Shown here one piece after another: positions 1-58,245 of a stretch of DNA of 58,245 bases. A model generated the notes under the pieces. That model was not told the origin of the DNA. It saw only the letters and a list, made by a program, of their open reading frames with translations, and did not search any database. Made by a program: the position numbers and the translations under genes. This stretch comes from Duncaniella muris (GTDB lineage: Bacteria; Bacteroidota; Bacteroidia; Bacteroidales; Muribaculaceae). The number at the start of each line of letters is the position of its first letter. Within the stretch, counting starts at the first letter, position 1. Location: contig NZ_PUEC01000023.1 in the NCBI RefSeq assembly GCF_003024805.1, forward strand, positions 1 through 58,245, read 5' to 3'.

Positions 1-109
1 TGGCCAAATTTTCATTGCACTTATTTTCTTGAAAATCAGAGGTTAAAGCCTCTCCGCCCGTACTGCTCTCGCTATAAAATAACACATTTGTCGAGAATGA
101 GACGAAATC

Positions 110-128
110 TTAAATGAAAGAGCCGTGG
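110..128 (+). repeat. 19-base direct repeat, left copy
   Basis: The 19-mer ttaaatgaaagagccgtgg occurs here and again, exactly and in the same orientation, at 24931-24949. The two copies bracket the accessory region, and an integrase gene starts 390 bases to the right. It may be an attachment-site core or a dispersed repeat; the sequence alone does not decide. Confidence 0.5.
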
Positions 129-170
129 CTGAAAATCAGAAATATTTTCTCCGCCCTATTGCCGAAATGA

Positions 171-323
171 AAAATACTCCATATCTTTGCCAACGCATAT
201 CGTCCGCAGAAGCCCGATATGGGTCACGTGGGCGGGAATGCAAAAGACATAATTGAAAAGCGTTTATCCGCGCTGATTCTTGACGTTCAGAAATTCTCGC
301 AAGAGTTAGGAGGGATTATTTGA
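171..323 (+). pseudogene. possible 3-prime remnant of an unknown gene
   Basis: An open frame of about 50 codons with no start codon ends at TGA 321-323. Its last part reads like a natural protein tail (KDIIEKRLSALILDVQ, then KFSQELGGII). The family is not recognised. It may be debris left by the element beside it, or a chance frame. The rest of 1-520 holds the direct repeat at 110-128 and the integrase promoter, and nothing else that I can support. Confidence 0.2.
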
Positions 324-465
324 GGATTTGCCATCTTTTTCTTTCCGTTGCTAATCAGCATATTATAAGATTTTGGATTTTGCCTGAATTGGGCCTATTT
401 GGGGAATTTTCGCATTCAGTACACAATTTGTACGATTCAGTTGTTAATAGTTGTATAGGGCGATT

Positions 466-495
466 TTTGCGGATTATTAGTTCGCACTAACTTTG
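466..495 (+). promoter_or_regulatory. integrase promoter
   Basis: TTTG (466-469), an 18-base spacer and TAACTTTG (488-495) match the Bacteroidetes primary-sigma consensus, 25 bases before the integrase ATG. The stretch 425-515 also shares short blocks (tgttaatag, gggcgattttt, aaacacaaaatta) with the region upstream of the second integrase, read on the minus strand. Confidence 0.6.
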
Positions 496-520
496 CGTAT
501 AAACACAAAATTAGGCTCTT

Positions 521-1765
521 ATGGCAAAAATCGAAACAAAGAACAAACAGAATCCGAAACTCGTGCAAACTACCCTCAAGGATGGTCGTGCAAGTCTTGC
601 GTTGGAGTATTATCTCGGTCGCTCGGAGTCGCCTGTCCTTGATGACGAGGGTAATCAGGTATTCTATACTTCCGGCGCAATGTCAGGCAAACCGAAATAC
701 AAAGTCAAGCACAACCGCAAGCGCGAGAATCTGAATCTTTATATATGGATTCATCCGCGCTCACCTCAGGAGCGCACACAAAACCGCAATACTCTCGCTC
801 TCGCCGAAAAGATACGTTTTGAGCGTGAACAGGAATTCCTTGAAGACCGCGAGGGATACCGACTGAAAAAGGAGAAAGAGGTGGACTTGCTGCGCTACTT
901 CCGCAAGCATCGCGAAGATGAGGTATATGCCCGTTCCACCCGTATCGGCTTCGGCACGGCTTATCGCCGTTTCATTGACTTTCTTGGCAGTATGCCAAAA
1001 TACAAGAAGTATGTCGATTTTCTCCGCATGGATCTTCTGACTCCTGAAATGGTCGGCGGATATGTGGAGTATCTGAAAAAAGTGTCTGTCGGAGATGGCG
1101 GCGCACGAACTTACGGACTATTTAAGAAAGTCATCACCACTGCTGTGGAAGAAAGCTTGATGAAAAAGAATCCGTGCAAAGGTATCGCCATGCGCAAGGA
1201 TGCCTATGCAATCAAAAAGCAGATTTTGACGCTTGATGAGATAAGGAGGCTTGCCTCAACTCCCTTTGCCGGGAGTTATCCCGACATAAGGAGAGCGTTT
1301 CTTTTCAGTCTCTACACAGGTATCAGATGGCGAGATGTAAGCCAGCTCACTTATGAGAATGTCGATTTGTCTTCCGGCTTATTAAAATTCGAGCAGAGCA
1401 AGATTGCAGGGCGTAGCAAAAGTAGTAGTGTGGTTACACCGTTGAGTCCGATGTTGCATAAGATTATCGGAGAGCCTGAAGTGCATGGAGATTGCCGACA
1501 GCTTATTTTCTCGCTGCCCACATGGTCAACTTGTGTGAAACAGTTAGACGCTTGGGTAAAGGCGGCAGGAATAGGAAAGCATATAACATGGCATTGCGCC
1601 CGGCATTCTTTCGCCGTGAACATCCTTAACGGCGGAGCGAACATCAAAACCGTCCAATCATTGATGGGCCACGCCAGCATAGAGATGACGGAAAAATATC
1701 TGCGTGTGGTCGATGAACTGAAACACAAGGCTATCAACAGCCTCCCCGAATTGGATTACGAGTGA
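521..1765 (+). CDS. tyrosine recombinase / integrase
   Basis: A phage-integrase-type site-specific recombinase of 414 residues, the usual size for Bacteroidales conjugative or mobilizable element integrases. An N-terminal arm-binding and SAM-like core-binding half (to about residue 225) precedes the catalytic domain. Visible catalytic residues are R269 (TGIRWRD), H358 and R361 (HCARH), H384 (LMGHAS) and the nucleophile Y393 (TEKYL). The set is complete, so the enzyme is probably active. The ATG at 521 lies 25 bases after a good promoter. No xis, mob or other element gene is adjacent; the next gene to the right appears to belong to a different element. It is clearly related to the second integrase at 10450-11709 (same N-terminal pattern, GRASLxLEYYLGRSESPV). 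Confidence 0.95.
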   Translation: MAKIETKNKQNPKLVQTTLKDGRASLALEYYLGRSESPVLDDEGNQVFYTSGAMSGKPKYKVKHNRKRENLNLYIWIHPRSPQERTQNRNTLALAEKIRFEREQEFLEDREGYRLKKEKEVDLLRYFRKHREDEVYARSTRIGFGTAYRRFIDFLGSMPKYKKYVDFLRMDLLTPEMVGGYVEYLKKVSVGDGGARTYGLFKKVITTAVEESLMKKNPCKGIAMRKDAYAIKKQILTLDEIRRLASTPFAGSYPDIRRAFLFSLYTGIRWRDVSQLTYENVDLSSGLLKFEQSKIAGRSKSSSVVTPLSPMLHKIIGEPEVHGDCRQLIFSLPTWSTCVKQLDAWVKAAGIGKHITWHCARHSFAVNILNGGANIKTVQSLMGHASIEMTEKYLRVVDELKHKAINSLPELDYE

Positions 1766-1881
1766 TAATGCGCAGACAGTATATTGGCATGAAGATGGCA
1801 GTGTGCTGTCAGTGCATTATCCTGTGTTTCGTTGTTCTTCAATTGAAATCGCCCTATAAACAAAAAACACAATCTTTCGGT

Positions 1882-1930
1882 CGTGCAATCTTCGTCACTA
1901 CAAGACGATGTTTGCACGGCTTTTTCTTTT
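1882..1930 (+). terminator. terminator after first integrase
   Basis: The arms cgtgcaa (1882-1888) and ttgcacg (1912-1918) are extended inward by a cgtc/gacg pairing. A T-rich run (1920-1930) follows. It lies 117 bases after the integrase stop, so it probably ends that transcript. Confidence 0.6.
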
Positions 1931-2128
1931 CGCCGCCAATCCCAATGAAAACAAAAAAGAAAAATGGAGTGTGAAAATCGGCAATGGGGATTACGACTTT
2001 GGAGTAAGACCAACCTAACATTCGGCAAGGGTTTTGAGCAGCTAAATCTATTTCGCGCTGCTCAAAACATACCTTATCTAATTTTATTGTTCGTAACTGT
2101 ACTGAAATACAAGATATTATAAAATTGA

Positions 2129-2150
2129 TGGTGTACTCGTGGTGTACTAA
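2129..2150 (+). repeat. 22-base direct repeat, left copy (candidate att or arm site)
   Basis: Two tggtgtact units are spaced one helical turn apart and end in aa. The same 22-base block with two mismatches (cg changed to ta in the middle) lies in the same orientation at 11805-11826, 96 bases upstream of the second integrase start. This is what one expects for attL/attR, or for integrase arm sites, of the intervening 9.7 kb element. The remaining DNA between 1931 and 2286 shows nothing else I can support. Confidence 0.5.
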
Positions 2151-2286
2151 TTAGTTGGAGAAATCGAAAATCAGATGCTCAATTTTAGGATTTTTAAGGG
2201 GCGTTAGTTATATTTAATTCGATTCTTTTTCTCTTAGACGCCGTAGATTTGAGGCTCTGAACAGCGGTTCATTGAGAAAAAATCGC

Positions 2287-2294
2287 TAATTTTG
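2287..2294 (+). promoter_or_regulatory. -7 element for the barrel-protein gene
   Basis: TAATTTTG matches the TAnnTTTG consensus. The upstream -33 box is not convincing. A start just downstream would give an untranslated leader of about 225 bases, which contains the nested stems described next. Confidence 0.45.
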
Positions 2295-2365
2295 CAGTCG
2301 GATTGACACAGGTCATTCCACTACATTTTGGAAACGAAGCATTATGTTTATCTTATGGTAGGAAA

Positions 2366-2460
2366 CCTGAGAAACTTTCAACCGAGCAGAGAAAGCATAG
2401 TGGTTCTCACGCATATAGCGTGGGCTGCTATTGTTATATCTGCTCACAGGCTTTCTCAGG
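2366..2460 (+). ncRNA. structured 5-prime leader of the barrel-protein gene
   Basis: Nested complementary segments are visible. An outer stem pairs cctgagaaa (2366-2374) with tttctcagg (2452-2460). A middle stem pairs gagcag (2384-2389) with ctgctc (2440-2445). A terminal hairpin pairs cacgc (2408-2412) with gcgtg (2418-2422). The structure ends 66 bases before the ATG at 2527. It could be a cis-regulatory RNA. I do not recognise a known riboswitch class. Confidence 0.4.
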
Positions 2461-2526
2461 GCCTCCTATCAAGACGTGACATAGTTGCTCACGCTTCTTG
2501 TAAGGTAAATCATTAACCGAATTATT

Positions 2527-4617
2527 ATGCGTAAAGTAATACTAACTTCGTTGTTTCTTATTCCTCTTTTGGGATATGCTCAAACAGAAATTCCGGATAG
2601 CATAGAGGGAAAAGAACTTAATGAGGTGGTTGTGGAAGCCTCCAATCAGCGGACTTCGTCGAACATATCCACCTATATTCCAATGGCTCGTCAAAAGAAC
2701 GCTGCTGCCGATGCAATCTCCCTTTTGAGCCAGATGGCGATTCCCCAAATTGAGGTCGATCCTATCGGTCAGGCAGTGAAGACTGCTTCTGGGCAGGGTG
2801 TCTCAATATTTATTGACTTTCTCCCTGCAACCGCCCAAGACCTGCAAGGAATGAGGACTCAAGATGTGAAAAAGGTTGAGTATTATCTGCACCCGACTGA
2901 CCCACGATTTCAAGGCGCACACTACGCCATTAACTTCATTATGCAGAAGTATGAATGGGGTGGATATACCAAAGTCACAGCCAATAAATGGTTCGGTGTA
3001 AACCGAACTGAAGGAGAAGTTTACTCCAAAATGGCATACAAGTCGATGATTTTTGATTTGTATGCCGATGAAATATATCTCACAAACCGTCATGGTGGCA
3101 CTGCCTCGACTGAAACATTCAGGTTTGAGGATTTATATGGCAATGGTCCGCAGACTATTCAACGGACTTCCGAAACCAACTCTTCTCTATACCGCAACAA
3201 CAGCAACGATATTGCCTTGCGAGCCTTATATAACAGCGACAAGGCAAGAATCTCAAACCGCATTTCTTATAGCCTAACAAATGTACCTCACAATGATGCG
3301 GTCAATTCACTGCTCTATTCCTCCGAATTGTTCCCTAATGCAAGCGCCACATCTCTGAAATCAAGCCACAATTGGGCCCTCTCATATAATGGTAATTATT
3401 CCTACAGATTTTCTCCTAAGTTATCATTTGAAGCTGTGGCAATCTACACTTACGGCAAAAATAAATCCTACTCTTTTTATTCTTCCGGTAAAGATTTATC
3501 CATTACAAACAACGCCTCTGAAGATGCACATCACCTTCAGATAAATCCTCGTTTATATTGGAGACTTAATAAGAGAAATACTTTTATTTTCTACCTGGCT
3601 TCCATACAAAATTGGAATACCATTGATTATTCCGGCGACTCCCCATCTCGTCAGAAATATAATGTCGGAGGATATTCTGCCGGCGCACATTATAATTTAA
3701 GTCTTGAAAAATGGGATATTGGAGGAGAATTTTGCTGGGTATGGGAACGCAACCATATTAGCAACAGCCGCATGAACGATAATTTTCCACGTGCGATTGC
3801 GTATGCCACTTACTCTCCCAATGACAAGCATCAGTTTGAGGTTAACTGGAATTATAGCAAGGATGTTCCCGACGCATCGCAGAAAAGTCCTAATATGCTT
3901 CAACAAGACGAACTTATGTGGTATCAGGGCACACCTACACTTTCAGATTATTCTTACCATAATGCAGGTTTGACCTATACTTGGCTCCCGAACAACAGAT
4001 GGCAACTTTCGGCTGACGGATACATCTATATGCTCGGCAATCGTTGTGTAACTATATATTCACCTACCGCTCCCGAAGGAACTATGTTGCGTAAATATGT
4101 CAACGACGGGAATTATCGTAGCGGTATGTTAGGAGTTTCCGCAACCGCCAAATTCTTCGGAGGTAAACTTGTAGCCAAACTGCGCCCGCAATACTGGCTG
4201 CGAAAGACTACCGGAGCATACGCAAGCACAAGAAATGAACTTACATGCACCGCACAACTCACATATTATTTTGATAAATTCTATCTTTGGGGCTGGTATA
4301 TGACACCAAGTCATTATCAGGAAGAACAAAGCGGTATAGTCGAGCGTACCCCAGCAAAATATCAGATTCAGTTTGGCTGGGGCGACAAGGGTTGGAACAT
4401 CAGAGCCGGGGTTTACAACTTTCTGCGTACATCGTGGGAATCATCGCATCAGACCCTTACAAGCGAATATTACACTTTTGACCGCAAAGAGTTCTCAACC
4501 GCCCAGCATTGGCGCATCACGTTAGCTGTATCATACACTTTCGGCTACGGCAAGAAAGTTGACCACCACGATGAAGTGAGTGGTTCAGGGACTGTCGGGT
4601 CTGCAATCTTGAAATAA
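2527..4617 (+). CDS. TonB-receptor-like outer-membrane beta-barrel protein
   Basis: A 696-residue protein with a clear signal peptide (MRKVILTSLFLIPLLGYAQ). A plug-like segment comes next (about residues 30-140, starting at the ELNEVVVEA motif and including DVKKVEYYLHP), then a long C-terminal half full of alternating aromatic and polar strands, as in outer-membrane barrels. It lacks the carboxypeptidase-like N-terminal domain of SusC proteins. Family membership predicts an outer-membrane receptor or channel for an unknown ligand. It is the only gene pointing rightward in the candidate mobilizable element and converges on the relaxase gene, so it is probably cargo. A structured leader precedes it and a strong terminator follows. 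Confidence 0.8.
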   Translation: MRKVILTSLFLIPLLGYAQTEIPDSIEGKELNEVVVEASNQRTSSNISTYIPMARQKNAAADAISLLSQMAIPQIEVDPIGQAVKTASGQGVSIFIDFLPATAQDLQGMRTQDVKKVEYYLHPTDPRFQGAHYAINFIMQKYEWGGYTKVTANKWFGVNRTEGEVYSKMAYKSMIFDLYADEIYLTNRHGGTASTETFRFEDLYGNGPQTIQRTSETNSSLYRNNSNDIALRALYNSDKARISNRISYSLTNVPHNDAVNSLLYSSELFPNASATSLKSSHNWALSYNGNYSYRFSPKLSFEAVAIYTYGKNKSYSFYSSGKDLSITNNASEDAHHLQINPRLYWRLNKRNTFIFYLASIQNWNTIDYSGDSPSRQKYNVGGYSAGAHYNLSLEKWDIGGEFCWVWERNHISNSRMNDNFPRAIAYATYSPNDKHQFEVNWNYSKDVPDASQKSPNMLQQDELMWYQGTPTLSDYSYHNAGLTYTWLPNNRWQLSADGYIYMLGNRCVTIYSPTAPEGTMLRKYVNDGNYRSGMLGVSATAKFFGGKLVAKLRPQYWLRKTTGAYASTRNELTCTAQLTYYFDKFYLWGWYMTPSHYQEEQSGIVERTPAKYQIQFGWGDKGWNIRAGVYNFLRTSWESSHQTLTSEYYTFDRKEFSTAQHWRITLAVSYTFGYGKKVDHHDEVSGSGTVGSAILK

Positions 4618-4645
4618 CAATATCTCTCAAATCATATTAAAAAAT

Positions 4646-4681
4646 GGAGCCACAAGTTTTTTGCCTGTGGCTCCTTTTTTG
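4646..4681 (+). terminator. intrinsic terminator between convergent genes
   Basis: The arms ggagccaca (4646-4654) and tgtggctcc (4666-4674) are followed by a T-run (4675-4681). An A-run before the hairpin could let it serve the opposing relaxase transcript too. Confidence 0.85.
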
Positions 4682-4683
4682 AA

Positions 4684-6309
4684 TTATTTAATTCCGAAGC
4701 CTCGCTTTACCGTCTGTGTCAGCCGTTGCCATTGGTCTTTGAGCCATTGGAATATCCGGATGCCATTGACATGGAGATGGAATTTGTTGTCCGTGGGGTC
4801 TCGCTTGATTTGTACCTTTGCCCCCGAAGCGTCCACCTCTCTCCGCTGGAACGGATAATAGAGTGTCGTGCCTGACTTTAAGACATATTCATTCATTGAG
4901 AGAAGCCCCTTTATGGAGTTGTCATTCAATCCCACGTCCTGACATTCCTCTATCGCCGGAAGCATAGCAACAGCATCGGGAAAGAACTTGACGAAGTTAC
5001 CAATCTTCCATTCATAGCTGCGGACGGTGTCTGCCTCATGTTCTTTCTGCCGTCTCAGGCTATCCGATAGATTGGATATTTCACGGTGTAAATCCCGCTC
5101 CCGCGCCTCTGCACGGTCTTTCATCTCGCGGATTTCATTATCCTTTCTGACAATCTCGGCTTCAAGCCTCTTGGTCTTGCTCCCGGTGAATATATTGGCG
5201 ATGTTGCTGCCGAGTTCCTTGCGTTGCGCATCCCGCTCGGCTTTCGCCTCATCGCGCTCACGGATGGCGTTCCGGGCTTCTTTTCTCGCCTCGTCAGTCT
5301 GAGCCTCGTATGCCTTTTTCTCGGCGGTCAGCCTGTCGGTATCCTCTGCAAGCCCTTTCCGTTGCTCCGCAAGTCTGACGGATTCCTCCGACAGTCCTGC
5401 GTTGGTATCGGCAAGCGATTTGTTTTCGGCGGCGAGAGAAGAATTAGCCTCGGTCAACCTGGAATTTTCGGAATAGAGTTCATTGTTCTGCTGCCGTATC
5501 TCCTCGTTGACCTGCGTGAGCATTTTCTTCCGGGTGTCGAGGGCGGTTGTCCGGCACTCAAGGCTCTCCACTTTGCTCTCAAGAGATTTTTTCTCTTTAT
5601 CGAGTTTCCTTTTCTCAATGGAGAGATTGCCGATGTCTTCTTCAAGACCTTTCTTCTTCACCATGCAGTCGCGGTAATATTCGTGCTGCCCGATGTGCCG
5701 CGCCTCGGAACCACGGATACCACGCTCCAGACCGTATTTCGCCATAGCCTCGGCATAGATGTCCTGATAGCGGCTCATCTTTCCGCGCTCCATTATGTCG
5801 TCGGCGCACAGCCTCGGACGGTTGGCGGCTTTTGTGCGGTAACGCTTCTTTGCTGTCGCCTCCCTCGCTTTCTTCTTTCTCTCGGCGGTCACTATCGGAA
5901 CGACGGCGATGTGAAGATGCGGAGTGCGCTCGTCCATGTGCAGTGCGGCTCCGACAACATTGTCGCCGCCGAATGTGTCGCGCGCCCACTTTATGTTGTC
6001 GGCAATCCACTCGTCGAGCTTGCCGCTGTCGATGATTTTCTGCATACCTTCGTTGTCGGAGGTCATAACCAAGTTGAGGCACCGAACCTGCCTGTCGGAG
6101 ATTTTGCGGGTAATCCCTGCATTGGATATACGGTGTTCGACAGCCGCCGCAAGCCCGGTTATCCCGTCGGGATATTCGACCAGATTGTAGCGGTTGAGAT
6201 GCGTCCTCGCCAGGTCCGCGTTTTCGGGATGGGCGGTGCGCTCGATATGCTTGGCTATCGAGTTCAGTGACGAGTTCGCCTTGATGATGTGTAACACTGC
6301 GTAGCTCAT
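4684..6309 (-). CDS. MobV-family relaxase / plasmid recombination protein
   Basis: A 541-residue Mob_Pre-type protein. Relaxases of this family nick the element at oriT and lead the strand into a recipient through another element's conjugation pore. The N-terminal domain carries the metal-binding three-histidine motif HMDERTPHLH (residues 124-133). Residues from about 218 to 420 form a long coiled coil rich in Lys, Glu and Gln, and a short globular C-terminus follows. The gene ends 3 bases from a shared terminator. The 400-base spacer upstream is full of repeats and is the natural oriT candidate. No conjugation-pore genes are present, so the element is mobilizable rather than self-transmissible. 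Confidence 0.9.
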   Translation of the reverse strand: MSYAVLHIIKANSSLNSIAKHIERTAHPENADLARTHLNRYNLVEYPDGITGLAAAVEHRISNAGITRKISDRQVRCLNLVMTSDNEGMQKIIDSGKLDEWIADNIKWARDTFGGDNVVGAALHMDERTPHLHIAVVPIVTAERKKKAREATAKKRYRTKAANRPRLCADDIMERGKMSRYQDIYAEAMAKYGLERGIRGSEARHIGQHEYYRDCMVKKKGLEEDIGNLSIEKRKLDKEKKSLESKVESLECRTTALDTRKKMLTQVNEEIRQQNNELYSENSRLTEANSSLAAENKSLADTNAGLSEESVRLAEQRKGLAEDTDRLTAEKKAYEAQTDEARKEARNAIRERDEAKAERDAQRKELGSNIANIFTGSKTKRLEAEIVRKDNEIREMKDRAEARERDLHREISNLSDSLRRQKEHEADTVRSYEWKIGNFVKFFPDAVAMLPAIEECQDVGLNDNSIKGLLSMNEYVLKSGTTLYYPFQRREVDASGAKVQIKRDPTDNKFHLHVNGIRIFQWLKDQWQRLTQTVKRGFGIK

Positions 6310-6707
6310 AGGCGGACGAGTTTAAGTTGCGGAGCAATCGGAGTGTACGGCTTTCTGTTAAGCCGTTCCGGGGTTTCCAAAGGGGTTGACCTCTTTGGCA
6401 TATTGGGGACATTTTCAGCGTATCGGAACGATATGCGGCTCGGAAAATTCCCTAATATGCTAAGGAATTTCCGGATGGCGTAATTTCCGTGCCGCCACTG
6501 CACGGATGGTACTGCACTGCCATAGCAGTGATGCACCGCTATAACCACTGCACTGAATGCAATGGTTTCTTCAATGAAAAAAGAATGTTTCACGGGATTT
6601 CAGTTTTGGATTTACCCCCTGGCACTTTCGGCATTTTGGCATAAAGGGAAGCGTAAGCATCTCCGTCAGAAATGCCAAAGTGCCAATAATGCCAAGGGGT
6701 AGATGGG
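6310..6707. other. repeat-rich spacer, candidate oriT
   Basis: This gene-free stretch holds several repeat groups. An imperfect inverted repeat (6615-6642 against 6672-6699) is built from ggca/tgcc units, with three units per arm. A cluster of actgca units (6495-6570) includes the small palindrome cactgccatagcagtg. taatttccgtg occurs at 6481 and again at 6721. Its position directly upstream of a MobV relaxase gene is where oriT lies in many mobilizable elements. The nick site cannot be located by eye, and the same repeats could instead bind a replication or regulatory protein. Confidence 0.45.
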
Positions 6708-8252
6708 TTATAACTTGGTGTAATTTCCGTGGGTGTTGCGGGTGAAAAGCACTCCCTTTCTGTCTCTGAGGAATCTCTTGAAACTGCGCTCGGGCATACC
6801 GCATTTCCCGGCGATCGCCACGCCCTCGGCGGTGGTGAAGCCGTCGGGAAGTTCCGAAAGGACGGCAAGCTGCAGCTCGGTCAGGGCATCCTCGCTGATG
6901 ATGCCCTGCACCTTTGAGGCACTTATGCGAAAATACTCCGCAAGGCGTATCGCCCTCTCCACAGTGTCCACATCTATCTGTTTTTTCTCACTGCCGCACG
7001 CCCAATCGGAGAGGGCCAGCAAGAGAGAAAAGCGGATAGCGTAGATTTCGAGTTTGCTTGCAATGGATGTAAGGGTATCACTCCCGTCGGCGTTGCAACG
7101 GTCGGTCTGCTCGTTCTGCCACTGATAGAGGCGGTCGAGAGCGTCCGATGAAAATGGAACATCTTCGGATATTATCTCTCCGTCTGCGTCCACCTTGGGA
7201 ACAATGTCGATAAGCCGGAAAAGGATGCCGTGCCATTCTGCGGCGATGTCAAAAGAAGGCATCCGGCGACTCCGGTTCCATTTAGGTTTCGTCTGGTCGG
7301 ACGGGAATACATAGAGTATGCGCTCCATGAATCCGTTGGCGTTGCGGTTCCCGGCGGCAAGGTCGGTCAAAACCTTCGGCTGGATAGTTCCGATTACGCA
7401 AAGGAACGGATTGCGGATAAACACGCCGCTCTGACTGCCTTTGCGGTCAGACATGGCAACCTTGTGGTTGAACACCGACATCCAGAACTCCGATTCAGAG
7501 CCGTTGTTGTAGCGGTTGAAGTTCTTGACCCATCCGGCAAGCTCGTCATACATCAGGATCAGTCCACGACTGTTTTCCGACAATATGCGGTGAACCGCCT
7601 CGTTGGTCACATCCTGCATCATGAAGCGGATGCGGTGCGGCTCAACGGGATTGAGGTTGTAGCCGTTTGGAACACGTTCTTTCGGCGGCAGCTCCATCGC
7701 AGCGTTGTAGCGTTTCAACGCCTCTGCGAACTGTGCCGCTTTCTCCGCGTCGTGGTCGATGAGCGGTTGCATGACATAACTCAGCGGATGGCTCTTGCAC
7801 ACTCCGGGACATCCGACAAGGGCAACGAAAAGAATAGCATATTCTTTCCATCCTGCCATAGCCTCGGCGTGATGGGTGTTGCCTATTACCGCCGCCATTG
7901 CCGAAAGCATCGCTCCAGCCATGTAGTCAACAGGGAAACCGAGAGTGGCGTTTGCCTCCTTGATGATTTCCTGTAATCTTGACGGCAGGACATCAATCGG
8001 GAACTGATTGGTTTTCTTGCTGTTGTCTGTGTCTGCAATCAAGTACTCGGAGGTTGACGGAGGTACAGACTGACTGTTCAGTCGGTCAGGAGCATGATTT
8101 GTCACTTCCTCATTTTCGTGACAAGTCACTTGTGTATCTGTGATTGCAGGTGTATCACTGACATCATTGTTTTTCTTTTTGACGGAGGTTTTCTTCTTAT
8201 TGCCTTTTGGCTTTGAGGCTGTCTTTACTGATGATTCGGTTTCTTTTTTCAT
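6708..8252 (-). CDS. DUF3987 domain protein (P-loop, primase/helicase-associated type)
   Basis: A 514-residue protein of the DUF3987 type found in Bacteroidales mobile elements. Roughly 80 residues at the N-terminus are low-complexity, rich in Lys and Ser. A P-loop-like motif GCPGVCKS lies at residues 147-154, with an unusual Cys in place of the usual Gly before Lys. An acidic segment, GLILMYDELAGW, could be the Walker B region. The role is inferred to be in element replication or maintenance. The start overlaps the stop of the HTH gene by four bases (ATGA), so the two are translationally coupled. Confidence 0.75.
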   Translation of the reverse strand: MKKETESSVKTASKPKGNKKKTSVKKKNNDVSDTPAITDTQVTCHENEEVTNHAPDRLNSQSVPPSTSEYLIADTDNSKKTNQFPIDVLPSRLQEIIKEANATLGFPVDYMAGAMLSAMAAVIGNTHHAEAMAGWKEYAILFVALVGCPGVCKSHPLSYVMQPLIDHDAEKAAQFAEALKRYNAAMELPPKERVPNGYNLNPVEPHRIRFMMQDVTNEAVHRILSENSRGLILMYDELAGWVKNFNRYNNGSESEFWMSVFNHKVAMSDRKGSQSGVFIRNPFLCVIGTIQPKVLTDLAAGNRNANGFMERILYVFPSDQTKPKWNRSRRMPSFDIAAEWHGILFRLIDIVPKVDADGEIISEDVPFSSDALDRLYQWQNEQTDRCNADGSDTLTSIASKLEIYAIRFSLLLALSDWACGSEKKQIDVDTVERAIRLAEYFRISASKVQGIISEDALTELQLAVLSELPDGFTTAEGVAIAGKCGMPERSFKRFLRDRKGVLFTRNTHGNYTKL

Positions 8253-8635
8253 CGGCTACCTCCTTTCTTCTTTGGTCTGTCTTCCGCATTCAGCACGCCT
8301 ACGGCTTTGCCGTTGACAAGTCTGCTTTCAGCCCAGCTCAGCAACTCTGATTCCTTGAAGTGAAGCTTATTGTTGAATTTCCAGTGCGGTATGGTCCCGT
8401 TGCTCGTTTCCTTGTAGAGCTGCCCGATTTTCATGGGATAGCCGTTTTCGTTCAGGAACTCGAGTGCTTCGGTCACTTTCAGCCCATCGGGATCCCGCTT
8501 TTTTGATTTTGCGGAAGCGTTGGCGAGTGTCGCCAGCACTCCCGATTCAGCAAGGCAGTCCTTGACCGCGTCTTTCAGGAGGCGCTTCAGAACCTCGATG
8601 AAAGGAAGATTCAGGTAATCTGTAATTGTGTTCAT
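8249..8635 (-). CDS. helix-turn-helix / excisionase-like protein
   Basis: A small basic protein (128 residues from the ATG at 8635; an upstream ATG at 8683 would add 16 low-complexity residues). The C-terminal half (VTEALEFLNENGYPM, then KIGQLYKETSNGTIPHWKF) has the pattern of the MerR/excisionase-like winged HTH proteins seen next to DUF3987 genes. It probably binds element DNA, as a regulator or recombination directionality factor. It is the first gene of a leftward pair with the DUF3987 gene. A TAATTTTG -7 box on the minus strand (8810-8817) could drive both. Confidence 0.7.
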   Translation of the reverse strand: MNTITDYLNLPFIEVLKRLLKDAVKDCLAESGVLATLANASAKSKKRDPDGLKVTEALEFLNENGYPMKIGQLYKETSNGTIPHWKFNNKLHFKESELLSWAESRLVNGKAVGVLNAEDRPKKKGGSR

Positions 8636-8809
8636 TTGGATAGGGGGATTAGTGGTTTGGGGATTTGTTTTTTTCTCACGCATCAGTTTTCGGATGATAA
8701 GTGATATGCCGTATGTTCAACATACTCTTGGTGGGTGTCGTCAGATCATAGTGATAGCGTCTGTCAGCCCGATGACTACACCCGGAGGATTAAAGGCTGG
8801 CGGACACTG

Positions 8810-8817
8810 CAAAATTA
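8810..8817 (-). promoter_or_regulatory. -7 element for the HTH-DUF3987 pair
   Basis: On the minus strand this reads TAATTTTG. No matching -33 box is obvious at 18-21 bases. It would give a leader of roughly 120-170 bases depending on the start chosen. Confidence 0.35.
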
Positions 8818-9034
8818 ATACAGGACTTGCGTCCTTCTGAGGTGCGTAAAGGCGAATATCATTGAAATGTCTACGGGCTATATGTTTTGTTGCCCTTCCG
8901 GACGAGCAATAAAAAAGCGGGGCCGCGCCGATATGTCTTTCCTGACATGCCTTTGGCGAGGTCTCGTTATTATGTTTTCAGTCCTTACTTGATATATTTC
9001 CGATTAATGAATAATCGCCCTTGTCGCAAGGGGT

Positions 9035-9113
9035 GTGGCAGGGGTGCGTCAACCGTCACCGCCCTGCCGGGTCGGTGCTTCGCGTTGCCGCGTGGGGTCA
9101 GGGCTACTGCCAC
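9035..9113. other. GC-rich segment with nested stems
   Basis: Within the 635-base gene-free stretch 8684-9318, an outer stem pairs gtggcag (9035-9041) with ctgccac (9107-9113). An inner stem pairs ccctg (9062-9066) with caggg (9099-9103). It is much richer in GC than its surroundings. It could be a non-coding RNA, a protein-binding site or an origin feature. I do not recognise it. The flanks show nothing else beyond the promoter at 8810. Confidence 0.3.
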
Positions 9114-9318
9114 CTAACCACTTTGATATTTTTCCAACAAAAGAAAAAACGGAATTGTTCAGCGGTGTCCGGTTTATTCCGGCGATTGCCGATGTGTGTC
9201 TTTCTTTCCTGACGGATATGATTCCGTCACGGCCGCGAAGTTACGAAACGGGGTCGATATATGCAAGTTTTTTGAACCCAGGAGGGCCAATCTGCGTAAT
9301 GAAGCTGTTTTTGACGGG

Positions 9319-10122
9319 CTATTTCAGCAGTTTTCTGTCGTTGTCGCCGCTTTCAAGTACGCTCATCTGATGGATGGCGATTTGATTGAGCTTGATGAGC
9401 CGCTCATGCTGTGGCATTCCCTGTTCAATGAATACAGCGTTGAGATTCTCCATGTTGGAAAGGCATATAAGTTCGTTTATGGAGGCGTAATCCCGGATAT
9501 TGCCTTTGAGGTCGGGATTGGCGTCACGCCACTGTTTTGCAGTCATGCCGAACATGGCTACATTCAGCACATCGGCTTCATTGGCATAAATGATGCTCGC
9601 CTGAGCCTTTGTTATCTCGGCAGGTATGAGATTATGCTTGATGGCATCGGTGTGAATTCTATAGTTTATCTTGGACAGCTCACGCTTAGCAGACCAGCCG
9701 ATAAGACGCTGTTCTTCCTCTTTGAGACGCTGAAATTCCTTGACGATATAAACCTTGAATTCAGGACTTATCCACATTGCGAACTCAAACGCAATGTCCT
9801 TATGGGCATATGTGCCACCATAACGCCCCGCTTTTGCTTGCAATGAGACCGCGTTGGTCCTCGCAACGAATTCCTTTACGCTTATTTTGAAGTTATTAAG
9901 ACCTGCATGATTTCTAATTGTGGCGAATTCGCCATAATTAAAATTTGGATTATATACCTTTTCCCAAATGCCGATAAACTCCAAGGTATTTCGGTTGCGC
10001 AGCCAGTCGGTGATGAAGAAGTCCCCATCTTTGGCACGCATCATGTCAGTAAGACAGATGTAATCTTCTCCGTTGACTTTCACAACGTTGACCTCAGTAT
10101 CTTTTACTGTGATTTTTGTCAT
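9319..10122 (-). CDS. KilA-N domain protein
   Basis: A 267-residue protein whose first 110 residues match the KilA-N fold (GEDYICLTDMMRAKDGD, then NWLRNRNTLEF-like spacing as DWLRNRNTLEFIGIWE, and the AGRYGGTYAH core). KilA-N is a DNA-binding domain of phages and mobile elements. The C-terminal part (about 130-267) is a conserved helical extension often found with it. It may be an element regulator. A minus-strand promoter (GTTG, 20 bases, TATCTTTG at 10257-10250) drives it, giving a leader of about 120 bases. A plus-strand promoter inside that leader points against it. Confidence 0.8.
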   Translation of the reverse strand: MTKITVKDTEVNVVKVNGEDYICLTDMMRAKDGDFFITDWLRNRNTLEFIGIWEKVYNPNFNYGEFATIRNHAGLNNFKISVKEFVARTNAVSLQAKAGRYGGTYAHKDIAFEFAMWISPEFKVYIVKEFQRLKEEEQRLIGWSAKRELSKINYRIHTDAIKHNLIPAEITKAQASIIYANEADVLNVAMFGMTAKQWRDANPDLKGNIRDYASINELICLSNMENLNAVFIEQGMPQHERLIKLNQIAIHQMSVLESGDNDRKLLK

Positions 10123-10156
10123 CTCTCGTAAATTTTAATGTATCGAAATCGGTACT

Positions 10157-10188
10157 TTTGGCAGATTGGACTGAAAGTATTACCTTTG
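10157..10188 (+). promoter_or_regulatory. consensus promoter facing against the KilA-N leader
   Basis: TTTG (10157-10160), a 20-base spacer and TACCTTTG (10181-10188) form a near-perfect Bacteroidetes promoter on the plus strand. No gene lies downstream on that strand. The predicted start near 10195 leads directly into a hairpin terminator. Confidence 0.65.
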
Positions 10189-10194
10189 CAGTGT

Positions 10195-10244
10195 TGATTC
10201 CCGGTAGCCCCTGACTCGTCAAGCTATCGGGTTTAGTTTTTTGT
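10195..10244 (+). ncRNA. candidate short antisense RNA over the KilA-N leader
   Basis: From the promoter at 10157-10188 the predicted transcript is about 50 bases. It consists of a stem pairing cccggtagc with gctatcggg around a 14-base loop (10199-10232), then gtttagtttttt. The opposing KilA-N promoter (10250-10281) starts its RNA near 10243, so the two transcripts would be fully complementary over this RNA. The ends are predicted, not mapped. Confidence 0.45.
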
Positions 10245-10249
10245 ATCTG

Positions 10250-10281
10250 CAAAGATAATCATTTTCATCGGATTGGGCAAC
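10250..10281 (-). promoter_or_regulatory. promoter of the KilA-N gene
   Basis: On the minus strand it reads GTTG (10281-10278), a 20-base spacer and TATCTTTG (10257-10250). It faces the plus-strand promoter at 10157-10188, so the two polymerases would run into each other. Confidence 0.55.
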
Positions 10282-10285
10282 AGTG

Positions 10286-10319
10286 AGAAAAAGGACACCG
10301 GGTATCCCTCCCGATGTCC
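10286..10319 (-). terminator. terminator of the second integrase
   Basis: On the minus strand, ggacatcggg pairs with cccggtgtcc around a short loop and TTTTT follows. It lies 130 bases after the integrase stop. The rest of 10320-10449 shows nothing supportable. Confidence 0.7.
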
Positions 10320-10449
10320 AACCACTAATCCGCGTCAGGATGAAACAATAACATGATGACTGCGAATCTTGATGCAAAGGTAGTGTTTTTCAGCCGTATG
10401 CACAACTCTATAACAACATAAAGAGCCAAAGCGCCGGAAATGCCATGGG

Positions 10450-11709
10450 CTATTTTGCCGTTTCCGTGTCAAACGCGACTTTGCCGAGTTTGTTTATGGC
10501 TTTCTGTTTGCGCTGGTCGATCACATGAAGATATTTCTCAGTCATCTTGATGCTCGCGTGTCCGAGAAGAGAGGATACTGTCTTTATGTCGGTTCCGGCA
10601 TTCAGAAGATTTACGGCGAAACTGTGCCTGGCGCAGTGCCATGTGATGCTCTTCTTGATTCCTGCGTTCTTCACCCATCGGGCGAGATGCTTTCTCGCCG
10701 TACCCTTGTGAGGCAGGTCGAATATTCTCTCCCTCGGGTTATCATCATCTTTAGGCTGTCCAATCAGCTTTATAAGCTCATCGTTGAGCGGCATCACTAC
10801 GGCGGCATGTGCGCTGCGTCCCGCGCTTTTCTTCTGGTTAAACCTCATCACCATGCTCTCGTAATCGACATTGGCGAATGTCAGTTCCGACACATCGCAG
10901 TACCGCAGTCCGGTGAAACAGCAGAAGATAAATGCCCGCTGCACCTCTCGGTGTTCGCCGTCATATCGGAACGCCGCGAGGGTGTTTATCTCTTTCGGTG
11001 TGAGAATCTCCTTCAGCATAATGTTTGTGTCGTACACTATGCGGATTCCACGGCAGGGATTCTTTTTTATCAGTTCTTCATCGACAGCATCTGCAAGCAC
11101 CTTCTTGAACCAGTGGTAATTCTTTCGCGGTCCCTCTCCGGTGCATTTCTTCCGGAGATAGTTGGTGAATCCGAGAACCATGTCCGGAGTGACGGCATCC
11201 ATCGGCAGGACATCCTTGTATTTTGAGAACTGTGGAGTTAGCTCAAGATACTCGATGAAGCGTGTCAGAGAATATTTGTAAGACCTGCGGACTGGCAGTG
11301 TGAACGCTTCGTTGTCCCGGTGTTGCCGGAAGTACCTGAGGAAGTTACTCTCCTTCTCCCTTTTCAGGCGGTAACCCTTTCGGTCTTCAAGCATCTCCTG
11401 CTCTTTCTCAAACCGTATCTTCTCGGCGAGGGCGATGGTGTTCTTGTTCTGCTGCCGTTCCTGAGCCGAGCGGGGATGAACCCATACATACAGATTAAGA
11501 GCCTCCTTCTTGCGCAGGTGCTGCACCTTGTATTTAAGTTTTCCTTTCATCGCCCCGGATTCATACACGACATGGTTGCCGTCATCGTCATAGACGGGCG
11601 ATTCGCTACGGCCGAGATAGTATTCCAGCCATAGACTCGCACGTCCGTCTGACATCTCCCTCTGGATGAGCTTGGGATTTTGTTTCTGTTTATTTGGCAG
11701 TCTGCCCAT
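10450..11709 (-). CDS. tyrosine recombinase / integrase of the mobilizable element
   Basis: A 419-residue phage-integrase-family recombinase. The catalytic signature is complete: arginine in FTGLRYCDVSEL, HCARHSFAVNLL, LLGHASIKMTEKYL with the tyrosine nucleophile. The N-terminal half shows the same arm-binding pattern as the first integrase, so the two are homologues from related elements. The gene lies at the right end of the relaxase/DUF3987/HTH/KilA-N block, and the 22-base repeat lies 96 bases upstream, the expected arrangement for an integrase next to its attachment site. A minus-strand TACCTTTG (11743-11736) is the likely -7 box. The ATG at 11709 gives MGRLPNKQKQNPKL, parallel to the start of the first integrase. 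Confidence 0.95.
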   Translation of the reverse strand: MGRLPNKQKQNPKLIQREMSDGRASLWLEYYLGRSESPVYDDDGNHVVYESGAMKGKLKYKVQHLRKKEALNLYVWVHPRSAQERQQNKNTIALAEKIRFEKEQEMLEDRKGYRLKREKESNFLRYFRQHRDNEAFTLPVRRSYKYSLTRFIEYLELTPQFSKYKDVLPMDAVTPDMVLGFTNYLRKKCTGEGPRKNYHWFKKVLADAVDEELIKKNPCRGIRIVYDTNIMLKEILTPKEINTLAAFRYDGEHREVQRAFIFCCFTGLRYCDVSELTFANVDYESMVMRFNQKKSAGRSAHAAVVMPLNDELIKLIGQPKDDDNPRERIFDLPHKGTARKHLARWVKNAGIKKSITWHCARHSFAVNLLNAGTDIKTVSSLLGHASIKMTEKYLHVIDQRKQKAINKLGKVAFDTETAK

Positions 11710-11804
11710 AATGAATTAATTTTGTGTTTGTGGAGCAAAGGTAATAACGGATTGTGAGACACGAAAATCGCCCACAACATCTATTAACAATCGAAATGGG
11801 CAAA

Positions 11805-11826
11805 TGGTGTACTTATGGTGTACTAA
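11805..11826 (+). repeat. 22-base direct repeat, right copy (candidate att or arm site)
   Basis: Two tggtgtact units spaced 11 bases apart and ending in aa, with 20 of 22 bases shared with 2129-2150. See the left copy for the interpretation as an element boundary. Confidence 0.5.
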
Positions 11827-12240
11827 ATGCGAAAAAAGATACAATCAGGAGAAACTGAATAGAAAGCCTGATTTATCTAATATGCTGATATTCACCGATA
11901 ATAGTTATAACGGGTTATATCGGTTTTCCCTATGAAAAAACATACCTTGCCGAATCCCGACGGATTCCGTTGTACGTTAAGTAATTATATAAGGTTGTGG
12001 AATACGGGACCCCGGATTTTATGCCGGATTCATGTCTGAAATCGGGAAAATTGGCATTTCAGTCTGTTTGAATGTAAAATGGATATAAAAATTCGGGATG
12101 GCAATGAGGGAAGAATAAGATTTTGCAAAGGATAGTTAAGGTCGTTTCGGACTAAATATGTAATGAAGTTATGGTTTTAAAAGGAATAAACCGCAATAAT
12201 ACAGATAGTTAACGATAGCGGTCTTGATTGCAAGACGGCT

Positions 12241-12565
12241 GAAATGATGTAATGACGTAATGACGTATTGACGTATTTATTTATGAATGTCATGACGTAA
12301 TGATGTATTTACGTGTTGATGTGCTTATGTATGATTGTATTGGAATATTTTAGTCTGAATGTATGGATAGATGACTGAATGACTGGGGTTTCAAATGATT
12401 GACTGATTGAATGACTGAATGATTGAGTGATTGTTCATTCAGATGATTGGCTGATTGAATGACTGAGTGATTGAGAGACTGATTGACTGACTGGTCATTC
12501 AGTTGATTGAATGATTGAATGACTGACAGACTGAATGATTGATTGGCTGAGTGATTGGTCATAAA
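12241..12565. repeat. degenerate short-period repeat tract (TGACGTA units, then TGAN tetranucleotides)
   Basis: The left part (12241-12330) repeats tgacgta-like units. From about 12360 to 12565 nearly every fourth base pair restarts the unit TGAN (tgac, tgat, tgaa, tgag), with small phase shifts. It lies in a 1.2 kb gene-free stretch (11827-13026) between the mobilizable element and the defence operon. A minus-strand frame through it encodes only NQSLNHSVIQS-type repeats and has no support as a gene. Nothing else is seen in 11827-12240 or 12566-12860. Confidence 0.75.
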
Positions 12566-12864
12566 ACAAGCCTTATGACTGCCCAATTGAAGTAAAGACC
12601 GTCCAATCTGTCCGTTGATTTTCAGCCATTAGATTTTTCATCATGCAATTTTGAAATCAGAACTTCCAAGCTTGTTTTAGAGAAGTTGACTTCCGATATT
12701 GAGATATCCGATTTTAGATAATACCAATGGCATCTAATCTTTAGGTCTGTTGATGATTTTTATTCGGATTGAGTTTCGCTGATTTTACGAGTCTTAAAGG
12801 ATTTTGAGGTTGTGAGCCTAAAATTTAATTTGCTCTTCGCCATAGAATCAAACGAAATTTTTTG

Positions 12865-13026
12865 TAACTTTGCAATCTACTATGCGTAGTAGACTGACAA
12901 AGACCACGACATGATAAAATAGATTATCTCAACATATAAAGGAGCTTCCTTGTAGTCGCATAAAGGCTTGGTCGCCTGTCAGAACTATAAGGAGGCTCTT
13001 TTGTTTTCGCCAAAGGACATCTTACC
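12865..13026 (+). promoter_or_regulatory. promoter and attenuator-like leader of the defence operon
   Basis: TAACTTTG (12865-12872) is a good -7 box. Directly after it the palindrome tctacta-tgcg-tagtaga (12876-12893) sits at the expected transcription start and could be an operator. Further on, a segment starting aaaggagcttcctt (about 12940) pairs with aaggaggctctttt (about 12990), and the second arm runs into a T-rich stretch, which resembles a terminator or attenuator upstream of the GTG start at 13027. The -33 box is not clear. Confidence 0.45.
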
Positions 13027-15597
13027 GTGAGCAAAAAGACGAAAACATACGACATACCCGATGAGGTAGCCGAAGCAATTGTCGCAGAGCGAAAGTCGCT
13101 GTACGGCATAAAATCTTATGTCAGCCTGTTTAGTAGTGCTGGCATTGGTTGCTATGGCTTCAAAGAAGCAGGGTATAGCTGTATTGCCACGGTCGAATTA
13201 TTAGAACGTCGCCTGAAGATTCAGAAGTACAACAATAAATGTATGTTGTCATCTGGATATATTTGTGGTGATATGACTCTTCCTGGGACAAAAGATAAAG
13301 TTTTCCATGAATTGAAAGTTTGGAAAGAGTGCTTTGGTGTTGATGATTTAGATGTTCTGATTGCAACTCCACCATGTCAAGGAATGTCCGTTGCTAATCA
13401 TAAGAAAGGTGATGAGCTTAAACGAAATTCTTTGGTGGTAGAATCCATAAAGATAACACAAGAAGTAAAGCCAAAATTCTTTATTTTTGAAAATGTACGC
13501 GCATTCTTAAATTCAATATGTACTGATATTGATGGAAAGGATAAAACAATTCAAGAGGCAATCTCTATGAATTTAGGCGGTCATTACAATATCCTTTATA
13601 GGATTGTGAATTTCAAAGATTATGGTTGTCCGTCAAGTAGAACGAGAACACTTGTAATTGGCGTTAGAAAGGATTTGCAAGACATCGCCCCATTTGATAT
13701 TTTCCCTACGCAGACATCAGAAAAAACCTTGCGAGAAACGATTGGTCATCTCCCTGAACTTACTGAGATGGGCGAGATTTCTACAGATGACATATATCAT
13801 AATTTTAGAAAATATGCACCCCACATGGAAAGGTGGATTTCTGAAATTAAGGAAGGTCAATCTGCATTTGACAACGAGGATATTACAAGAATCCCTCACA
13901 CCGTCAAGAATGGCGTAGTTGTTTATAATGCTAAGAAAAATGGTGATAAATATACACGCCAATATTGGGATAAAGTTGCGCCCTGCATCCATACTCGCAA
14001 TGACATTATGGCGAGTCAAAATACTGTACATCCAACTGACAACCGCGTATTTAGTATTCGAGAGGTAATGCTTATGATGTCAGTCCCTTATTCCTTTCAG
14101 TGGACTGATATACCATTCGACCAATTAAATGCTCTTCCATTAAAAGAAAAGCAAGCTTTTCTTAAAAAGGAGGAAATGAATATAAGACAAAATCTTGGAG
14201 AAGCTGTTCCGACGATTATATTCAGACAAATTGCAAACAAAATTCGTAAATATCTTGAACGTCCAACATTTACAAATGCTGATGCGCTTGCATTGGTAAA
14301 AGATAACCAATTATGGACTCAGGAAAGAATAATTAGATATATTCGTCAAAGCCAGTCATCTTTCTCTCGCCTTTCTCGAATAGTTGAAATGGCAAATTCA
14401 GAGAGAGATAATACTGCCGCATACTATACTCGCCAAGATATTTGTTTCAGCATTGTCAACAACTTACCTGAAGCAAAGAATTTTTCCACACTATCTATTT
14501 TAGAACCGTCTATCGGAGTGGGGAATTTTTTGCCGGCTTTAATTGATAGATATGCTAATGTTTCTAATGTAACGATTGATGTTGTTGATATAAATCCCAC
14601 ATCAATTCAATTGCTAAAAGAAATGCTCCTGCATATCAATATTCCAGCCAATGTCAAGATTAATTTTATTGAGGGCGATTTCTTGTTACTTGAGTTTGAT
14701 AAAAAATACGATATTGTAATCGGTAATCCTCCATACATGAAATTGACTAAAGAGAAATCTTTAGCCACTAAGTATAAGGCTGGTGCAATCAATAAAGACA
14801 CGAATAATATCTTTGCTTTCTTTGTTGAAAAAGCCATAAAGTTGGGTTCGTATGTTTCTCTAATAGTTCCTAAAAGCATAATAAATGCGCCCGAATTCAA
14901 TAAAACACGTGAGATAATGAATTACCATTCAATATCCCATATCATTGACTTTGGGGAAAAGGCATTTAAAGGCGTTAAAATTGAAACTATCTCTTTCACA
15001 ATAAATACTACCCGGAAATCCGGTGAAACTTTGGTATCTTCATATATCAATAATTCGGTTCGTCTGCTTCCGCAAAAATATATTACTGATTCTTTCTTCC
15101 CTTATTGGCTTCTATATCGAAATGAGGATTTCGACAGGGTGGCAAATTCTATGAGTTTTGGTATCTTCAAATCATATCGAGATAGAGTAATCACCAAAGC
15201 CGTTACTAAGTCGAGAGGGAAATTTCGGGTGCTTAAATCAAGGAACATAGGTAATAATGAGGTTATTGACATCCCGGATTATGATTGTTATGTGGATGAT
15301 ATATCATCTTTTGATGTATCAAAATTTCTGAACCATACGGAATGTGTTCTACTTCCTAACTTAACATACAATCCAAGAGCTTGTTTTTTACCAAAGAACT
15401 GTATTGCAGATGGCTCTGTCGCTATTTTATCCTTGTCTGACCCCGATGTAACAGTCACGGCAAAAGATCTTGAATTTTATGCCACTGATGAATTTATCCA
15501 ATTTTATGCCATAGCGCGAAACTTGGGTACACGTTCTTTGAACATTGACAATAATTCCGTATTTTTCTTTGGGAAACAAATAATAACAGAATCATGA
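13027..15597 (+). CDS. bifunctional DNA methyltransferase: C5-cytosine domain fused to N6-adenine domain
   Basis: The 856-residue protein contains two complete-looking methyltransferases. The N-terminal domain (about 30-420) is Dcm-like: SAM motif FSSAGIGCYG (35-44), the catalytic PPCQ with Cys117, ENV (155-157) and an arginine-rich motif VIII region (SSRTRTLVIG). The C-terminal domain (about 430-856) is an N6-adenine enzyme like those of type IIG or N12-class systems: SAM motif LEPSIGVGN (492-500) and catalytic NPPY (567-570). It would modify both cytosine and adenine in the host, protecting against the nuclease encoded next. The GTG start at 13027 is chosen because no in-frame ATG precedes the fold. 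Its stop overlaps the HNH gene start by four bases. It is AT-rich relative to the core genome, a sign of transfer. Confidence 0.85.
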   Translation: MSKKTKTYDIPDEVAEAIVAERKSLYGIKSYVSLFSSAGIGCYGFKEAGYSCIATVELLERRLKIQKYNNKCMLSSGYICGDMTLPGTKDKVFHELKVWKECFGVDDLDVLIATPPCQGMSVANHKKGDELKRNSLVVESIKITQEVKPKFFIFENVRAFLNSICTDIDGKDKTIQEAISMNLGGHYNILYRIVNFKDYGCPSSRTRTLVIGVRKDLQDIAPFDIFPTQTSEKTLRETIGHLPELTEMGEISTDDIYHNFRKYAPHMERWISEIKEGQSAFDNEDITRIPHTVKNGVVVYNAKKNGDKYTRQYWDKVAPCIHTRNDIMASQNTVHPTDNRVFSIREVMLMMSVPYSFQWTDIPFDQLNALPLKEKQAFLKKEEMNIRQNLGEAVPTIIFRQIANKIRKYLERPTFTNADALALVKDNQLWTQERIIRYIRQSQSSFSRLSRIVEMANSERDNTAAYYTRQDICFSIVNNLPEAKNFSTLSILEPSIGVGNFLPALIDRYANVSNVTIDVVDINPTSIQLLKEMLLHINIPANVKINFIEGDFLLLEFDKKYDIVIGNPPYMKLTKEKSLATKYKAGAINKDTNNIFAFFVEKAIKLGSYVSLIVPKSIINAPEFNKTREIMNYHSISHIIDFGEKAFKGVKIETISFTINTTRKSGETLVSSYINNSVRLLPQKYITDSFFPYWLLYRNEDFDRVANSMSFGIFKSYRDRVITKAVTKSRGKFRVLKSRNIGNNEVIDIPDYDCYVDDISSFDVSKFLNHTECVLLPNLTYNPRACFLPKNCIADGSVAILSLSDPDVTVTAKDLEFYATDEFIQFYAIARNLGTRSLNIDNNSVFFFGKQIITES

Positions 15598-16769
15598 GAG
15601 AAGTTATAAACGAATATTTGAACAAGTTTGATTTTGACATACGAAAGTCGCATGATTCGAGGTATGTTGACCAAAAATGTACACCAGACATCGTTTGTTT
15701 CTTGGCAGATTGCATACTAAACATCGCAGCCTCCCACCCAACATTTACGGCTAATGATATATGGCAAAGTCAATATTTCAAGCATAATTGCCGAGTGGTA
15801 TTCAACAAGCCGTATGCTGATGACAAAAGAGCAAAGAATGAATACAATAAATGGTTTTCGCAGCCATTAAAGTTATTCCATACTGCTGGAATTCTTGATG
15901 CAGATTTTTCGACACGCCCTGCCACATATTCAATAAAGAATGAGGAGTTATTGGATTATATTTCCCGGCGTGAAAGAAACTCGTACAACTTTCTATATTG
16001 TTACTTTTCAAAGGTTCTGAAGGATAGTGGCTTTTGGCGATATTTTGAAGAATATTTGCATAATGTAACTGATAATCGCATTGCTGCCAAAAATGAGTTA
16101 TATGATAGATATTATCGTTTGATAAGTGGGAATACTCCAACACAATCCAAATTGGACATATATCGAATGTTTCACAAGGTGTTGAATGTGTTGGCGACTG
16201 AACATAATGTTCCCGGTAGCAGTGGAAAGGAGGCACGAATGTTCTCTGATTTGATGTACAATCGTAAGAATTGGCGGGATTTGAACAAGGAGAAATCCAT
16301 TACACGGCAGGAAGCGGCTGAGGAGCATATTGATGAACAACAAGAAGCATATAATTCCTACTATGTTCAGAAAGCAACGAATCTGCTGAAGAAAATTCAA
16401 AAAGAAAGTGAGGTGCATGATTCATGGGCAAATGGGTCAGCAACCCATGCTCACCACATCTTCCCTAAAGCACAGTATCCTCAGATTGCTCACTATATTG
16501 AGAATCTTATTATGTTGACAGCAACCCAGCATAACACAAAAGCACATCCAAACAACAATACTCAAATGATTGATAAGGATTATCAATTAGTTTGTTTGTT
16601 GGCGAAAGCGGATACAATTGAGCAATCGTTAAGGCGAATGGGCGAAAGGTATTATCGCAAAGAGTCTTTCCTATTTGTGATAAAGACTGGCTTAGATTGT
16701 GAGTTGAGTATGCAACTCTCATTCCAAGACATTAAGAATTGTTTAATCCAAATATATAATAGAGCTTAA
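15594..16769 (+). CDS. HNH-type restriction endonuclease (putative)
   Basis: A 391-residue protein whose last third carries an HNH/beta-beta-alpha-metal motif: HAHHIFPK (residues 285-292) with the paired histidines 287-288, then N304 in YIENLIML and H313/H318 in TATQHNTKAH. The first 270 residues have no family I recognise and may supply target recognition. Overlap with the methyltransferase stop (ATGA) and position directly before a second methyltransferase make it the probable cleaving subunit of a restriction-modification system. Sequence specificity cannot be inferred. Expression without the methyltransferases would be expected to be toxic. Confidence 0.75.
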   Translation: MREVINEYLNKFDFDIRKSHDSRYVDQKCTPDIVCFLADCILNIAASHPTFTANDIWQSQYFKHNCRVVFNKPYADDKRAKNEYNKWFSQPLKLFHTAGILDADFSTRPATYSIKNEELLDYISRRERNSYNFLYCYFSKVLKDSGFWRYFEEYLHNVTDNRIAAKNELYDRYYRLISGNTPTQSKLDIYRMFHKVLNVLATEHNVPGSSGKEARMFSDLMYNRKNWRDLNKEKSITRQEAAEEHIDEQQEAYNSYYVQKATNLLKKIQKESEVHDSWANGSATHAHHIFPKAQYPQIAHYIENLIMLTATQHNTKAHPNNNTQMIDKDYQLVCLLAKADTIEQSLRRMGERYYRKESFLFVIKTGLDCELSMQLSFQDIKNCLIQIYNRA

Positions 16770-16770
16770 A

Positions 16771-17847
16771 ATGGCTAAACGAGGAATAAAAGTCATAGAC
16801 CTATTTTGCGGCATTGGAGGACTCTCTCAGGGCTTTGTCCAAGAGGATTTTAATGTCGTTGCAGGCTTTGACGTTGATGAAACCTGCCGTTTTGCATATC
16901 AAGCCAATAATAACTCAAGATTCTATAATACTGATATAACCGCATTAGAGGGCAAAAAATTAAAAAAATTATATGGGAAATCATTGAAAATTTTAGTAGG
17001 ATGCGCTCCGTGCCAACCATTTTCTTCCTATAGTTTCAAGATTAAGGAAAAAGATTCCAAAAAAGTGAATTTGCTGTATTCTTTTCTTAAGCTTGTTCAA
17101 GAAACAGAACCAACTATTATTTCAATGGAGAATGTTCCCCAATTGACCAGATTTGACAATGGTCAAATTTTTAATGATTTCTGTATTGGTCTTGAAGCAT
17201 TAGGTTATAAATATTCCTATCAGATAGTTTATTGTCCTGATTATGGCATTCCACAAAGGCGTCGTCGCCTTGTATTATTGGCGTCAAAACTTGGGGGAAT
17301 TAAGCTTATGTCACCTACCCATGAAAAGTCATCCTATGTAACTGTTAGAGATGTCATTTCAGATCTTGCTCCAATAAACGCGGGGGAAACAGATCCTAAT
17401 GATTCCCTACATAAAGCGCGTGTCCTTTCTGAAATTAATTTAAGACGAATACAGGTATCTACGCAAGGAGGAAGTTGGAGAGATTGGCCAGAGGAATTGA
17501 TTCTGACTTGTTTTAAGAAAGAATCAGGAAGAACGTATAGTAGTGTTTATGGCAGGATGAGATGGGATGAACCAGCTCCAACAATGACAACACAATGTAC
17601 TGGATTGGGTAATGGTCGCTTTGGTCATCCAGAACAAGATAGAGCTATATCTCTTAGAGAAGCTGCTCGATTTCAAACATTTCCAGATACATACAAATTC
17701 TATGAAGATGACGCGAACTTCAATCCCTCAGTTATTTGTCGTCAAATAGGAAATGCAGTTCCTCCTCTCTTAGGGCGTGTTATAGCAAAAAGCATTAAGA
17801 AACATCTACAAATTCATGGTATATGGCGAAGAAAAAAAGACAACTGA
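16771..17847 (+). CDS. DNA (cytosine-5-)-methyltransferase, second copy
   Basis: A standard-length (358 residues) single-domain C5 methyltransferase. Motif I is DLFCGIGGLSQGF (10-22), the catalytic motif is PCQPFS with Cys81, motif VI is ENV (120-122), motif VIII has the run QRRRRLVLL, and RQIGNAVPP is the C-terminal motif X. It starts one base after the HNH gene stop. It differs clearly from the C5 domain of the fused methyltransferase, so it may modify the other strand of an asymmetric site or a second site. It ends in a 25-base overlap with the DUF262 gene, which suggests a co-transferred operon rather than two separate systems. Confidence 0.93.
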   Translation: MAKRGIKVIDLFCGIGGLSQGFVQEDFNVVAGFDVDETCRFAYQANNNSRFYNTDITALEGKKLKKLYGKSLKILVGCAPCQPFSSYSFKIKEKDSKKVNLLYSFLKLVQETEPTIISMENVPQLTRFDNGQIFNDFCIGLEALGYKYSYQIVYCPDYGIPQRRRRLVLLASKLGGIKLMSPTHEKSSYVTVRDVISDLAPINAGETDPNDSLHKARVLSEINLRRIQVSTQGGSWRDWPEELILTCFKKESGRTYSSVYGRMRWDEPAPTMTTQCTGLGNGRFGHPEQDRAISLREAARFQTFPDTYKFYEDDANFNPSVICRQIGNAVPPLLGRVIAKSIKKHLQIHGIWRRKKDN

Positions 17848-18902
17848 CACCTGAACTCGCGGCTCAATTGGAAGATCAATTGGCTTCCGCAAGTATGCCA
17901 TACAATTACGATACAAAAGAATATCCAATTGAGGTAATCTTAGCAAAATATGCTAAGGAGGAAATATTTGTACCTCCCTATCAACGAGATTTTATATGGA
18001 AAGCGAGTCAGAAAGCTTGTTTTATAGAATCACTATTTTTAGGAGTCCCAATAATGCCGATATTTGTTTCAGTCTCCGGTGATAATGCAGAATTGGAGGT
18101 TATAGATGGATCTCAGCGTATTCGTACAATTGTAGAATATTGCAATAATAATCTGAAATTGCAAGGATTGGAAGCATTGACGATGTTGAATGGGACATAT
18201 TTTTCTGACCTACCAATATCACGACAGAATAAATTTAAATTACGTGATATCCGTGTCCATGTTGTAACAGACAAAGCCGATGCCGCTACTCGTGCCGATA
18301 TATTCAAAAGAGTCAATACAAGTAGCTCACGTTTAACTCCAAGTGAAACAAGAAAAGGAGCCTACCAAAGTGAGTTCTATCAATTTATCATTGATTCTGC
18401 AAAAGATCCTTTGTTGAGAGAACTTTGTCCTATCTCAGAAAGTAAGATAAAACGTGGTGAATATGATGAGTTGGTTCTTCGATTCTTTGCATATTCAGAA
18501 GAATATCTGAAGTTTAAACATGATGTAGCACCATTCTTGGATGCTTTTGTCAAGAATCATAAGGACAACTTTGATAAAGATGCACTTAGCTCGAAATTTC
18601 AACGAATGCTTAGTTTTGTAAAAAACACATTTCCGAAGCCATATTTTGCTCGGTCTATAAATGATGGAAGTACGCCTCGCGTTAGATTCGAGGCATTATC
18701 AGTAGGCGTTCATCTTGCATTGGAGGAAGATAGTTCAATTCATCCTACGAATTTTGAATGGCTAAATTCAATAGAATTTAAACGACATACAACTTCGGAT
18801 GCCAGTAATAATCCGGGCCGTCTGCGTGACCGGGTCGAATTTGTAAGAGATGTCCTTTTAGGTAGAATTACATCCTTTACTTATGCTGACAACGAGGAGT
18901 GA
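17823..18902 (+). CDS. DUF262 domain protein
   Basis: A 359-residue protein with the hallmark motifs of the DUF262 (GmrS/ParB-like) domain: PPYQRDFIW (51-59), the segment FIESLFLGVPIMPIF, and DGSQR (95-99) in place of the usual DGQQR. Members of this family in defence systems bind and hydrolyse nucleotides and can nick DNA; type IV GmrSD is the best studied. No C-terminal DUF1524 (GmrD-like HNH) domain follows, so this is a stand-alone DUF262 protein. It starts inside the preceding methyltransferase gene and overlaps the HEPN gene by 20 bases, indicating tight coupling to both. Confidence 0.85.
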   Translation: MAKKKRQLTPELAAQLEDQLASASMPYNYDTKEYPIEVILAKYAKEEIFVPPYQRDFIWKASQKACFIESLFLGVPIMPIFVSVSGDNAELEVIDGSQRIRTIVEYCNNNLKLQGLEALTMLNGTYFSDLPISRQNKFKLRDIRVHVVTDKADAATRADIFKRVNTSSSRLTPSETRKGAYQSEFYQFIIDSAKDPLLRELCPISESKIKRGEYDELVLRFFAYSEEYLKFKHDVAPFLDAFVKNHKDNFDKDALSSKFQRMLSFVKNTFPKPYFARSINDGSTPRVRFEALSVGVHLALEEDSSIHPTNFEWLNSIEFKRHTTSDASNNPGRLRDRVEFVRDVLLGRITSFTYADNEE

Positions 18903-19557
18903 ATTTGCACGTCGCTTAAGCGAAATTGATTCCTACTTTTCTGTTCTATCACCATTGGACAGCTGTTCTTGTGTCTTTGAAAGTCGAGATTTATCTGGAA
19001 CTGTTAGTAGATTGACAATTGATGAAGAATTGAGCAAGATATTGAAAGCTAATGGATTTATTCTTCTATATAATCTTTTGGAGGCAACTGTGCGCAATTC
19101 AATTAAAGCAATTGGCAATGTTATTGAATCAGAGGGCATAAAATATCAAGATTTTTCGGAAAATCTTAAGAAACTTTGGATAAACCATTCCTTTAAAAGT
19201 GTTGACGCACAACGCATCAAGCATGAAACTATTGGTCCAATATTAGATCAGATTGTCAATAATGAATTTCTAAGATTGGAAGAAGATGCGATTTCGTTTA
19301 GTGGAAATATAGATGCTCAAAAAATCAGAGAAATTGCAAAACGAATAGGATATAAAGCTCCTAAAGATGGTCGAGAACTTGTGACAATAAAAGAAAAGAG
19401 GAATCAACTTGCTCATGGAGAAAAGACATTTTGTGAAATTGGCCGAAATTTTACTGTAGGTGAATTAGTGAGATTGAAAGATGCCATGACTTCATACATA
19501 TCTGAAGTTCTTGATAATGTCCAAGATTATATTGATACAAAAGCATATAGGATCTAA
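18883..19557 (+). CDS. HEPN-family protein (MAE_28990-like), putative RNase
   Basis: A 224-residue helical protein. The N-terminus (SEFARRLSEIDSYF) resembles the MAE_28990/MAE_18760 HEPN families, which commonly sit beside DUF262 genes. The HEPN active-site motif R-x4-H is present as RNQLAH (173-178). HEPN enzymes in immune systems usually cleave RNA and are kept silent until infection, which is inference here. The TAA stop (19555-19557) is also the target triplet of the insertion sequence that follows, and the triplet is duplicated at the far side of the element, so the coding sequence is intact. The original terminator is now 880 bases away. Confidence 0.75.
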   Translation: MLTTRSEFARRLSEIDSYFSVLSPLDSCSCVFESRDLSGTVSRLTIDEELSKILKANGFILLYNLLEATVRNSIKAIGNVIESEGIKYQDFSENLKKLWINHSFKSVDAQRIKHETIGPILDQIVNNEFLRLEEDAISFSGNIDAQKIREIAKRIGYKAPKDGRELVTIKEKRNQLAHGEKTFCEIGRNFTVGELVRLKDAMTSYISEVLDNVQDYIDTKAYRI

Positions 19558-20425
19558 GAGATTGTCTAAATTTTATTGATTAAAAATTTTATGGCAGCGA
19601 AATCAATCATTTCTTCCGCTGATTCATTTGATATTTCATAATTTCGAGCGAGTCTGCGGCAAGAATCAAGCCATGCGAAAGTCCTCTCAACCACCCATCT
19701 GAGCGGCTTTGGCAGGAATCCCTTAACTCCATTGGGGGTATTGGATACCTCAAGCTCGATGCCGAAGTCTTTTTCAATGTCTTTGTCCACGTCTCCCCGA
19801 TACCCTCGGTCGGACAATACCTTGCGCAGGTCTTCCCATACATCATCCGCCAGTCCGCATAGCTCATGAGCCATTTTTGAATCGTGAATACCGGCGTTAC
19901 AGACTTTCCTCGCAAGGATGAAGCCATTGCGGTCGGTGATGATATTCCTTTTGACACCCTTGACTTTTTTGTTGTCGTCATATCCGTTATCTCCTTGTCT
20001 GCTACCCCATTTGACACTTTGGGCATCCATCGCGCCAACACTCGGACTTGATGCCTGGCCGCGTTTGCGACGTATCTTTCTGACGAGTTTCTCAAGGAAA
20101 TGCTCGACACGACCCTCTTGTCTCCATTTATGGTAGTAATAATAGACACTTTTCCACGCGGGATAGTCGTGAGGCAACCTTCGCCATTGGCAACCGCTGA
20201 CCAATAGGTAGAGGATAGCTTCAAAAACTGATTGTAGTGAATATTTTCTCTTGCGTCTATCATTTTCAAGGAATTCTTTGTTTATATAAGACCACTGACC
20301 CTCGGTCAGATGTGTTTGATAGAGATTGATTTCGTGCATAATATTAGCCTTTTCTCCTTCAACACTCTGATTGAGGGTTTGTTATGCCTAATAACATTAT
20401 TTCGCACTAATTTTTAGACAATCTC
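19558..20425 (-). mobile_element. IS5-family insertion sequence
   Basis: It is 868 bases long, with 13-base terminal inverted repeats (gagattgtctaaa at the left, its complement at the right) and one transposase gene. A TAA triplet flanks both ends (19555-19557 and 20426-20428), a 3-base duplication as expected for the IS1031/ISL2-type branch of IS5. The left TAA is the stop codon of the HEPN gene. It appears intact and could still be mobile. Confidence 0.85.
19566..20339 (-). CDS. IS5-family transposase (DDE)
   Basis: A 257-residue single-frame transposase. The N-terminal half carries the DUF4096-like segment (SLQSVFEAILYLLVSGCQWR, then RLPHDYPAWKSVYYYYHKW) typical of IS5 transposases. The DDE catalytic residues are probably D in GAMDAQSVKWG, D in LSDRGYRGD and E in WVVERTFAWLD. 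It fills nearly the whole element. The ATG at 20339 lies 86 bases inside the right inverted repeat. Nothing suggests frameshift or truncation. Confidence 0.92.
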   Translation of the reverse strand: MHEINLYQTHLTEGQWSYINKEFLENDRRKRKYSLQSVFEAILYLLVSGCQWRRLPHDYPAWKSVYYYYHKWRQEGRVEHFLEKLVRKIRRKRGQASSPSVGAMDAQSVKWGSRQGDNGYDDNKKVKGVKRNIITDRNGFILARKVCNAGIHDSKMAHELCGLADDVWEDLRKVLSDRGYRGDVDKDIEKDFGIELEVSNTPNGVKGFLPKPLRWVVERTFAWLDSCRRLARNYEISNESAEEMIDFAAIKFLINKI

Positions 20426-20435
20426 TAACTAAAAT

Positions 20436-20470
20436 CCACCAAAAACGGATATTTTTTCTTGGTGGTTTTA
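20436..20470 (+). terminator. displaced terminator of the defence operon
   Basis: ccaccaa (20436-20442) pairs with ttggtgg (20459-20465), preceded by A-rich and followed by T-rich sequence. Removing the insertion sequence places it 8 bases after the HEPN stop codon, so it was the operon terminator before the insertion. Confidence 0.75.
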
Positions 20471-20734
20471 TTACAGATTGATGCCATATACGTTTGGATT
20501 GCCCATTATTTTTTGAACATCTCTTATCAAGTAAAAATAGGCAAATCAACTCAGCTAAAGATTCTTAACATATTATAAATATCGCAAATTTCTTTGTCTG
20601 TGGTTGCTGTCATCTTCTTATAAAGTACAAATTTAGTACAATAACTAACCTGCTATGCGCTGATATATAGGAACTTATATGTCCTAATGGAAATTCTCGC
20701 AAAATTTCATAATAAAGTCAAGGATTGAGCAACG

Positions 20735-20914
20735 GTAGATGCCCGTGGATGTGTAATATCCTGCATCCGGCATCGTATTCCGAGAGGAATATGGCCGGGG
20801 CATTTATTGCATATACAAGCGTGGGCTTCTGCGTTGCCGTCCGACTTTATTAGGGCAATGCGAGAAGCCTCTGAACGTAGGACGGTAACAGATACAGACT
20901 CCTACGCTTTTTTT
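20735..20914 (+). ncRNA. unassigned structured RNA with terminator and possible pseudoknot
   Basis: Four successive stems are visible. Hairpin A pairs gatgcc/ggcatc with inner ggatg/catcc (20738-20774). Hairpin B pairs tattcc/ggaata with a GAGA loop (20776-20791). Hairpin C is a 15-pair stem with one bulge (20824-20838 with 20854-20869). Hairpin D pairs cgtagga/tcctacg (20876-20906) and is followed by a run of T, as in an intrinsic terminator. The loop of C (gtcc, 20839-20842) can pair with ggac (20880-20883) in D, a possible pseudoknot. No known class is recognised (not tmRNA, RNase P, SRP, 6S or a riboswitch I can identify). No consensus promoter is seen just upstream. The flanking 20471-20734 shows only small hairpins. 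Confidence 0.55.
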
Positions 20915-20981
20915 GTATGAACCAATAATAATATGGCTATCAAGGGGAGCATAGTAGCGACAATTGCAATATAAATGCAGT

Positions 20982-21083
20982 ATGAATAAAGTAGCTCGGA
21001 TATTTTATCTAATACTTATTGGATCGTTTCAGATTGTCTTATACCCACTTTTCGCTCTTGTTACTGATATCACTTGTCATTGA
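20982..21083 (+). CDS. possible 33-residue membrane peptide
   Basis: A short ATG-started frame, MNKVARIFYLILIGSFQIV then LYPLFALVTDITCH, would form one basic-started transmembrane helix. It lies 70 bases after the structured RNA. Small hydrophobic peptides beside structured RNAs occur in type I toxin-antitoxin pairs, but nothing here proves translation and no family is recognised. The stretch 21084-21367 holds AT-rich upstream DNA of the next gene and no other supportable feature. Confidence 0.22.
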   Translation: MNKVARIFYLILIGSFQIVLYPLFALVTDITCH

Positions 21084-21367
21084 TAACAATGGCGTTAAGG
21101 TCGATTTTACTAGGAAAATTCAGGGTTACGAATATCTTTTTACTCTATGCTAACGGGATATTATAAGTTATGTTTCAATGATGCATAGGGATGCCATCAT
21201 AGATATAAAAATCGACATTGAGCCTTACATAATCCAATGAATCTTTCCAACTCAACGAAAATATCTTTTGTGTATGCACAAATAACATTCTCATTTATTT
21301 GCGCTACAAATATATTAATATTACTTACTTCAATAATACCTTAGCAAATTATTTAAATATATTGAAT

Positions 21368-24367
21368 ATGATGTCCATTACGAAACAATTACCCAAATTT
21401 TTGCTCCTGTTTGTAGCTATCTTTTTCTCGGATAATAGTTATGTAAATGCTGCGAATATTAACGAGAATAAAAAAACTTATGAGATAACCTCATCAAGTG
21501 ATTTTTCCGAATTTTATGGGATGTTGTGTGCTGGTAACACGTTTGCTGATTATACAGTTGTCCTAACAAAGGATATTTCTTTTGAGACAGGAGGCAAAGT
21601 AGGAAATAGGATTTTTGAAGGTAAATTTGAAGGACAAGGTCACAAAATAAATGATATAACGACACCTCTGTTCACAGATAACCGAGGAGACATTTATAAT
21701 CTCCATATTGCATCCGGTTTATTGAGGCAGTCTGGAACTTTTTGTATTAAAAATCATGGTTGTATAAAGGATTGTAAAAACTCTGCCAATATTGTTTTTT
21801 CATCATCATCAAATGAAGGGATTCATGCAGGAGCTTTCTGTGATTCTAATTATGGTGATATTATTAATTGTATTAATGAAGGAAATGTCACGTTAGAGTT
21901 AGAAGCAATTTATGGATCATGGAGTAAAGCAGTATCCAGTTGCGGTGGAATTTGTGCATATTCTGGGCCTAGATCATCAATAGTATACTGTATTAATAAA
22001 GGGGCAATAAAGAATTCTGGAATATATTCAGCAGTGACAGGTGGAGTTGTCGCTAATGCTGAATATTGTTCAATTGTTGGATGTGATAACAAAGGTGAGG
22101 TTTATAGTTATTTACTAAACTCATCTCCAAGTAAGGGCAATATAACCGTGGAGTCCTATCAATTACAACATGTGGGTGGCATCGCCGGTCATGTGCTGTA
22201 TTGTGTTCTTAACCGTTGCCGAAACTATGGAACAGTGCAAAGCAATTTTCAATATCTTGGCGGCATAGCAGGATATGTGGGCAATACGGATGTATATAAT
22301 CTTGAAAATTTTGGTGACTTATATGGATTTGAAGGCTATGGATTCCATTCTGTTTCAGGAATAATCCCATATTATAGCAATCCGTATAAAAGGCAATATT
22401 TCATTAATTGCATAAATCATGGCGATATTTTCGTTGCTGCAAAATATGGCGTTGCTACTGGCGCTGGTATTAGTGCTGAAATTAAAAATGCCTATATAGC
22501 AAACTGTTATAATCTGGGGGCCATTTCAACTATACATACGGGTAACATGAGTGCGGAATTTAGCATTCCTCAATATAATTGTGAAAACAGTGAAGAATTG
22601 AATACGGAAATTAGTAATATAACCGATGCAAATGCATTTATTGCATTATACGATAGCCCCGTAACACTATTGAAATGGGTTTATGATACAGGTATAATTA
22701 CTTTAAGTAGTAATTATTTGTCGCATCCGATTGCAAAACATGGGAGTTGCTGGGTTTATGTCTATCCTGAGGATTCGGATAAGCAATACAGATTGAAAAT
22801 TTGGGCAAAGGATGAAACATTGGTCGAAACGATATCGAAGACATCGAGATCACCAATAATGATCATGGGGCTTCAGCCAGATACTGAGTATTATTTTGAA
22901 ATATATTCAGAGGATAATACACAATTTCTTGACAATGGAAATTTCAAAACATTGAAACCAAATATTGCAATTATAGCATCATCTATTGGATATGACAAAA
23001 TAGAATTCAAACAATCTTGTGATGCAAAGGGGATCTCTGACATAGATGCGTATTTACTTTTTCACGATAAAGAACAGAATTCCAAAAAGATTGAAGTTAT
23101 TGATTCAACAATTATAGTGGGTGGACTTGATGAAGAAACAGAATATTTTGCAGAGTTAATATATACACTTAACGGGAAGGTGTATAAAAGTAACCAAATA
23201 AATGTCACAACCAAGCCTATAATACCACAGTTTAGCTTAATATCCAGAACTCCGTACTCATTGACCTTAAAGTGTGATAATTTTGAAGAGTTAAAAGACT
23301 TTGTTCCATGTTTGTATGCGGAAGATCTCAAACTTTATGATTTTGGCGGATTTAAGACTGTGGAAAATAAGATTTATGAATTAGATAATGAGGGTAAAAT
23401 TACTTTAGATAGTTTGCTTTATAGTTACTCTCCACAGTTACATAGCAAATATATTATTCGCGGAGAAGAAAGATTTAGAGAGGTCGATGCATTTTCAACA
23501 TTGAATTGGGGAGGAGAAGGGATAATACAATTATCACCTAATGCAGCAATGGTGCATGGGCTTTTTTATGGGATGGGACAGTCTGTCAATGGTAGTAATA
23601 ACCGTTATGATACAGCCCGATTTTATTTTAGGGATGCGACTGCTGTGGATGACAATACAGAGACGTCTGTTATAGGTGCTTGCATTGATAATAGAAATGA
23701 TTATGCCGTAACGATACCAATAAATAGTATATTATATCAATATTATATTAGTTTACAGTATAGTAGATATATAGATCCAAAGAATAATTCAAAAAATGGA
23801 GAATGGCAAATAATTGATGCTCGAAAACCGACAGTTGAGATTGTCGAACCTAGATTTTATAATATTAGATTCCAAAATAGCACACTATATTGCAGTTGTA
23901 TAGCAGGAGAAGAAAAAATATCATCAAAGGAATTGCAATATAAAATAGAAGAAATGGATCATTATAATAGTATTACATTATCTACAAATACTCGTACTGA
24001 ATCATTATCAAGAACTTTAACATCAATAGTTCCGCAATTAACTTACCTTATAAGAATGGTATGTTACACTGAGAATGGGAAAACATATTACAGTTCTATT
24101 TATAGATTAAAGAATGGAATATTGGAACTTGCAACTGATATCAACAACCAGCAATCAACTATAAATAATGTTGATGTAAGTAAGATACAAGTACATGCAA
24201 TAAATGATCAGATAGTTATTGAAGGGAAGGGTATTAATGACATAGTTAAGATCTATAATGCATATGGAACATGTGTTTATATTGGACAAGAAAGTAACAT
24301 TCAATTATCTTCAAAAGGTGTATTTATTGTTTTATTAGGAAATAAGGCATATAAATTGTTGTTGTAA
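21368..24367 (+). CDS. large secreted beta-helix / Fn3 protein with C-terminal sorting-like domain
   Basis: A 999-residue protein from the ATG at 21368; the longer frame to 21299 would need a TTG start ahead of the signal peptide and is rejected. The signal peptide is roughly SITKQLPKFLLLFVAIFF. Residues about 60-420 contain repeated GLUG-like segments (GGIAG, INCINEGN, GGVVANAEYCSIVGC), typical of a right-handed beta-helix adhesin. Fn3-like segments follow (GLQPDTEYYFEIYS, LDEETEYFAELIY). The last 65 residues (VDVSKIQVHAINDQIVI to the end) look like a Por secretion-system (T9SS type A) tail. It is probably a surface or secreted binding protein. It is strongly AT-rich, matching the defence region rather than the core genome. 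Ligand unknown. Confidence 0.75.
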   Translation: MMSITKQLPKFLLLFVAIFFSDNSYVNAANINENKKTYEITSSSDFSEFYGMLCAGNTFADYTVVLTKDISFETGGKVGNRIFEGKFEGQGHKINDITTPLFTDNRGDIYNLHIASGLLRQSGTFCIKNHGCIKDCKNSANIVFSSSSNEGIHAGAFCDSNYGDIINCINEGNVTLELEAIYGSWSKAVSSCGGICAYSGPRSSIVYCINKGAIKNSGIYSAVTGGVVANAEYCSIVGCDNKGEVYSYLLNSSPSKGNITVESYQLQHVGGIAGHVLYCVLNRCRNYGTVQSNFQYLGGIAGYVGNTDVYNLENFGDLYGFEGYGFHSVSGIIPYYSNPYKRQYFINCINHGDIFVAAKYGVATGAGISAEIKNAYIANCYNLGAISTIHTGNMSAEFSIPQYNCENSEELNTEISNITDANAFIALYDSPVTLLKWVYDTGIITLSSNYLSHPIAKHGSCWVYVYPEDSDKQYRLKIWAKDETLVETISKTSRSPIMIMGLQPDTEYYFEIYSEDNTQFLDNGNFKTLKPNIAIIASSIGYDKIEFKQSCDAKGISDIDAYLLFHDKEQNSKKIEVIDSTIIVGGLDEETEYFAELIYTLNGKVYKSNQINVTTKPIIPQFSLISRTPYSLTLKCDNFEELKDFVPCLYAEDLKLYDFGGFKTVENKIYELDNEGKITLDSLLYSYSPQLHSKYIIRGEERFREVDAFSTLNWGGEGIIQLSPNAAMVHGLFYGMGQSVNGSNNRYDTARFYFRDATAVDDNTETSVIGACIDNRNDYAVTIPINSILYQYYISLQYSRYIDPKNNSKNGEWQIIDARKPTVEIVEPRFYNIRFQNSTLYCSCIAGEEKISSKELQYKIEEMDHYNSITLSTNTRTESLSRTLTSIVPQLTYLIRMVCYTENGKTYYSSIYRLKNGILELATDINNQQSTINNVDVSKIQVHAINDQIVIEGKGINDIVKIYNAYGTCVYIGQESNIQLSSKGVFIVLLGNKAYKLLL

Positions 24368-24427
24368 AATAAAAATATAACAATTGGTCAGTAATTAAAA
24401 GACAACAAAAAATCATATAGATATATG

Positions 24428-24471
24428 AAGTGCGCCACAAAAGTTAGATACAAAACTTTTGTGGCGCACTT
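24428..24471. repeat. long perfect inverted repeat after the secreted-protein gene
   Basis: Arms of 18 bases, aagtgcgccacaaaagtt and its exact complement, are separated by 8 bases. It lies 60 bases after the secreted-protein stop. With no T-run it may be a bidirectional terminator, or the joined ends of a deleted insertion sequence. Confidence 0.6.
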
Positions 24472-24539
24472 AAGTTCATTATTCCATTATGGCCTAAATC
24501 AAATATATTCTTAACTCCTCTTCCCCTCCTGCAATTTTT

Positions 24540-24571
24540 TTTGATTTTCTATGCGATTCTTTGTAATTTTG
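24540..24571 (+). promoter_or_regulatory. promoter of the truncated aspS copy
   Basis: TTTG (24540-24543), a 20-base spacer and TAATTTTG (24564-24571) match the consensus exactly. Homology with the upstream region of the true aspS begins at this promoter, so the fragment has kept a functional-looking promoter. Confidence 0.7.
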
Positions 24572-24657
24572 CACCTTTGAAGCTGAGGGCTTGCGTCTTG
24601 GGCAATGTCTGATGCAGATTTTTAACCGGATTAAATCAAAAACCATATCAGGTTCTT

Positions 24658-24825
24658 ATGTATAGAACGAAAACATGCGGAGAACTCCGCCTTTGTGATG
24701 CCGGACAGGAGGTTACCCTCGCCGGCTGGGTGCAGCGCGCCCGAAAAATGGGTGGCATGACCTTTGTAGACGTGCGTGACCGCTACGGTTTTACCAAACT
24801 GATGAGATTTTTAAGCCAAAAATGA
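24658..24825 (+). pseudogene. aspS: 5-prime fragment of aspS (aspartyl-tRNA synthetase)
   Basis: The first 132 coding bases (44 codons) are identical to the start of the intact aspS at 31206. After the codon for Gly44 the match ends and the frame runs 11 more codons to TGA, giving a 55-residue product that covers only the start of the anticodon-binding OB fold. The leader between promoter and ATG has diverged from that of the intact copy, while the coding part has not. It cannot act as a synthetase. Such 5-prime duplications arise when DNA integrates inside the start of a gene and restores it on the far side. The DNA from 24826 to 25232 holds a hairpin (24881-24904), the 19-base repeat and a palindrome near 25101-25125. 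Confidence 0.9.
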
Positions 24826-24930
24826 TTTTTTTAAGATTTTGATAAAAAGTTAAACTGCTAACATGCAACCGATACAAATTACCCGGCTCAATGACGGACC
24901 GGGTAAGGGAACTATGACTTTATTTGCTGA

Positions 24931-24949
24931 TTAAATGAAAGAGCCGTGG
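24931..24949 (+). repeat. 19-base direct repeat, right copy
   Basis: Exact match in the same orientation to 110-128. It sits 106 bases after the aspS fragment stop and 284 bases before the decarboxylase gene. Confidence 0.5.
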
Positions 24950-25232
24950 ATTGACCCTTATAAAACAGGTTAAGAGTTCTTTATCCGAGGTGTGCGGGGC
25001 CGGATTCGGCCAATGTTAAATCAGGGGAGGATTAAGATAAAATAGCATTAAAAATGTGAAACCGAAAAGATTTTCAGCCGTTTGTGTGTTCATTAATCAA
25101 TGCGAGGATAAAATATCCGCATTGGACGTGATTGAAACACACACAGCCATGACGGTGGCGGAGAATACTTCTTCCAAGCCTGATTGACTCAGATATAAAT
25201 ATTTTACAAACTTAAAAAACACATCAATTATT

Positions 25233-26378
25233 ATGGCTGACAAGAAGTATTCTCCTGCAGTGCAGGAACTCGCTGACCTTATCAAGGAAAACAACTGGGA
25301 AGACAAGTTCAATCAGGCTATCGCAAATGTCGTGGCCTACAAGATTCCAGGCCTTTCCGACATGAAGACCATCGAAGACTATCTCGATTACCTTGAAGCT
25401 TACATGCACTGGGTACCTGCTGAAAACAAAGAAGGCACACACGTCTACCAGCACCTTTTCCGTTCATTCTTCCTCCTGGATCAGGAACCGGTCAAATCGC
25501 TCCAGACTCCGTGTGCGCCTGCCGACCGGCAACCCGAACTCACCCCGCTGTCAAAATGGATGACCAATTACTGCTATGCTATCGGCGACTGGCTTGACAG
25601 TCCTGAGTCAATCACTGATGACAGTGTCAAGTCGTTCTATGACTGCGCCGTCTACAACATGGACGAATATCTCGAACCACGTGGCGGATGGAAGACATTC
25701 AACCAGATGTTTGCCCGCCACGTGAAACCCGGCTACCGTCCTATCGCCGCCATTGACGATGACAAGATCATAGTCCATCCGGCCGATGCCTGCTTCGGAG
25801 GCCAGTGGGAAATCCGCCCTGACACCCATGTGCGCATCAAAGGTCTCGACTGGAGTATTGACGAGCTTCTCGAAGGCAGTCCATATAAAGATAAATTCAA
25901 AGGCGGCATGTGGTGCCACTCATTCCTGAGCTGGACCGACTATCACCGCCAGCATGCACCGCTTTCAGGTATCGTCCGTGAAGCCCGTGTCATCCAGGGC
26001 GCATGTTATGTCGACCTTGTCGCAGTGCCTGACAAGGTAAATCCCGCCACCAACCAGGTTGAGGCATGGCGTGCCACTGCTCCTGACCAGGCCGGCTACG
26101 AATTCATGCAGACCAGGGGGCTTATTGTCCTTGAAACCAAATACGGCTACGTGGCTGTCCTGCCTATCGCCATGCCGCAGGTTTCATCAGTGGTCATCAC
26201 AGCCGAAGAAGGCATGGCTCTTAAGAAGGGCGATGAAATCTCTTACTTCCAGTTCGGCGGTTCGGATATAGTCTACCTCTTCTCCGCCAATATGAATGTC
26301 TCTATGTCAGCCCATCTCGGCACACACTATAAAGTCGGAACCAAGATCGGCGAAGTCTATCCCGTAGTGGAGCTCTGA
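25233..26378 (+). CDS. PsiD/phosphatidylserine-decarboxylase-like pyruvoyl decarboxylase
   Basis: A 381-residue protein of the phosphatidylserine decarboxylase superfamily. The PSD core starts near residue 150 (GWKTFNQMFARHVKPGYRP) with the Asp of HPAD (D185), the histidine motif TDYHRQHAPLSG (H238, H241) and, near the end, FGGSD (341-345). Ser344 should be the self-cleavage residue that becomes the pyruvoyl cofactor; canonical enzymes have LGST there. Residues 1-150 resemble the extra N-terminal domain (PSDC type) of fungal tryptophan decarboxylase PsiD rather than a membrane anchor, and no transmembrane segment is seen. I infer a soluble amino-acid decarboxylase, substrate unknown. It leads a four-gene cassette with an APC exchanger, an MFS carrier and a porin. 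Confidence 0.75.
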   Translation: MADKKYSPAVQELADLIKENNWEDKFNQAIANVVAYKIPGLSDMKTIEDYLDYLEAYMHWVPAENKEGTHVYQHLFRSFFLLDQEPVKSLQTPCAPADRQPELTPLSKWMTNYCYAIGDWLDSPESITDDSVKSFYDCAVYNMDEYLEPRGGWKTFNQMFARHVKPGYRPIAAIDDDKIIVHPADACFGGQWEIRPDTHVRIKGLDWSIDELLEGSPYKDKFKGGMWCHSFLSWTDYHRQHAPLSGIVREARVIQGACYVDLVAVPDKVNPATNQVEAWRATAPDQAGYEFMQTRGLIVLETKYGYVAVLPIAMPQVSSVVITAEEGMALKKGDEISYFQFGGSDIVYLFSANMNVSMSAHLGTHYKVGTKIGEVYPVVEL

Positions 26379-26514
26379 CGCGCCGGACTCTTATCGGCCT
26401 CTTGTTCTAAGGAATGACCGATTACTCATCTTATTGACAGACGGGGCCGGCATTACCGCCGGTCCTGTCTGTTTCCGTAAGTTTCCCGTTTCACATTTAA
26501 TTTCTGATATATAT

Positions 26515-28218
26515 ATGGCTAATTCTAATCCCTCAAAGCCGGGTCCGCAGGCCAAAGGCGGCAAAGCGCCGCAGGCTTTGATCTCAACAGGTGCCATGAC
26601 TGTGATGATCATCACCACTGTAGTAAGTCTGCGAGGACTTCCGTCACAGGCTGAGTTCGGCATCCAGTCCATATTCTACTATCTTTTCGCCGCAATCGTC
26701 TTTCTGATTCCGTTTTCGCTTGTCTGCGCCGAACTTGCCTCTACCTACACCCATTCCGGCGGTCTCTACCGCTGGGTCGCCGAGGCTTTCGGGCCGAAAT
26801 GGGGCTGGACGGCTATGTATCTCGAATGGCAGACCCTCGTGATCTGGTTTCCGGCCGTGCTCATGTTCGCTGCGGTCTCGCTCGCATATATATTTTGGCC
26901 TGAATCATTTGACGCCAGGCTGTCGGCCAACAAGATATATACCCTTGTCGTGGTGCTTGCCGTCTACTGGATCACTAACTTCATAGCCTTCCGTGGCATG
27001 AAGTCATCAAAGATTCTGAGCACTCTCGGCGGTCTGTTCGGCACCATAGTCCCCGGCGCGATTCTTATAATACTCGGTGTGGCCTATCTCTGCATGGGCA
27101 AACCGATAATGCTTGCTCATGAGTCATTCTTCCCTGACTTCTCCAAGATAGGCACCATAGTGCTTGCCGCTTCCATCTTCCTCTTCTACGGAGGCATGGA
27201 GATGAACGCCGTTCATGTGCAGAACATGAAGAACCCTGCACGTCAGTTTCCGCGCGCCATCTTTCTTGCCGTGGCCGTGATCGTGCTCCTGTTCGTGTTC
27301 GCCACTCTGGCCATCGGTTTCGTGGTGCCTGCCAAGGACATCAACCTGCTGGCCTCGCTCCTTGTGGCCTACAATGATCTCTGGGCTGCTGTCGGAGTGC
27401 CTTGGCTCGGCAATGTCATGGCTCTGCTCATAACCTTCGGTGTTATCGGACAGGTCAGCGTCATCATCGCCGGACCGTCGACCGGTCTTGTGGCCGTCGG
27501 CGAGAGCGGTTATCTGCCACGGAGTCTTCAGAAAACCAATGCGCAAGGTGTCAACAAACCTATCCTTTATGTCCAGGCCATATTTGTCAGTCTTCTGTCG
27601 CTTGTACTCGTGGTGCTCCCCTCAGTTGAATCGGCCTATCAGGTAATGTCACAGATGGCCACCGTGATCTATCTGATACTGGTGCTGATGATTTATTTCG
27701 CCTTTATCCGTCTGCGTCACACCCAGCCTCAGAAACAGCGCGGATTCCGTATCCCCGGCGGTAAGCTGGGCGAAGTCGTGGTGGCCGGTATCGGTATCCT
27801 CGGCGCTGTCGTGGCTATGGTGCTGAGCTTCTTCCCGCCGTCACAGATCAACACCGGCAGTCCGGTGGTCTACGTGCTGATCATATTCTGCGGTGCGCTG
27901 CTCTTCTTCTGTGTGCCTCTGATCGTCTTTTCGAAGCGTAAACCGTCATGGCGAAACCCGAAAGCCAATTTCTATCCCTTCGACTGGCAGATAGAAAACC
28001 GAAGGCCATCGGAAGTGTCGAAATGGAGCCCGACCTATCAGCCCACGCCTGCTCAGATAGCCGGAACCGATGCCCGTATTCTTGCCGAGGAAAACGGCGC
28101 TTCGCCCGCCGAGGCCGAAAAGATTGCCGCCGAAGCCGAGAAAGCCTATGATGGATCTGAAAATCCCCAGGCCGAGGCTTATGATATATTGGATAAAGAC
28201 AAAGGTACGGGGGCATAA
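26515..28218 (+). CDS. GadC-like APC-family amino acid/amine exchanger
   Basis: 567 residues from the ATG at 26515; the longer frame to 26434 adds residues with no support. Twelve or so hydrophobic segments begin with ALISTGAMTVMIITTVVSLR, and the arrangement (YRWVAEAFGPKWGW, FYGGMEMNAVHVQN) matches the glutamate:GABA antiporter branch of the APC superfamily. The C-terminal tail of about 80 residues is hydrophilic and rich in Ala and Glu; in GadC a C-terminal tail gates the channel by pH. It should swap the decarboxylase substrate for its amine product across the inner membrane. It begins 136 bases after the decarboxylase gene, and a GC-rich hairpin (28249-28275) separates it from the MFS gene. 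Confidence 0.82.
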   Translation: MANSNPSKPGPQAKGGKAPQALISTGAMTVMIITTVVSLRGLPSQAEFGIQSIFYYLFAAIVFLIPFSLVCAELASTYTHSGGLYRWVAEAFGPKWGWTAMYLEWQTLVIWFPAVLMFAAVSLAYIFWPESFDARLSANKIYTLVVVLAVYWITNFIAFRGMKSSKILSTLGGLFGTIVPGAILIILGVAYLCMGKPIMLAHESFFPDFSKIGTIVLAASIFLFYGGMEMNAVHVQNMKNPARQFPRAIFLAVAVIVLLFVFATLAIGFVVPAKDINLLASLLVAYNDLWAAVGVPWLGNVMALLITFGVIGQVSVIIAGPSTGLVAVGESGYLPRSLQKTNAQGVNKPILYVQAIFVSLLSLVLVVLPSVESAYQVMSQMATVIYLILVLMIYFAFIRLRHTQPQKQRGFRIPGGKLGEVVVAGIGILGAVVAMVLSFFPPSQINTGSPVVYVLIIFCGALLFFCVPLIVFSKRKPSWRNPKANFYPFDWQIENRRPSEVSKWSPTYQPTPAQIAGTDARILAEENGASPAEAEKIAAEAEKAYDGSENPQAEAYDILDKDKGTGA

Positions 28219-28322
28219 TACGGAATTTTCATACATGCCGGTGGGAGACTGCGGCCCGTTTTCGCGGAGCCGCAGCCCCCGCCCGCATCTTCCAAGGCTC
28301 TACCATCCACCTTCATAAAAAC

Positions 28323-29663
28323 ATGAATATGAAAATCAACACCGGAAAAGGCTCCATCTCCCTGATGACCCTGATTGCCATATGGTCAATCTCACTTACC
28401 GTCAATCTGCCGGGGCTTGCCATCACGCCGATGCTTGGCAACCTTGACAAAATATTTCCCCACACATCGGAACTGGAGATTCAGCTTCTCACCGTGTTGC
28501 CGAATCTTTTCATCATACCTTTCGTATTGCTCTCCGGCAGGCTGTCTCTGTCAAAGAGCAAGGTGGGAATAGTGGTGGTGGCGCTTGCCATCTACCTCGT
28601 CAGCGGACTCCTCTACTTCTTTGCCCGTAACATGATCGATCTGATAGTCATAAGCTGTCTGCTCGGCATTGGCTGCGGTCTGCTCATCCCGCTTGCCGCC
28701 GGACTGCTTGCCGACACATTCGTGGGAAAATACCGCATGCGTCAGCTCGGCATAAAATCAGGCATATCCAACATGGCGCTTGTAGTGGCCACCTTTGTGG
28801 TCGGCTGGCTCAACCACGGAAACTGGCGTCTGCCTTTTCTGGTCTATCTCATTCCGGCCATCCCGCTTGTGCTCTCAGTCTTCCTGCGGGGCATACCCAA
28901 AGCCGATCTGTCGCCCGCTCCGGCTACCCCTGATCCGAAAATGAAAGCATCGGCAAAGGCGGCTGCAAAGGCCGTGATTGCCGGATCGCCTGCCGGAGCA
29001 ATCCACGCGGCTCCTCCGGCCTCTGCCGGCGGCTATGATCAGTATGGCTATATCGGTAAGATTAAAGGCGGCTTCATACTCTCCCGCACGTGGTCGCTGA
29101 TAGCAGTCTATTTCTTTGTCTGCTATGCTACGGTCATCGTAAGCTACTACACCCCCTTTCTTATGCAGAGCGAGGGTCTCGATGATTCTGACGTAGGCAC
29201 TGTCACTGCCATATTTTTCCTCGCTGTCTTTCTTCCGGGCTTCATCCTGCCGTATATTATCAAGACATTGCGTCAGGCCACCTTGGTAGTATCGTCGGTA
29301 GTAATGATCGCGGGGATCGTTTTGATGGTGGTCTGCCACCGTTTCGGACTGATGTGCATGGCGGCCTCCCTTGTCGGCTTCGGCTACGGAGTGTTTCAGC
29401 CGGTCATCTATGACAAGGCCACCCAGATAGTCACCGACCCTGCCAAAGCTACACTCGCACTTGCCATTGTGCTTGCCGCCAACTATATCTCGATAAGTGC
29501 CACGCCCTTTATAGTCGACTTCTTCAGAGATATCTTTGATCCGCACCATCTGAACAATGCCTTCGCCTTTGAATTCAACGCTATTCTGCTGGCCGCATTC
29601 ACGGTGATAGTCATAGTGCTGCGCAAATCGTTCGTCTTCCGCATCGACAAGTCATATTATTAA
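28323..29663 (+). CDS. MFS transporter
   Basis: A 446-residue, 12-helix major facilitator protein. The N-terminal six helices include a signature-like loop (LSGRLSLSKSKVG, between helices 2 and 3). The central cytoplasmic loop is unusually long and low-complexity (Ala, Pro and Gly rich, about residues 200-245). The second half begins near SRTWSLIAVYFF. The substrate is not predictable. Its place between an exchanger and a porin suggests a role in taking up or exporting the same small molecule as the rest of the cassette. Confidence 0.85.
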   Translation: MNMKINTGKGSISLMTLIAIWSISLTVNLPGLAITPMLGNLDKIFPHTSELEIQLLTVLPNLFIIPFVLLSGRLSLSKSKVGIVVVALAIYLVSGLLYFFARNMIDLIVISCLLGIGCGLLIPLAAGLLADTFVGKYRMRQLGIKSGISNMALVVATFVVGWLNHGNWRLPFLVYLIPAIPLVLSVFLRGIPKADLSPAPATPDPKMKASAKAAAKAVIAGSPAGAIHAAPPASAGGYDQYGYIGKIKGGFILSRTWSLIAVYFFVCYATVIVSYYTPFLMQSEGLDDSDVGTVTAIFFLAVFLPGFILPYIIKTLRQATLVVSSVVMIAGIVLMVVCHRFGLMCMAASLVGFGYGVFQPVIYDKATQIVTDPAKATLALAIVLAANYISISATPFIVDFFRDIFDPHHLNNAFAFEFNAILLAAFTVIVIVLRKSFVFRIDKSYY

Positions 29664-29684
29664 CAAAAATACGTTTTCAAAAAA

Positions 29685-30989
29685 ATGAACAGCCTCATAC
29701 GTTTCGCAGCTGTAGTTCCGGCCTTGTGCGCGTTTGCCGGAGCATCCTCCCAGAATCATCCCCTTACTCCTCAGGAGGGAGAGGTGACAATAATCAATCC
29801 CTCGGCCACTCGGTCTGATTCGGGCCTGACCGTGATAAACATCTACAATATTTTTCTCCAGAACGCCCCGAAATCACACAAGAAATCCGGAGTGCCTAAT
29901 TTTGCCATAGAAGGCAAGAACAAGAAATTTTATCTCGGCATAGGAGGCACGGCAAAAGCCACCCTGTCATATGACTGGGGCGACCCCATTGACAACGGCT
30001 TCAACTTCACCACATCGTCGATTCCCATGAACCCGCGAAAGGGCGACGGCGGATTGGTGCAGTTCAGCGCTGCCACAAGCGGACTCTATCTCAACTTCGT
30101 GGCCCTTCCGGGCGACAAGAACCAGCTGGGTGTCTACATTGATTTCAACCTCACCGGCAACAGCTATGGCTTTGACCTGCAGTATGCCTACATAAAATAC
30201 CGCGGATTCACCGCCGGTTATGACTACAGCCTCTTCTCTGACATGGCCGCCGCACCTCCGAGCATCGACAATGAAGGCCCCTGCGGATTCACAGCCATAC
30301 CGAACGGAGTCCTCGACTACCGTCACAGCTTCGGGCAGCACTGGAGTCTTGGAGTAGGAGTCGAGATGCCTATGGTCTCCGCAACCACCGGCGAGAAAAC
30401 CTATGTGGTCAATCAGCGTGTACCTGACATACCAGCCTATGTGCAGTATTCATGGGGCGGAGGCAAAAGCTGGATTCGCTTTTCAGGCATTGTCCGCAAT
30501 ATGCTCTATCGCGATGAGATCGCCGACAAGAACCGTGACCAGGTGGGCTGGGGCGTGAAGATGAGCGGAAGCGCCTCGCTCACACCGTTGGTGACAGCCT
30601 ATTATCAGGCTGCCTATGGCGAAGGAATCACAAGCTACTTCCAGGATCTCTATGAAGGCGGCCTCGACATGGTGCCTGACGGAAGCGGCCGTCTAAAAGC
30701 TGTCAATGCCTGGGGCGGCTACTTCGGACTGCAATACAACATCTCTCCGAAAGTCTACGCCACAACCACCTACAGCCACCTCCGCAACTACGCCCCTGAC
30801 TACTCCGGAGGCTCCACCGCATGGGACAGCCAGTACAAATACGCGCAATACGCCCTTGCAAACGTCATCTGGCAGATATCTCCCCACCTCTCCACCGGCC
30901 TGGAATACATCTACGGACGGCGTGTCGATATGTCGGGCCTCTCACACCACGACAACCGAATCCAGACCATGCTCCAGGTCACATTCTGA
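29685..30989 (+). CDS. outer-membrane porin (DcaP/OprB-like beta-barrel)
   Basis: A 434-residue protein with an N-terminal signal peptide (MNSLIRFAAVVPALCAFAGASS) and a C-terminal phenylalanine (MLQVTF), the usual outer-membrane assembly signal. Between them are many amphipathic strands (YLGIGGTAKATLSYDWG, SYGFDLQYAYIKYRG). The pattern fits a trimeric general or dicarboxylate-type porin such as DcaP. It follows the MFS gene by 21 bases and probably supplies the outer-membrane step for the cassette. A GC-rich inverted repeat 15 bases later ends the run. Confidence 0.8.
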   Translation: MNSLIRFAAVVPALCAFAGASSQNHPLTPQEGEVTIINPSATRSDSGLTVINIYNIFLQNAPKSHKKSGVPNFAIEGKNKKFYLGIGGTAKATLSYDWGDPIDNGFNFTTSSIPMNPRKGDGGLVQFSAATSGLYLNFVALPGDKNQLGVYIDFNLTGNSYGFDLQYAYIKYRGFTAGYDYSLFSDMAAAPPSIDNEGPCGFTAIPNGVLDYRHSFGQHWSLGVGVEMPMVSATTGEKTYVVNQRVPDIPAYVQYSWGGGKSWIRFSGIVRNMLYRDEIADKNRDQVGWGVKMSGSASLTPLVTAYYQAAYGEGITSYFQDLYEGGLDMVPDGSGRLKAVNAWGGYFGLQYNISPKVYATTTYSHLRNYAPDYSGGSTAWDSQYKYAQYALANVIWQISPHLSTGLEYIYGRRVDMSGLSHHDNRIQTMLQVTF

Positions 30990-31004
30990 CCTGCCACAAA
31001 GCAC

Positions 31005-31037
31005 AGCCGGCATCCGGACCTCGGCAGGATGCCGGCT
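31005..31037 (+). terminator. terminator-like hairpin after the porin gene
   Basis: agccggcatcc (31005-31015) pairs perfectly with ggatgccggct (31027-31037). No T-run follows, so it could also be a 3-prime stabiliser. Confidence 0.5.
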
Positions 31038-31086
31038 CAAACTACGTTGTGCGTGAAGTCCCTGCGCAGATTCTGAATTAATTTTT

Positions 31087-31118
31087 TTTGATTTTCTATC
31101 CGATTCTTTGTAATTTTG
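31087..31118 (+). promoter_or_regulatory. promoter of intact aspS
   Basis: TTTG (31087-31090), a 20-base spacer and TAATTTTG (31111-31118), as in the duplicated copy at 24540. It gives a leader of about 80 bases. Confidence 0.7.
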
Positions 31119-31205
31119 CACCTTTGAAGCTGATGGCTTGCATTTTGTGCATCGCATCAGTCCTCAAGTTTAACCGGAACAAATCAAAAACCATATCAGG
31201 TTCTT

Positions 31206-32966
31206 ATGTATAGAACGAAAACATGCGGAGAACTCCGCCTTTGTGATGCCGGACAGGAGGTTACCCTCGCCGGCTGGGTGCAGCGCGCCCGAAAAATGGG
31301 TGGCATGACCTTTGTAGACGTGCGTGACCGCTACGGTATTACCCAGGTGGTGTTTAACGTGGAGAATGACGCGGCTCTCTGTGATGCCGCCAATCATCTC
31401 GGACGCGAATTCGTGGTGCAGATCACCGGCAAGGTGGCCGAGCGCACCAGCAAGAATCCCAATCTGCCCACCGGCGACATCGAGATCATTGCCTCGGATC
31501 TCAAAGTGCTCAACCGAAGCGACGTGCCTCCCTTCACAATCGAGGACGAAACCGACGGCGGCGACGATCTCCGTATGAAATACCGCTATCTCGACCTGCG
31601 CCGTAACTGTGTGCGTGCAAATCTCGAACTCCGCCACCGCATGGCCTTCGAGATCCGCCGCTATCTCGACTCGAAAGGTTTCCTTGAAGTCGAGACCCCG
31701 GTGCTCATCAAGTCGACCCCTGAAGGCGCCCGCGACTTCGTGGTGCCCTCGCGCATGAATCCCGGCGAATTCTATGCACTGCCCCAGTCTCCCCAGACCT
31801 TCAAGCAGCTCCTGATGGTCAGCGGTTTCGACCGTTACTTCCAGATCGTGAAATGTTTCCGCGACGAAGACCTCCGCGCCGACCGTCAGCCTGAATTCAC
31901 TCAGATCGACTGCGAAATGTCGTTTGTCAATCAGGAAGACGTGCTTCAGATGTTCGAAGGCCTCGTCAAACACATATTTAAATATGTAAAAGACATCGAC
32001 TTCACCGAACCCTTCCCCCGCATGACCTGGGCCGATGCCATGCGTCTCTACGGTTCCGACAAGCCCGACACCCGTTTCGGCATGGAATTCGTGGAGCTCA
32101 AGGATCTTACAGGCGGCAAGGGCTTCGCCGTGCTTGACGATGCCGAATATGTTGGAGCCATCGTGGCCCCCGGTTGCGCCGACTACACCCGCAAGCAGCT
32201 TGACCAGCTCACCGACTTCGTGAAGCGTCCGCAAATCGGAGCCAAGGGCATGATGTGGGTCAAGATCGAAGCCGACGGTTCGATCAAGTCGTCAGTATCC
32301 AAATTCTACAGCGAAGACGACCTCCGCACATGGGCCGACCGTGCCGGAGCCAAGGCCGGTGACCTCATGCTGATTCTTGCCGGACAGACAATGAAGACCC
32401 GCAAGCAACTCTGCGAACTGCGCCTCGAAATGGGCTCTCGCCTCGGTCTGCGCGATCCGCAGAACTTCTCTTGCCTTTGGGTGGTAGACTTCCCACTCTT
32501 TGAATGGGATGAGGAAACACAGCGTTACTACGCCATGCACCACCCCTTCACAGCCCCCAACCCAGATGACATCCATCTGCTCGACAGTGACACCGGCGCT
32601 GTGCGCGCCACTGCTTATGACATGGTGGTCAACGGCAACGAGCTTGGCGGCGGTTCGATCCGTATCCACGAAGCCGAACTCCAGGACAAGATGTTCCGTC
32701 TGCTCGGCCTCTCCGAGGAAGACGCCCAGTATAAATTCGGCTTCCTGATGAATGCCTTCAAATACGGAGCGCCACCTCACGGCGGTCTTGCATTCGGATT
32801 CGACCGCTTCGTCAGCATCCTTGCCGGCCTCGACTCGATCCGCGACGTCATCGCCTTCCCCAAGAACAACTCAGGCCGCGACATGATGATCGATGCACCC
32901 GCCGCGATCGACGATTCGCAGCTCGACGAACTTTGCATCCGTCTCGACCTCAAAGAAAAGGAATAA
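31206..32966 (+). CDS. aspS: aspartate--tRNA ligase
   Basis: A 586-residue class II synthetase of bacterial type that charges tRNA-Asp. The N-terminal OB-fold anticodon-binding domain (1-110) precedes the catalytic core, with motif 2 as [19 protein letters not shown] and motif 3 as GLAFGFDRF. The bacterial GAD insertion lies between them. ATG at 31206 is shared with the duplicated fragment. It is intact and presumably the only working copy. A nif3-like gene follows 12 bases after the stop. Confidence 0.98.
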
Positions 32967-32978
32967 GCCACGTTGCCA

Positions 32979-33782
32979 ATGACAGAGCCGAGTATCATTG
33001 AGATAATAGAGTGCATCGAAGCCTTTGCCCCGCGCTCGATTCAGGAAAAGTGGGACAACACCGGCTGGCAGCTCCGCCCTGCATCCGAACTTAACAGCTG
33101 TACAGGAGTCATGCTTTGTCTTGACGTGACTCCTGAGGTTGTTGATGAGGCTGTCAGTGAAGGCTGCAACCTGATAGTTTCCCACCATCCACTGTTGTTT
33201 CACGGGCTGAAACAAATTTCGCCTGACAGGCCTAACCAGCTTGCCCTGCTCAGGGCAATCACCCACGGGATATATATATACTCTTCCCATACGGCGCTTG
33301 ACAACGCTCCGGAAGGAGTCTCCCATCAGTTGGGCAAGATGCTGGGACTGATGGATATTCAGGTCCTCTCTCCGCGTCAGACTGATCCATCGACCGGGCT
33401 TGGAGTGATCGGTGACTTCCACTACGCCCTTTCGGAAGATGACTTTCTCAAGCGCGTCAAGGAGGTCTATCAAACAGAATCGCTTCGAGTGTCAGACTCT
33501 GGCAGATCTTGGCGGGGAGTGCAGAATGTGGCCTTGTGCAGCGGGTCGGGAGGCGAATTCATCCCCGATGCAATAGCCGCCGGAGCCGACGCCTACATCA
33601 CCTCCGACACCCGTTATCACGACTTTGTCGATTTCGGACGCGACATCCTGATAGTCGATACCGGCCATTTCGAAAGCGAAATCTGCACTAAGTCAATTTT
33701 TTCGGCCATTGTTTCAGAAAAATTTCCTAACTTTGCAGTCCGGCAGTCACGTGCCGAGCACAACCCTGTGCGCTACGTCTGA
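32979..33782 (+). CDS. Nif3-like dinuclear metal center protein
   Basis: A 267-residue NIF3/YbgI-family protein (DUF34). The metal-binding histidines are seen in SHHPLLFHG and near the end in DTGHFESE. Family members form hexamers with two metals per subunit; GTP cyclohydrolase-like and other roles have been proposed, none settled. I start it at ATG 32979 rather than the upstream TTG 32973. It probably forms an operon with aspS and the zinc-ribbon gene, whose start is 26 bases after its stop. Confidence 0.92.
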   Translation: MTEPSIIEIIECIEAFAPRSIQEKWDNTGWQLRPASELNSCTGVMLCLDVTPEVVDEAVSEGCNLIVSHHPLLFHGLKQISPDRPNQLALLRAITHGIYIYSSHTALDNAPEGVSHQLGKMLGLMDIQVLSPRQTDPSTGLGVIGDFHYALSEDDFLKRVKEVYQTESLRVSDSGRSWRGVQNVALCSGSGGEFIPDAIAAGADAYITSDTRYHDFVDFGRDILIVDTGHFESEICTKSIFSAIVSEKFPNFAVRQSRAEHNPVRYV

Positions 33783-33808
33783 AAAATAAAAAATCCACAT
33801 ATACCAAT

Positions 33809-34582
33809 ATGGCGATAGAGCAAAACAAAAACGACCAGACCCTTTCTGTTGAGCAGCGACTCCGCGCTCTTTACGAACTTCAGACCATCCTCTCGGAAAT
33901 CGACCGCATCAAGACCATCCGCGGCGAGCTTCCCGAAGAAGTCCGTGACCTGGAGGACAACATCGAGGGTCTTCACACCCGTGTCGATAAATTCAAAGCC
34001 GAGATCGAAGACCTCCGTCTGAAATCGGCCAAGGAGAAAAACAACATCGAGCAGGCCCAGGCACAGATTGCCACCTACAAGCAGCAGCTCGATAACGTGC
34101 GCAACAATCGCGAGTTTGATTTGTTATCTAAAGAGATTGAATATCAGACCCTCGAAATCCAGCTCTCCGAAAAGCGCATCAACCAGTATGCCCGCGAGAT
34201 CGACAACAAGAATGCCGACATTGCCGCCGCCGAGGAAACCCTCACCGACCGCAATCACATTCTCGCCGACAAGCGCCGTCAGCTTGAAGAGATCGTCTCA
34301 GAGACCAAGAAAGACGAAGAGCGTCTCCGTCTGCAGGCCAAGGAACTCGAACCCCAGATCGACGCCCGCACACTCACCGCATTCAAGCGCATCCGCAAGA
34401 ACGCCCGCAACGGCCTCGGCGTGGTCTACATCCAGCGCAACGCCTGCGGCGGCTGCTTCAACCGCATCCCGCCGCAGAAGCAGATGGAAATCAAGATGCA
34501 CAAGAAGATCATAGTCTGCGAATACTGCGGACGCATCATGATCGACCCCGATCTCGCCGGTGTGACCGAAGGTGAAGCCTGA
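33809..34582 (+). CDS. coiled-coil zinc-ribbon protein
   Basis: 257 residues. Residues 10-190 form a long alpha-helical coiled-coil hairpin (heavy in Lys, Glu and Gln). The C-terminus is a four-cysteine zinc ribbon, CGGC and, about 24 residues later, CEYC. This architecture matches the DUF164/CT398-like family, seen next to nif3 genes in many Bacteroidetes. The biochemical role is not established; a link to nucleic-acid or secretion-related complexes has been suggested for relatives. Confidence 0.88.
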   Translation: MAIEQNKNDQTLSVEQRLRALYELQTILSEIDRIKTIRGELPEEVRDLEDNIEGLHTRVDKFKAEIEDLRLKSAKEKNNIEQAQAQIATYKQQLDNVRNNREFDLLSKEIEYQTLEIQLSEKRINQYAREIDNKNADIAAAEETLTDRNHILADKRRQLEEIVSETKKDEERLRLQAKELEPQIDARTLTAFKRIRKNARNGLGVVYIQRNACGGCFNRIPPQKQMEIKMHKKIIVCEYCGRIMIDPDLAGVTEGEA

Positions 34583-34639
34583 GACCCGTCCAAGGCTCCT
34601 GTCTGACGTTCAAACCGACTCTAAACAAAACTGAAAATT

Positions 34640-35209
34640 ATGGAAAAGATTCTCCCCGGCAAATATGTCGAAATAAGCTACGACCTCTTTGAGGTTGCCC
34701 CTGACGGAACTGAAAACCTCGTCCACAGTGTCACTGAAGATGAACCCGAACGCTTCATATTCGGTGTGACCAAAGGCATGATCCTTCCCCTCGAACGCGC
34801 TCTCGACGGCCTTGAGCAGGGCAGGGAGTTTGATGTCCCCGTCAACGCCGGCGAGGGTTTCCCCTATAACCCCGACGACGTGGCCGAGCTCAGCAAGAGC
34901 ATCTTCATGGTCGACGGAAAGTTTGACGCCGAAACCATCCGCGAGGGCGCATACATCCCCATGATGACAGCTGACGGCTACCGCATCACCGGAAAGGTGA
35001 AAAAGGTGACTGCCGACCATGTTGTCATGGACTTCAACCATCCCCTCGTAGGCAAGGATCTCCGTTTCAAGGGCAAAGTGGTCACCGTGCGTGACGCTAC
35101 CCCTGAAGAACTCCACCCCTCATGCGGAGGCGGATGCTGCGGAGGTTGTGGCGACAATGGCTGCGGAGGCGACAACTCCTCATGCGGCTGTGACGGCTGC
35201 GGCAACTGA
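34640..35209 (+). CDS. SlyD-like FKBP-type peptidyl-prolyl isomerase
   Basis: A 189-residue protein with the FKBP fold split by an insert-in-flap domain, as in SlyD ([13 protein letters not shown], then [11 protein letters not shown]). It helps folding by isomerising X-Pro bonds. The last 35 residues are a Gly/Cys-rich tail with about ten cysteines. In SlyD a His/Cys tail binds nickel and other metals, so metal binding is a reasonable inference. Start ATG 34640, 57 bases after the zinc-ribbon stop. Confidence 0.9.
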
Positions 35210-35280
35210 TCCGTCTTGACGCCGGGCCGCACACCAACCCCAATCAATTGCTTAATAATCTCAACACATTACCACAATTC

Positions 35281-35847
35281 ATGGCAACAACTGCTGATTT
35301 TAAAAACGGTATGTGCCTCGACATCGACGGCAACTACTTTTTCATCGTTGAATTCCTTCATGTAAAGCCCGGCAAAGGTCCGGCTTTCGTCCGCACAAAA
35401 CTCAAAAACGTAAAGACCGGCCGTGTCCTCGACAAGACCTGGAACTCAGGCGTAAAGGTCAACGAAGTGCGTATCGAACGCCGCCCCTACCAGTATCTCT
35501 ACAAGGATGACATGGGCTACAACTTCATGCACACTGAAACTTTCGAGCAGGTAGCCCTCCCCGGCGAAAGCATCGACGGCGTTCAGTTCCTCAAGGAAGG
35601 TGACATCTGCGAAGCTATGGTTCACGCCGCTTCAGAGACTATCCTCACTTGCGAAATGCCCACCAGCGTAGTTCTCGAAATCACCTACACCGAACCCGGC
35701 ATCAAGGGCGACACCGCCACCAACACACTCAAGCCCGCTACTCTCGAAACCGGTGCTGAGATCCGTGTGCCCCTCTTCTGCAACATCGGTGACAAGGTGC
35801 GTGTAGACACCCGCGACGGTTCATACGTTGAACGCATCAAGGAATAA
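35281..35847 (+). CDS. efp: translation elongation factor P
   Basis: A 188-residue EF-P with three beta-barrel domains. It rescues ribosomes stalled at polyproline. The tip loop that reaches the peptidyl-transferase centre is VKPGKGPAF with Lys32 as the candidate modified residue. ATG 35281 is chosen because [11 protein letters not shown] is the conserved start; the frame upstream to 35248 is not part of the fold. A terminator hairpin lies 60 bases after the stop. Confidence 0.96.
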
Positions 35848-35906
35848 TCAGACTGACAGCTGCATCCGGACCTTAGATGGCCGGAATCCATAATGTCAAA
35901 TAACAA

Positions 35907-35950
35907 TGACGAGCCGGGGGAATTTTTTCTTCCTGGCTCGTCAGATGTTT
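35907..35950 (+). terminator. terminator after efp
   Basis: tgacgagcc (35907-35915) pairs perfectly with ggctcgtca (35935-35943) around a T-rich loop, followed by gatgtttt. It ends the aspS-to-efp run. Confidence 0.7.
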
Positions 35951-36083
35951 TGGGGCAACTCTGCCCGGAGGTGTCATTGCGCACACACGGGCTACAATAT
36001 ATACACATATACACACTCGCAACAATCTCTTACCTCCTCCTCCCGAAACCCTTTATCAGAATCAAGAAACAGTACAATAGGTT

Positions 36084-37280
36084 ATGAATATCAAAGAAAT
36101 CTGTGATGGAATATACTATGTCGGAGTCAATGACCGCACTACCCACCGCTTTGAAGCCCTGTGGCCGTTGCCTGACGGTGTCAGCTACAATTCATATATA
36201 GTGAAAGGCAGCGCGAAAACGGCGCTGATCGACGGCGTGGAACTGAGTGCCTGCGACCGTCTGCGTGAAAATCTCATCGCAACCATCGGCGATGTCGCTC
36301 CTGACTATCTGGTGATAAACCATATGGAGCCTGACCATTCCGGCTCGGTCAGAGTGCTCCGCAGCATGTTTCCTGACATGACAATTGTCGGCAACGCCAA
36401 GACTCTCGAAATGGTCAGAGGCTTCTATGGCATAGCTGACAATGTGATGAGGATAGCTGACGGTGACTGCATCGACCTCGGCGGCCTGAGTCTGAAATTC
36501 GTCATCACCCCGATGGTCCACTGGCCGGAGACAATGATGACATACGTAGCGGAGAGGAAAGCGCTTTTCACCGGCGATGCCTTCGGTTGTTTCGGCGCTC
36601 TCTGCGGAGCGGTGACAGACTCCGACATGAACACCGAGCCTTATTTCCCGGAGATGTACCGCTACTATTCCAATATAGTTGGCAAATACGGCATGTTTGT
36701 AGGTAAGGCTCTTCAGAAAGTGGCTAACCTTGAGATGGATTTCATCTGCCCGACCCACGGACCGGTGTGGCACGAACAGATCGACCGTGTGGTCTCGATC
36801 TATGACCGTCTGAGCCGTTATGAAGGTGAGGATGGTGTGACGATAGTCTATGGCTCGATGTATGGCAACACCGAGGATATGGCTGAGGCGATAGCCTCGC
36901 GGCTTGCCGAAAGAGGCATCAGGAACATACGGATGCACAATGCCTCGGTCTCGCATCTGTCATACATTCTGAGCGACATTTTCCGTTACAAGGGACTGAT
37001 TGTCGGCGCTCCTACCTATTCCAATACGCTTTTCCCGCCGGTGGAGGCTGTGATGAACGCAGTGAAGACCCGCGAGCTGAAAAACCGTGTCATAGGCACC
37101 TTCGGATCATTCACCTGGGCTCCGCAGGCTGTCAAGCGCATCAACCAGCTGATGGACGAAAGCAAACTTTACTGCGACGAAGTTGTTTCAGTTGAAGCGA
37201 AGCAGGCTCCCGGAGCCGATGCGATAGCCGAGTGCCGCCGGCTGGCCGACTCGGTAGCCGACCGCATTCTCCGGAGCTGA
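36084..37280 (+). CDS. flavodiiron protein (A-type flavoprotein, FprA/ROO family)
   Basis: 398 residues. The N-terminal metallo-beta-lactamase-like domain binds the di-iron site (HMEPDHSGS, with H80, E82, D84, H85). The C-terminal flavodoxin domain begins near residue 250 (VTIVYGSMYGNTEDMAEAI) and binds FMN. These enzymes reduce oxygen to water or nitric oxide to nitrous oxide and protect anaerobes. No rubredoxin domain is fused, so a separate electron donor is needed. It stands 240 bases from efp and probably has its own promoter. Confidence 0.95.
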   Translation: MNIKEICDGIYYVGVNDRTTHRFEALWPLPDGVSYNSYIVKGSAKTALIDGVELSACDRLRENLIATIGDVAPDYLVINHMEPDHSGSVRVLRSMFPDMTIVGNAKTLEMVRGFYGIADNVMRIADGDCIDLGGLSLKFVITPMVHWPETMMTYVAERKALFTGDAFGCFGALCGAVTDSDMNTEPYFPEMYRYYSNIVGKYGMFVGKALQKVANLEMDFICPTHGPVWHEQIDRVVSIYDRLSRYEGEDGVTIVYGSMYGNTEDMAEAIASRLAERGIRNIRMHNASVSHLSYILSDIFRYKGLIVGAPTYSNTLFPPVEAVMNAVKTRELKNRVIGTFGSFTWAPQAVKRINQLMDESKLYCDEVVSVEAKQAPGADAIAECRRLADSVADRILRS

Positions 37281-37321
37281 ATCAGTATATTTGACCATAT
37301 TATAAAGCTGACAGACTGAAG

Positions 37322-37915
37322 ATGAAGACAAGCGACAACCGGATAGAGCGACATCCTTTTCCGCCATTCATACCCACTGACGCGAAGGTGCTGATCATGG
37401 GCACTTTCCCTCCCAAGCCGCTGCGCTGGTCAATGGAGTTTTATTACCCGAACAAGACCAATGACTTCTGGCGTGTGATGGGAATAATCTTCTATGACGA
37501 CGTGGACCATTTCCGTCTGCCCGACGGCGCTTTCGACGAGGCTCTCATACGCGCTTTCCTTGAAGAGAAGGGCATAGCGCTCCATGACACCGGTGCGGCT
37601 GTGATCCGTCTGAAAGACAACGCCTCCGACAAGTTTCTTGAAATCATCGAGCCGGTCTGCCTCGAAGCCTTGCTTGAGCGAATGCCCGACTGCCGCTTCA
37701 TTGCCACCACCGGCGAGAAAGCCGCCGGAGTGCTCGCGGAGCTGACCTCTACAGCAGTCCCGAAGATAGGGGAGTGGACCTCGGCTGTGTGGCCGGCTGA
37801 CGGGCGAGTGCTTCAGATGACCCGTATGCCGTCGACCTCGCGGGCCTATCCGCTGGCTGTAGACCGTAAAGCCGATGCCTACAGAGTGTTTTTCCGCAAG
37901 GCCGGACTTGTCTGA
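37322..37915 (+). CDS. uracil-DNA-glycosylase-superfamily protein (Mug/HDG-like)
   Basis: A 197-residue protein of the UDG superfamily. The glycosylase motif 1 region is MGTFPPKPLRW and the following FYYPNKTNDFWRVMG resembles the YY-xx-xNxFW signature of family 6 (hypoxanthine-DNA glycosylase) and Mug relatives. The C-terminal motif may be RMPSTSR. It probably removes a deaminated base from DNA. The family 4 iron-sulfur cysteines are absent. Start ATG 37322, 41 bases after the flavodiiron stop. Confidence 0.8.
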   Translation: MKTSDNRIERHPFPPFIPTDAKVLIMGTFPPKPLRWSMEFYYPNKTNDFWRVMGIIFYDDVDHFRLPDGAFDEALIRAFLEEKGIALHDTGAAVIRLKDNASDKFLEIIEPVCLEALLERMPDCRFIATTGEKAAGVLAELTSTAVPKIGEWTSAVWPADGRVLQMTRMPSTSRAYPLAVDRKADAYRVFFRKAGLV

Positions 37916-37986
37916 GACAATCTTCCCTCCTGTCAGTCTCCATCCAGATAATCGAATTTTTTAATTTTAGAGAAGTATTTAATCAC

Positions 37987-38673
37987 ATGTTAGATCTCAT
38001 TCCGCTTCTGGCACTGTTTGACCCGGCCGGCATTATGGCCGACTTTTTCCGTGCCGACCCAATGACAGTCTACCTGCTTGTCCTTGGCTTCATGGTCATC
38101 GAAAGTTCCTTCATTCCCTTCCCTTCGGAAGTGATAGTCCCGCCTGCGGCCTATCTGGCCTGCACCAAGGGGGATGTCAACATAATAGCCGTTGTCGGCC
38201 TTGCGACAGTAGGGGCTATCATCGGTGCGCTGATCAACTACTATCTGTCAGTCTGGATAGGCCGTCCGATAGTCTATCGTTTCGCTAACAGCCGCATAGG
38301 CCATGCCTGTCTGATCGATGAGGCCAAGGTGCGTCATGCCGAAGAGTATTTTGACCGCCACGGATCCGCGTCGACCTTCATCGGCCGTCTGATTCCGGCT
38401 GTGCGCCAGCTCATTTCCATTCCTGCCGGACTTGCGCGCATGAATGTGGGCAAGTTTGTGCTTTTCACCGGATTGGGCGCTCTGACCTGGAACGTGGTTC
38501 TCGGAGCTCTCGGCTACTGGCTGGGCAAGATGGTGCCTCAGGAGCAGCTTTATACGAAGGTAGAGGAGTATAACGACTATCTGACCTACGTGGGGCTTGC
38601 CATCGGAGTGGTCTGCGTGGGAGTCATTCTCTGGAATGCTTTCAAGCCGCGCCAAAAGAGTGCTGGAGTCTGA
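37987..38673 (+). CDS. DedA-family membrane protein
   Basis: A 228-residue DedA/SNARE-associated (VTT) protein with several hydrophobic segments. It carries the typical re-entrant motif FIPFPSEVIVPPAAYLA and the amphipathic FIGRLIPAVRQLISIPAGLARM. DedA proteins act as proton-driven phospholipid flippases, notably recycling undecaprenyl phosphate. This one's lipid is not known. ATG at 37987 gives MLDLIPLLALF. Confidence 0.93.
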   Translation: MLDLIPLLALFDPAGIMADFFRADPMTVYLLVLGFMVIESSFIPFPSEVIVPPAAYLACTKGDVNIIAVVGLATVGAIIGALINYYLSVWIGRPIVYRFANSRIGHACLIDEAKVRHAEEYFDRHGSASTFIGRLIPAVRQLISIPAGLARMNVGKFVLFTGLGALTWNVVLGALGYWLGKMVPQEQLYTKVEEYNDYLTYVGLAIGVVCVGVILWNAFKPRQKSAGV

Positions 38674-38833
38674 GCGCATCGCCGCCGTCTCTCGCTCAGG
38701 AATGACTGGTATGACCCCCGTGCCGTCAACTTTTAGAGCCGAACCGACCCGAATTGAAAAATAAATGCGTACTTTTGTGGTGTCGTCCGTCAGCAGCGGG
38801 CGGCACCGCATTATTTTTTATTATATCACAGTC

Positions 38834-39487
38834 ATGATTCAAGTCGCCCCCTCGTTGCTCGCAGCTGATTTCGCCCGTCTGGGCGAGGAAGTAAGCATGG
38901 TCAACAAAAGCCGTGCGTCACTCATTCACATTGATGTGATGGACGGGATGTTTGTTCCCAACATCACCATCGGTTTCCCGGTGATCAAATCCATCAGCCG
39001 TATTGCCGAAAAGCCTCTGGATGTCCATATGATGGTCTGCGATCCGGGCCGTTATGTAGATCAGGTCCGTGAGGCCGGAGCGGAGATAATGAATGTCCAC
39101 TGGGAGGCATGTACCCATCTCGACAGCGTAATCCGCTCAATCCGCTCGGCCGGAATGAAAGCGGCCGTGACGCTCAATCCGGCCACTCCGGTGATGCTGC
39201 TGCGCGACGTGATCCGCGATCTCGACATGGTGCTTCTCATGAGCGTCAACCCCGGCTTCGGCGGTCAGAACTTCATCCCCAACACAGTCCGCAAAGTCCG
39301 TGAGCTGCGCTCGCTTATAGCCGAAAGCGGTTCGGAAGCCGTGATCGAGATTGACGGAGGAGTGAATCTTGAAACCGCGCCCGCGCTTATCGAAGCCGGT
39401 GCCGACATTCTTGTGGCCGGAAGCTATGTGTTCAGGGCTTCCGATCCGTTCAAAGCCATTTCAGACCTTATTGACCTCAGCGAATGA
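38834..39487 (+). CDS. rpe: ribulose-phosphate 3-epimerase
   Basis: A 217-residue TIM-barrel enzyme interconverting ribulose 5-phosphate and xylulose 5-phosphate. Signatures are the start VAPSLLAADFARLGEE, the metal-binding HIDVMDGMFVPN, and NPGFGGQNF with a phosphate-binding GG near the end. ATG 38834 is chosen over the longer frame at 38765, whose extra 23 residues are not conserved-looking. A TACTTTTG -7 box lies at 38770-38777. Its stop overlaps the queA start by four bases. Confidence 0.96.
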   Translation: MIQVAPSLLAADFARLGEEVSMVNKSRASLIHIDVMDGMFVPNITIGFPVIKSISRIAEKPLDVHMMVCDPGRYVDQVREAGAEIMNVHWEACTHLDSVIRSIRSAGMKAAVTLNPATPVMLLRDVIRDLDMVLLMSVNPGFGGQNFIPNTVRKVRELRSLIAESGSEAVIEIDGGVNLETAPALIEAGADILVAGSYVFRASDPFKAISDLIDLSE

Positions 39488-40716
39488 ATATCCGCGATAT
39501 CCGAATAGAGAATTTCGACTATCCTCTGCCTGACGAACGCATTGCCAGGCATCCTCTCGCTCAGCGCGACCGCTGCCTGTTGCTCTTCAAAGACAGCGAC
39601 GGAGCTCTCAGCACCCGCAGTTTCCACGAACTGCCCGGTCTGCTCCCGGCAGGCTCGATGCTTGTCTACAACAACACCCGTGTCATCAACGCGCGCCTGC
39701 GTTTCCGCAAGGGCGAGGCTGCCGACGGAGCTCTGATCGAGATCTTCTGTCTCGAACCTGTAGAGCCGGCTGACTATGCCTGTAATTTCGCCTCTGTTTC
39801 GGGCTGCTCATGGACCTGCTTCGTAGGCAACTCCAAGCGCTGGAAAAGCGGCGAACTGCTGATGCCGCTGAGCATCGACGGCCATGATTTCACTCTGCGC
39901 GCCACCCGTGTGAGCCGTGAGGGCAACACTTCGGTGGTCCGTTTCGACTGGGATGACCGGGAGATTACCTTCAGCCGCATAATCTCGGCAGTGGGCGAGA
40001 TCCCTATTCCGCCCTATCTCAACCGTGGAACGGAGGAGAGTGATTCCACGGACTATCAGACCGTATTCTCTCATATCGACGGATCAGTGGCCGCTCCGAC
40101 CGCCGGACTGCACTTCACGCCTGAGGTGCTTGAGGCGATAGACGCCGTGGGGATAGCGAGGCGCGAACTGACGCTCCATGTGGGCGCCGGAACTTTCCAG
40201 CCGGTGAAGTCAGATACCATCGGCGAGCACGACATGCACAGCGAGTTCATAGCCGTGGACCGCAGTCTGATCGGCGAACTCGCCGCGATTGAGCGCCGGA
40301 TCATAGCCGTAGGCACCACTTCGGTTCGCACTCTGGAGAGTCTCTACCATCTCGGCTGCCGTCTGGCTGCCGGACTGCCGGCCGATGTGCTGCCGCAGTG
40401 GTATCCCTATGACCCCTCGCATCCTGATCTTCCGGTTGCCGAAGCCATGAGGGCGATTCTCTCGCATCTTGACACTACGGGTGAGAATACGTTTGTGGCT
40501 TCGACCCGTCTGATGATAGCTCCTGGCTATCGCTATCGGGTGGTGAAGGGGATGGTCACGAATTTCCATCAGCCGAAGTCTACGCTTCTGCTGCTTGTAT
40601 CGGCTTTTCTGGCTTCTGATCCGGCCAATCCGGACTGGCGCGCAATCTATGACTACGCTTTGGCTGACAGCCGTTACCGCTTTCTGTCATACGGCGACGC
40701 CTGCCTCTTTCTTTAG
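39484..40716 (+). CDS. queA: tRNA preQ1(34) S-adenosylmethionine ribosyltransferase-isomerase
   Basis: A 410-residue QueA that adds epoxycyclopentane from SAM to preQ1 at tRNA position 34 in queuosine synthesis. Recognisable blocks include FDYPLPDERIARHP at the N-terminus, VYNNTRVINARL, and APTAGLHFTPEVL, HVGAGTFQPV and TNFHQPKSTLLLLV in the second half. It is translationally coupled to rpe by the ATGA overlap. It is about 60 residues longer than the E. coli protein, as usual in Bacteroidetes. Confidence 0.95.
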   Translation: MNIRDIRIENFDYPLPDERIARHPLAQRDRCLLLFKDSDGALSTRSFHELPGLLPAGSMLVYNNTRVINARLRFRKGEAADGALIEIFCLEPVEPADYACNFASVSGCSWTCFVGNSKRWKSGELLMPLSIDGHDFTLRATRVSREGNTSVVRFDWDDREITFSRIISAVGEIPIPPYLNRGTEESDSTDYQTVFSHIDGSVAAPTAGLHFTPEVLEAIDAVGIARRELTLHVGAGTFQPVKSDTIGEHDMHSEFIAVDRSLIGELAAIERRIIAVGTTSVRTLESLYHLGCRLAAGLPADVLPQWYPYDPSHPDLPVAEAMRAILSHLDTTGENTFVASTRLMIAPGYRYRVVKGMVTNFHQPKSTLLLLVSAFLASDPANPDWRAIYDYALADSRYRFLSYGDACLFL

Positions 40717-40961
40717 GCGGGTGGTTTTGCATTGAGTGTGTGGGAGTTAGAGGATTTTGATGTGCGGGTGTCAGAGGGTTTTGTTCTTGGTTCTTTCCGG
40801 GAGTGTTCTTTCCTTTTGCATTGACGGCAAGGCATCTTGGGAGTGGAGGAGTATGCAGGCGGTGGAGTGAAAAAGCTGCATTGCTGTCAACACTATGCAA
40901 AGATAAGGCCTGAAACCCGCCGAAAAGGTGCGATAATGCGGAGAGATCCACAATTTATGCG

Positions 40962-40969
40962 TAACTTTG
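40962..40969 (+). promoter_or_regulatory. -7 element for the FKBP gene
   Basis: TAACTTTG, 35 bases before the ATG at 41004. The spacer 40717-40961 contains no other supportable feature. Confidence 0.5.
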
Positions 40970-41003
40970 CCGTCCTGACATTCAAAACAACGCAATAACC
41001 GCT

Positions 41004-41402
41004 ATGGCAAAGCAGGAATATATCGACAAAAACAAAGAATGGCTTCGAGCCAAGGCCCAGGAGCCCGGAGTGAAACCGCTTGACAAGGGTATTTTCTATA
41101 AGGTGATCTCAAAAGGCCGCCCTGATGCTCCGAAGCCCAACCGCAACAGTGTGGTTGTGGTCCACTACACCGGCACCACCATCAACGGCAAGAAATTTGA
41201 CAGCTCGCGTGGCGGCACGGCTCCGGCCATGCGTCTGCGGGATCTCATCCAGGGCTGGATCATAGCCCTGCAGCAGATGCGGGTAGGCGACCGCTGGGAG
41301 ATATATCTACCTGCCGAAATGGGCTATGGCCGCTTCTCACAGCCCGGCATTCCCGGCGGATCGACCCTCATTTTTGACATTGAGCTTCTCGGTGTAGGCT
41401 GA
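41004..41402 (+). CDS. FKBP-type peptidyl-prolyl cis-trans isomerase
   Basis: 132 residues with one FKBP domain (SVVVVHYTGTTINGKKFDSS, GWIIALQQMRVGDRWEIYLP, GGSTLIFDIELLGV). A 30-residue N-terminal extension replaces the dimerisation domain of FkpA/Mip. No signal peptide is seen, so it is presumably cytoplasmic. A bidirectional hairpin terminator follows 14 bases after the stop. Confidence 0.92.
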   Translation: MAKQEYIDKNKEWLRAKAQEPGVKPLDKGIFYKVISKGRPDAPKPNRNSVVVVHYTGTTINGKKFDSSRGGTAPAMRLRDLIQGWIIALQQMRVGDRWEIYLPAEMGYGRFSQPGIPGGSTLIFDIELLGVG

Positions 41403-41415
41403 CAGAAAATCAATT

Positions 41416-41452
41416 AAGAGGATGTTTCATTAATGTTATGAAACACCCTCTT
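41416..41452. terminator. bidirectional terminator
   Basis: aagaggatgtttcat pairs with atgaaacaccctctt with one mismatch around taatgtt. It separates the FKBP gene from the convergent gene at 41483. Confidence 0.85.
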
Positions 41453-41482
41453 ATATTGACGCCTCATGTCGGAATTGCGTGG

Positions 41483-42463
41483 TTAGAATGTGCGTTTGGA
41501 AATATCTTTCAGTATGTCGCGGTCTGAGAGATAGGCGCCGTTGGCATCGGAGTTGCCGATGGTTTTGGAAATGCGCCAATAGGCGATGGCGAGGCGGGCC
41601 TTGTTTTCCGTAATGGCATTTTGGATCAGATCGTATTCATCCGGCGAAAATACCGCACGCAGTGTTTGGGGACGGAATACTTCGAAAGATTTGCCTGAAA
41701 GAAAGTCGGAGGTGATTTGATCGCCTGCCTTATAGCTGTCGGCCAACAGTTTGGTCAGTCTGGCTTCCTGTGCGGGAGTGACGATGACTGCCTTTTTCAG
41801 CAGTTCGATGAACAGTGATATGGTTTCTTCCGCCTGACGGTTGCAGACAGCATTGAAGCGATAGTCGTGTTTAAGAAAGTCGATGGCCGCGCGGTCGCTG
41901 TTGAATCCGTAGAGTCCGCTACCGGGGCTGAAAAACGCATTGCCGAAGTGTTCGAGATATAGGCTTGTGAAATTTGCAACCGAGCCGAATTCGCTGACAA
42001 TGAAGTCTGAAAGACTGTCAAATGTCCGGTCTGTACTCATGTAGCGGGTCTGTCCGCCGTCACGGTAGCCGATATAACGGATGTCCCGTGGTATGAATTC
42101 AAAGCGTATGTCGGGGCATGGATTGAAAATGAACACACTGTCGACCGTGTTGAGAATTTCAGTCTGAGAGTCAGACAGCGGTAGGCTCTTACTCATTTTT
42201 GACAGCTTGAACCGGCCTTTTTCCGAATAATCGTTGAGCCAGTAGAGTTCAGTGCCATTCTTCTGATCGGTCGTCAAGAAAAAACAATTCCTGTCATCTC
42301 CTGATCCGAAAGCTTTGCCGATGGCCGATTCAAAGCAGATGGGAGAATAATCCACCACGGGAATAATCTTTGCCGATGCGCGTATTTTCGCCACACTGAC
42401 ATCCTGCGACATGGCCCAAAGACTGCTCAGGGCCACTACACAGATGGAGAGAACTGATTTCAT
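41483..42463 (-). CDS. secreted protein of unknown function
   Basis: 326 residues from the ATG at 42463, which begins a clear signal peptide (MKSVLSICVVALSSLWAMSQ); the longer frame to 42604 is rejected. The mature part is mixed alpha/beta, with a central FEFIPRDIRYIGYRDGG block and a helical C-terminal region. I recognise no domain. It is the first of three leftward secreted or lipoprotein genes that look specific to this lineage. Confidence 0.65.
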   Translation of the reverse strand: MKSVLSICVVALSSLWAMSQDVSVAKIRASAKIIPVVDYSPICFESAIGKAFGSGDDRNCFFLTTDQKNGTELYWLNDYSEKGRFKLSKMSKSLPLSDSQTEILNTVDSVFIFNPCPDIRFEFIPRDIRYIGYRDGGQTRYMSTDRTFDSLSDFIVSEFGSVANFTSLYLEHFGNAFFSPGSGLYGFNSDRAAIDFLKHDYRFNAVCNRQAEETISLFIELLKKAVIVTPAQEARLTKLLADSYKAGDQITSDFLSGKSFEVFRPQTLRAVFSPDEYDLIQNAITENKARLAIAYWRISKTIGNSDANGAYLSDRDILKDISKRTF

Positions 42464-42670
42464 AATATAACTTATTTGAGTTGTGAGCAATGCAAATATA
42501 GGAATTAGTAGGCGGATTTGCAATAGTTTGTTGAAATTGATCAGAAAAGAGCGCAGCATTAGTTCATATCCGATTTTGAAAGTATGAGAAATTGACATAT
42601 GCAATATTAGCTTATTCGGAGTCTAAGGATTATAAACAAATGCTGCACTCTTGAATTTTATGTTCTAAGT

Positions 42671-43249
42671 TTATTGTTTGGGAGTGATTATTCTCGGATC
42701 ATAGACATTTTTGAAATAAACATAATGATCACCAGGATCTACAGGATCATAATATTTAAATTGTGATTTATAGGTATTGACTTCTATCAATACAACGGCG
42801 TGTGTAACATTGAAAACGCCATCCGGTTTAATTCGACAGCATGCTATTCGGTTGTTATACTTGATTTGTGATATTAAATCGTTCTGGCCAAGAGGGAGAG
42901 TTGCATTAAACCAATGGTTTAGACCATTATGCCAGTCTTCAGTGTTTAAGCTTATGCCTAAGATTGAGCCAGACTCACTCCTAATAATTTTGTCATCGAA
43001 GTAGTTGATAATGTCTTCACGGAAAATTTTCATTCCTAACTTTGAACCACAGTATTGGATCGCTCCGATCACGCATTCTCCATTCCCAACAGTAGAGATT
43101 TCTGAACGGGAATCAGAAAGAGATCTAATAGGGGCGTCTTCAAGAGGCATTTGCCATTGTGGTTCGTCCAACTCGTTTTGGCAACTTGTCACGCTTAATG
43201 AAAAAATGGTAAAAATGGTAAGCGTTTTTAATAAAGATGTAATTTTCAT
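42671..43249 (-). CDS. lipoprotein with papain/C39-like cysteine-protease fold (putative)
   Basis: 192 residues. The signal peptide ends in a lipobox (SVTSC, Cys23). The mature domain shows a plausible Cys-His-Asp triad in the order of papain-like or C39-like peptidases: C59 in GNGECVIGAIQY, H150 in THAVVLIEV and D168 in YYDPVDPG. It probably faces the periplasm or the outside and cleaves a peptide, unless used only for binding. The substrate is unknown. The gap 43250-43459 shows nothing supportable. Confidence 0.6.
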   Translation of the reverse strand: MKITSLLKTLTIFTIFSLSVTSCQNELDEPQWQMPLEDAPIRSLSDSRSEISTVGNGECVIGAIQYCGSKLGMKIFREDIINYFDDKIIRSESGSILGISLNTEDWHNGLNHWFNATLPLGQNDLISQIKYNNRIACCRIKPDGVFNVTHAVVLIEVNTYKSQFKYYDPVDPGDHYVYFKNVYDPRIITPKQ

Positions 43250-43459
43250 AAGTAACTCTGAAAAATTAATTTATACTATATGCGGGATTTATTCAGAGGC
43301 AGAATCGAGGACTGAAGAGGGAGTTTATAGACATAAACGACCGATGAAGAACTTGATTCTGACCGGAATAAAACCGCAGAGAGTATAAAAGATCATCCAT
43401 AGGAGATACTAATGTACATTATATCGTTTAATTTTGAAGAGTTACTTAAGACGATGAAT

Positions 43460-43846
43460 TTAATTGATAAAAAATAGAGTCCCTTCAAATATTTGGTTCT
43501 GGTCAGTCTGACATATGATTGTGTATTCTCCTAAAAGGCTGGGGATTTCGGTTTCCGGATTTGTACGCGATATAGTGCCGATCCATACAGGTCCGGTTTC
43601 ATCGTTCAACGAAACGTCCATATAAGTAGCATCATCCGGAAATGACAGGCTTATATGACCTATGGAATATTGACATACCAAATAGATCTTGGCGGGAGAT
43701 TTCGGGCGATGTCCTGGGTCTCGTTTGGTTTTTAGATAGGTTGTACTGAGATCGGCTGCATTTTCGCTTCGGCTATCGGCGAAGATATTACCAGAACAAG
43801 AAATACAGATGAGAAAAATTGCAATGTAGGTTGTTAATGTTTTCAT
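43460..43846 (-). CDS. small secreted protein, DUF3244-like
   Basis: 128 residues with a signal peptide (MKTLTTYIAIFLICISCSG) and a short all-beta mature domain (HISLSFPDDATYMDVSL, TIICQTDQNQIFEGTLFF), which resembles the DUF3244 immunoglobulin-like proteins of Bacteroidales. A minus-strand TATCTTTG (43876-43869) 23 bases upstream is the likely -7 box. Function unknown. Confidence 0.6.
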   Translation of the reverse strand: MKTLTTYIAIFLICISCSGNIFADSRSENAADLSTTYLKTKRDPGHRPKSPAKIYLVCQYSIGHISLSFPDDATYMDVSLNDETGPVWIGTISRTNPETEIPSLLGEYTIICQTDQNQIFEGTLFFIN

Positions 43847-44142
43847 AAATTTTTATTTGAACTCGATGCAAAGATACGGAATAGGCATCGAATAAATATA
43901 AAATGCGGTTAGGCTGAGCGATGATATAAATTATTGATATACAAACAAATAAAATCGCGTCTAAATTAATTATTAGGCGCGATATAAAATTGTATGGCTT
44001 AAAAGTATTTAAAGGACTATTTTTTAGGGGGCAGCTGCAAAAACAGGTTGAAATGTTAAAAACTATCCGAGTGTGAAATTTTTTTGACCACTCCGGATGG
44101 GTTGTCTCCGTATTATCGCACTTTTTAGGGGAGCGGGAGTCG

Positions 44143-44208
44143 TATCTTTGCAGAAGTCCTTTCCGATATGGATCTTAATAACCGCTTTTCTTACATAGAT
44201 CCTTTTTT
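44143..44208 (+). promoter_or_regulatory. plus-strand promoter with nearby terminator-like hairpin
   Basis: In the 385-base spacer 43847-44231, TATCTTTG (44143-44150) faces right. It is followed by ggatct (44170-44175) pairing with agatcc (44197-44202), then six T. It could produce a short RNA converging on the end of the TPR regulator gene. The stem is short, so the call is weak. Confidence 0.3.
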
Positions 44209-44231
44209 AGCAGCCGGAGGCATTCGGACGC

Positions 44232-45878
44232 TCATTTTATTTTGGTTGACAATGAGATGATGGTGAGATATTCAGCTTTATGTGAACTGTTGAGATTTTT
44301 GAGTTTTGCTTTCAGGCGCTTGCGGCGGTCGTAGATCGCTGTGATTTTGGGCTCACCGAGGAATAGAGCAATTGCGGTATTGGAAAATCCTAATATTGTA
44401 TATAGTATTAAACGGTAGTCAGATTCATTGATAGTAGGAATGTCTTCTTTGATTCTGACCATTATATTGTTGTGGTGTTTATTTACGTATAATTCTAACT
44501 CATTAAGCTTTTCGGCATTTTGGGAATATTGAAAAATGATAAAATTTATTTCGTCGGATATTCGTTTCTTAGCAACTGATGAGGGACTTTCGTATAGTAT
44601 TTTGCAAAGACTATCGAGAATTTCAAAACGGTCTGCGAGAAGAGTTTGTATAGTTTCCTGTGATTTACTGTCGTTGATGGCTATAATTTCGCGAAGATTC
44701 TGGGCTATTGCGATGTTATCTTCAATAAGTTTGTATTTGTTCCTGCGGTATCGGTAAAAAATAAATATGGCTATGGAGAGCGCAATAAAGGAACATGTCA
44801 GAATGAAAATGATAGTAAGATGTGAAAACCTTAGGTTCGCCATCTGGATTTTCCGTTGAGCATCATAGTATTCTTTTGTAGATCCTAAAAGATTCTGTGA
44901 CATGACGGACCGAAGGATGCTGTCAGTATGCATTGCTATCCCCTGTAATACAGACAGGGCCGCCTGGGTGGAATCAAGAGCCATACATACATTATAATAT
45001 AGCCATGAATTTGAACTACCTCTGCCAATTGATTGTCGGTTCAACAAAGTCAGAGCAGAATCAGGGAATTCAGATTTGAGATAGGCAAAACCTAAAAGGG
45101 CTGAGTCTGATTGATTTAATTGATTTGAGCTTCTGAGGGCTTTAAAGGATCTAATAGCGGCCAAATAGTCCTGATTGCGCAGATGGATTGTGCCAATTGT
45201 TCTTAAAGCTATGTGTTTAAGGTGATTGTCACTATATTTTGTCGCCGAGTCTGTTAGCTGGGTTGCCAATTGTGTTGCTTTGGGATATTCTTTAGCATCT
45301 GCATAGGTCTTTGCCAGGTCGAGGATCGCATAGTTGATATGTGGCTGGCGGTGGGCGAGGCGGAAGTTTTCGAGTTCGATTTCGGAGAATTCGATTTCCT
45401 CGGCAGTATGATAGTTTTCGTGATAGATGTCGGCGATCATGCGGGCCGACATGGCTATCCAGAATTTGTTGTCAAGCCGGACTGCGAGATCATAAGCCTT
45501 GAAAAGCGCCGTGAGGCTTCGGGCATAGGCCTTGCGGTTGAAATTCAGTTCTCCGAAATAGTGGAGGGCAAGCATGAGATGATGGCTGTCATCGGTCGAC
45601 TCGAAATAGCTGACGGCGGTTGAGATCAGCGAATCGTTTGTCTCGGTTATGTAGTTTTTGGATCGGGCCTGAGTGAGCAGGAGGGCGTGGAGCGCACGGG
45701 CTTGGCTACCGCGGAGCTCTTCGCGCGGAATATCTTCGAGGATGGAGAGTGCAGAATCAGGATATTGGTCCATGATGCCCTCGGCCTCCTGAATGGTATG
45801 GGTGTGAGGTGAAGAGCAGCTGTGAGACAGCAGCGAAAGCAGCATGAGCAGTATGAAGTGGAAAAGATGTCTGTGCAT
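44232..45878 (-). CDS. TPR membrane lipoprotein with cytoplasmic HTH-like C-terminus
   Basis: 548 residues. A lipobox-type signal (LLSHSC, Cys21) precedes about eight TPR-like helical pairs (residues 30-320). One transmembrane helix (about 345-375, LTIIFILTCSFIALSIAIFIF) is followed by a coiled segment and a C-terminal block, ESDYRLILYTILGFSNTAIA then LFLGEPKITAIYDRRKRLKAKL. That last block resembles the helix-turn-helix of sigma region 4/LuxR-type regulators. Such TPR-membrane-HTH proteins are common, poorly characterised Bacteroidales regulators that may sense envelope signals directly. Target genes unknown; the neighbouring secreted genes are candidates. Confidence 0.75.
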   Translation of the reverse strand: MHRHLFHFILLMLLSLLSHSCSSPHTHTIQEAEGIMDQYPDSALSILEDIPREELRGSQARALHALLLTQARSKNYITETNDSLISTAVSYFESTDDSHHLMLALHYFGELNFNRKAYARSLTALFKAYDLAVRLDNKFWIAMSARMIADIYHENYHTAEEIEFSEIELENFRLAHRQPHINYAILDLAKTYADAKEYPKATQLATQLTDSATKYSDNHLKHIALRTIGTIHLRNQDYLAAIRSFKALRSSNQLNQSDSALLGFAYLKSEFPDSALTLLNRQSIGRGSSNSWLYYNVCMALDSTQAALSVLQGIAMHTDSILRSVMSQNLLGSTKEYYDAQRKIQMANLRFSHLTIIFILTCSFIALSIAIFIFYRYRRNKYKLIEDNIAIAQNLREIIAINDSKSQETIQTLLADRFEILDSLCKILYESPSSVAKKRISDEINFIIFQYSQNAEKLNELELYVNKHHNNIMVRIKEDIPTINESDYRLILYTILGFSNTAIALFLGEPKITAIYDRRKRLKAKLKNLNSSHKAEYLTIISLSTKIK

Positions 45879-45939
45879 GTGGAAGAGAGTGGCGGGCTAT
45901 GTGTCTGTAGAGTGGAGCTGCGTCTCTGTGCCGGTTGGG

Positions 45940-46980
45940 TCAGACGCCGAGGGTGTAGAGAGGCGAGGGATCGAAGCGGGGGAGTGCCACGAGGTGGACG
46001 CGGGGTTCGTCAGTGGGGATGGCTGTGTCCTTGAGGTCGATCATGCCGTTGCCGATACGGGGCACTCCGATGCCGGCGAGAGCCGACGATACGGCGCGCA
46101 GGGCGCGGTCGGGGCTGTTGTTGTCGTTGGAAAGGTGGCAGAGGAAGATGTTGCGTAGCTGCGGGGTGTAGATGCTTGCGAGAAACTCGGCGGCCACGCG
46201 GTTGTCGAGATGGCCGTTGGAGGCCTCGATGCGGGCTTTGAGATATTCGGGGTAGCGGCCTTCGCGGAGCATCCGCAGGTCATAGTTGGCCTCGATCATG
46301 ATGTAGTTGGCCAGGCGCATGTAGTGGTCCACACGCTCGCTGATGCAGCCGAGGTCGGTGGCGACGGCGAAGCGGCAGTCGCCGTTGGTGATGAAGAAGC
46401 CGGCATTGTCGGCGCCGTCGTGCATCACCTCGAAGGGGGTCACCTCGAAGTTGCCTATGCGGAATGGGAATTCCTTGTAGACGGGCGAGTGATAGTCTTT
46501 GATGCGGCGCGAGACGTTGTGGCGGCGGAGTATGCCGTTGAGGGTCTTTGGAGTGCAGTAGACGCGCAGGTGGCGGTAGCGCCTGAGCAGCGGGTAGACG
46601 TCGCGTATGTGGTCGCCGTGGTCATGGGTGAGGCATATTCCGGCCACACGGTCCATCGAGATGCCGTTGAGGCGCAGGCCTTCGACCACCTTGGCCACTT
46701 CCACTCCGGCGTCGATGAGGAAGCCTCCGCTGCGGTCGCCTATGTAGGAGCAGTTGCCTGAGCTTCCGCTGCCGAAGCTCATGAAGAAGATGCGGTCAGA
46801 GGCTTGGAACTCAGGGAGTTCGTCGATCGCCGGCTGTTCGCGGCGGTATTTGCGCGCGATTTCGTCCATCTTCTTGTCGGGTATGATGCTGAAATCGCTC
46901 TCGGAGCCTTCGTTGAAGTCGTCAAGAGAGTCGAAAAGTCCCGGCATAGGGAGTCTGGAGGGTTTGCGCGGATTTGCCAT
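45940..46980 (-). CDS. metallo-beta-lactamase-fold hydrolase (YycJ/RNase Z-like)
   Basis: 346 residues. The MBL domain begins near residue 68 (MSFGSGSSGNCSYIGDRSGG) and carries the metal motif LTHDHGDH. Later histidines are in FEVMHDGADN and LCHLSNDNNSP. It is closest in pattern to YycJ/WalJ-type hydrolases acting on nucleic acids. The 60-residue N-terminal extension is acidic and variable. It ends a leftward run that starts at cvpA, 54 bases after the rsmI-like stop. Confidence 0.88.
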   Translation of the reverse strand: MANPRKPSRLPMPGLFDSLDDFNEGSESDFSIIPDKKMDEIARKYRREQPAIDELPEFQASDRIFFMSFGSGSSGNCSYIGDRSGGFLIDAGVEVAKVVEGLRLNGISMDRVAGICLTHDHGDHIRDVYPLLRRYRHLRVYCTPKTLNGILRRHNVSRRIKDYHSPVYKEFPFRIGNFEVTPFEVMHDGADNAGFFITNGDCRFAVATDLGCISERVDHYMRLANYIMIEANYDLRMLREGRYPEYLKARIEASNGHLDNRVAAEFLASIYTPQLRNIFLCHLSNDNNSPDRALRAVSSALAGIGVPRIGNGMIDLKDTAIPTDEPRVHLVALPRFDPSPLYTLGV

Positions 46981-47034
46981 GAGCAGCGTGTGGGGTGGAT
47001 TTTATGCTTGTTTTCTTTTTTTGGGGGGGATGGT

Positions 47035-47771
47035 TCAGGTGTAGAGGAGGAAGATGGAGGGAATTTTGTCGAAGTCATACTTACGGCGCGCCCAGGCTGA
47101 GAGCGGAAGGGTGACTATCGACTGGCGCGGGCCGGTGATGTCAGAGGCCACGCAGAGTCTCATGGACGGAGGTAGCGATGAGGCAAGCTCGGCGATGAGG
47201 CGGTTGTTGCGGTAGGGGGTCTCGATGAAAATCTGGGTCTCGCCCTCCTGGCGGATGCGTCGCTCCATGTCGCGCAGGCGCAGGCTGCGGGCTTTTGACT
47301 CGTAGGGGAGATAGCCGCGGAAGGCGAAGGTCTGGCCGTTGAATCCTGAGCCCATGAGCGAGAGCAGTATGCTTGACGGGCCTACGAGGGGCACAACTTC
47401 GAGCCCTTCGGCCTGGGCTATGCCCACAAGGTCGGCTCCGGGGTCGGCCACGGCCGGACAGCCGGCTTCGGAGATGACGCCCACAGGCTCTCCGGCGCGG
47501 AGAGGGGCAAGCATGGCGCTGACTTCGGTCGGAGCCGTGTGTTCGTCAAGCACGGTAAACGAGAGCGAGTCGATGTCGATCGAGCGGTCGCAGCGTTTCA
47601 GGAAACGGCGCACGGTGCGGACGTTCTCGACCACGAAGTGTCTGATGGCTCGGATCACCGCGAGATTTCTTTCGGGAATCACGTCGCTGACCGACGCATC
47701 GCTCATGGTCGACGGAATCAGATAGAGGGCCGGGCGCAGCGGCGAGGCTGCGGCTTTGCTTTCTTCGCTTG

Positions 47772-47775
<4 letters not shown>
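47035..47775 (-). CDS. RsmI-family SAM-dependent methyltransferase
   Basis: A 246-residue tetrapyrrole-methylase-fold protein. The [19 protein letters not shown] motif and the following [19 protein letters not shown] identify the RsmI (16S rRNA C1402 2-prime-O-methyltransferase) family. It is shorter than E. coli RsmI, as in many Bacteroidetes, and lacks its C-terminal domain. The start overlaps the sufB stop by four bases. Confidence 0.88.
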
Positions 47776-49256
<1,481 letters not shown>

Positions 49257-49295
49257 GACTCGGAGGGTATTGATCAGAGGCTTTTCAGCGGCCTC

Positions 49296-49865
49296 TTATA
49301 TGGTTGTTTCGGTTGGTTGGGGAGCCTTGTCGATGCTATTGATGTGGCAGCCGTCGTCGCCCGTGACAAAGGGCGACAGCGCACCGAGCACCCAGGGGGC
49401 GAAGCGGGCCGTGAGAAGCACCACCCGGCCCCCGCACAGATGAGATTTCTCTGACAGACGGGCTGAGGGAAACACGGCTATGTAGAGGTTGAGGAGCAGG
49501 CTGACGAGCAGAAAGTATTTTGCCACGGCAAAGGCCGCGCCGGTAATGCGGTCGAGCGGACCGAGCAGAACGGCATGGCTCACCATACGCATTACTTTGG
49601 CTATCAGGATTACTCCGTAATAGGCCACCAGATAGACCAGAGCGTTGGCTATGATCGAGACGGTGGCACGGCTGACGGCTGATGCCTGCCAGTCGGGATT
49701 GCTGCCTGAGAGCATTTCGGCAACCGGCTGGCCGAGGGTGCGGCAGGCTATGATGGCGACCACGATGGCCGCCAGAGATCCTAACTGCTTGATGATTCCC
49801 TTGCGGAAGCCATACCAGGCCGAGCCGATGAATATCAGCAGCAATATGATATCGAGAACTGTCAT
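49296..49865 (-). CDS. CvpA family membrane protein
   Basis: 189 residues with four hydrophobic segments, starting TVLDIILLLIFIGSAWYGFR KG-type (the conserved CvpA opening). Relatives are linked to colicin V export in E. coli and to envelope maintenance elsewhere. The C-terminal 40 residues are polar. It heads the cvpA-sufB-rsmI-MBL run. The 341-base gap to the divergent OmpA gene (49866-50206) holds AT-rich promoter DNA. Confidence 0.82.
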   Translation of the reverse strand: MTVLDIILLLIFIGSAWYGFRKGIIKQLGSLAAIVVAIIACRTLGQPVAEMLSGSNPDWQASAVSRATVSIIANALVYLVAYYGVILIAKVMRMVSHAVLLGPLDRITGAAFAVAKYFLLVSLLLNLYIAVFPSARLSEKSHLCGGRVVLLTARFAPWVLGALSPFVTGDDGCHINSIDKAPQPTETTI

Positions 49866-50191
49866 GAGAGGGTGTGGTTGTTGGTACTTATATATTTGGA
49901 TGCAAATTTAACAATTTATTTGCAAAGAGTGTTGAAATGCAGACAGGAAAACGGTGTCGGCACCCAGCTACCACCCGGCCCTCGGCGGTTTCCCGCAACC
50001 CGAAATGTTAAAAACGATTCGAAAAAGAAGGGGAGATGAACAAATAAAAATGGACTAATGTTATAAAATCAAAATCGGCAAACCGAACACTACAAACCCC
50101 CAGGGCAAGCGTGTCCGGGATGAATATTCATAGTGATCTTACTAAAAGACTATTTAAAAAAGAGAGTTTACTAAAAAATCGTGTTTCATTT

Positions 50192-50199
50192 TAATTTTG
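50192..50199 (+). promoter_or_regulatory. -7 element touching the OmpA-family start
   Basis: TAATTTTG ends 7 bases before the ATG at 50207. If used, the transcript would be leaderless or nearly so. An upstream promoter cannot be ruled out. Confidence 0.4.
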
Positions 50200-50206
50200 T
50201 GAGAGA

Positions 50207-51424
50207 ATGAAAAAGAATTTATTAATCGTGGCAGCTTTAGGCGGCATGTTCTGGAGCGCCAGTGAGGCTAATGCACAGGAGACAATCACCGGTGTGGTGG
50301 TAGAAGAAACTCCAGTATTGGTTCAGGACGTAGAGTGCAAGGACATCTACACTCCCGGCTCATGGAAAGACAACTGGTTTATCCAGCTCGGCGCCGGTAT
50401 CCGCTCGCCATTTGTGGAAAATGTCCGCTCTGACGGCAAAAGCGACGACCGCCATATTACCGCCATATATAACCTCGGTGTAGGCCGCTGGATCTCACCA
50501 TACTTAGGCTTCCGCTTCTCTGCCTATTACGGCTCGATGCACTGGAATAAAGGCGTGACCGCTTCTGCCCGTGTAGCCAACCTCAACGTTGACTTCATGT
50601 GGGATATGTTCAATTCCATCGGCGGTTACCGTCCCAAACGAGTGTTCTCGATCGTGCCTTACATCGGACTCGGCGGATCTTACGTCTACCACTTCCATCC
50701 TGTGGTTGGCAACATCCAGGACCGCAAGGGCAACGGCATCAAGTCAAACCAGTGGCTTCTCCCCGTGTCGGCAGGTCTGCAGCTCCGCTTCCGTCTCAGC
50801 GAATATGTTGACTTCTTCGCAGAAGGCCGCGCGATGTTCTACGGCGACAACTTCAATAACGAAGCCTACGGACGCCCCATCGACATCGATCTCTCAGCAG
50901 TTGGCGGTTTCACCTTCCACCTCACAGGCTCGAAGTTCAAACGCTACAATCCCTGTGACTACGTTGACTACATCAACAACGCCAACGCCCAGATCAACGA
51001 CCTTCGCGGTGCTCTCGCCACCACTTCTGCAGCCCTTGCAGCAGCCCAGGCCCAGCTTCCCTGCCCCGATGTCACTGTCGTAGAACCTGCACCTGCCGTG
51101 ACACTCCTCCCCACCGTGCGCTTCAAAATCAACTCAGCCTACGTATCTTCAGAGGAAATGGTCAACGTCTACAACGTAGCCGAATACCTCAAGGCCAACC
51201 CCAACACCTCTATCGTGGTCCGCGGCTATGCTGACGAAGACACCGGCACATCTGAATACAACATGAAGCTTTCAGAACGCCGCGCCCAGGCTGTAGCTGA
51301 CATCCTCGTAGGTGACTACGGTATTGACTCTTCTCGCCTCGTGCTTGAAGCCGCCGGCAGCAACACCCAGGTTTACGACACCAACGACTGGAACCGTATC
51401 GTGATCTTCGCCGTTCCCGAATAA
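50207..51424 (+). CDS. OmpA-family outer-membrane protein
   Basis: 405 residues. A signal peptide (MKKNLLIVAALGGMFWSASEANAQ) is followed by a beta-barrel (about 40-250) with repeated aromatic strands (YLGFRFSAYYGSMHW, VFSIVPYIGLGGSYVYHF). A short Ala/Gln-rich linker leads to a C-terminal OmpA peptidoglycan-binding domain (RGYADEDTGTSEYNMKLSERR, with the conserved D and R). It anchors the outer membrane to peptidoglycan. Codon use is strongly biased to C-ending codons, as in highly expressed genes. The 376 bases after it hold GC-rich short inverted repeats and the next promoter, nothing else. Confidence 0.94.
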   Translation: MKKNLLIVAALGGMFWSASEANAQETITGVVVEETPVLVQDVECKDIYTPGSWKDNWFIQLGAGIRSPFVENVRSDGKSDDRHITAIYNLGVGRWISPYLGFRFSAYYGSMHWNKGVTASARVANLNVDFMWDMFNSIGGYRPKRVFSIVPYIGLGGSYVYHFHPVVGNIQDRKGNGIKSNQWLLPVSAGLQLRFRLSEYVDFFAEGRAMFYGDNFNNEAYGRPIDIDLSAVGGFTFHLTGSKFKRYNPCDYVDYINNANAQINDLRGALATTSAALAAAQAQLPCPDVTVVEPAPAVTLLPTVRFKINSAYVSSEEMVNVYNVAEYLKANPNTSIVVRGYADEDTGTSEYNMKLSERRAQAVADILVGDYGIDSSRLVLEAAGSNTQVYDTNDWNRIVIFAVPE

Positions 51425-51731
51425 CGGACCATAACCTTTCAGCTGCCACTGCACATAGGAAAGATATTCCTCTCCCGCCTCGACTTTAGAAAACCGAGTT
51501 TTCTTTCAAAACAATAATTGACGTTTGCGACCCGCCTGGCCCTCCGCCGAGCGGGCCGCTTACATTTGCTGCGGGTTCTTTGACCGCTCAGGCGTGATCC
51601 GGACAGCGATGCCTCGTAGGGGCTATGTTTTCGAGTCATTTAGGAAAGTTACGATTCCATCCGTAACATGTTTTCATATCGGAAGTTTGACTGATGAAGT
51701 TCGGGATGTGGTGACAGGATGATGTATAAAC

Positions 51732-51763
51732 ATTGCAAATTTGAATTAAACATGTTATTTTTG
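51732..51763 (+). promoter_or_regulatory. promoter of the acyltransferase gene
   Basis: ATTG (51732-51735), a 20-base spacer and TATTTTTG (51756-51763) fit the consensus, 37 bases before the ATG. Confidence 0.5.
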
Positions 51764-51800
51764 TGTCTTATCACAGAATATAATATACGAATTTGAAATC

Positions 51801-52898
51801 ATGAATAACTCTCCTGATAGAGCGTTGACCGAAAAAGGTGAAGGCTTGACGGGCTGTGGCGCCGGAAGTGGGCGCATTCAGTTTGTCGATACGGCAAAAG
51901 GCATCTGCATTTTATTGGTGGTCATGTATCATGCGGGACTGGTGGACAATGATACTCCTTGTTTAAGTATGCTGAGAATGCCGTTTTATTTTACATTGTC
52001 AGGTCTGTTCTTTAAAGATTATGGCGGATTCAGAACCATTCTGAAGAAAGTCAATAAGCTGTTGGTGCCGTTTGCTTTTTTCTACACTCTCAGTTATCTG
52101 TCATTCGCCGCAATCAGGGTTATGGCAGGACATGAGGTGGAGATTCCGTTTTTCGCATTCGTCACATCGAAAGAAATGGTCAATGTGGCATTGTGGTTCC
52201 TGTTGGCTCTGTTCTGGACCAACGTCTGTTTCTTTATGATATATAAGGCAAGCGCAAACCGTTATATGGCGGTATTGCTGAGCCTTGCAGTGGGGATCGG
52301 CGGTATGATCTGTTTTGATCATTATGCTGTCAGACTTCCGTTGTTCATTGATTCCGGCATTGCCGCTGTGCCATTCTATTGTCTGGGATATATGCTGAAA
52401 TCGACAGACATATTGTATCCGAACCGTTATGACAGATATGCCCTTCCGGCGGCTGCGGTGCTGGTAGCGGCAGCGGTTTTGTGTTTTTTCCTCGGTGACA
52501 GGCCCTATGTCAGTTTCAGGACATTATACATAGGGGAAAATTTCCTGCTTTACTATGTAGGGGCGATATCGGTGGTGATAGCTTTTATGCTGCTCTGTAA
52601 AACGGCCGGGGCTGTGGCGGGACTCAGGTATGTAGGGCGTTATTCCCTGATCGTGCTGGGCGTACATGTTGCGGTAATGTCGGTTGCCTCACGCGGACTG
52701 GAGTTTTTCGGGATGAGCCCGGATGATGCATATCACAGTCTCGCTGTATTTCTTCTGACTGCGATGCTCAGTATCGCCCTGATTCCGGTACTGAAAAGAC
52801 TGTTTCCGAGGTTTACGGCTCAGAGAGACCTGATAACAGACAACATGCTTCGGAGACTCGGATCCGGCAGGTCGGAGACACGGAGTGTGGAGGGCTGA
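51801..52898 (+). CDS. acyltransferase family 3 membrane protein
   Basis: 365 residues with about ten hydrophobic segments. The start RIQFVDTAKGICILLVVMYH contains the family's conserved DxxKGxxxxxVVxxH motif with the catalytic-type histidine. Members transfer acetyl or succinyl groups to surface sugars or lipids. The acceptor is unknown. It looks monocistronic. Confidence 0.9.
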   Translation: MNNSPDRALTEKGEGLTGCGAGSGRIQFVDTAKGICILLVVMYHAGLVDNDTPCLSMLRMPFYFTLSGLFFKDYGGFRTILKKVNKLLVPFAFFYTLSYLSFAAIRVMAGHEVEIPFFAFVTSKEMVNVALWFLLALFWTNVCFFMIYKASANRYMAVLLSLAVGIGGMICFDHYAVRLPLFIDSGIAAVPFYCLGYMLKSTDILYPNRYDRYALPAAAVLVAAAVLCFFLGDRPYVSFRTLYIGENFLLYYVGAISVVIAFMLLCKTAGAVAGLRYVGRYSLIVLGVHVAVMSVASRGLEFFGMSPDDAYHSLAVFLLTAMLSIALIPVLKRLFPRFTAQRDLITDNMLRRLGSGRSETRSVEG

Positions 52899-53053
52899 CA
52901 GATGTGGCTCTGCTGCGCTGTGACGGCGCTTTGGGATGAAGTTGGCAATCTTGGGCTGATTGATGTGGTCAAACCCAAGATATTTTGCTAATTTTGCAGG
53001 GTAAACGGGGAGCCGGGGCGTGAGAGCCGGCCGGTTCCGGAATCAATCAGAAT

Positions 53054-54070
53054 ATGAGTGTTATCATTTTAGGTATAGAGTCGTCGTGCGATGATACGTC
53101 GGCGGCTGTCATCCGCGACGGGGTGCTGCTGAGCAATGTGATTGCCTCGCAGCAGGTCCATGCCGAGTTCGGAGGTGTGGTGCCGGAACTGGCGTCGCGC
53201 GCGCATCAGCAGAATATCGTGCCGGTGGTCGACACGGCGCTCAAACGAGCCGGTGTGGCCAGGGAAGAGCTCAGCGCCATCGGTTTTACACGCGGTCCGG
53301 GCCTGCTCGGCTCGCTGCTGGTGGGTACGAGTTTTGCCAAGGGCATGTCGCTCGGCCTGCGCATCCCTATCGTCGATGTCAATCATCTTCATGGCCATGT
53401 GCTGTCACATTTCATCCGCCGTAATGAGGATGACCGTGTGCCTGAATATCCTTTCATCTGCCTGCTGGTGTCAGGCGGTAACAGCCAGATAATACTTGTC
53501 AGGAACTATAATGACATGGAGATCCTCGGCCAGACCATCGATGATGCCGCCGGCGAGGCTTTCGACAAGTGTGCCAAGGTGATGGGGCTGCCTTATCCGG
53601 GCGGTCCGCATATCGACCGCCTGGCCGCCGAGGGCGATCCGAAGCGTTTCCGCTTTGCCAAGCCCCACATTCCGGGTCTGGACTATAGTTTCAGCGGGCT
53701 GAAAACGTCGTTTCTCTATACTCTCAGAGACGAGATCAGGAAGAACCCCGATTTCATAGAGCAGAACAAGGCCGATCTTGCGGCTTCGCTGCAGCGTACA
53801 ATCATCGAGATACTTATGGACAAGCTTGACAAGGCTGTCAGACAGACCGGCGTCACTACGGTGGCTATCGGCGGCGGTGTGTCGGCCAACTCCGGTGTGC
53901 GCGATGCCGTGGCTGACTACTGCAGCCGCCGCGGCCTGACTGCGTTTATCCCTGAGAGGGTGTTTACAACCGACAATGCCGCTATGGTGGCTATAGCTGC
54001 CTATTACAAATATCTCGACCGGCAGTTCTGCCGCTACGATGAGGTGCCTTATGCCCGCGTGAAGGTCTGA
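53054..54070 (+). CDS. tsaD: tRNA N6-threonylcarbamoyladenosine transferase TsaD
   Basis: A 338-residue ASKHA-fold protein that, with TsaB and TsaE, makes t6A37 in ANN-decoding tRNAs. The metal-binding HLHGH lies at residues 111-115, with GGNSQIILV and GPHIDRLA typical of the fold. A TAATTTTG -7 box (52989-52996) lies 57 bases upstream. cinA follows 26 bases after the stop. Confidence 0.96.
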   Translation: MSVIILGIESSCDDTSAAVIRDGVLLSNVIASQQVHAEFGGVVPELASRAHQQNIVPVVDTALKRAGVAREELSAIGFTRGPGLLGSLLVGTSFAKGMSLGLRIPIVDVNHLHGHVLSHFIRRNEDDRVPEYPFICLLVSGGNSQIILVRNYNDMEILGQTIDDAAGEAFDKCAKVMGLPYPGGPHIDRLAAEGDPKRFRFAKPHIPGLDYSFSGLKTSFLYTLRDEIRKNPDFIEQNKADLAASLQRTIIEILMDKLDKAVRQTGVTTVAIGGGVSANSGVRDAVADYCSRRGLTAFIPERVFTTDNAAMVAIAAYYKYLDRQFCRYDEVPYARVKV

Positions 54071-54096
54071 GGTTAGGTCTAATTTCTATAAAGCAA

Positions 54097-55356
54097 ATGA
54101 AAGTATCAGTAATAGTGATAGGCGACGAGATTCTGCTCGGCCAGGTCACAGACACGAATTCAGGTGACATTGCCCGCCATATGGCCCCCTACGGATGGGA
54201 GGTGGGCGATGTGCAGGCTGTGGGCGATGAAGCTGACGAGATCCGTCTGGCCATCGACCGTGCGTTTGAACTGAGCGATGTGGTGCTTACCACCGGTGGC
54301 CTCGGCCCGACCAAGGATGACATTACCAAAGGGGTGATGCGGGACTATTTCGGAGGTGAGTTGCGCGAGGACCCGGCTGTGCTTGACAATGTGAAGGACG
54401 TGGTGAGCCGCCGAGGGTTTAGGATCAATAACCTGACGGCTGCGCAGGCCATAGTGCCGACTTCGTGCAGGGTTATCCAGAACCGTGTGGGCACGGCGCC
54501 GATAATGTGGTTTGAGAAGGGCGGGAAGGTGCTTGTGGCTATGCCCGGAGTGCCATTCGAGACCCGCGAGATGTTTACCTCTGAGGTGTTTCCGCAACTG
54601 CGCGGGAAGTTCAAGACTGATGTCGACATAGAACATGCCGTGCTGATGGTCACGGACTATACCGAGAGCGCTTTGGCCGAGAAGATTGCTCCCTGGGAAG
54701 AGGCTCTGCCTGAGTATCTTCACCTTGCCTATCTGCCTAAGCCCGGTCTGATACGCCTGCGCATCGACGGTGCCCATCGCGATCGTGATTTCATAGCGTC
54801 GGAGGTGAAGCGTGCGGCCGGCGAGCTTGCCGCCATGCTCGGTGATGCGGTGATCGCGACCGAAGATCTGACTCCGGCTCAGATTCTGCTGCAGCGCTGC
54901 CGGGAACTGGGGCTGACTTTGGCTACTGCCGAGAGCTGCACAGGCGGAAACATCGCGCATGAGCTCACACTGATCCCAGGCTCGTCAGATGTGTTTGCCG
55001 GTTCGGTGGTGAGCTATAGCAACGATGTGAAGATGGGGCTGCTCGGCGTGGAACGGGAGACTCTTGAAGCCAACGGAGCTGTGAGTCTGCCGGTGGTCCG
55101 CGAGATGGCCGAGGGTGCGCTGAGGGCTGTCGGTGCTCATGTGGCTGTGGCCACGAGCGGTATAGCCGGCCCAGGAGGGGGTAGCGAGGAGAAGCCCGTG
55201 GGCACTGTGTGTATGGCTGCCGCGGTCACTGCTCCTGACGGCATGACGGTCTGCGAGGCCGAGACCCATCACTTCCCCGGCAACCGCCAGAGGGTGATAG
55301 AAGCATCGACCACACGTGTGCTCATAAAGGCCATAAAACTGCTGCGCGCTATGTAG
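54097..55356 (+). CDS. cinA: CinA-like competence/damage-inducible protein
   Basis: 419 residues with two domains. The N-terminal MoaB/Mog-like domain (to about 170; IGDEILLGQVTDTN, TGGLGPTKDD) is linked to ADP-ribose pyrophosphatase activity. The C-terminal PncC-like nicotinamide-nucleotide amidase domain (about 265-419; LATAESCTGGNIAHEL, ATSGIAGPGGG) is linked to NAD recycling. It probably forms an operon with tsaD. A strong terminator follows. Confidence 0.93.
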   Translation: MKVSVIVIGDEILLGQVTDTNSGDIARHMAPYGWEVGDVQAVGDEADEIRLAIDRAFELSDVVLTTGGLGPTKDDITKGVMRDYFGGELREDPAVLDNVKDVVSRRGFRINNLTAAQAIVPTSCRVIQNRVGTAPIMWFEKGGKVLVAMPGVPFETREMFTSEVFPQLRGKFKTDVDIEHAVLMVTDYTESALAEKIAPWEEALPEYLHLAYLPKPGLIRLRIDGAHRDRDFIASEVKRAAGELAAMLGDAVIATEDLTPAQILLQRCRELGLTLATAESCTGGNIAHELTLIPGSSDVFAGSVVSYSNDVKMGLLGVERETLEANGAVSLPVVREMAEGALRAVGAHVAVATSGIAGPGGGSEEKPVGTVCMAAAVTAPDGMTVCEAETHHFPGNRQRVIEASTTRVLIKAIKLLRAM

Positions 55357-55391
55357 GGGCTGCGAACCATCGGCTTTTCAAAGACGTTTTA

Positions 55392-55435
55392 CAGACAGAC
55401 GGCCTCCGCCCGGAGATCCGTCTGTCTGCATTTTT
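55392..55435 (+). terminator. terminator after cinA
   Basis: cagacagacgg (55392-55402) pairs perfectly with ccgtctgtctg (55418-55428), followed by ca and five T. Confidence 0.9.
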
Positions 55436-55461
55436 ATCAACCTTTAAAATTATCGAATATT

Positions 55462-55755
55462 ATGACTTACGATCAGGAAATCCGCAGCTCGAAAGTGGTA
55501 TTGATGGAGTTTTACGCATCATGGTGTCCTCACTGCCAGAGGATGATGCCTGTTGTGGCCCAGGTCAAGGAACTGCTTGACGGAAGGGCCAATGTGTGTC
55601 AGCTTGACATTGACAATAACAAGGAAGCGGCTGAAGCGGCTGATGTCAGGTCGATACCCTCGTTTCTGATCTATGTTGACGGCAAGGAGGCCTGGCGCCA
55701 TACCGGTGAGATTGACGGCGAGGTTCTGCTGAGCAAAATTGAATCGTTTCTTTAG
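55462..55755 (+). CDS. thioredoxin-family protein with WCPHC active site
   Basis: 97 residues with a single thioredoxin fold. The active site is C22-P-H-C25 (ASWCPHCQRM) instead of the CGPC of thioredoxin; CPHC is typical of DsbA-like oxidases and tends to raise the redox potential. cis-Pro is in RSIPSFLIY. No signal peptide is seen. It starts 66 bases before the VKOR fusion gene, and both concern disulfides, so a shared pathway is likely. Confidence 0.88.
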   Translation: MTYDQEIRSSKVVLMEFYASWCPHCQRMMPVVAQVKELLDGRANVCQLDIDNNKEAAEAADVRSIPSFLIYVDGKEAWRHTGEIDGEVLLSKIESFL

Positions 55756-55821
55756 GCCGGACTGACTAATTTTTTTCGACTGTCAAATTGAGTTGCTTAA
55801 CGAGAATAGAACTGCATTACT

Positions 55822-56865
55822 ATGGCTGCTACCGCTACACTGATGAGCGATTTTCTGAAAGAATTGGGCGTGAGACACACGGCCGCTTATACTGACCGGC
55901 GTTTCAGCGAGATGCCTTTCAAGTCGCTTTTCGGGCTGTCGAAACTGCTCCAGGAGTATGGCGTTGACAATGAAGCGCTGCGCCTTGCCGAGAAGAGCGA
56001 GATCGGTAAGCTGCCGGTGCCGTTTCTTGCCGGAACAGACGGCGGTTTTGTGATTGTCACATCTGTCGGTGCTGACCGCATAGGCTATCTGACCCAGGGC
56101 GTGGCCGAGGCCATGCCACCGGATGAATTCAAGAAAGCCTGGAGCGGAGTGGTGCTGCTGGCCTATCCCGATGAGAAGTCGGTTGAGCCGGGCTATGCCG
56201 CACACGCGCGTGACCTGTTCATCGGTGAGGCTAAGAAGTGGGTGCTGGCCGCAGGCGCTGTTTTGCTGTTTCTCTATCTGTTTGTGTCGAACCGGATTTA
56301 TGCCGCATGGTCTACGGTTGGGCTGACGCTGATTGATCTTGCCGGACTGTGGCTGACTTACATGCTTGTGCAGAAGTCGCTGAAGATCAAGAGCCGTGCG
56401 GCTGACCGCGTCTGCGGGGTGTTGCAGGAAGGGGGCTGCGACAGTGTGCTTGAAACCAAGGCTTCGAAGTTTTTCGGGATCTTCGGCTGGAGCGAGGTGG
56501 GCTTTTCATATTTTTCGGTGAGCCTGCTCACGCTGCTGATCTTTCCGCAGTGGATCTGCTATCTGGCTCTCTGCAATGCCTGCTGCCTGCCGTTTACGTT
56601 CTGGAGCATATGGTATCAGAAGTTCCGGGCCAAGGCGTGGTGTACGCTCTGCGTGAGTGTTCAGGCCTCGTTGTGGCTGCTGTTTTTCTGCTACCTTGGC
56701 GGCGGATGGTTCAGGGGCGTCTTTCCGCTCAGGATCGAATTTTTTGTGCTCGGCCTGACTTATCTGACCGTTCTGTTGGGACTCAACCGCATACTACCGC
56801 TGATTGGCCGGCAGGAGAATGCCGGCAGCGCCAGCGGCGGGGCCGACCAGGCGGATAGGGTCTGA
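55822..56865 (+). CDS. degenerate C39-like domain fused to vitamin K epoxide reductase (VKOR)
   Basis: 347 residues. Residues 1-115 have the layout of a C39 peptidase (LKELGV, LLQEYGV, VPFLAGTDGGFVIVTSVGADRI, EFKKAWSGVVLLAY), but the catalytic cysteine is missing, so it probably binds rather than cuts peptides. A transmembrane segment (about 140-160) leads to a VKOR domain with loop cysteines C198 and C206 and the active-site C274-T-L-C277. VKOR proteins drive disulfide formation in the envelope. C39-VKOR fusions in Bacteroidetes commonly occur with double-glycine leader peptides, and one lies 87 bases downstream. Confidence 0.85.
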   Translation: MAATATLMSDFLKELGVRHTAAYTDRRFSEMPFKSLFGLSKLLQEYGVDNEALRLAEKSEIGKLPVPFLAGTDGGFVIVTSVGADRIGYLTQGVAEAMPPDEFKKAWSGVVLLAYPDEKSVEPGYAAHARDLFIGEAKKWVLAAGAVLLFLYLFVSNRIYAAWSTVGLTLIDLAGLWLTYMLVQKSLKIKSRAADRVCGVLQEGGCDSVLETKASKFFGIFGWSEVGFSYFSVSLLTLLIFPQWICYLALCNACCLPFTFWSIWYQKFRAKAWCTLCVSVQASLWLLFFCYLGGGWFRGVFPLRIEFFVLGLTYLTVLLGLNRILPLIGRQENAGSASGGADQADRV

Positions 56866-56952
56866 CTCCGGAACCCGAAAATGGTTCTGACATAAGAAGT
56901 TGAGATGTGATTAAGCCCATAAAATGTCATATGTTATAAAATAACATGCACT

Positions 56953-57108
56953 ATGAAAAAGATACAGCGTCCGCAACTGACCAATGCCGTCAGGCTCTCC
57001 GCCCGCGAGATGAACAGCCTGCACTTCTCGCCGAAACACACCGTCCTCACCCCCGCCTTGCTCGAAAAAATGGCGGGAGGGAGGACGGATGCTGATAAGG
57101 GGGCATAG
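56953..57108 (+). CDS. short double-glycine leader peptide (putative secreted-peptide precursor)
   Basis: A 51-codon frame, MKKIQRPQLTNAVRLSAREM to ALLEKMAGGRTDADKGA. It shows the features of Bacteroidetes GG-leader precursors: basic MKK start, LSAREMNSL element, then hydrophobic LTPALLEKMAGG with the GG at 42-43. The part after GG is only eight residues and has no cysteine, so either the mature product is tiny or the gene is a shortened relative. It was too short for routine gene calling. It follows the C39-VKOR gene and could be its partner. Confidence 0.55.
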   Translation: MKKIQRPQLTNAVRLSAREMNSLHFSPKHTVLTPALLEKMAGGRTDADKGA

Positions 57109-57139
57109 AGTTTTGCGTAATAGCTAAACTATAATGACA

Positions 57140-57727
57140 TTATCTGTAAATTGTGTCATCTGATTCGACCAGATGCGTTCCGGTATAAAAAAGAAACATT
57201 GTGCCGGCGCCGTTTGCTGTGTCATAGCAGATAACGAAATCACCTGAGACTTTATAGCGATAGATCCTTGACGATTCCTCGTCATAAAATCTGACATTAT
57301 CTTTCGAAAAACTGAGATGGTAACCTCCGCCTGACCAAGTTTTGCTCATGAGGATTTCTTGGGTAAGGTTGCCGGTTTTTTTAGCATATTCAGCTACCGG
57401 GACATTCAGTATCTGGCTTCTTCCGAGCAGAACGTCGTCGACGGTTGCCGAGATGTAGAATGGCAATTTTGACCAGTCGGCATTTTCGAATGTAGAGGTA
57501 TTTCCGATGGTCAGAGAGAGCACGCCGAAATCATCAGAAGTGGCCGATTTGGTCTCGGAGCATATTAACGAACCTGAGGAGTCGGTTATTTCGACTTTTA
57601 CACTGACTGTCTCGTCGGCTCTCGGCTGTCCGGTTGCAGCATCAAGGAGCGAGACCTGATAGCCTATCTGGGCGTTGAGAGTCAAAGTTGCAAATAATAC
57701 AAATAGAGTAAGAACAATTCGAATCAT
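57140..57727 (-). CDS. secreted protein, member 1 of a tandem variable pair
   Basis: 195 residues from the ATG at 57727, which begins a signal peptide (MIRIVLTLFVLFATLTLNAQ); an upstream ATG at 57781 lies inside the neighbour's stop region and is rejected. Residues 20-125 (GYQVSLLDAATGQPRADE, then a VLSLTIGNTSTFENADW core) form a beta-rich domain seen in Bacteroidales surface proteins, and AEYAKK closes it. The last 70 residues are a separate beta-sheet domain. The first domain is nearly identical in the next gene and the tail is not. Confidence 0.65.
   Translation of the reverse strand: MIRIVLTLFVLFATLTLNAQIGYQVSLLDAATGQPRADETVSVKVEITDSSGSLICSETKSATSDDFGVLSLTIGNTSTFENADWSKLPFYISATVDDVLLGRSQILNVPVAEYAKKTGNLTQEILMSKTWSGGGYHLSFSKDNVRFYDEESSRIYRYKVSGDFVICYDTANGAGTMFLFYTGTHLVESDDTIYR
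57411..57593 (-). repeat. identical block shared by the tandem pair, copy 1
   Basis: At least 183 bases are identical to 58063-58245, which is cut by the window end. It covers the conserved N-terminal domain of both proteins. Identity at third codon positions too points to recent duplication or gene conversion. Confidence 0.9.
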
Positions 57728-57761
57728 ATTTGATTGTGATTCATGTGAGGGTTGAAATGGA

Positions 57762-58245
57762 TCATTTGTAGTCCGTTCCATCTGCTTCGGCTAAACAAGA
57801 TCCTGTGTAAAAGAGATGTTTGGAATCTTTAGTCCCAGATCCATAGCAAACAATCAGATTTCCGAAAATGACATATTTATAGGTGGCGGAATATCCACCA
57901 TCGTAAGGATTAGAATGAACTAATGTTGCGGTTTCGTCTGTAAAGCGAAACGAATAAGAACCTTCTCCTTCGGAATAGCTACCGGTCCAGACTTTGCTTT
58001 TAAGGATGCTTTTATCAAGATCTGCAACTTTCTTGGCATATTCGGCTACCGGCACATTCAGAATCTGGCTTCTTCCGAGCAGAACGTCGTCGACGGTTGC
58101 CGAGATGTAGAATGGCAATTTTGACCAGTCGGCATTTTCGAATGTAGAGGTATTTCCGATGGTCAGAGAGAGCACGCCGAAATCATCAGAAGTGGCCGAT
58201 TTGGTCTCGGAGCATATTAACGAACCTGAGGAGTCGGTTATTTCG
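57762..58245 (-). CDS. secreted protein, member 2 of the tandem pair (cut by window end)
   Basis: Partial: about 160 C-terminal codons are visible and the start lies beyond the right edge. The stretch 58063-58245 is identical to 57411-57593 of member 1. After the shared AEYAKK segment the tail (SILKSKVWTGSYSEGEGSYS and on) differs but keeps the same plan (YKY, IVCYG, LFYTG, LxExDxTxY). Stop TGA at 57762-57764, 34 bases before the start of member 1. Confidence 0.65.
   Translation of the reverse strand, partial: EITDSSGSLICSETKSATSDDFGVLSLTIGNTSTFENADWSKLPFYISATVDDVLLGRSQILNVPVAEYAKKVADLDKSILKSKVWTGSYSEGEGSYSFRFTDETATLVHSNPYDGGYSATYKYVIFGNLIVCYGSGTKDSKHLFYTGSCLAEADGTDYK
58063..58245 (-). repeat. 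identical block shared by the tandem pair, copy 2
   Basis: Second copy of the 183-base block at 57411-57593, at an offset of 652 bases. It continues past the window edge. Confidence 0.9.

What the first reader, a model, noticed from the sequence alone, without database searches (positions are those of the whole stretch)
13027..19557. Five-gene overlapping defence operon: fused m5C/m6A methyltransferase, HNH nuclease, second m5C methyltransferase, DUF262 protein and HEPN protein
All five genes overlap or abut and share one promoter and one terminator, so they were inherited as a unit. The first three look like a restriction-modification core with three methyltransferase activities. The last two, DUF262 and HEPN, are known to sit together but are not usual parts of an R-M system. 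The combination suggests a two-layer system: DNA cleavage guarded by methylation, backed by an RNA-cleaving suicide arm. I do not know of a described system with this exact set.
Basis: partly seen in the sequence, partly recalled or inferred. Interest (0 to 1): 0.82.

Follow-up and report, generated by a model that had tools for sequence, protein, structure and literature searches.

The report
Two defence systems in one operon
This gut-bacterium operon joins a known kind of DNA-cutting defence system to a separate, widespread but untested three-gene system that probably marks the cell's own DNA and uses an RNA-cutting enzyme as its weapon.

Summary
All five genes are present at the stated coordinates, with intact active-site motifs. 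Genes 1-2 look like a type IIS restriction-modification system of the HpyAV/Hin4II family, described in 2010 (fused m5C/m6A methyltransferase plus HNH endonuclease). Genes 3-5 form a separate triad: m5C methyltransferase, DUF262 protein and MAE_28990-type HEPN protein. Of 43 non-redundant HEPN loci, 41 have DUF262 adjacent (two are truncated) and 37 of those an m5C methyltransferase; among the 36 loci found through HEPN alone, 34 and 30. Only 3 of the 43 show genes 1-2 in the fetched DNA. The methyltransferase is nearly always one subfamily with a well-conserved target-recognition region. In relatives, the same subfamily sits beside a GHKL ATPase instead.

A 2013 HEPN survey already noted a 'ParB nuclease and DNA methylase' beside this HEPN family; I found no experiment on it. 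The composite recurs, partly seen at contig ends, in two divergent lineages; trees reject a single clade for its genes 1-2. Most likely: a methylation-guarded, RNA-cleaving (abortive) system co-transcribed with an ordinary R-M system. The trigger and the RNase activity are inferred. The HEPN model found no structural match in the PDB; the DUF262 model never returned.

The parts
12865..12872 (+). Bacteroidota-type promoter box TAACTTTG (TAnnTTTG; consensus recalled), candidate -7 element of the operon
   Evidence: direct reading; followed at 12877-12892 by palindrome CTACTATGCGTAGTAG
12936..13004 (+). strong 5' leader hairpin between promoter and gene 1
   Evidence: fold -35.5 kcal/mol, z -4.45, 0 of 200 shuffles as good; a similar hairpin upstream of gene 1 in L060 but not seen in L062
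13027..15597 (+). gene 1: fused m5C (N-terminal) / N6-adenine (C-terminal) DNA methyltransferase, 856 aa, HpyAV/Hin4II-like
   Evidence: PF00145 5e-40, Eco57I 6e-19; PADLOC MTase_II PDLC03277 1e-226, nearly full length; PPCQ and NPPY invariant in 7 aligned rows
15594..16769 (+). gene 2: HNH-type restriction endonuclease, 391 aa
   Evidence: PADLOC REase_II PDLC03488 2e-85; invariant HH.F...EN..L...H in 8 rows; beside gene 1 wherever the contig reaches
16771..17847 (+). gene 3: m5C DNA methyltransferase of the triad, 358 aa
   Evidence: PF00145 2e-69; m5C MTase adjacent to DUF262-HEPN in 37 of 41 loci; conserved target-recognition region
17823..18902 (+). gene 4: DUF262 (GmrSD_N) protein, 359 aa, predicted NTP-dependent sensor; no DUF1524 match
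   Evidence: PF03235 9e-25; PADLOC NsnA 2e-52, PD-T4-2_A 4e-31; DGxQR in 37 of 37 triads
18883..19557 (+). gene 5: HEPN (MAE_28990) predicted ribonuclease, 224 aa
   Evidence: PF18737 9e-27; loose RxxxxH in 36 of 37 triads, tighter R(N/D/S)x(L/I/V)xH in 35 of 37; model mostly helical, pLDDT 87, no PDB fold match
19558..20425 (.). IS5-family element inserted at the stop codon of gene 5 (TAA 19555-19557 repeated at 20426-20428); transposase 19566-20339 on the minus strand
   Evidence: inverted repeats; NCBIfam transpos_IS5_3 2e-52; empty site in G081; ends re-read. The exact duplication length is ambiguous because the ends share letters
20436..20472 (+). displaced terminator-like hairpin that directly follows gene 5 in the G081 copy
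   Evidence: fold -11.1 kcal/mol over 20428-20480 and direct reading; not flagged by the terminator scan

Best explanation
The operon is two complete defence systems fused end to end. System A (genes 1-2) is a type IIS restriction-modification system of the HpyAV/Hin4II kind: the fused enzyme puts m5C on one strand and m6A on the other of an asymmetric site (CCTTC in HpyAV; the site here is inferred only), and the HNH endonuclease cuts DNA that lacks the marks. System B (genes 3-5) is a methylation-guarded RNase system. Gene 3 keeps host DNA m5C-methylated at one fixed motif. Genes 4 and 5 work as a tight unit in which the DUF262 protein, an NTP-dependent sensor, inspects DNA and holds the HEPN RNase off; DNA lacking the right mark (incoming phage DNA, or host DNA after loss of the system) releases the RNase, which cuts RNA and stops the cell and the phage. 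SHOWN by sequence comparison: the 2+3 split, domain families, intact motifs, the constant DUF262-HEPN pairing, the near-constant MTase partner. INFERRED: RNase activity, NTP-dependent sensing, the trigger (unmethylated rather than methylated DNA), the RNA target, and that A and B act independently though co-transcribed.
For: Separability: of 10 strong family matches to gene 2, three are in composites and seven (L059-L064, L066) hold none of genes 3-5 in the fetched DNA; six of these have 6.0-10.5 kb downstream. Module A relatives appear in 3 of 43 triad loci. Pairing: 41 of 43 HEPN loci have DUF262 adjacent (2 cut by contig ends), 37 of 41 an m5C MTase, 34 of the g3 subfamily; for the 36 loci found through HEPN alone the numbers are 34, 30 and 27. 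Control: 0 of 9 fetched DUF262 loci without HEPN have a g3-type MTase. Distances of HEPN and DUF262 correlate at r=0.89 (0 of 2000 permutations as high), DUF262-MTase 0.46 (0.67 for g3-type only), HEPN-MTase 0.54. MTase place varies (23 upstream same strand, 10 downstream convergent, 4 downstream same strand) while DUF262-HEPN order is fixed, so the MTase most likely speaks to the pair through DNA marks. Target-recognition region (residues 173-261, my delimitation) 50.2% mean identity v 50.6% for the N-terminal and 62.6% for the C-terminal catalytic part, 31 rows. System A: PADLOC models of 823, 387 and 445 aa hit by gene 1 have the lengths of M.HpyAV, M1.Hin4II and M2.Hin4II; Bacteroides stercoris has an 856/390 aa pair in Table 2 of PMC2816704. 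The triad without module A is cargo of a P2-like prophage between portal and replication genes and of Moraxella phage Mcat24.
Against: No wet data, and no direct alignment to HpyAV itself was made. Foldseek found no PDB match for the HEPN model (0 of 306 at E up to 0.001, TM at most 0.25 in the rows shown), so the RNase assignment rests on Pfam and motif. The same g3-type MTase subfamily also sits beside GHKL ATPases, so it is not exclusive to HEPN. MTase missing where it should be visible: E. coli plasmids (L096/L137) and L108 (close to a contig end); L048 and L091 cannot be judged. Three triads use another m5C MTase (L051, L087, L088). The recognition region is less conserved than the C-terminal catalytic part. 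Known DUF262 proteins such as GmrSD and BrxU attack modified DNA, which argues against the trigger proposed here. The composite recurs more than chance would give (0.0004, or 0.006 without G081), so A and B may be coupled.
Confidence: 0.5

Rival explanations
1. Type IV-like reading: DUF262 senses foreign modified cytosine (as GmrSD/BrxU do) and triggers HEPN; the m5C MTase only makes host DNA look different or blocks off-target sensing.
For: Characterised DUF262 proteins respond to modified DNA (PMC10952713, passages). The DGxQR nucleotide motif is intact in 37 of 37 triads. E. coli plasmid copies do without an adjacent MTase.
Against: 37 of 41 loci keep an m5C MTase; if the sensor read m5C as foreign, the host mark would be suicidal.
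Confidence: 0.18
2. Functional coupling: the R-M enzymes hold the HEPN RNase in check and anti-restriction releases it.
For: The composite recurs (G000/G081, and partly seen L043 and L065) with tight gene overlap. Holding the composite rows of gene 2 or gene 1 together is rejected (p-AU 0.0017 and 0.0007), which suggests repeated joining. Triads also abut other R-M genes: an endonuclease of the HpaII profile PDLC03563 plus m5C MTase and Vsr in L067, an m5C MTase and REase_II match in L044, a second m5C MTase and a Vsr gene in L056 (no endonuclease identified). PrrC precedent (PMC3710099 section 10).
Against: 40 of 43 triad loci show no module A gene and 38 of 43 no second m5C MTase of another gene in the fetched DNA (P2_4B2's split gene not counted; other R-M types were not scanned throughout). 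The R-M partner differs between loci, so no contact specific to HpyAV-type proteins can be needed. Clustering of defence genes is common without coupling.
Confidence: 0.15
3. The triad is an ordinary R-M system in which DUF262 (ParB-like) is the DNase and HEPN an accessory.
For: The 2013 survey calls the partner a 'ParB nuclease'. Gene 4 weakly matches a PADLOC type II REase profile, PDLC03418 (3e-13).
Against: No DUF1524 or other nuclease domain was found in gene 4; in GmrSD, BrxU and SspE the DUF1524 part is the nuclease. DUF262 and HEPN are together in 41 of 41 untruncated loci.
Confidence: 0.12
4. Addiction module: the triad persists by killing cells that lose the methylase; phage defence is incidental.
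For: Plasmid and prophage residence.
Against: Not exclusive of the best explanation. Also found between genes that by eye look like chromosomal housekeeping genes.
Confidence: 0.05

Closest known systems
HpyAV / Hin4II type IIS R-M family (CCTTC)
   Same: Fused m5C+m6A MTase followed by a same-strand HNH endonuclease gene; lengths match the putative Bacteroides stercoris member (856/390 aa v 856/391 aa).
   Different: Here followed without a break by genes 3-5. Recognition site not tested; no direct alignment to HpyAV; the endonuclease profile hit (430 aa) has the length of neither HpyAV (419) nor Hin4II (418).
MAE_28990 HEPN operons of Anantharaman et al. 2013 (PMC3710099)
   Same: Table entry: HEPN 'in operon with a ParB nuclease and DNA methylase genes'; genes 3-5 fit this.
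   Different: In the abstract, passages and section 10 that I saw: no composite with an HpyAV-type system, no account of gene order, no test of function. Its figures and supplement were not seen.
PD-T4-2 (E. coli, tested against T4)
   Same: DUF262 and HEPN are both listed for PD-T4-2 (PMC10952713 passages; T4 test in PMC9519451 passages); gene 4 hits PD-T4-2_A at 4e-31.
   Different: Gene 5 hits no PD-T4-2 profile and its best Pfam is PF18737, not PF18735; no MTase is mentioned for PD-T4-2 in the passages seen.
Menshen (NsnA, DUF262)
   Same: Best PADLOC hit of gene 4 is NsnA, 2e-52.
   Different: Menshen's DUF262 gene has an OLD-type partner, not HEPN; the name NsnA = Menshen is recalled. 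Nine DUF262 proteins without HEPN hit NsnA far better (4e-68 to 5e-135).
GmrSD / BrxU / SspE
   Same: DUF262 domain with DGxQR-like motif.
   Different: DUF1524 HNH DNase replaced by a separate HEPN protein.
GHKL (paraMORC) R-M associations
   Same: The same g3-type MTase subfamily sits beside GHKL-type ATPases in G017, G113, G002, G194 and G041; Pfam-checked in three (G002, G194, G041), by eye in two.
   Different: The partner is a GHKL ATPase instead of DUF262+HEPN; in L131, whose MTase is distant (36%), it carries a C-terminal Ymh domain.

Membership tests
HpyAV/Hin4II type IIS R-M (genes 1-2) | MTase = fusion of C5-cytosine and N6-adenine domains (or split pair) | tested here: met
HpyAV/Hin4II type IIS R-M (genes 1-2) | HNH endonuclease gene directly downstream, same strand | tested here: met
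   HNH Pfam match itself below cut-off (E 0.027), PADLOC REase_II 2e-85
HpyAV/Hin4II type IIS R-M (genes 1-2) | sequence homology to HpyAV or Hin4II proteins themselves | tested here: inconclusive
   only through unnamed PADLOC models whose lengths equal the MTases' (v); no direct alignment
HpyAV/Hin4II type IIS R-M (genes 1-2) | recognises CCTTC | not testable with these tools
   needs methylome or digestion
MAE_28990 HEPN | PF18737 domain with RxxxxH motif | tested here: met
MAE_28990 HEPN | fold like a solved HEPN protein | tested here: inconclusive
   model pLDDT 87.3, pTM 0.82, but no PDB match at E up to 0.001
2013 'ParB nuclease + DNA methylase + MAE_28990 HEPN' operon | all three genes together | tested here: met
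PD-T4-2 | DUF262 A component | tested here: met
   PD-T4-2_A 4e-31, but weaker than NsnA
PD-T4-2 | its own HEPN B component | tested here: inconclusive
   only a weak Cas6 match for gene 5 up to E 0.1; whether a B model is in the library was not checked; PF18735 second-best, 1e-13
Menshen | DUF262 protein with OLD-type partner genes next to it | tested here: not met
   the window has HEPN and an MTase instead
GmrSD/BrxU type IV | DUF262 plus DUF1524 nuclease | tested here: not met
   no DUF1524 match in any of the five proteins
PrrC-type anticodon nuclease with type I R-M | HEPN fused to ABC NTPase beside hsd genes | tested here: not met

The most novel reading that the evidence does not exclude
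Genes 3-5 represent a widespread, untested class of 'restriction' in which the weapon is an RNase, not a DNase: one fixed m5C mark is the self signal, a DUF262 NTPase reads it, and a HEPN toxin answers. The effector is a cassette that can be exchanged for a GHKL ATPase around the same methylase, and the cassette is bolted repeatedly onto different type II R-M systems as a second, abortive layer sensing a second mark.
Probability: 0.33. Interest if true: 0.8.

Novelty: new variant of a known kind. Interest (0 to 1): 0.55.

Why it matters
If right, it shows how epigenetic self/non-self marking can be wired to RNA cleavage and cell shutdown rather than to DNA cutting, and gives a compact model (three genes, phage-borne in E. 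coli) in which to ask what DUF262 proteins sense. The swap between DUF262-HEPN and GHKL partners around one methylase subfamily makes the question directly testable: same mark, two weapons.

Tried and rejected
(2) Five-gene set unique to one genome: rejected (G081; L043 and L065 in part). (3) Single ancient five-gene unit: not favoured; holding the composite rows together is rejected for gene 2 (p-AU 0.0017, 3 v 9 rows, L065 only 91 aa) and gene 1 (p-AU 0.0007, 2 v 6 rows). One gain with repeated loss is not excluded. (4) Idea that PADLOC REase_II profiles hit by gene 4 and by the GHKL proteins are subunits of BceSIV: dropped, because BceSIV is a PLD nuclease plus ATPase (PMC4267653, passages). 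(5) Idea that the MTase is dispensable in E. coli because host Dcm supplies the mark: the P2_4B2 record has a split MTase but an intact copy exists in E. coli 181.1, so only the plasmid copies lack it; left open. (6) MnlI as closest relative of module A (recalled): replaced by HpyAV once PMC2816704 was seen. (7) Rfam at E up to 1: one sub-threshold match (GcvB, 0.8) in 11700-21300. (8) PDB sequence search: no match for gene 2 or its profile; none meaningful for gene 5. (9) Structure predictions: gene 5 returned only and its Foldseek search gave no credible match; gene 4 had not finished. (10) Literature: ten searches of the held open-access library. One search found only PMC3710099 for MAE_28990/MAE_18760. 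None of the listings or passages I saw describes the triad experimentally, but supplements could not be read: the DefensePredictor paper (PMC13092281, passages; 4 HEPN systems) and the P2/P4 hotspot paper (PMC9122126, passages) may list it in tables. Most subscription papers and the bioRxiv collection are not held.
Full report
OBSERVATION. Pfam and PADLOC confirm the domains. The HNH assignment of gene 2 rests on a PADLOC type II REase match (2e-85, residues 3-380) and on invariant HH...EN...H residues in 8 aligned relatives; the Pfam HNH match alone is sub-threshold. Catalytic motifs of the other proteins are intact.

FLANKS. In the window a 9.9-kb insertion with its own integrase, a Mob_Pre relaxase, a DUF3987 and a KilA-N protein sits between, bounded by a 12-bp repeat AAAACATACCTT. 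An IS5-family element has inserted at the stop codon of gene 5, with TAA on both sides, so the protein is unchanged but the terminator-like hairpin of the G081 copy is displaced beyond it. The 'one terminator' claim is therefore not supported here. The sigma-70 scan is no better than shuffled sequence (37 found, 37.9 expected); a TAnnTTTG box and a strong leader hairpin precede gene 1.

TWO MODULES. In family samples of 198 and 196 genomes gene 2 has strong matches in 10 genomes (two of them fragments at contig ends, G152 and G048) plus one weak one (G033, which carries a 43% fused MTase with a different HNH protein). Gene 4 matches in 52 genomes, but closely (64% or more) in only 4 (G000, G081, G152, G175); the others are 39% identical or less. 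Three genomes have both, adjacent in each. The chance of 3 or more is 0.0004, or 0.006 if G000 and G081 count once (the two samples treated as one of 196). In phylum samples of 395 genomes, apparently the same set, gene 2 occurs in 4 and a good HEPN match in 4 (plus two weak partial ones); only G000 has both. The seven strong family matches outside composites (L059-L064, L066) show none of genes 3-5 in the fetched DNA.

MODULE A. The fused MTase and HNH endonuclease fit the HpyAV/Hin4II family (PMC2816704; passages, sections 5 and 10 seen). M.HpyAV is a C5/N6A fusion of 823 aa, Hin4II has separate 387 and 445 aa enzymes, and the endonuclease is HNH. The PADLOC models hit by gene 1 have just these lengths, though PADLOC does not print their names; the endonuclease model (430 aa) matches neither R protein in length, and I made no direct alignment to HpyAV. 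Table 2 of that paper already lists a putative Bacteroides stercoris pair of 856 and 390 aa. This module is known.

MODULE B. I assembled 43 non-redundant HEPN loci (three duplicates, L042, L058 and L085, dropped). Thirty-six came through HEPN similarity (of the 13 plasmid records, 8 were fetched, the other five being Escherichia/Salmonella rows with the same match values as H35); the window and six others (L065, L067, L100, L104, L111, L112) came through genes 2 or 4. Two of the 43 are cut at contig ends. The other 41 have DUF262 beside HEPN (gap at most 49 nt), and 37 have an m5C MTase: 23 upstream on the same strand, 10 downstream and convergent, 4 downstream on the same strand. In the 36 HEPN-found loci the counts are 34 with DUF262, 30 with MTase, 27 g3-type. 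Over all 43, 34 MTases are g3-type; L051, L087 and L088 have another m5C MTase. Of the four without one, L048 and L091 end at the contig edge, L108 is close to one, and L096 (an E. coli IncF plasmid) lacks it; a related copy, L137, lies between IS3 and IS26, and this pair matches in 9 of 5426 E. coli genomes, 8 covering at least 80%. Nine fetched DUF262 loci without HEPN have no g3-type MTase and are NsnA-type by PADLOC. Some rows are close kin (L087/L088), so 43 is not 43 independent events, and 17 of 43 have under 3 kb on one side.

WHAT THE PATTERN SAYS. HEPN and DUF262 distances correlate at 0.89, DUF262 and MTase at 0.46 (0.67 for g3-type only), HEPN and MTase at 0.54 (33 rows, 31 g3-type). 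The pair keeps its order while the MTase moves, flips and is occasionally replaced. That suits a DUF262-HEPN complex that communicates with the MTase through methylated DNA. The MTase recognition region (residues 173-261 as I cut it) is as conserved as the N-terminal catalytic part (50.2 v 50.6% mean identity), though less than the C-terminal part (62.6%), and holds a GG(S/T)W-x-x-W...CHKK...YGR-like signature. The family therefore probably keeps one target. Relatives outside triads share most of it, so this is a feature of the subfamily, not of triads alone.

EFFECTOR SWAP. Of 11 family genomes with gene 3-like MTases at E up to 1e-40, four are the triad genomes. In five others (G017, G113, G002, G194, G041) the next gene is a GHKL-type ATPase: Pfam-checked in G002, G041 and G194 (where the gene looks broken), by eye in G017 and G113. 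In G045 the gene is cut by the contig end; G122 has a distant MTase (36%) beside a GHKL-Ymh protein. In the MTase tree (41 rows) four GHKL-linked and two HEPN-linked rows (L044, L056) form one clade (100/100) nested among HEPN-linked rows; the order inside it is weak (81/38), and L129 is unplaced. The tree needs 3 label changes, at least 2 forced by well-supported branches. In L129 an endonuclease of profile PDLC03563 (Pfam RE_HpaII) is followed by a second m5C MTase and [g3-type + GHKL]; in L067 an endonuclease of the same profile is followed by [gene 3 + DUF262 + HEPN]. The label paraMORC follows the 2013 paper.

COMPOSITE. The complete five-gene order was seen only in the window and G081; L043 has gene 1 cut and L065 only the end of gene 2. 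Gene 3 of the window is closest to L067, which has other R-M genes in place of module A, while module A of the window is closest to stand-alone copies. Repeated joining is the simplest reading; one gain with several losses remains possible. L043 is a metagenome bin, and its host label may be wrong.

STRUCTURE. The gene 5 model is mostly helical (pLDDT 87.3, pTM 0.82), but Foldseek against the PDB returned no match at E up to 0.001 among 306 rows, with TM-scores of at most 0.25 in the 50 shown. This does not support the HEPN assignment, which rests on PF18737 (9e-27) and the RxxxxH motif. Gene 4's model had not returned.

MECHANISM. For A, classical restriction and self-methylation (established for the family). 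For B, I favour a mark-guarded RNase: MTase writes self, DUF262 reads, HEPN kills. Sensing, trigger, RNase activity and RNA target are inferred. The main tension is that known DUF262 proteins react to modified DNA (PMC10952713, passages). Phage and plasmid residence, including an E. coli prophage of P2 type where the triad sits between portal and replication genes (3 of 5426 genomes match at 99% or more, 7 have a place covering at least 80% of the query), shows that B travels without A.

NOVELTY. A is known. The B association was noted in one table line in 2013 (PMC3710099: abstract, passages and section 10 seen), which also proposed multi-pronged HEPN/R-M defence. I found no experimental account in ten searches of the held library, and four HEPN proteins of the family hit no PADLOC 2.0.0 HEPN model. 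New here, as far as I saw, are the 2+3 anatomy, the extent and gene-order freedom of the triad, the conserved recognition region, the GHKL swap and the joining to different R-M genes.

Noticed in passing
window 19555-20428: IS5-family element inserted at the TAA stop codon of the HEPN gene, TAA on both sides, so the protein is unchanged; empty site in G081.
   Followed up: yes
window about 2064-11948: 9.9-kb insertion absent from G081, with tyrosine integrase, Mob_Pre relaxase, DUF3987 and KilA-N genes, bounded by a 12-bp repeat AAAACATACCTT: probably an integrative mobilisable element next to the defence operon.
   Followed up: partly
window 12936-13004: Very strong 5' leader hairpin (z -4.45) upstream of gene 1, also present in L060; preceded by palindrome CTACTATGCGTAGTAG at 12877. 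Possible autoregulation of the R-M operon.
   Followed up: partly
window 12243-12557: Minisatellite-like arrays (8-, 48- and 60-bp periods) upstream of the operon promoter.
   Followed up: no
L051 10759-12533: Triad with a different m5C MTase is followed by an AAA15-type ATPase and a DUF4276 protein of the HEC-01 kind.
   Followed up: no
L125-L129, L131: g3-type MTase (a distant one in L131) next to GHKL-type ATPases, some with Vsr-like and further m5C MTase genes nearby; in L131 the GHKL protein carries a C-terminal Ymh domain.
   Followed up: partly
L076 8085-11804 (G033): Diverged fused MTase (43%) paired with a different HNH_2 endonuclease: apparent endonuclease replacement.
   Followed up: no
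L067, L056, L104, L103: Vsr mismatch endonuclease genes close to several triads or HEPN fragments, as expected where m5C deamination must be repaired (Pfam in L056 and L067, record annotation in L103 and L104).
   Followed up: no
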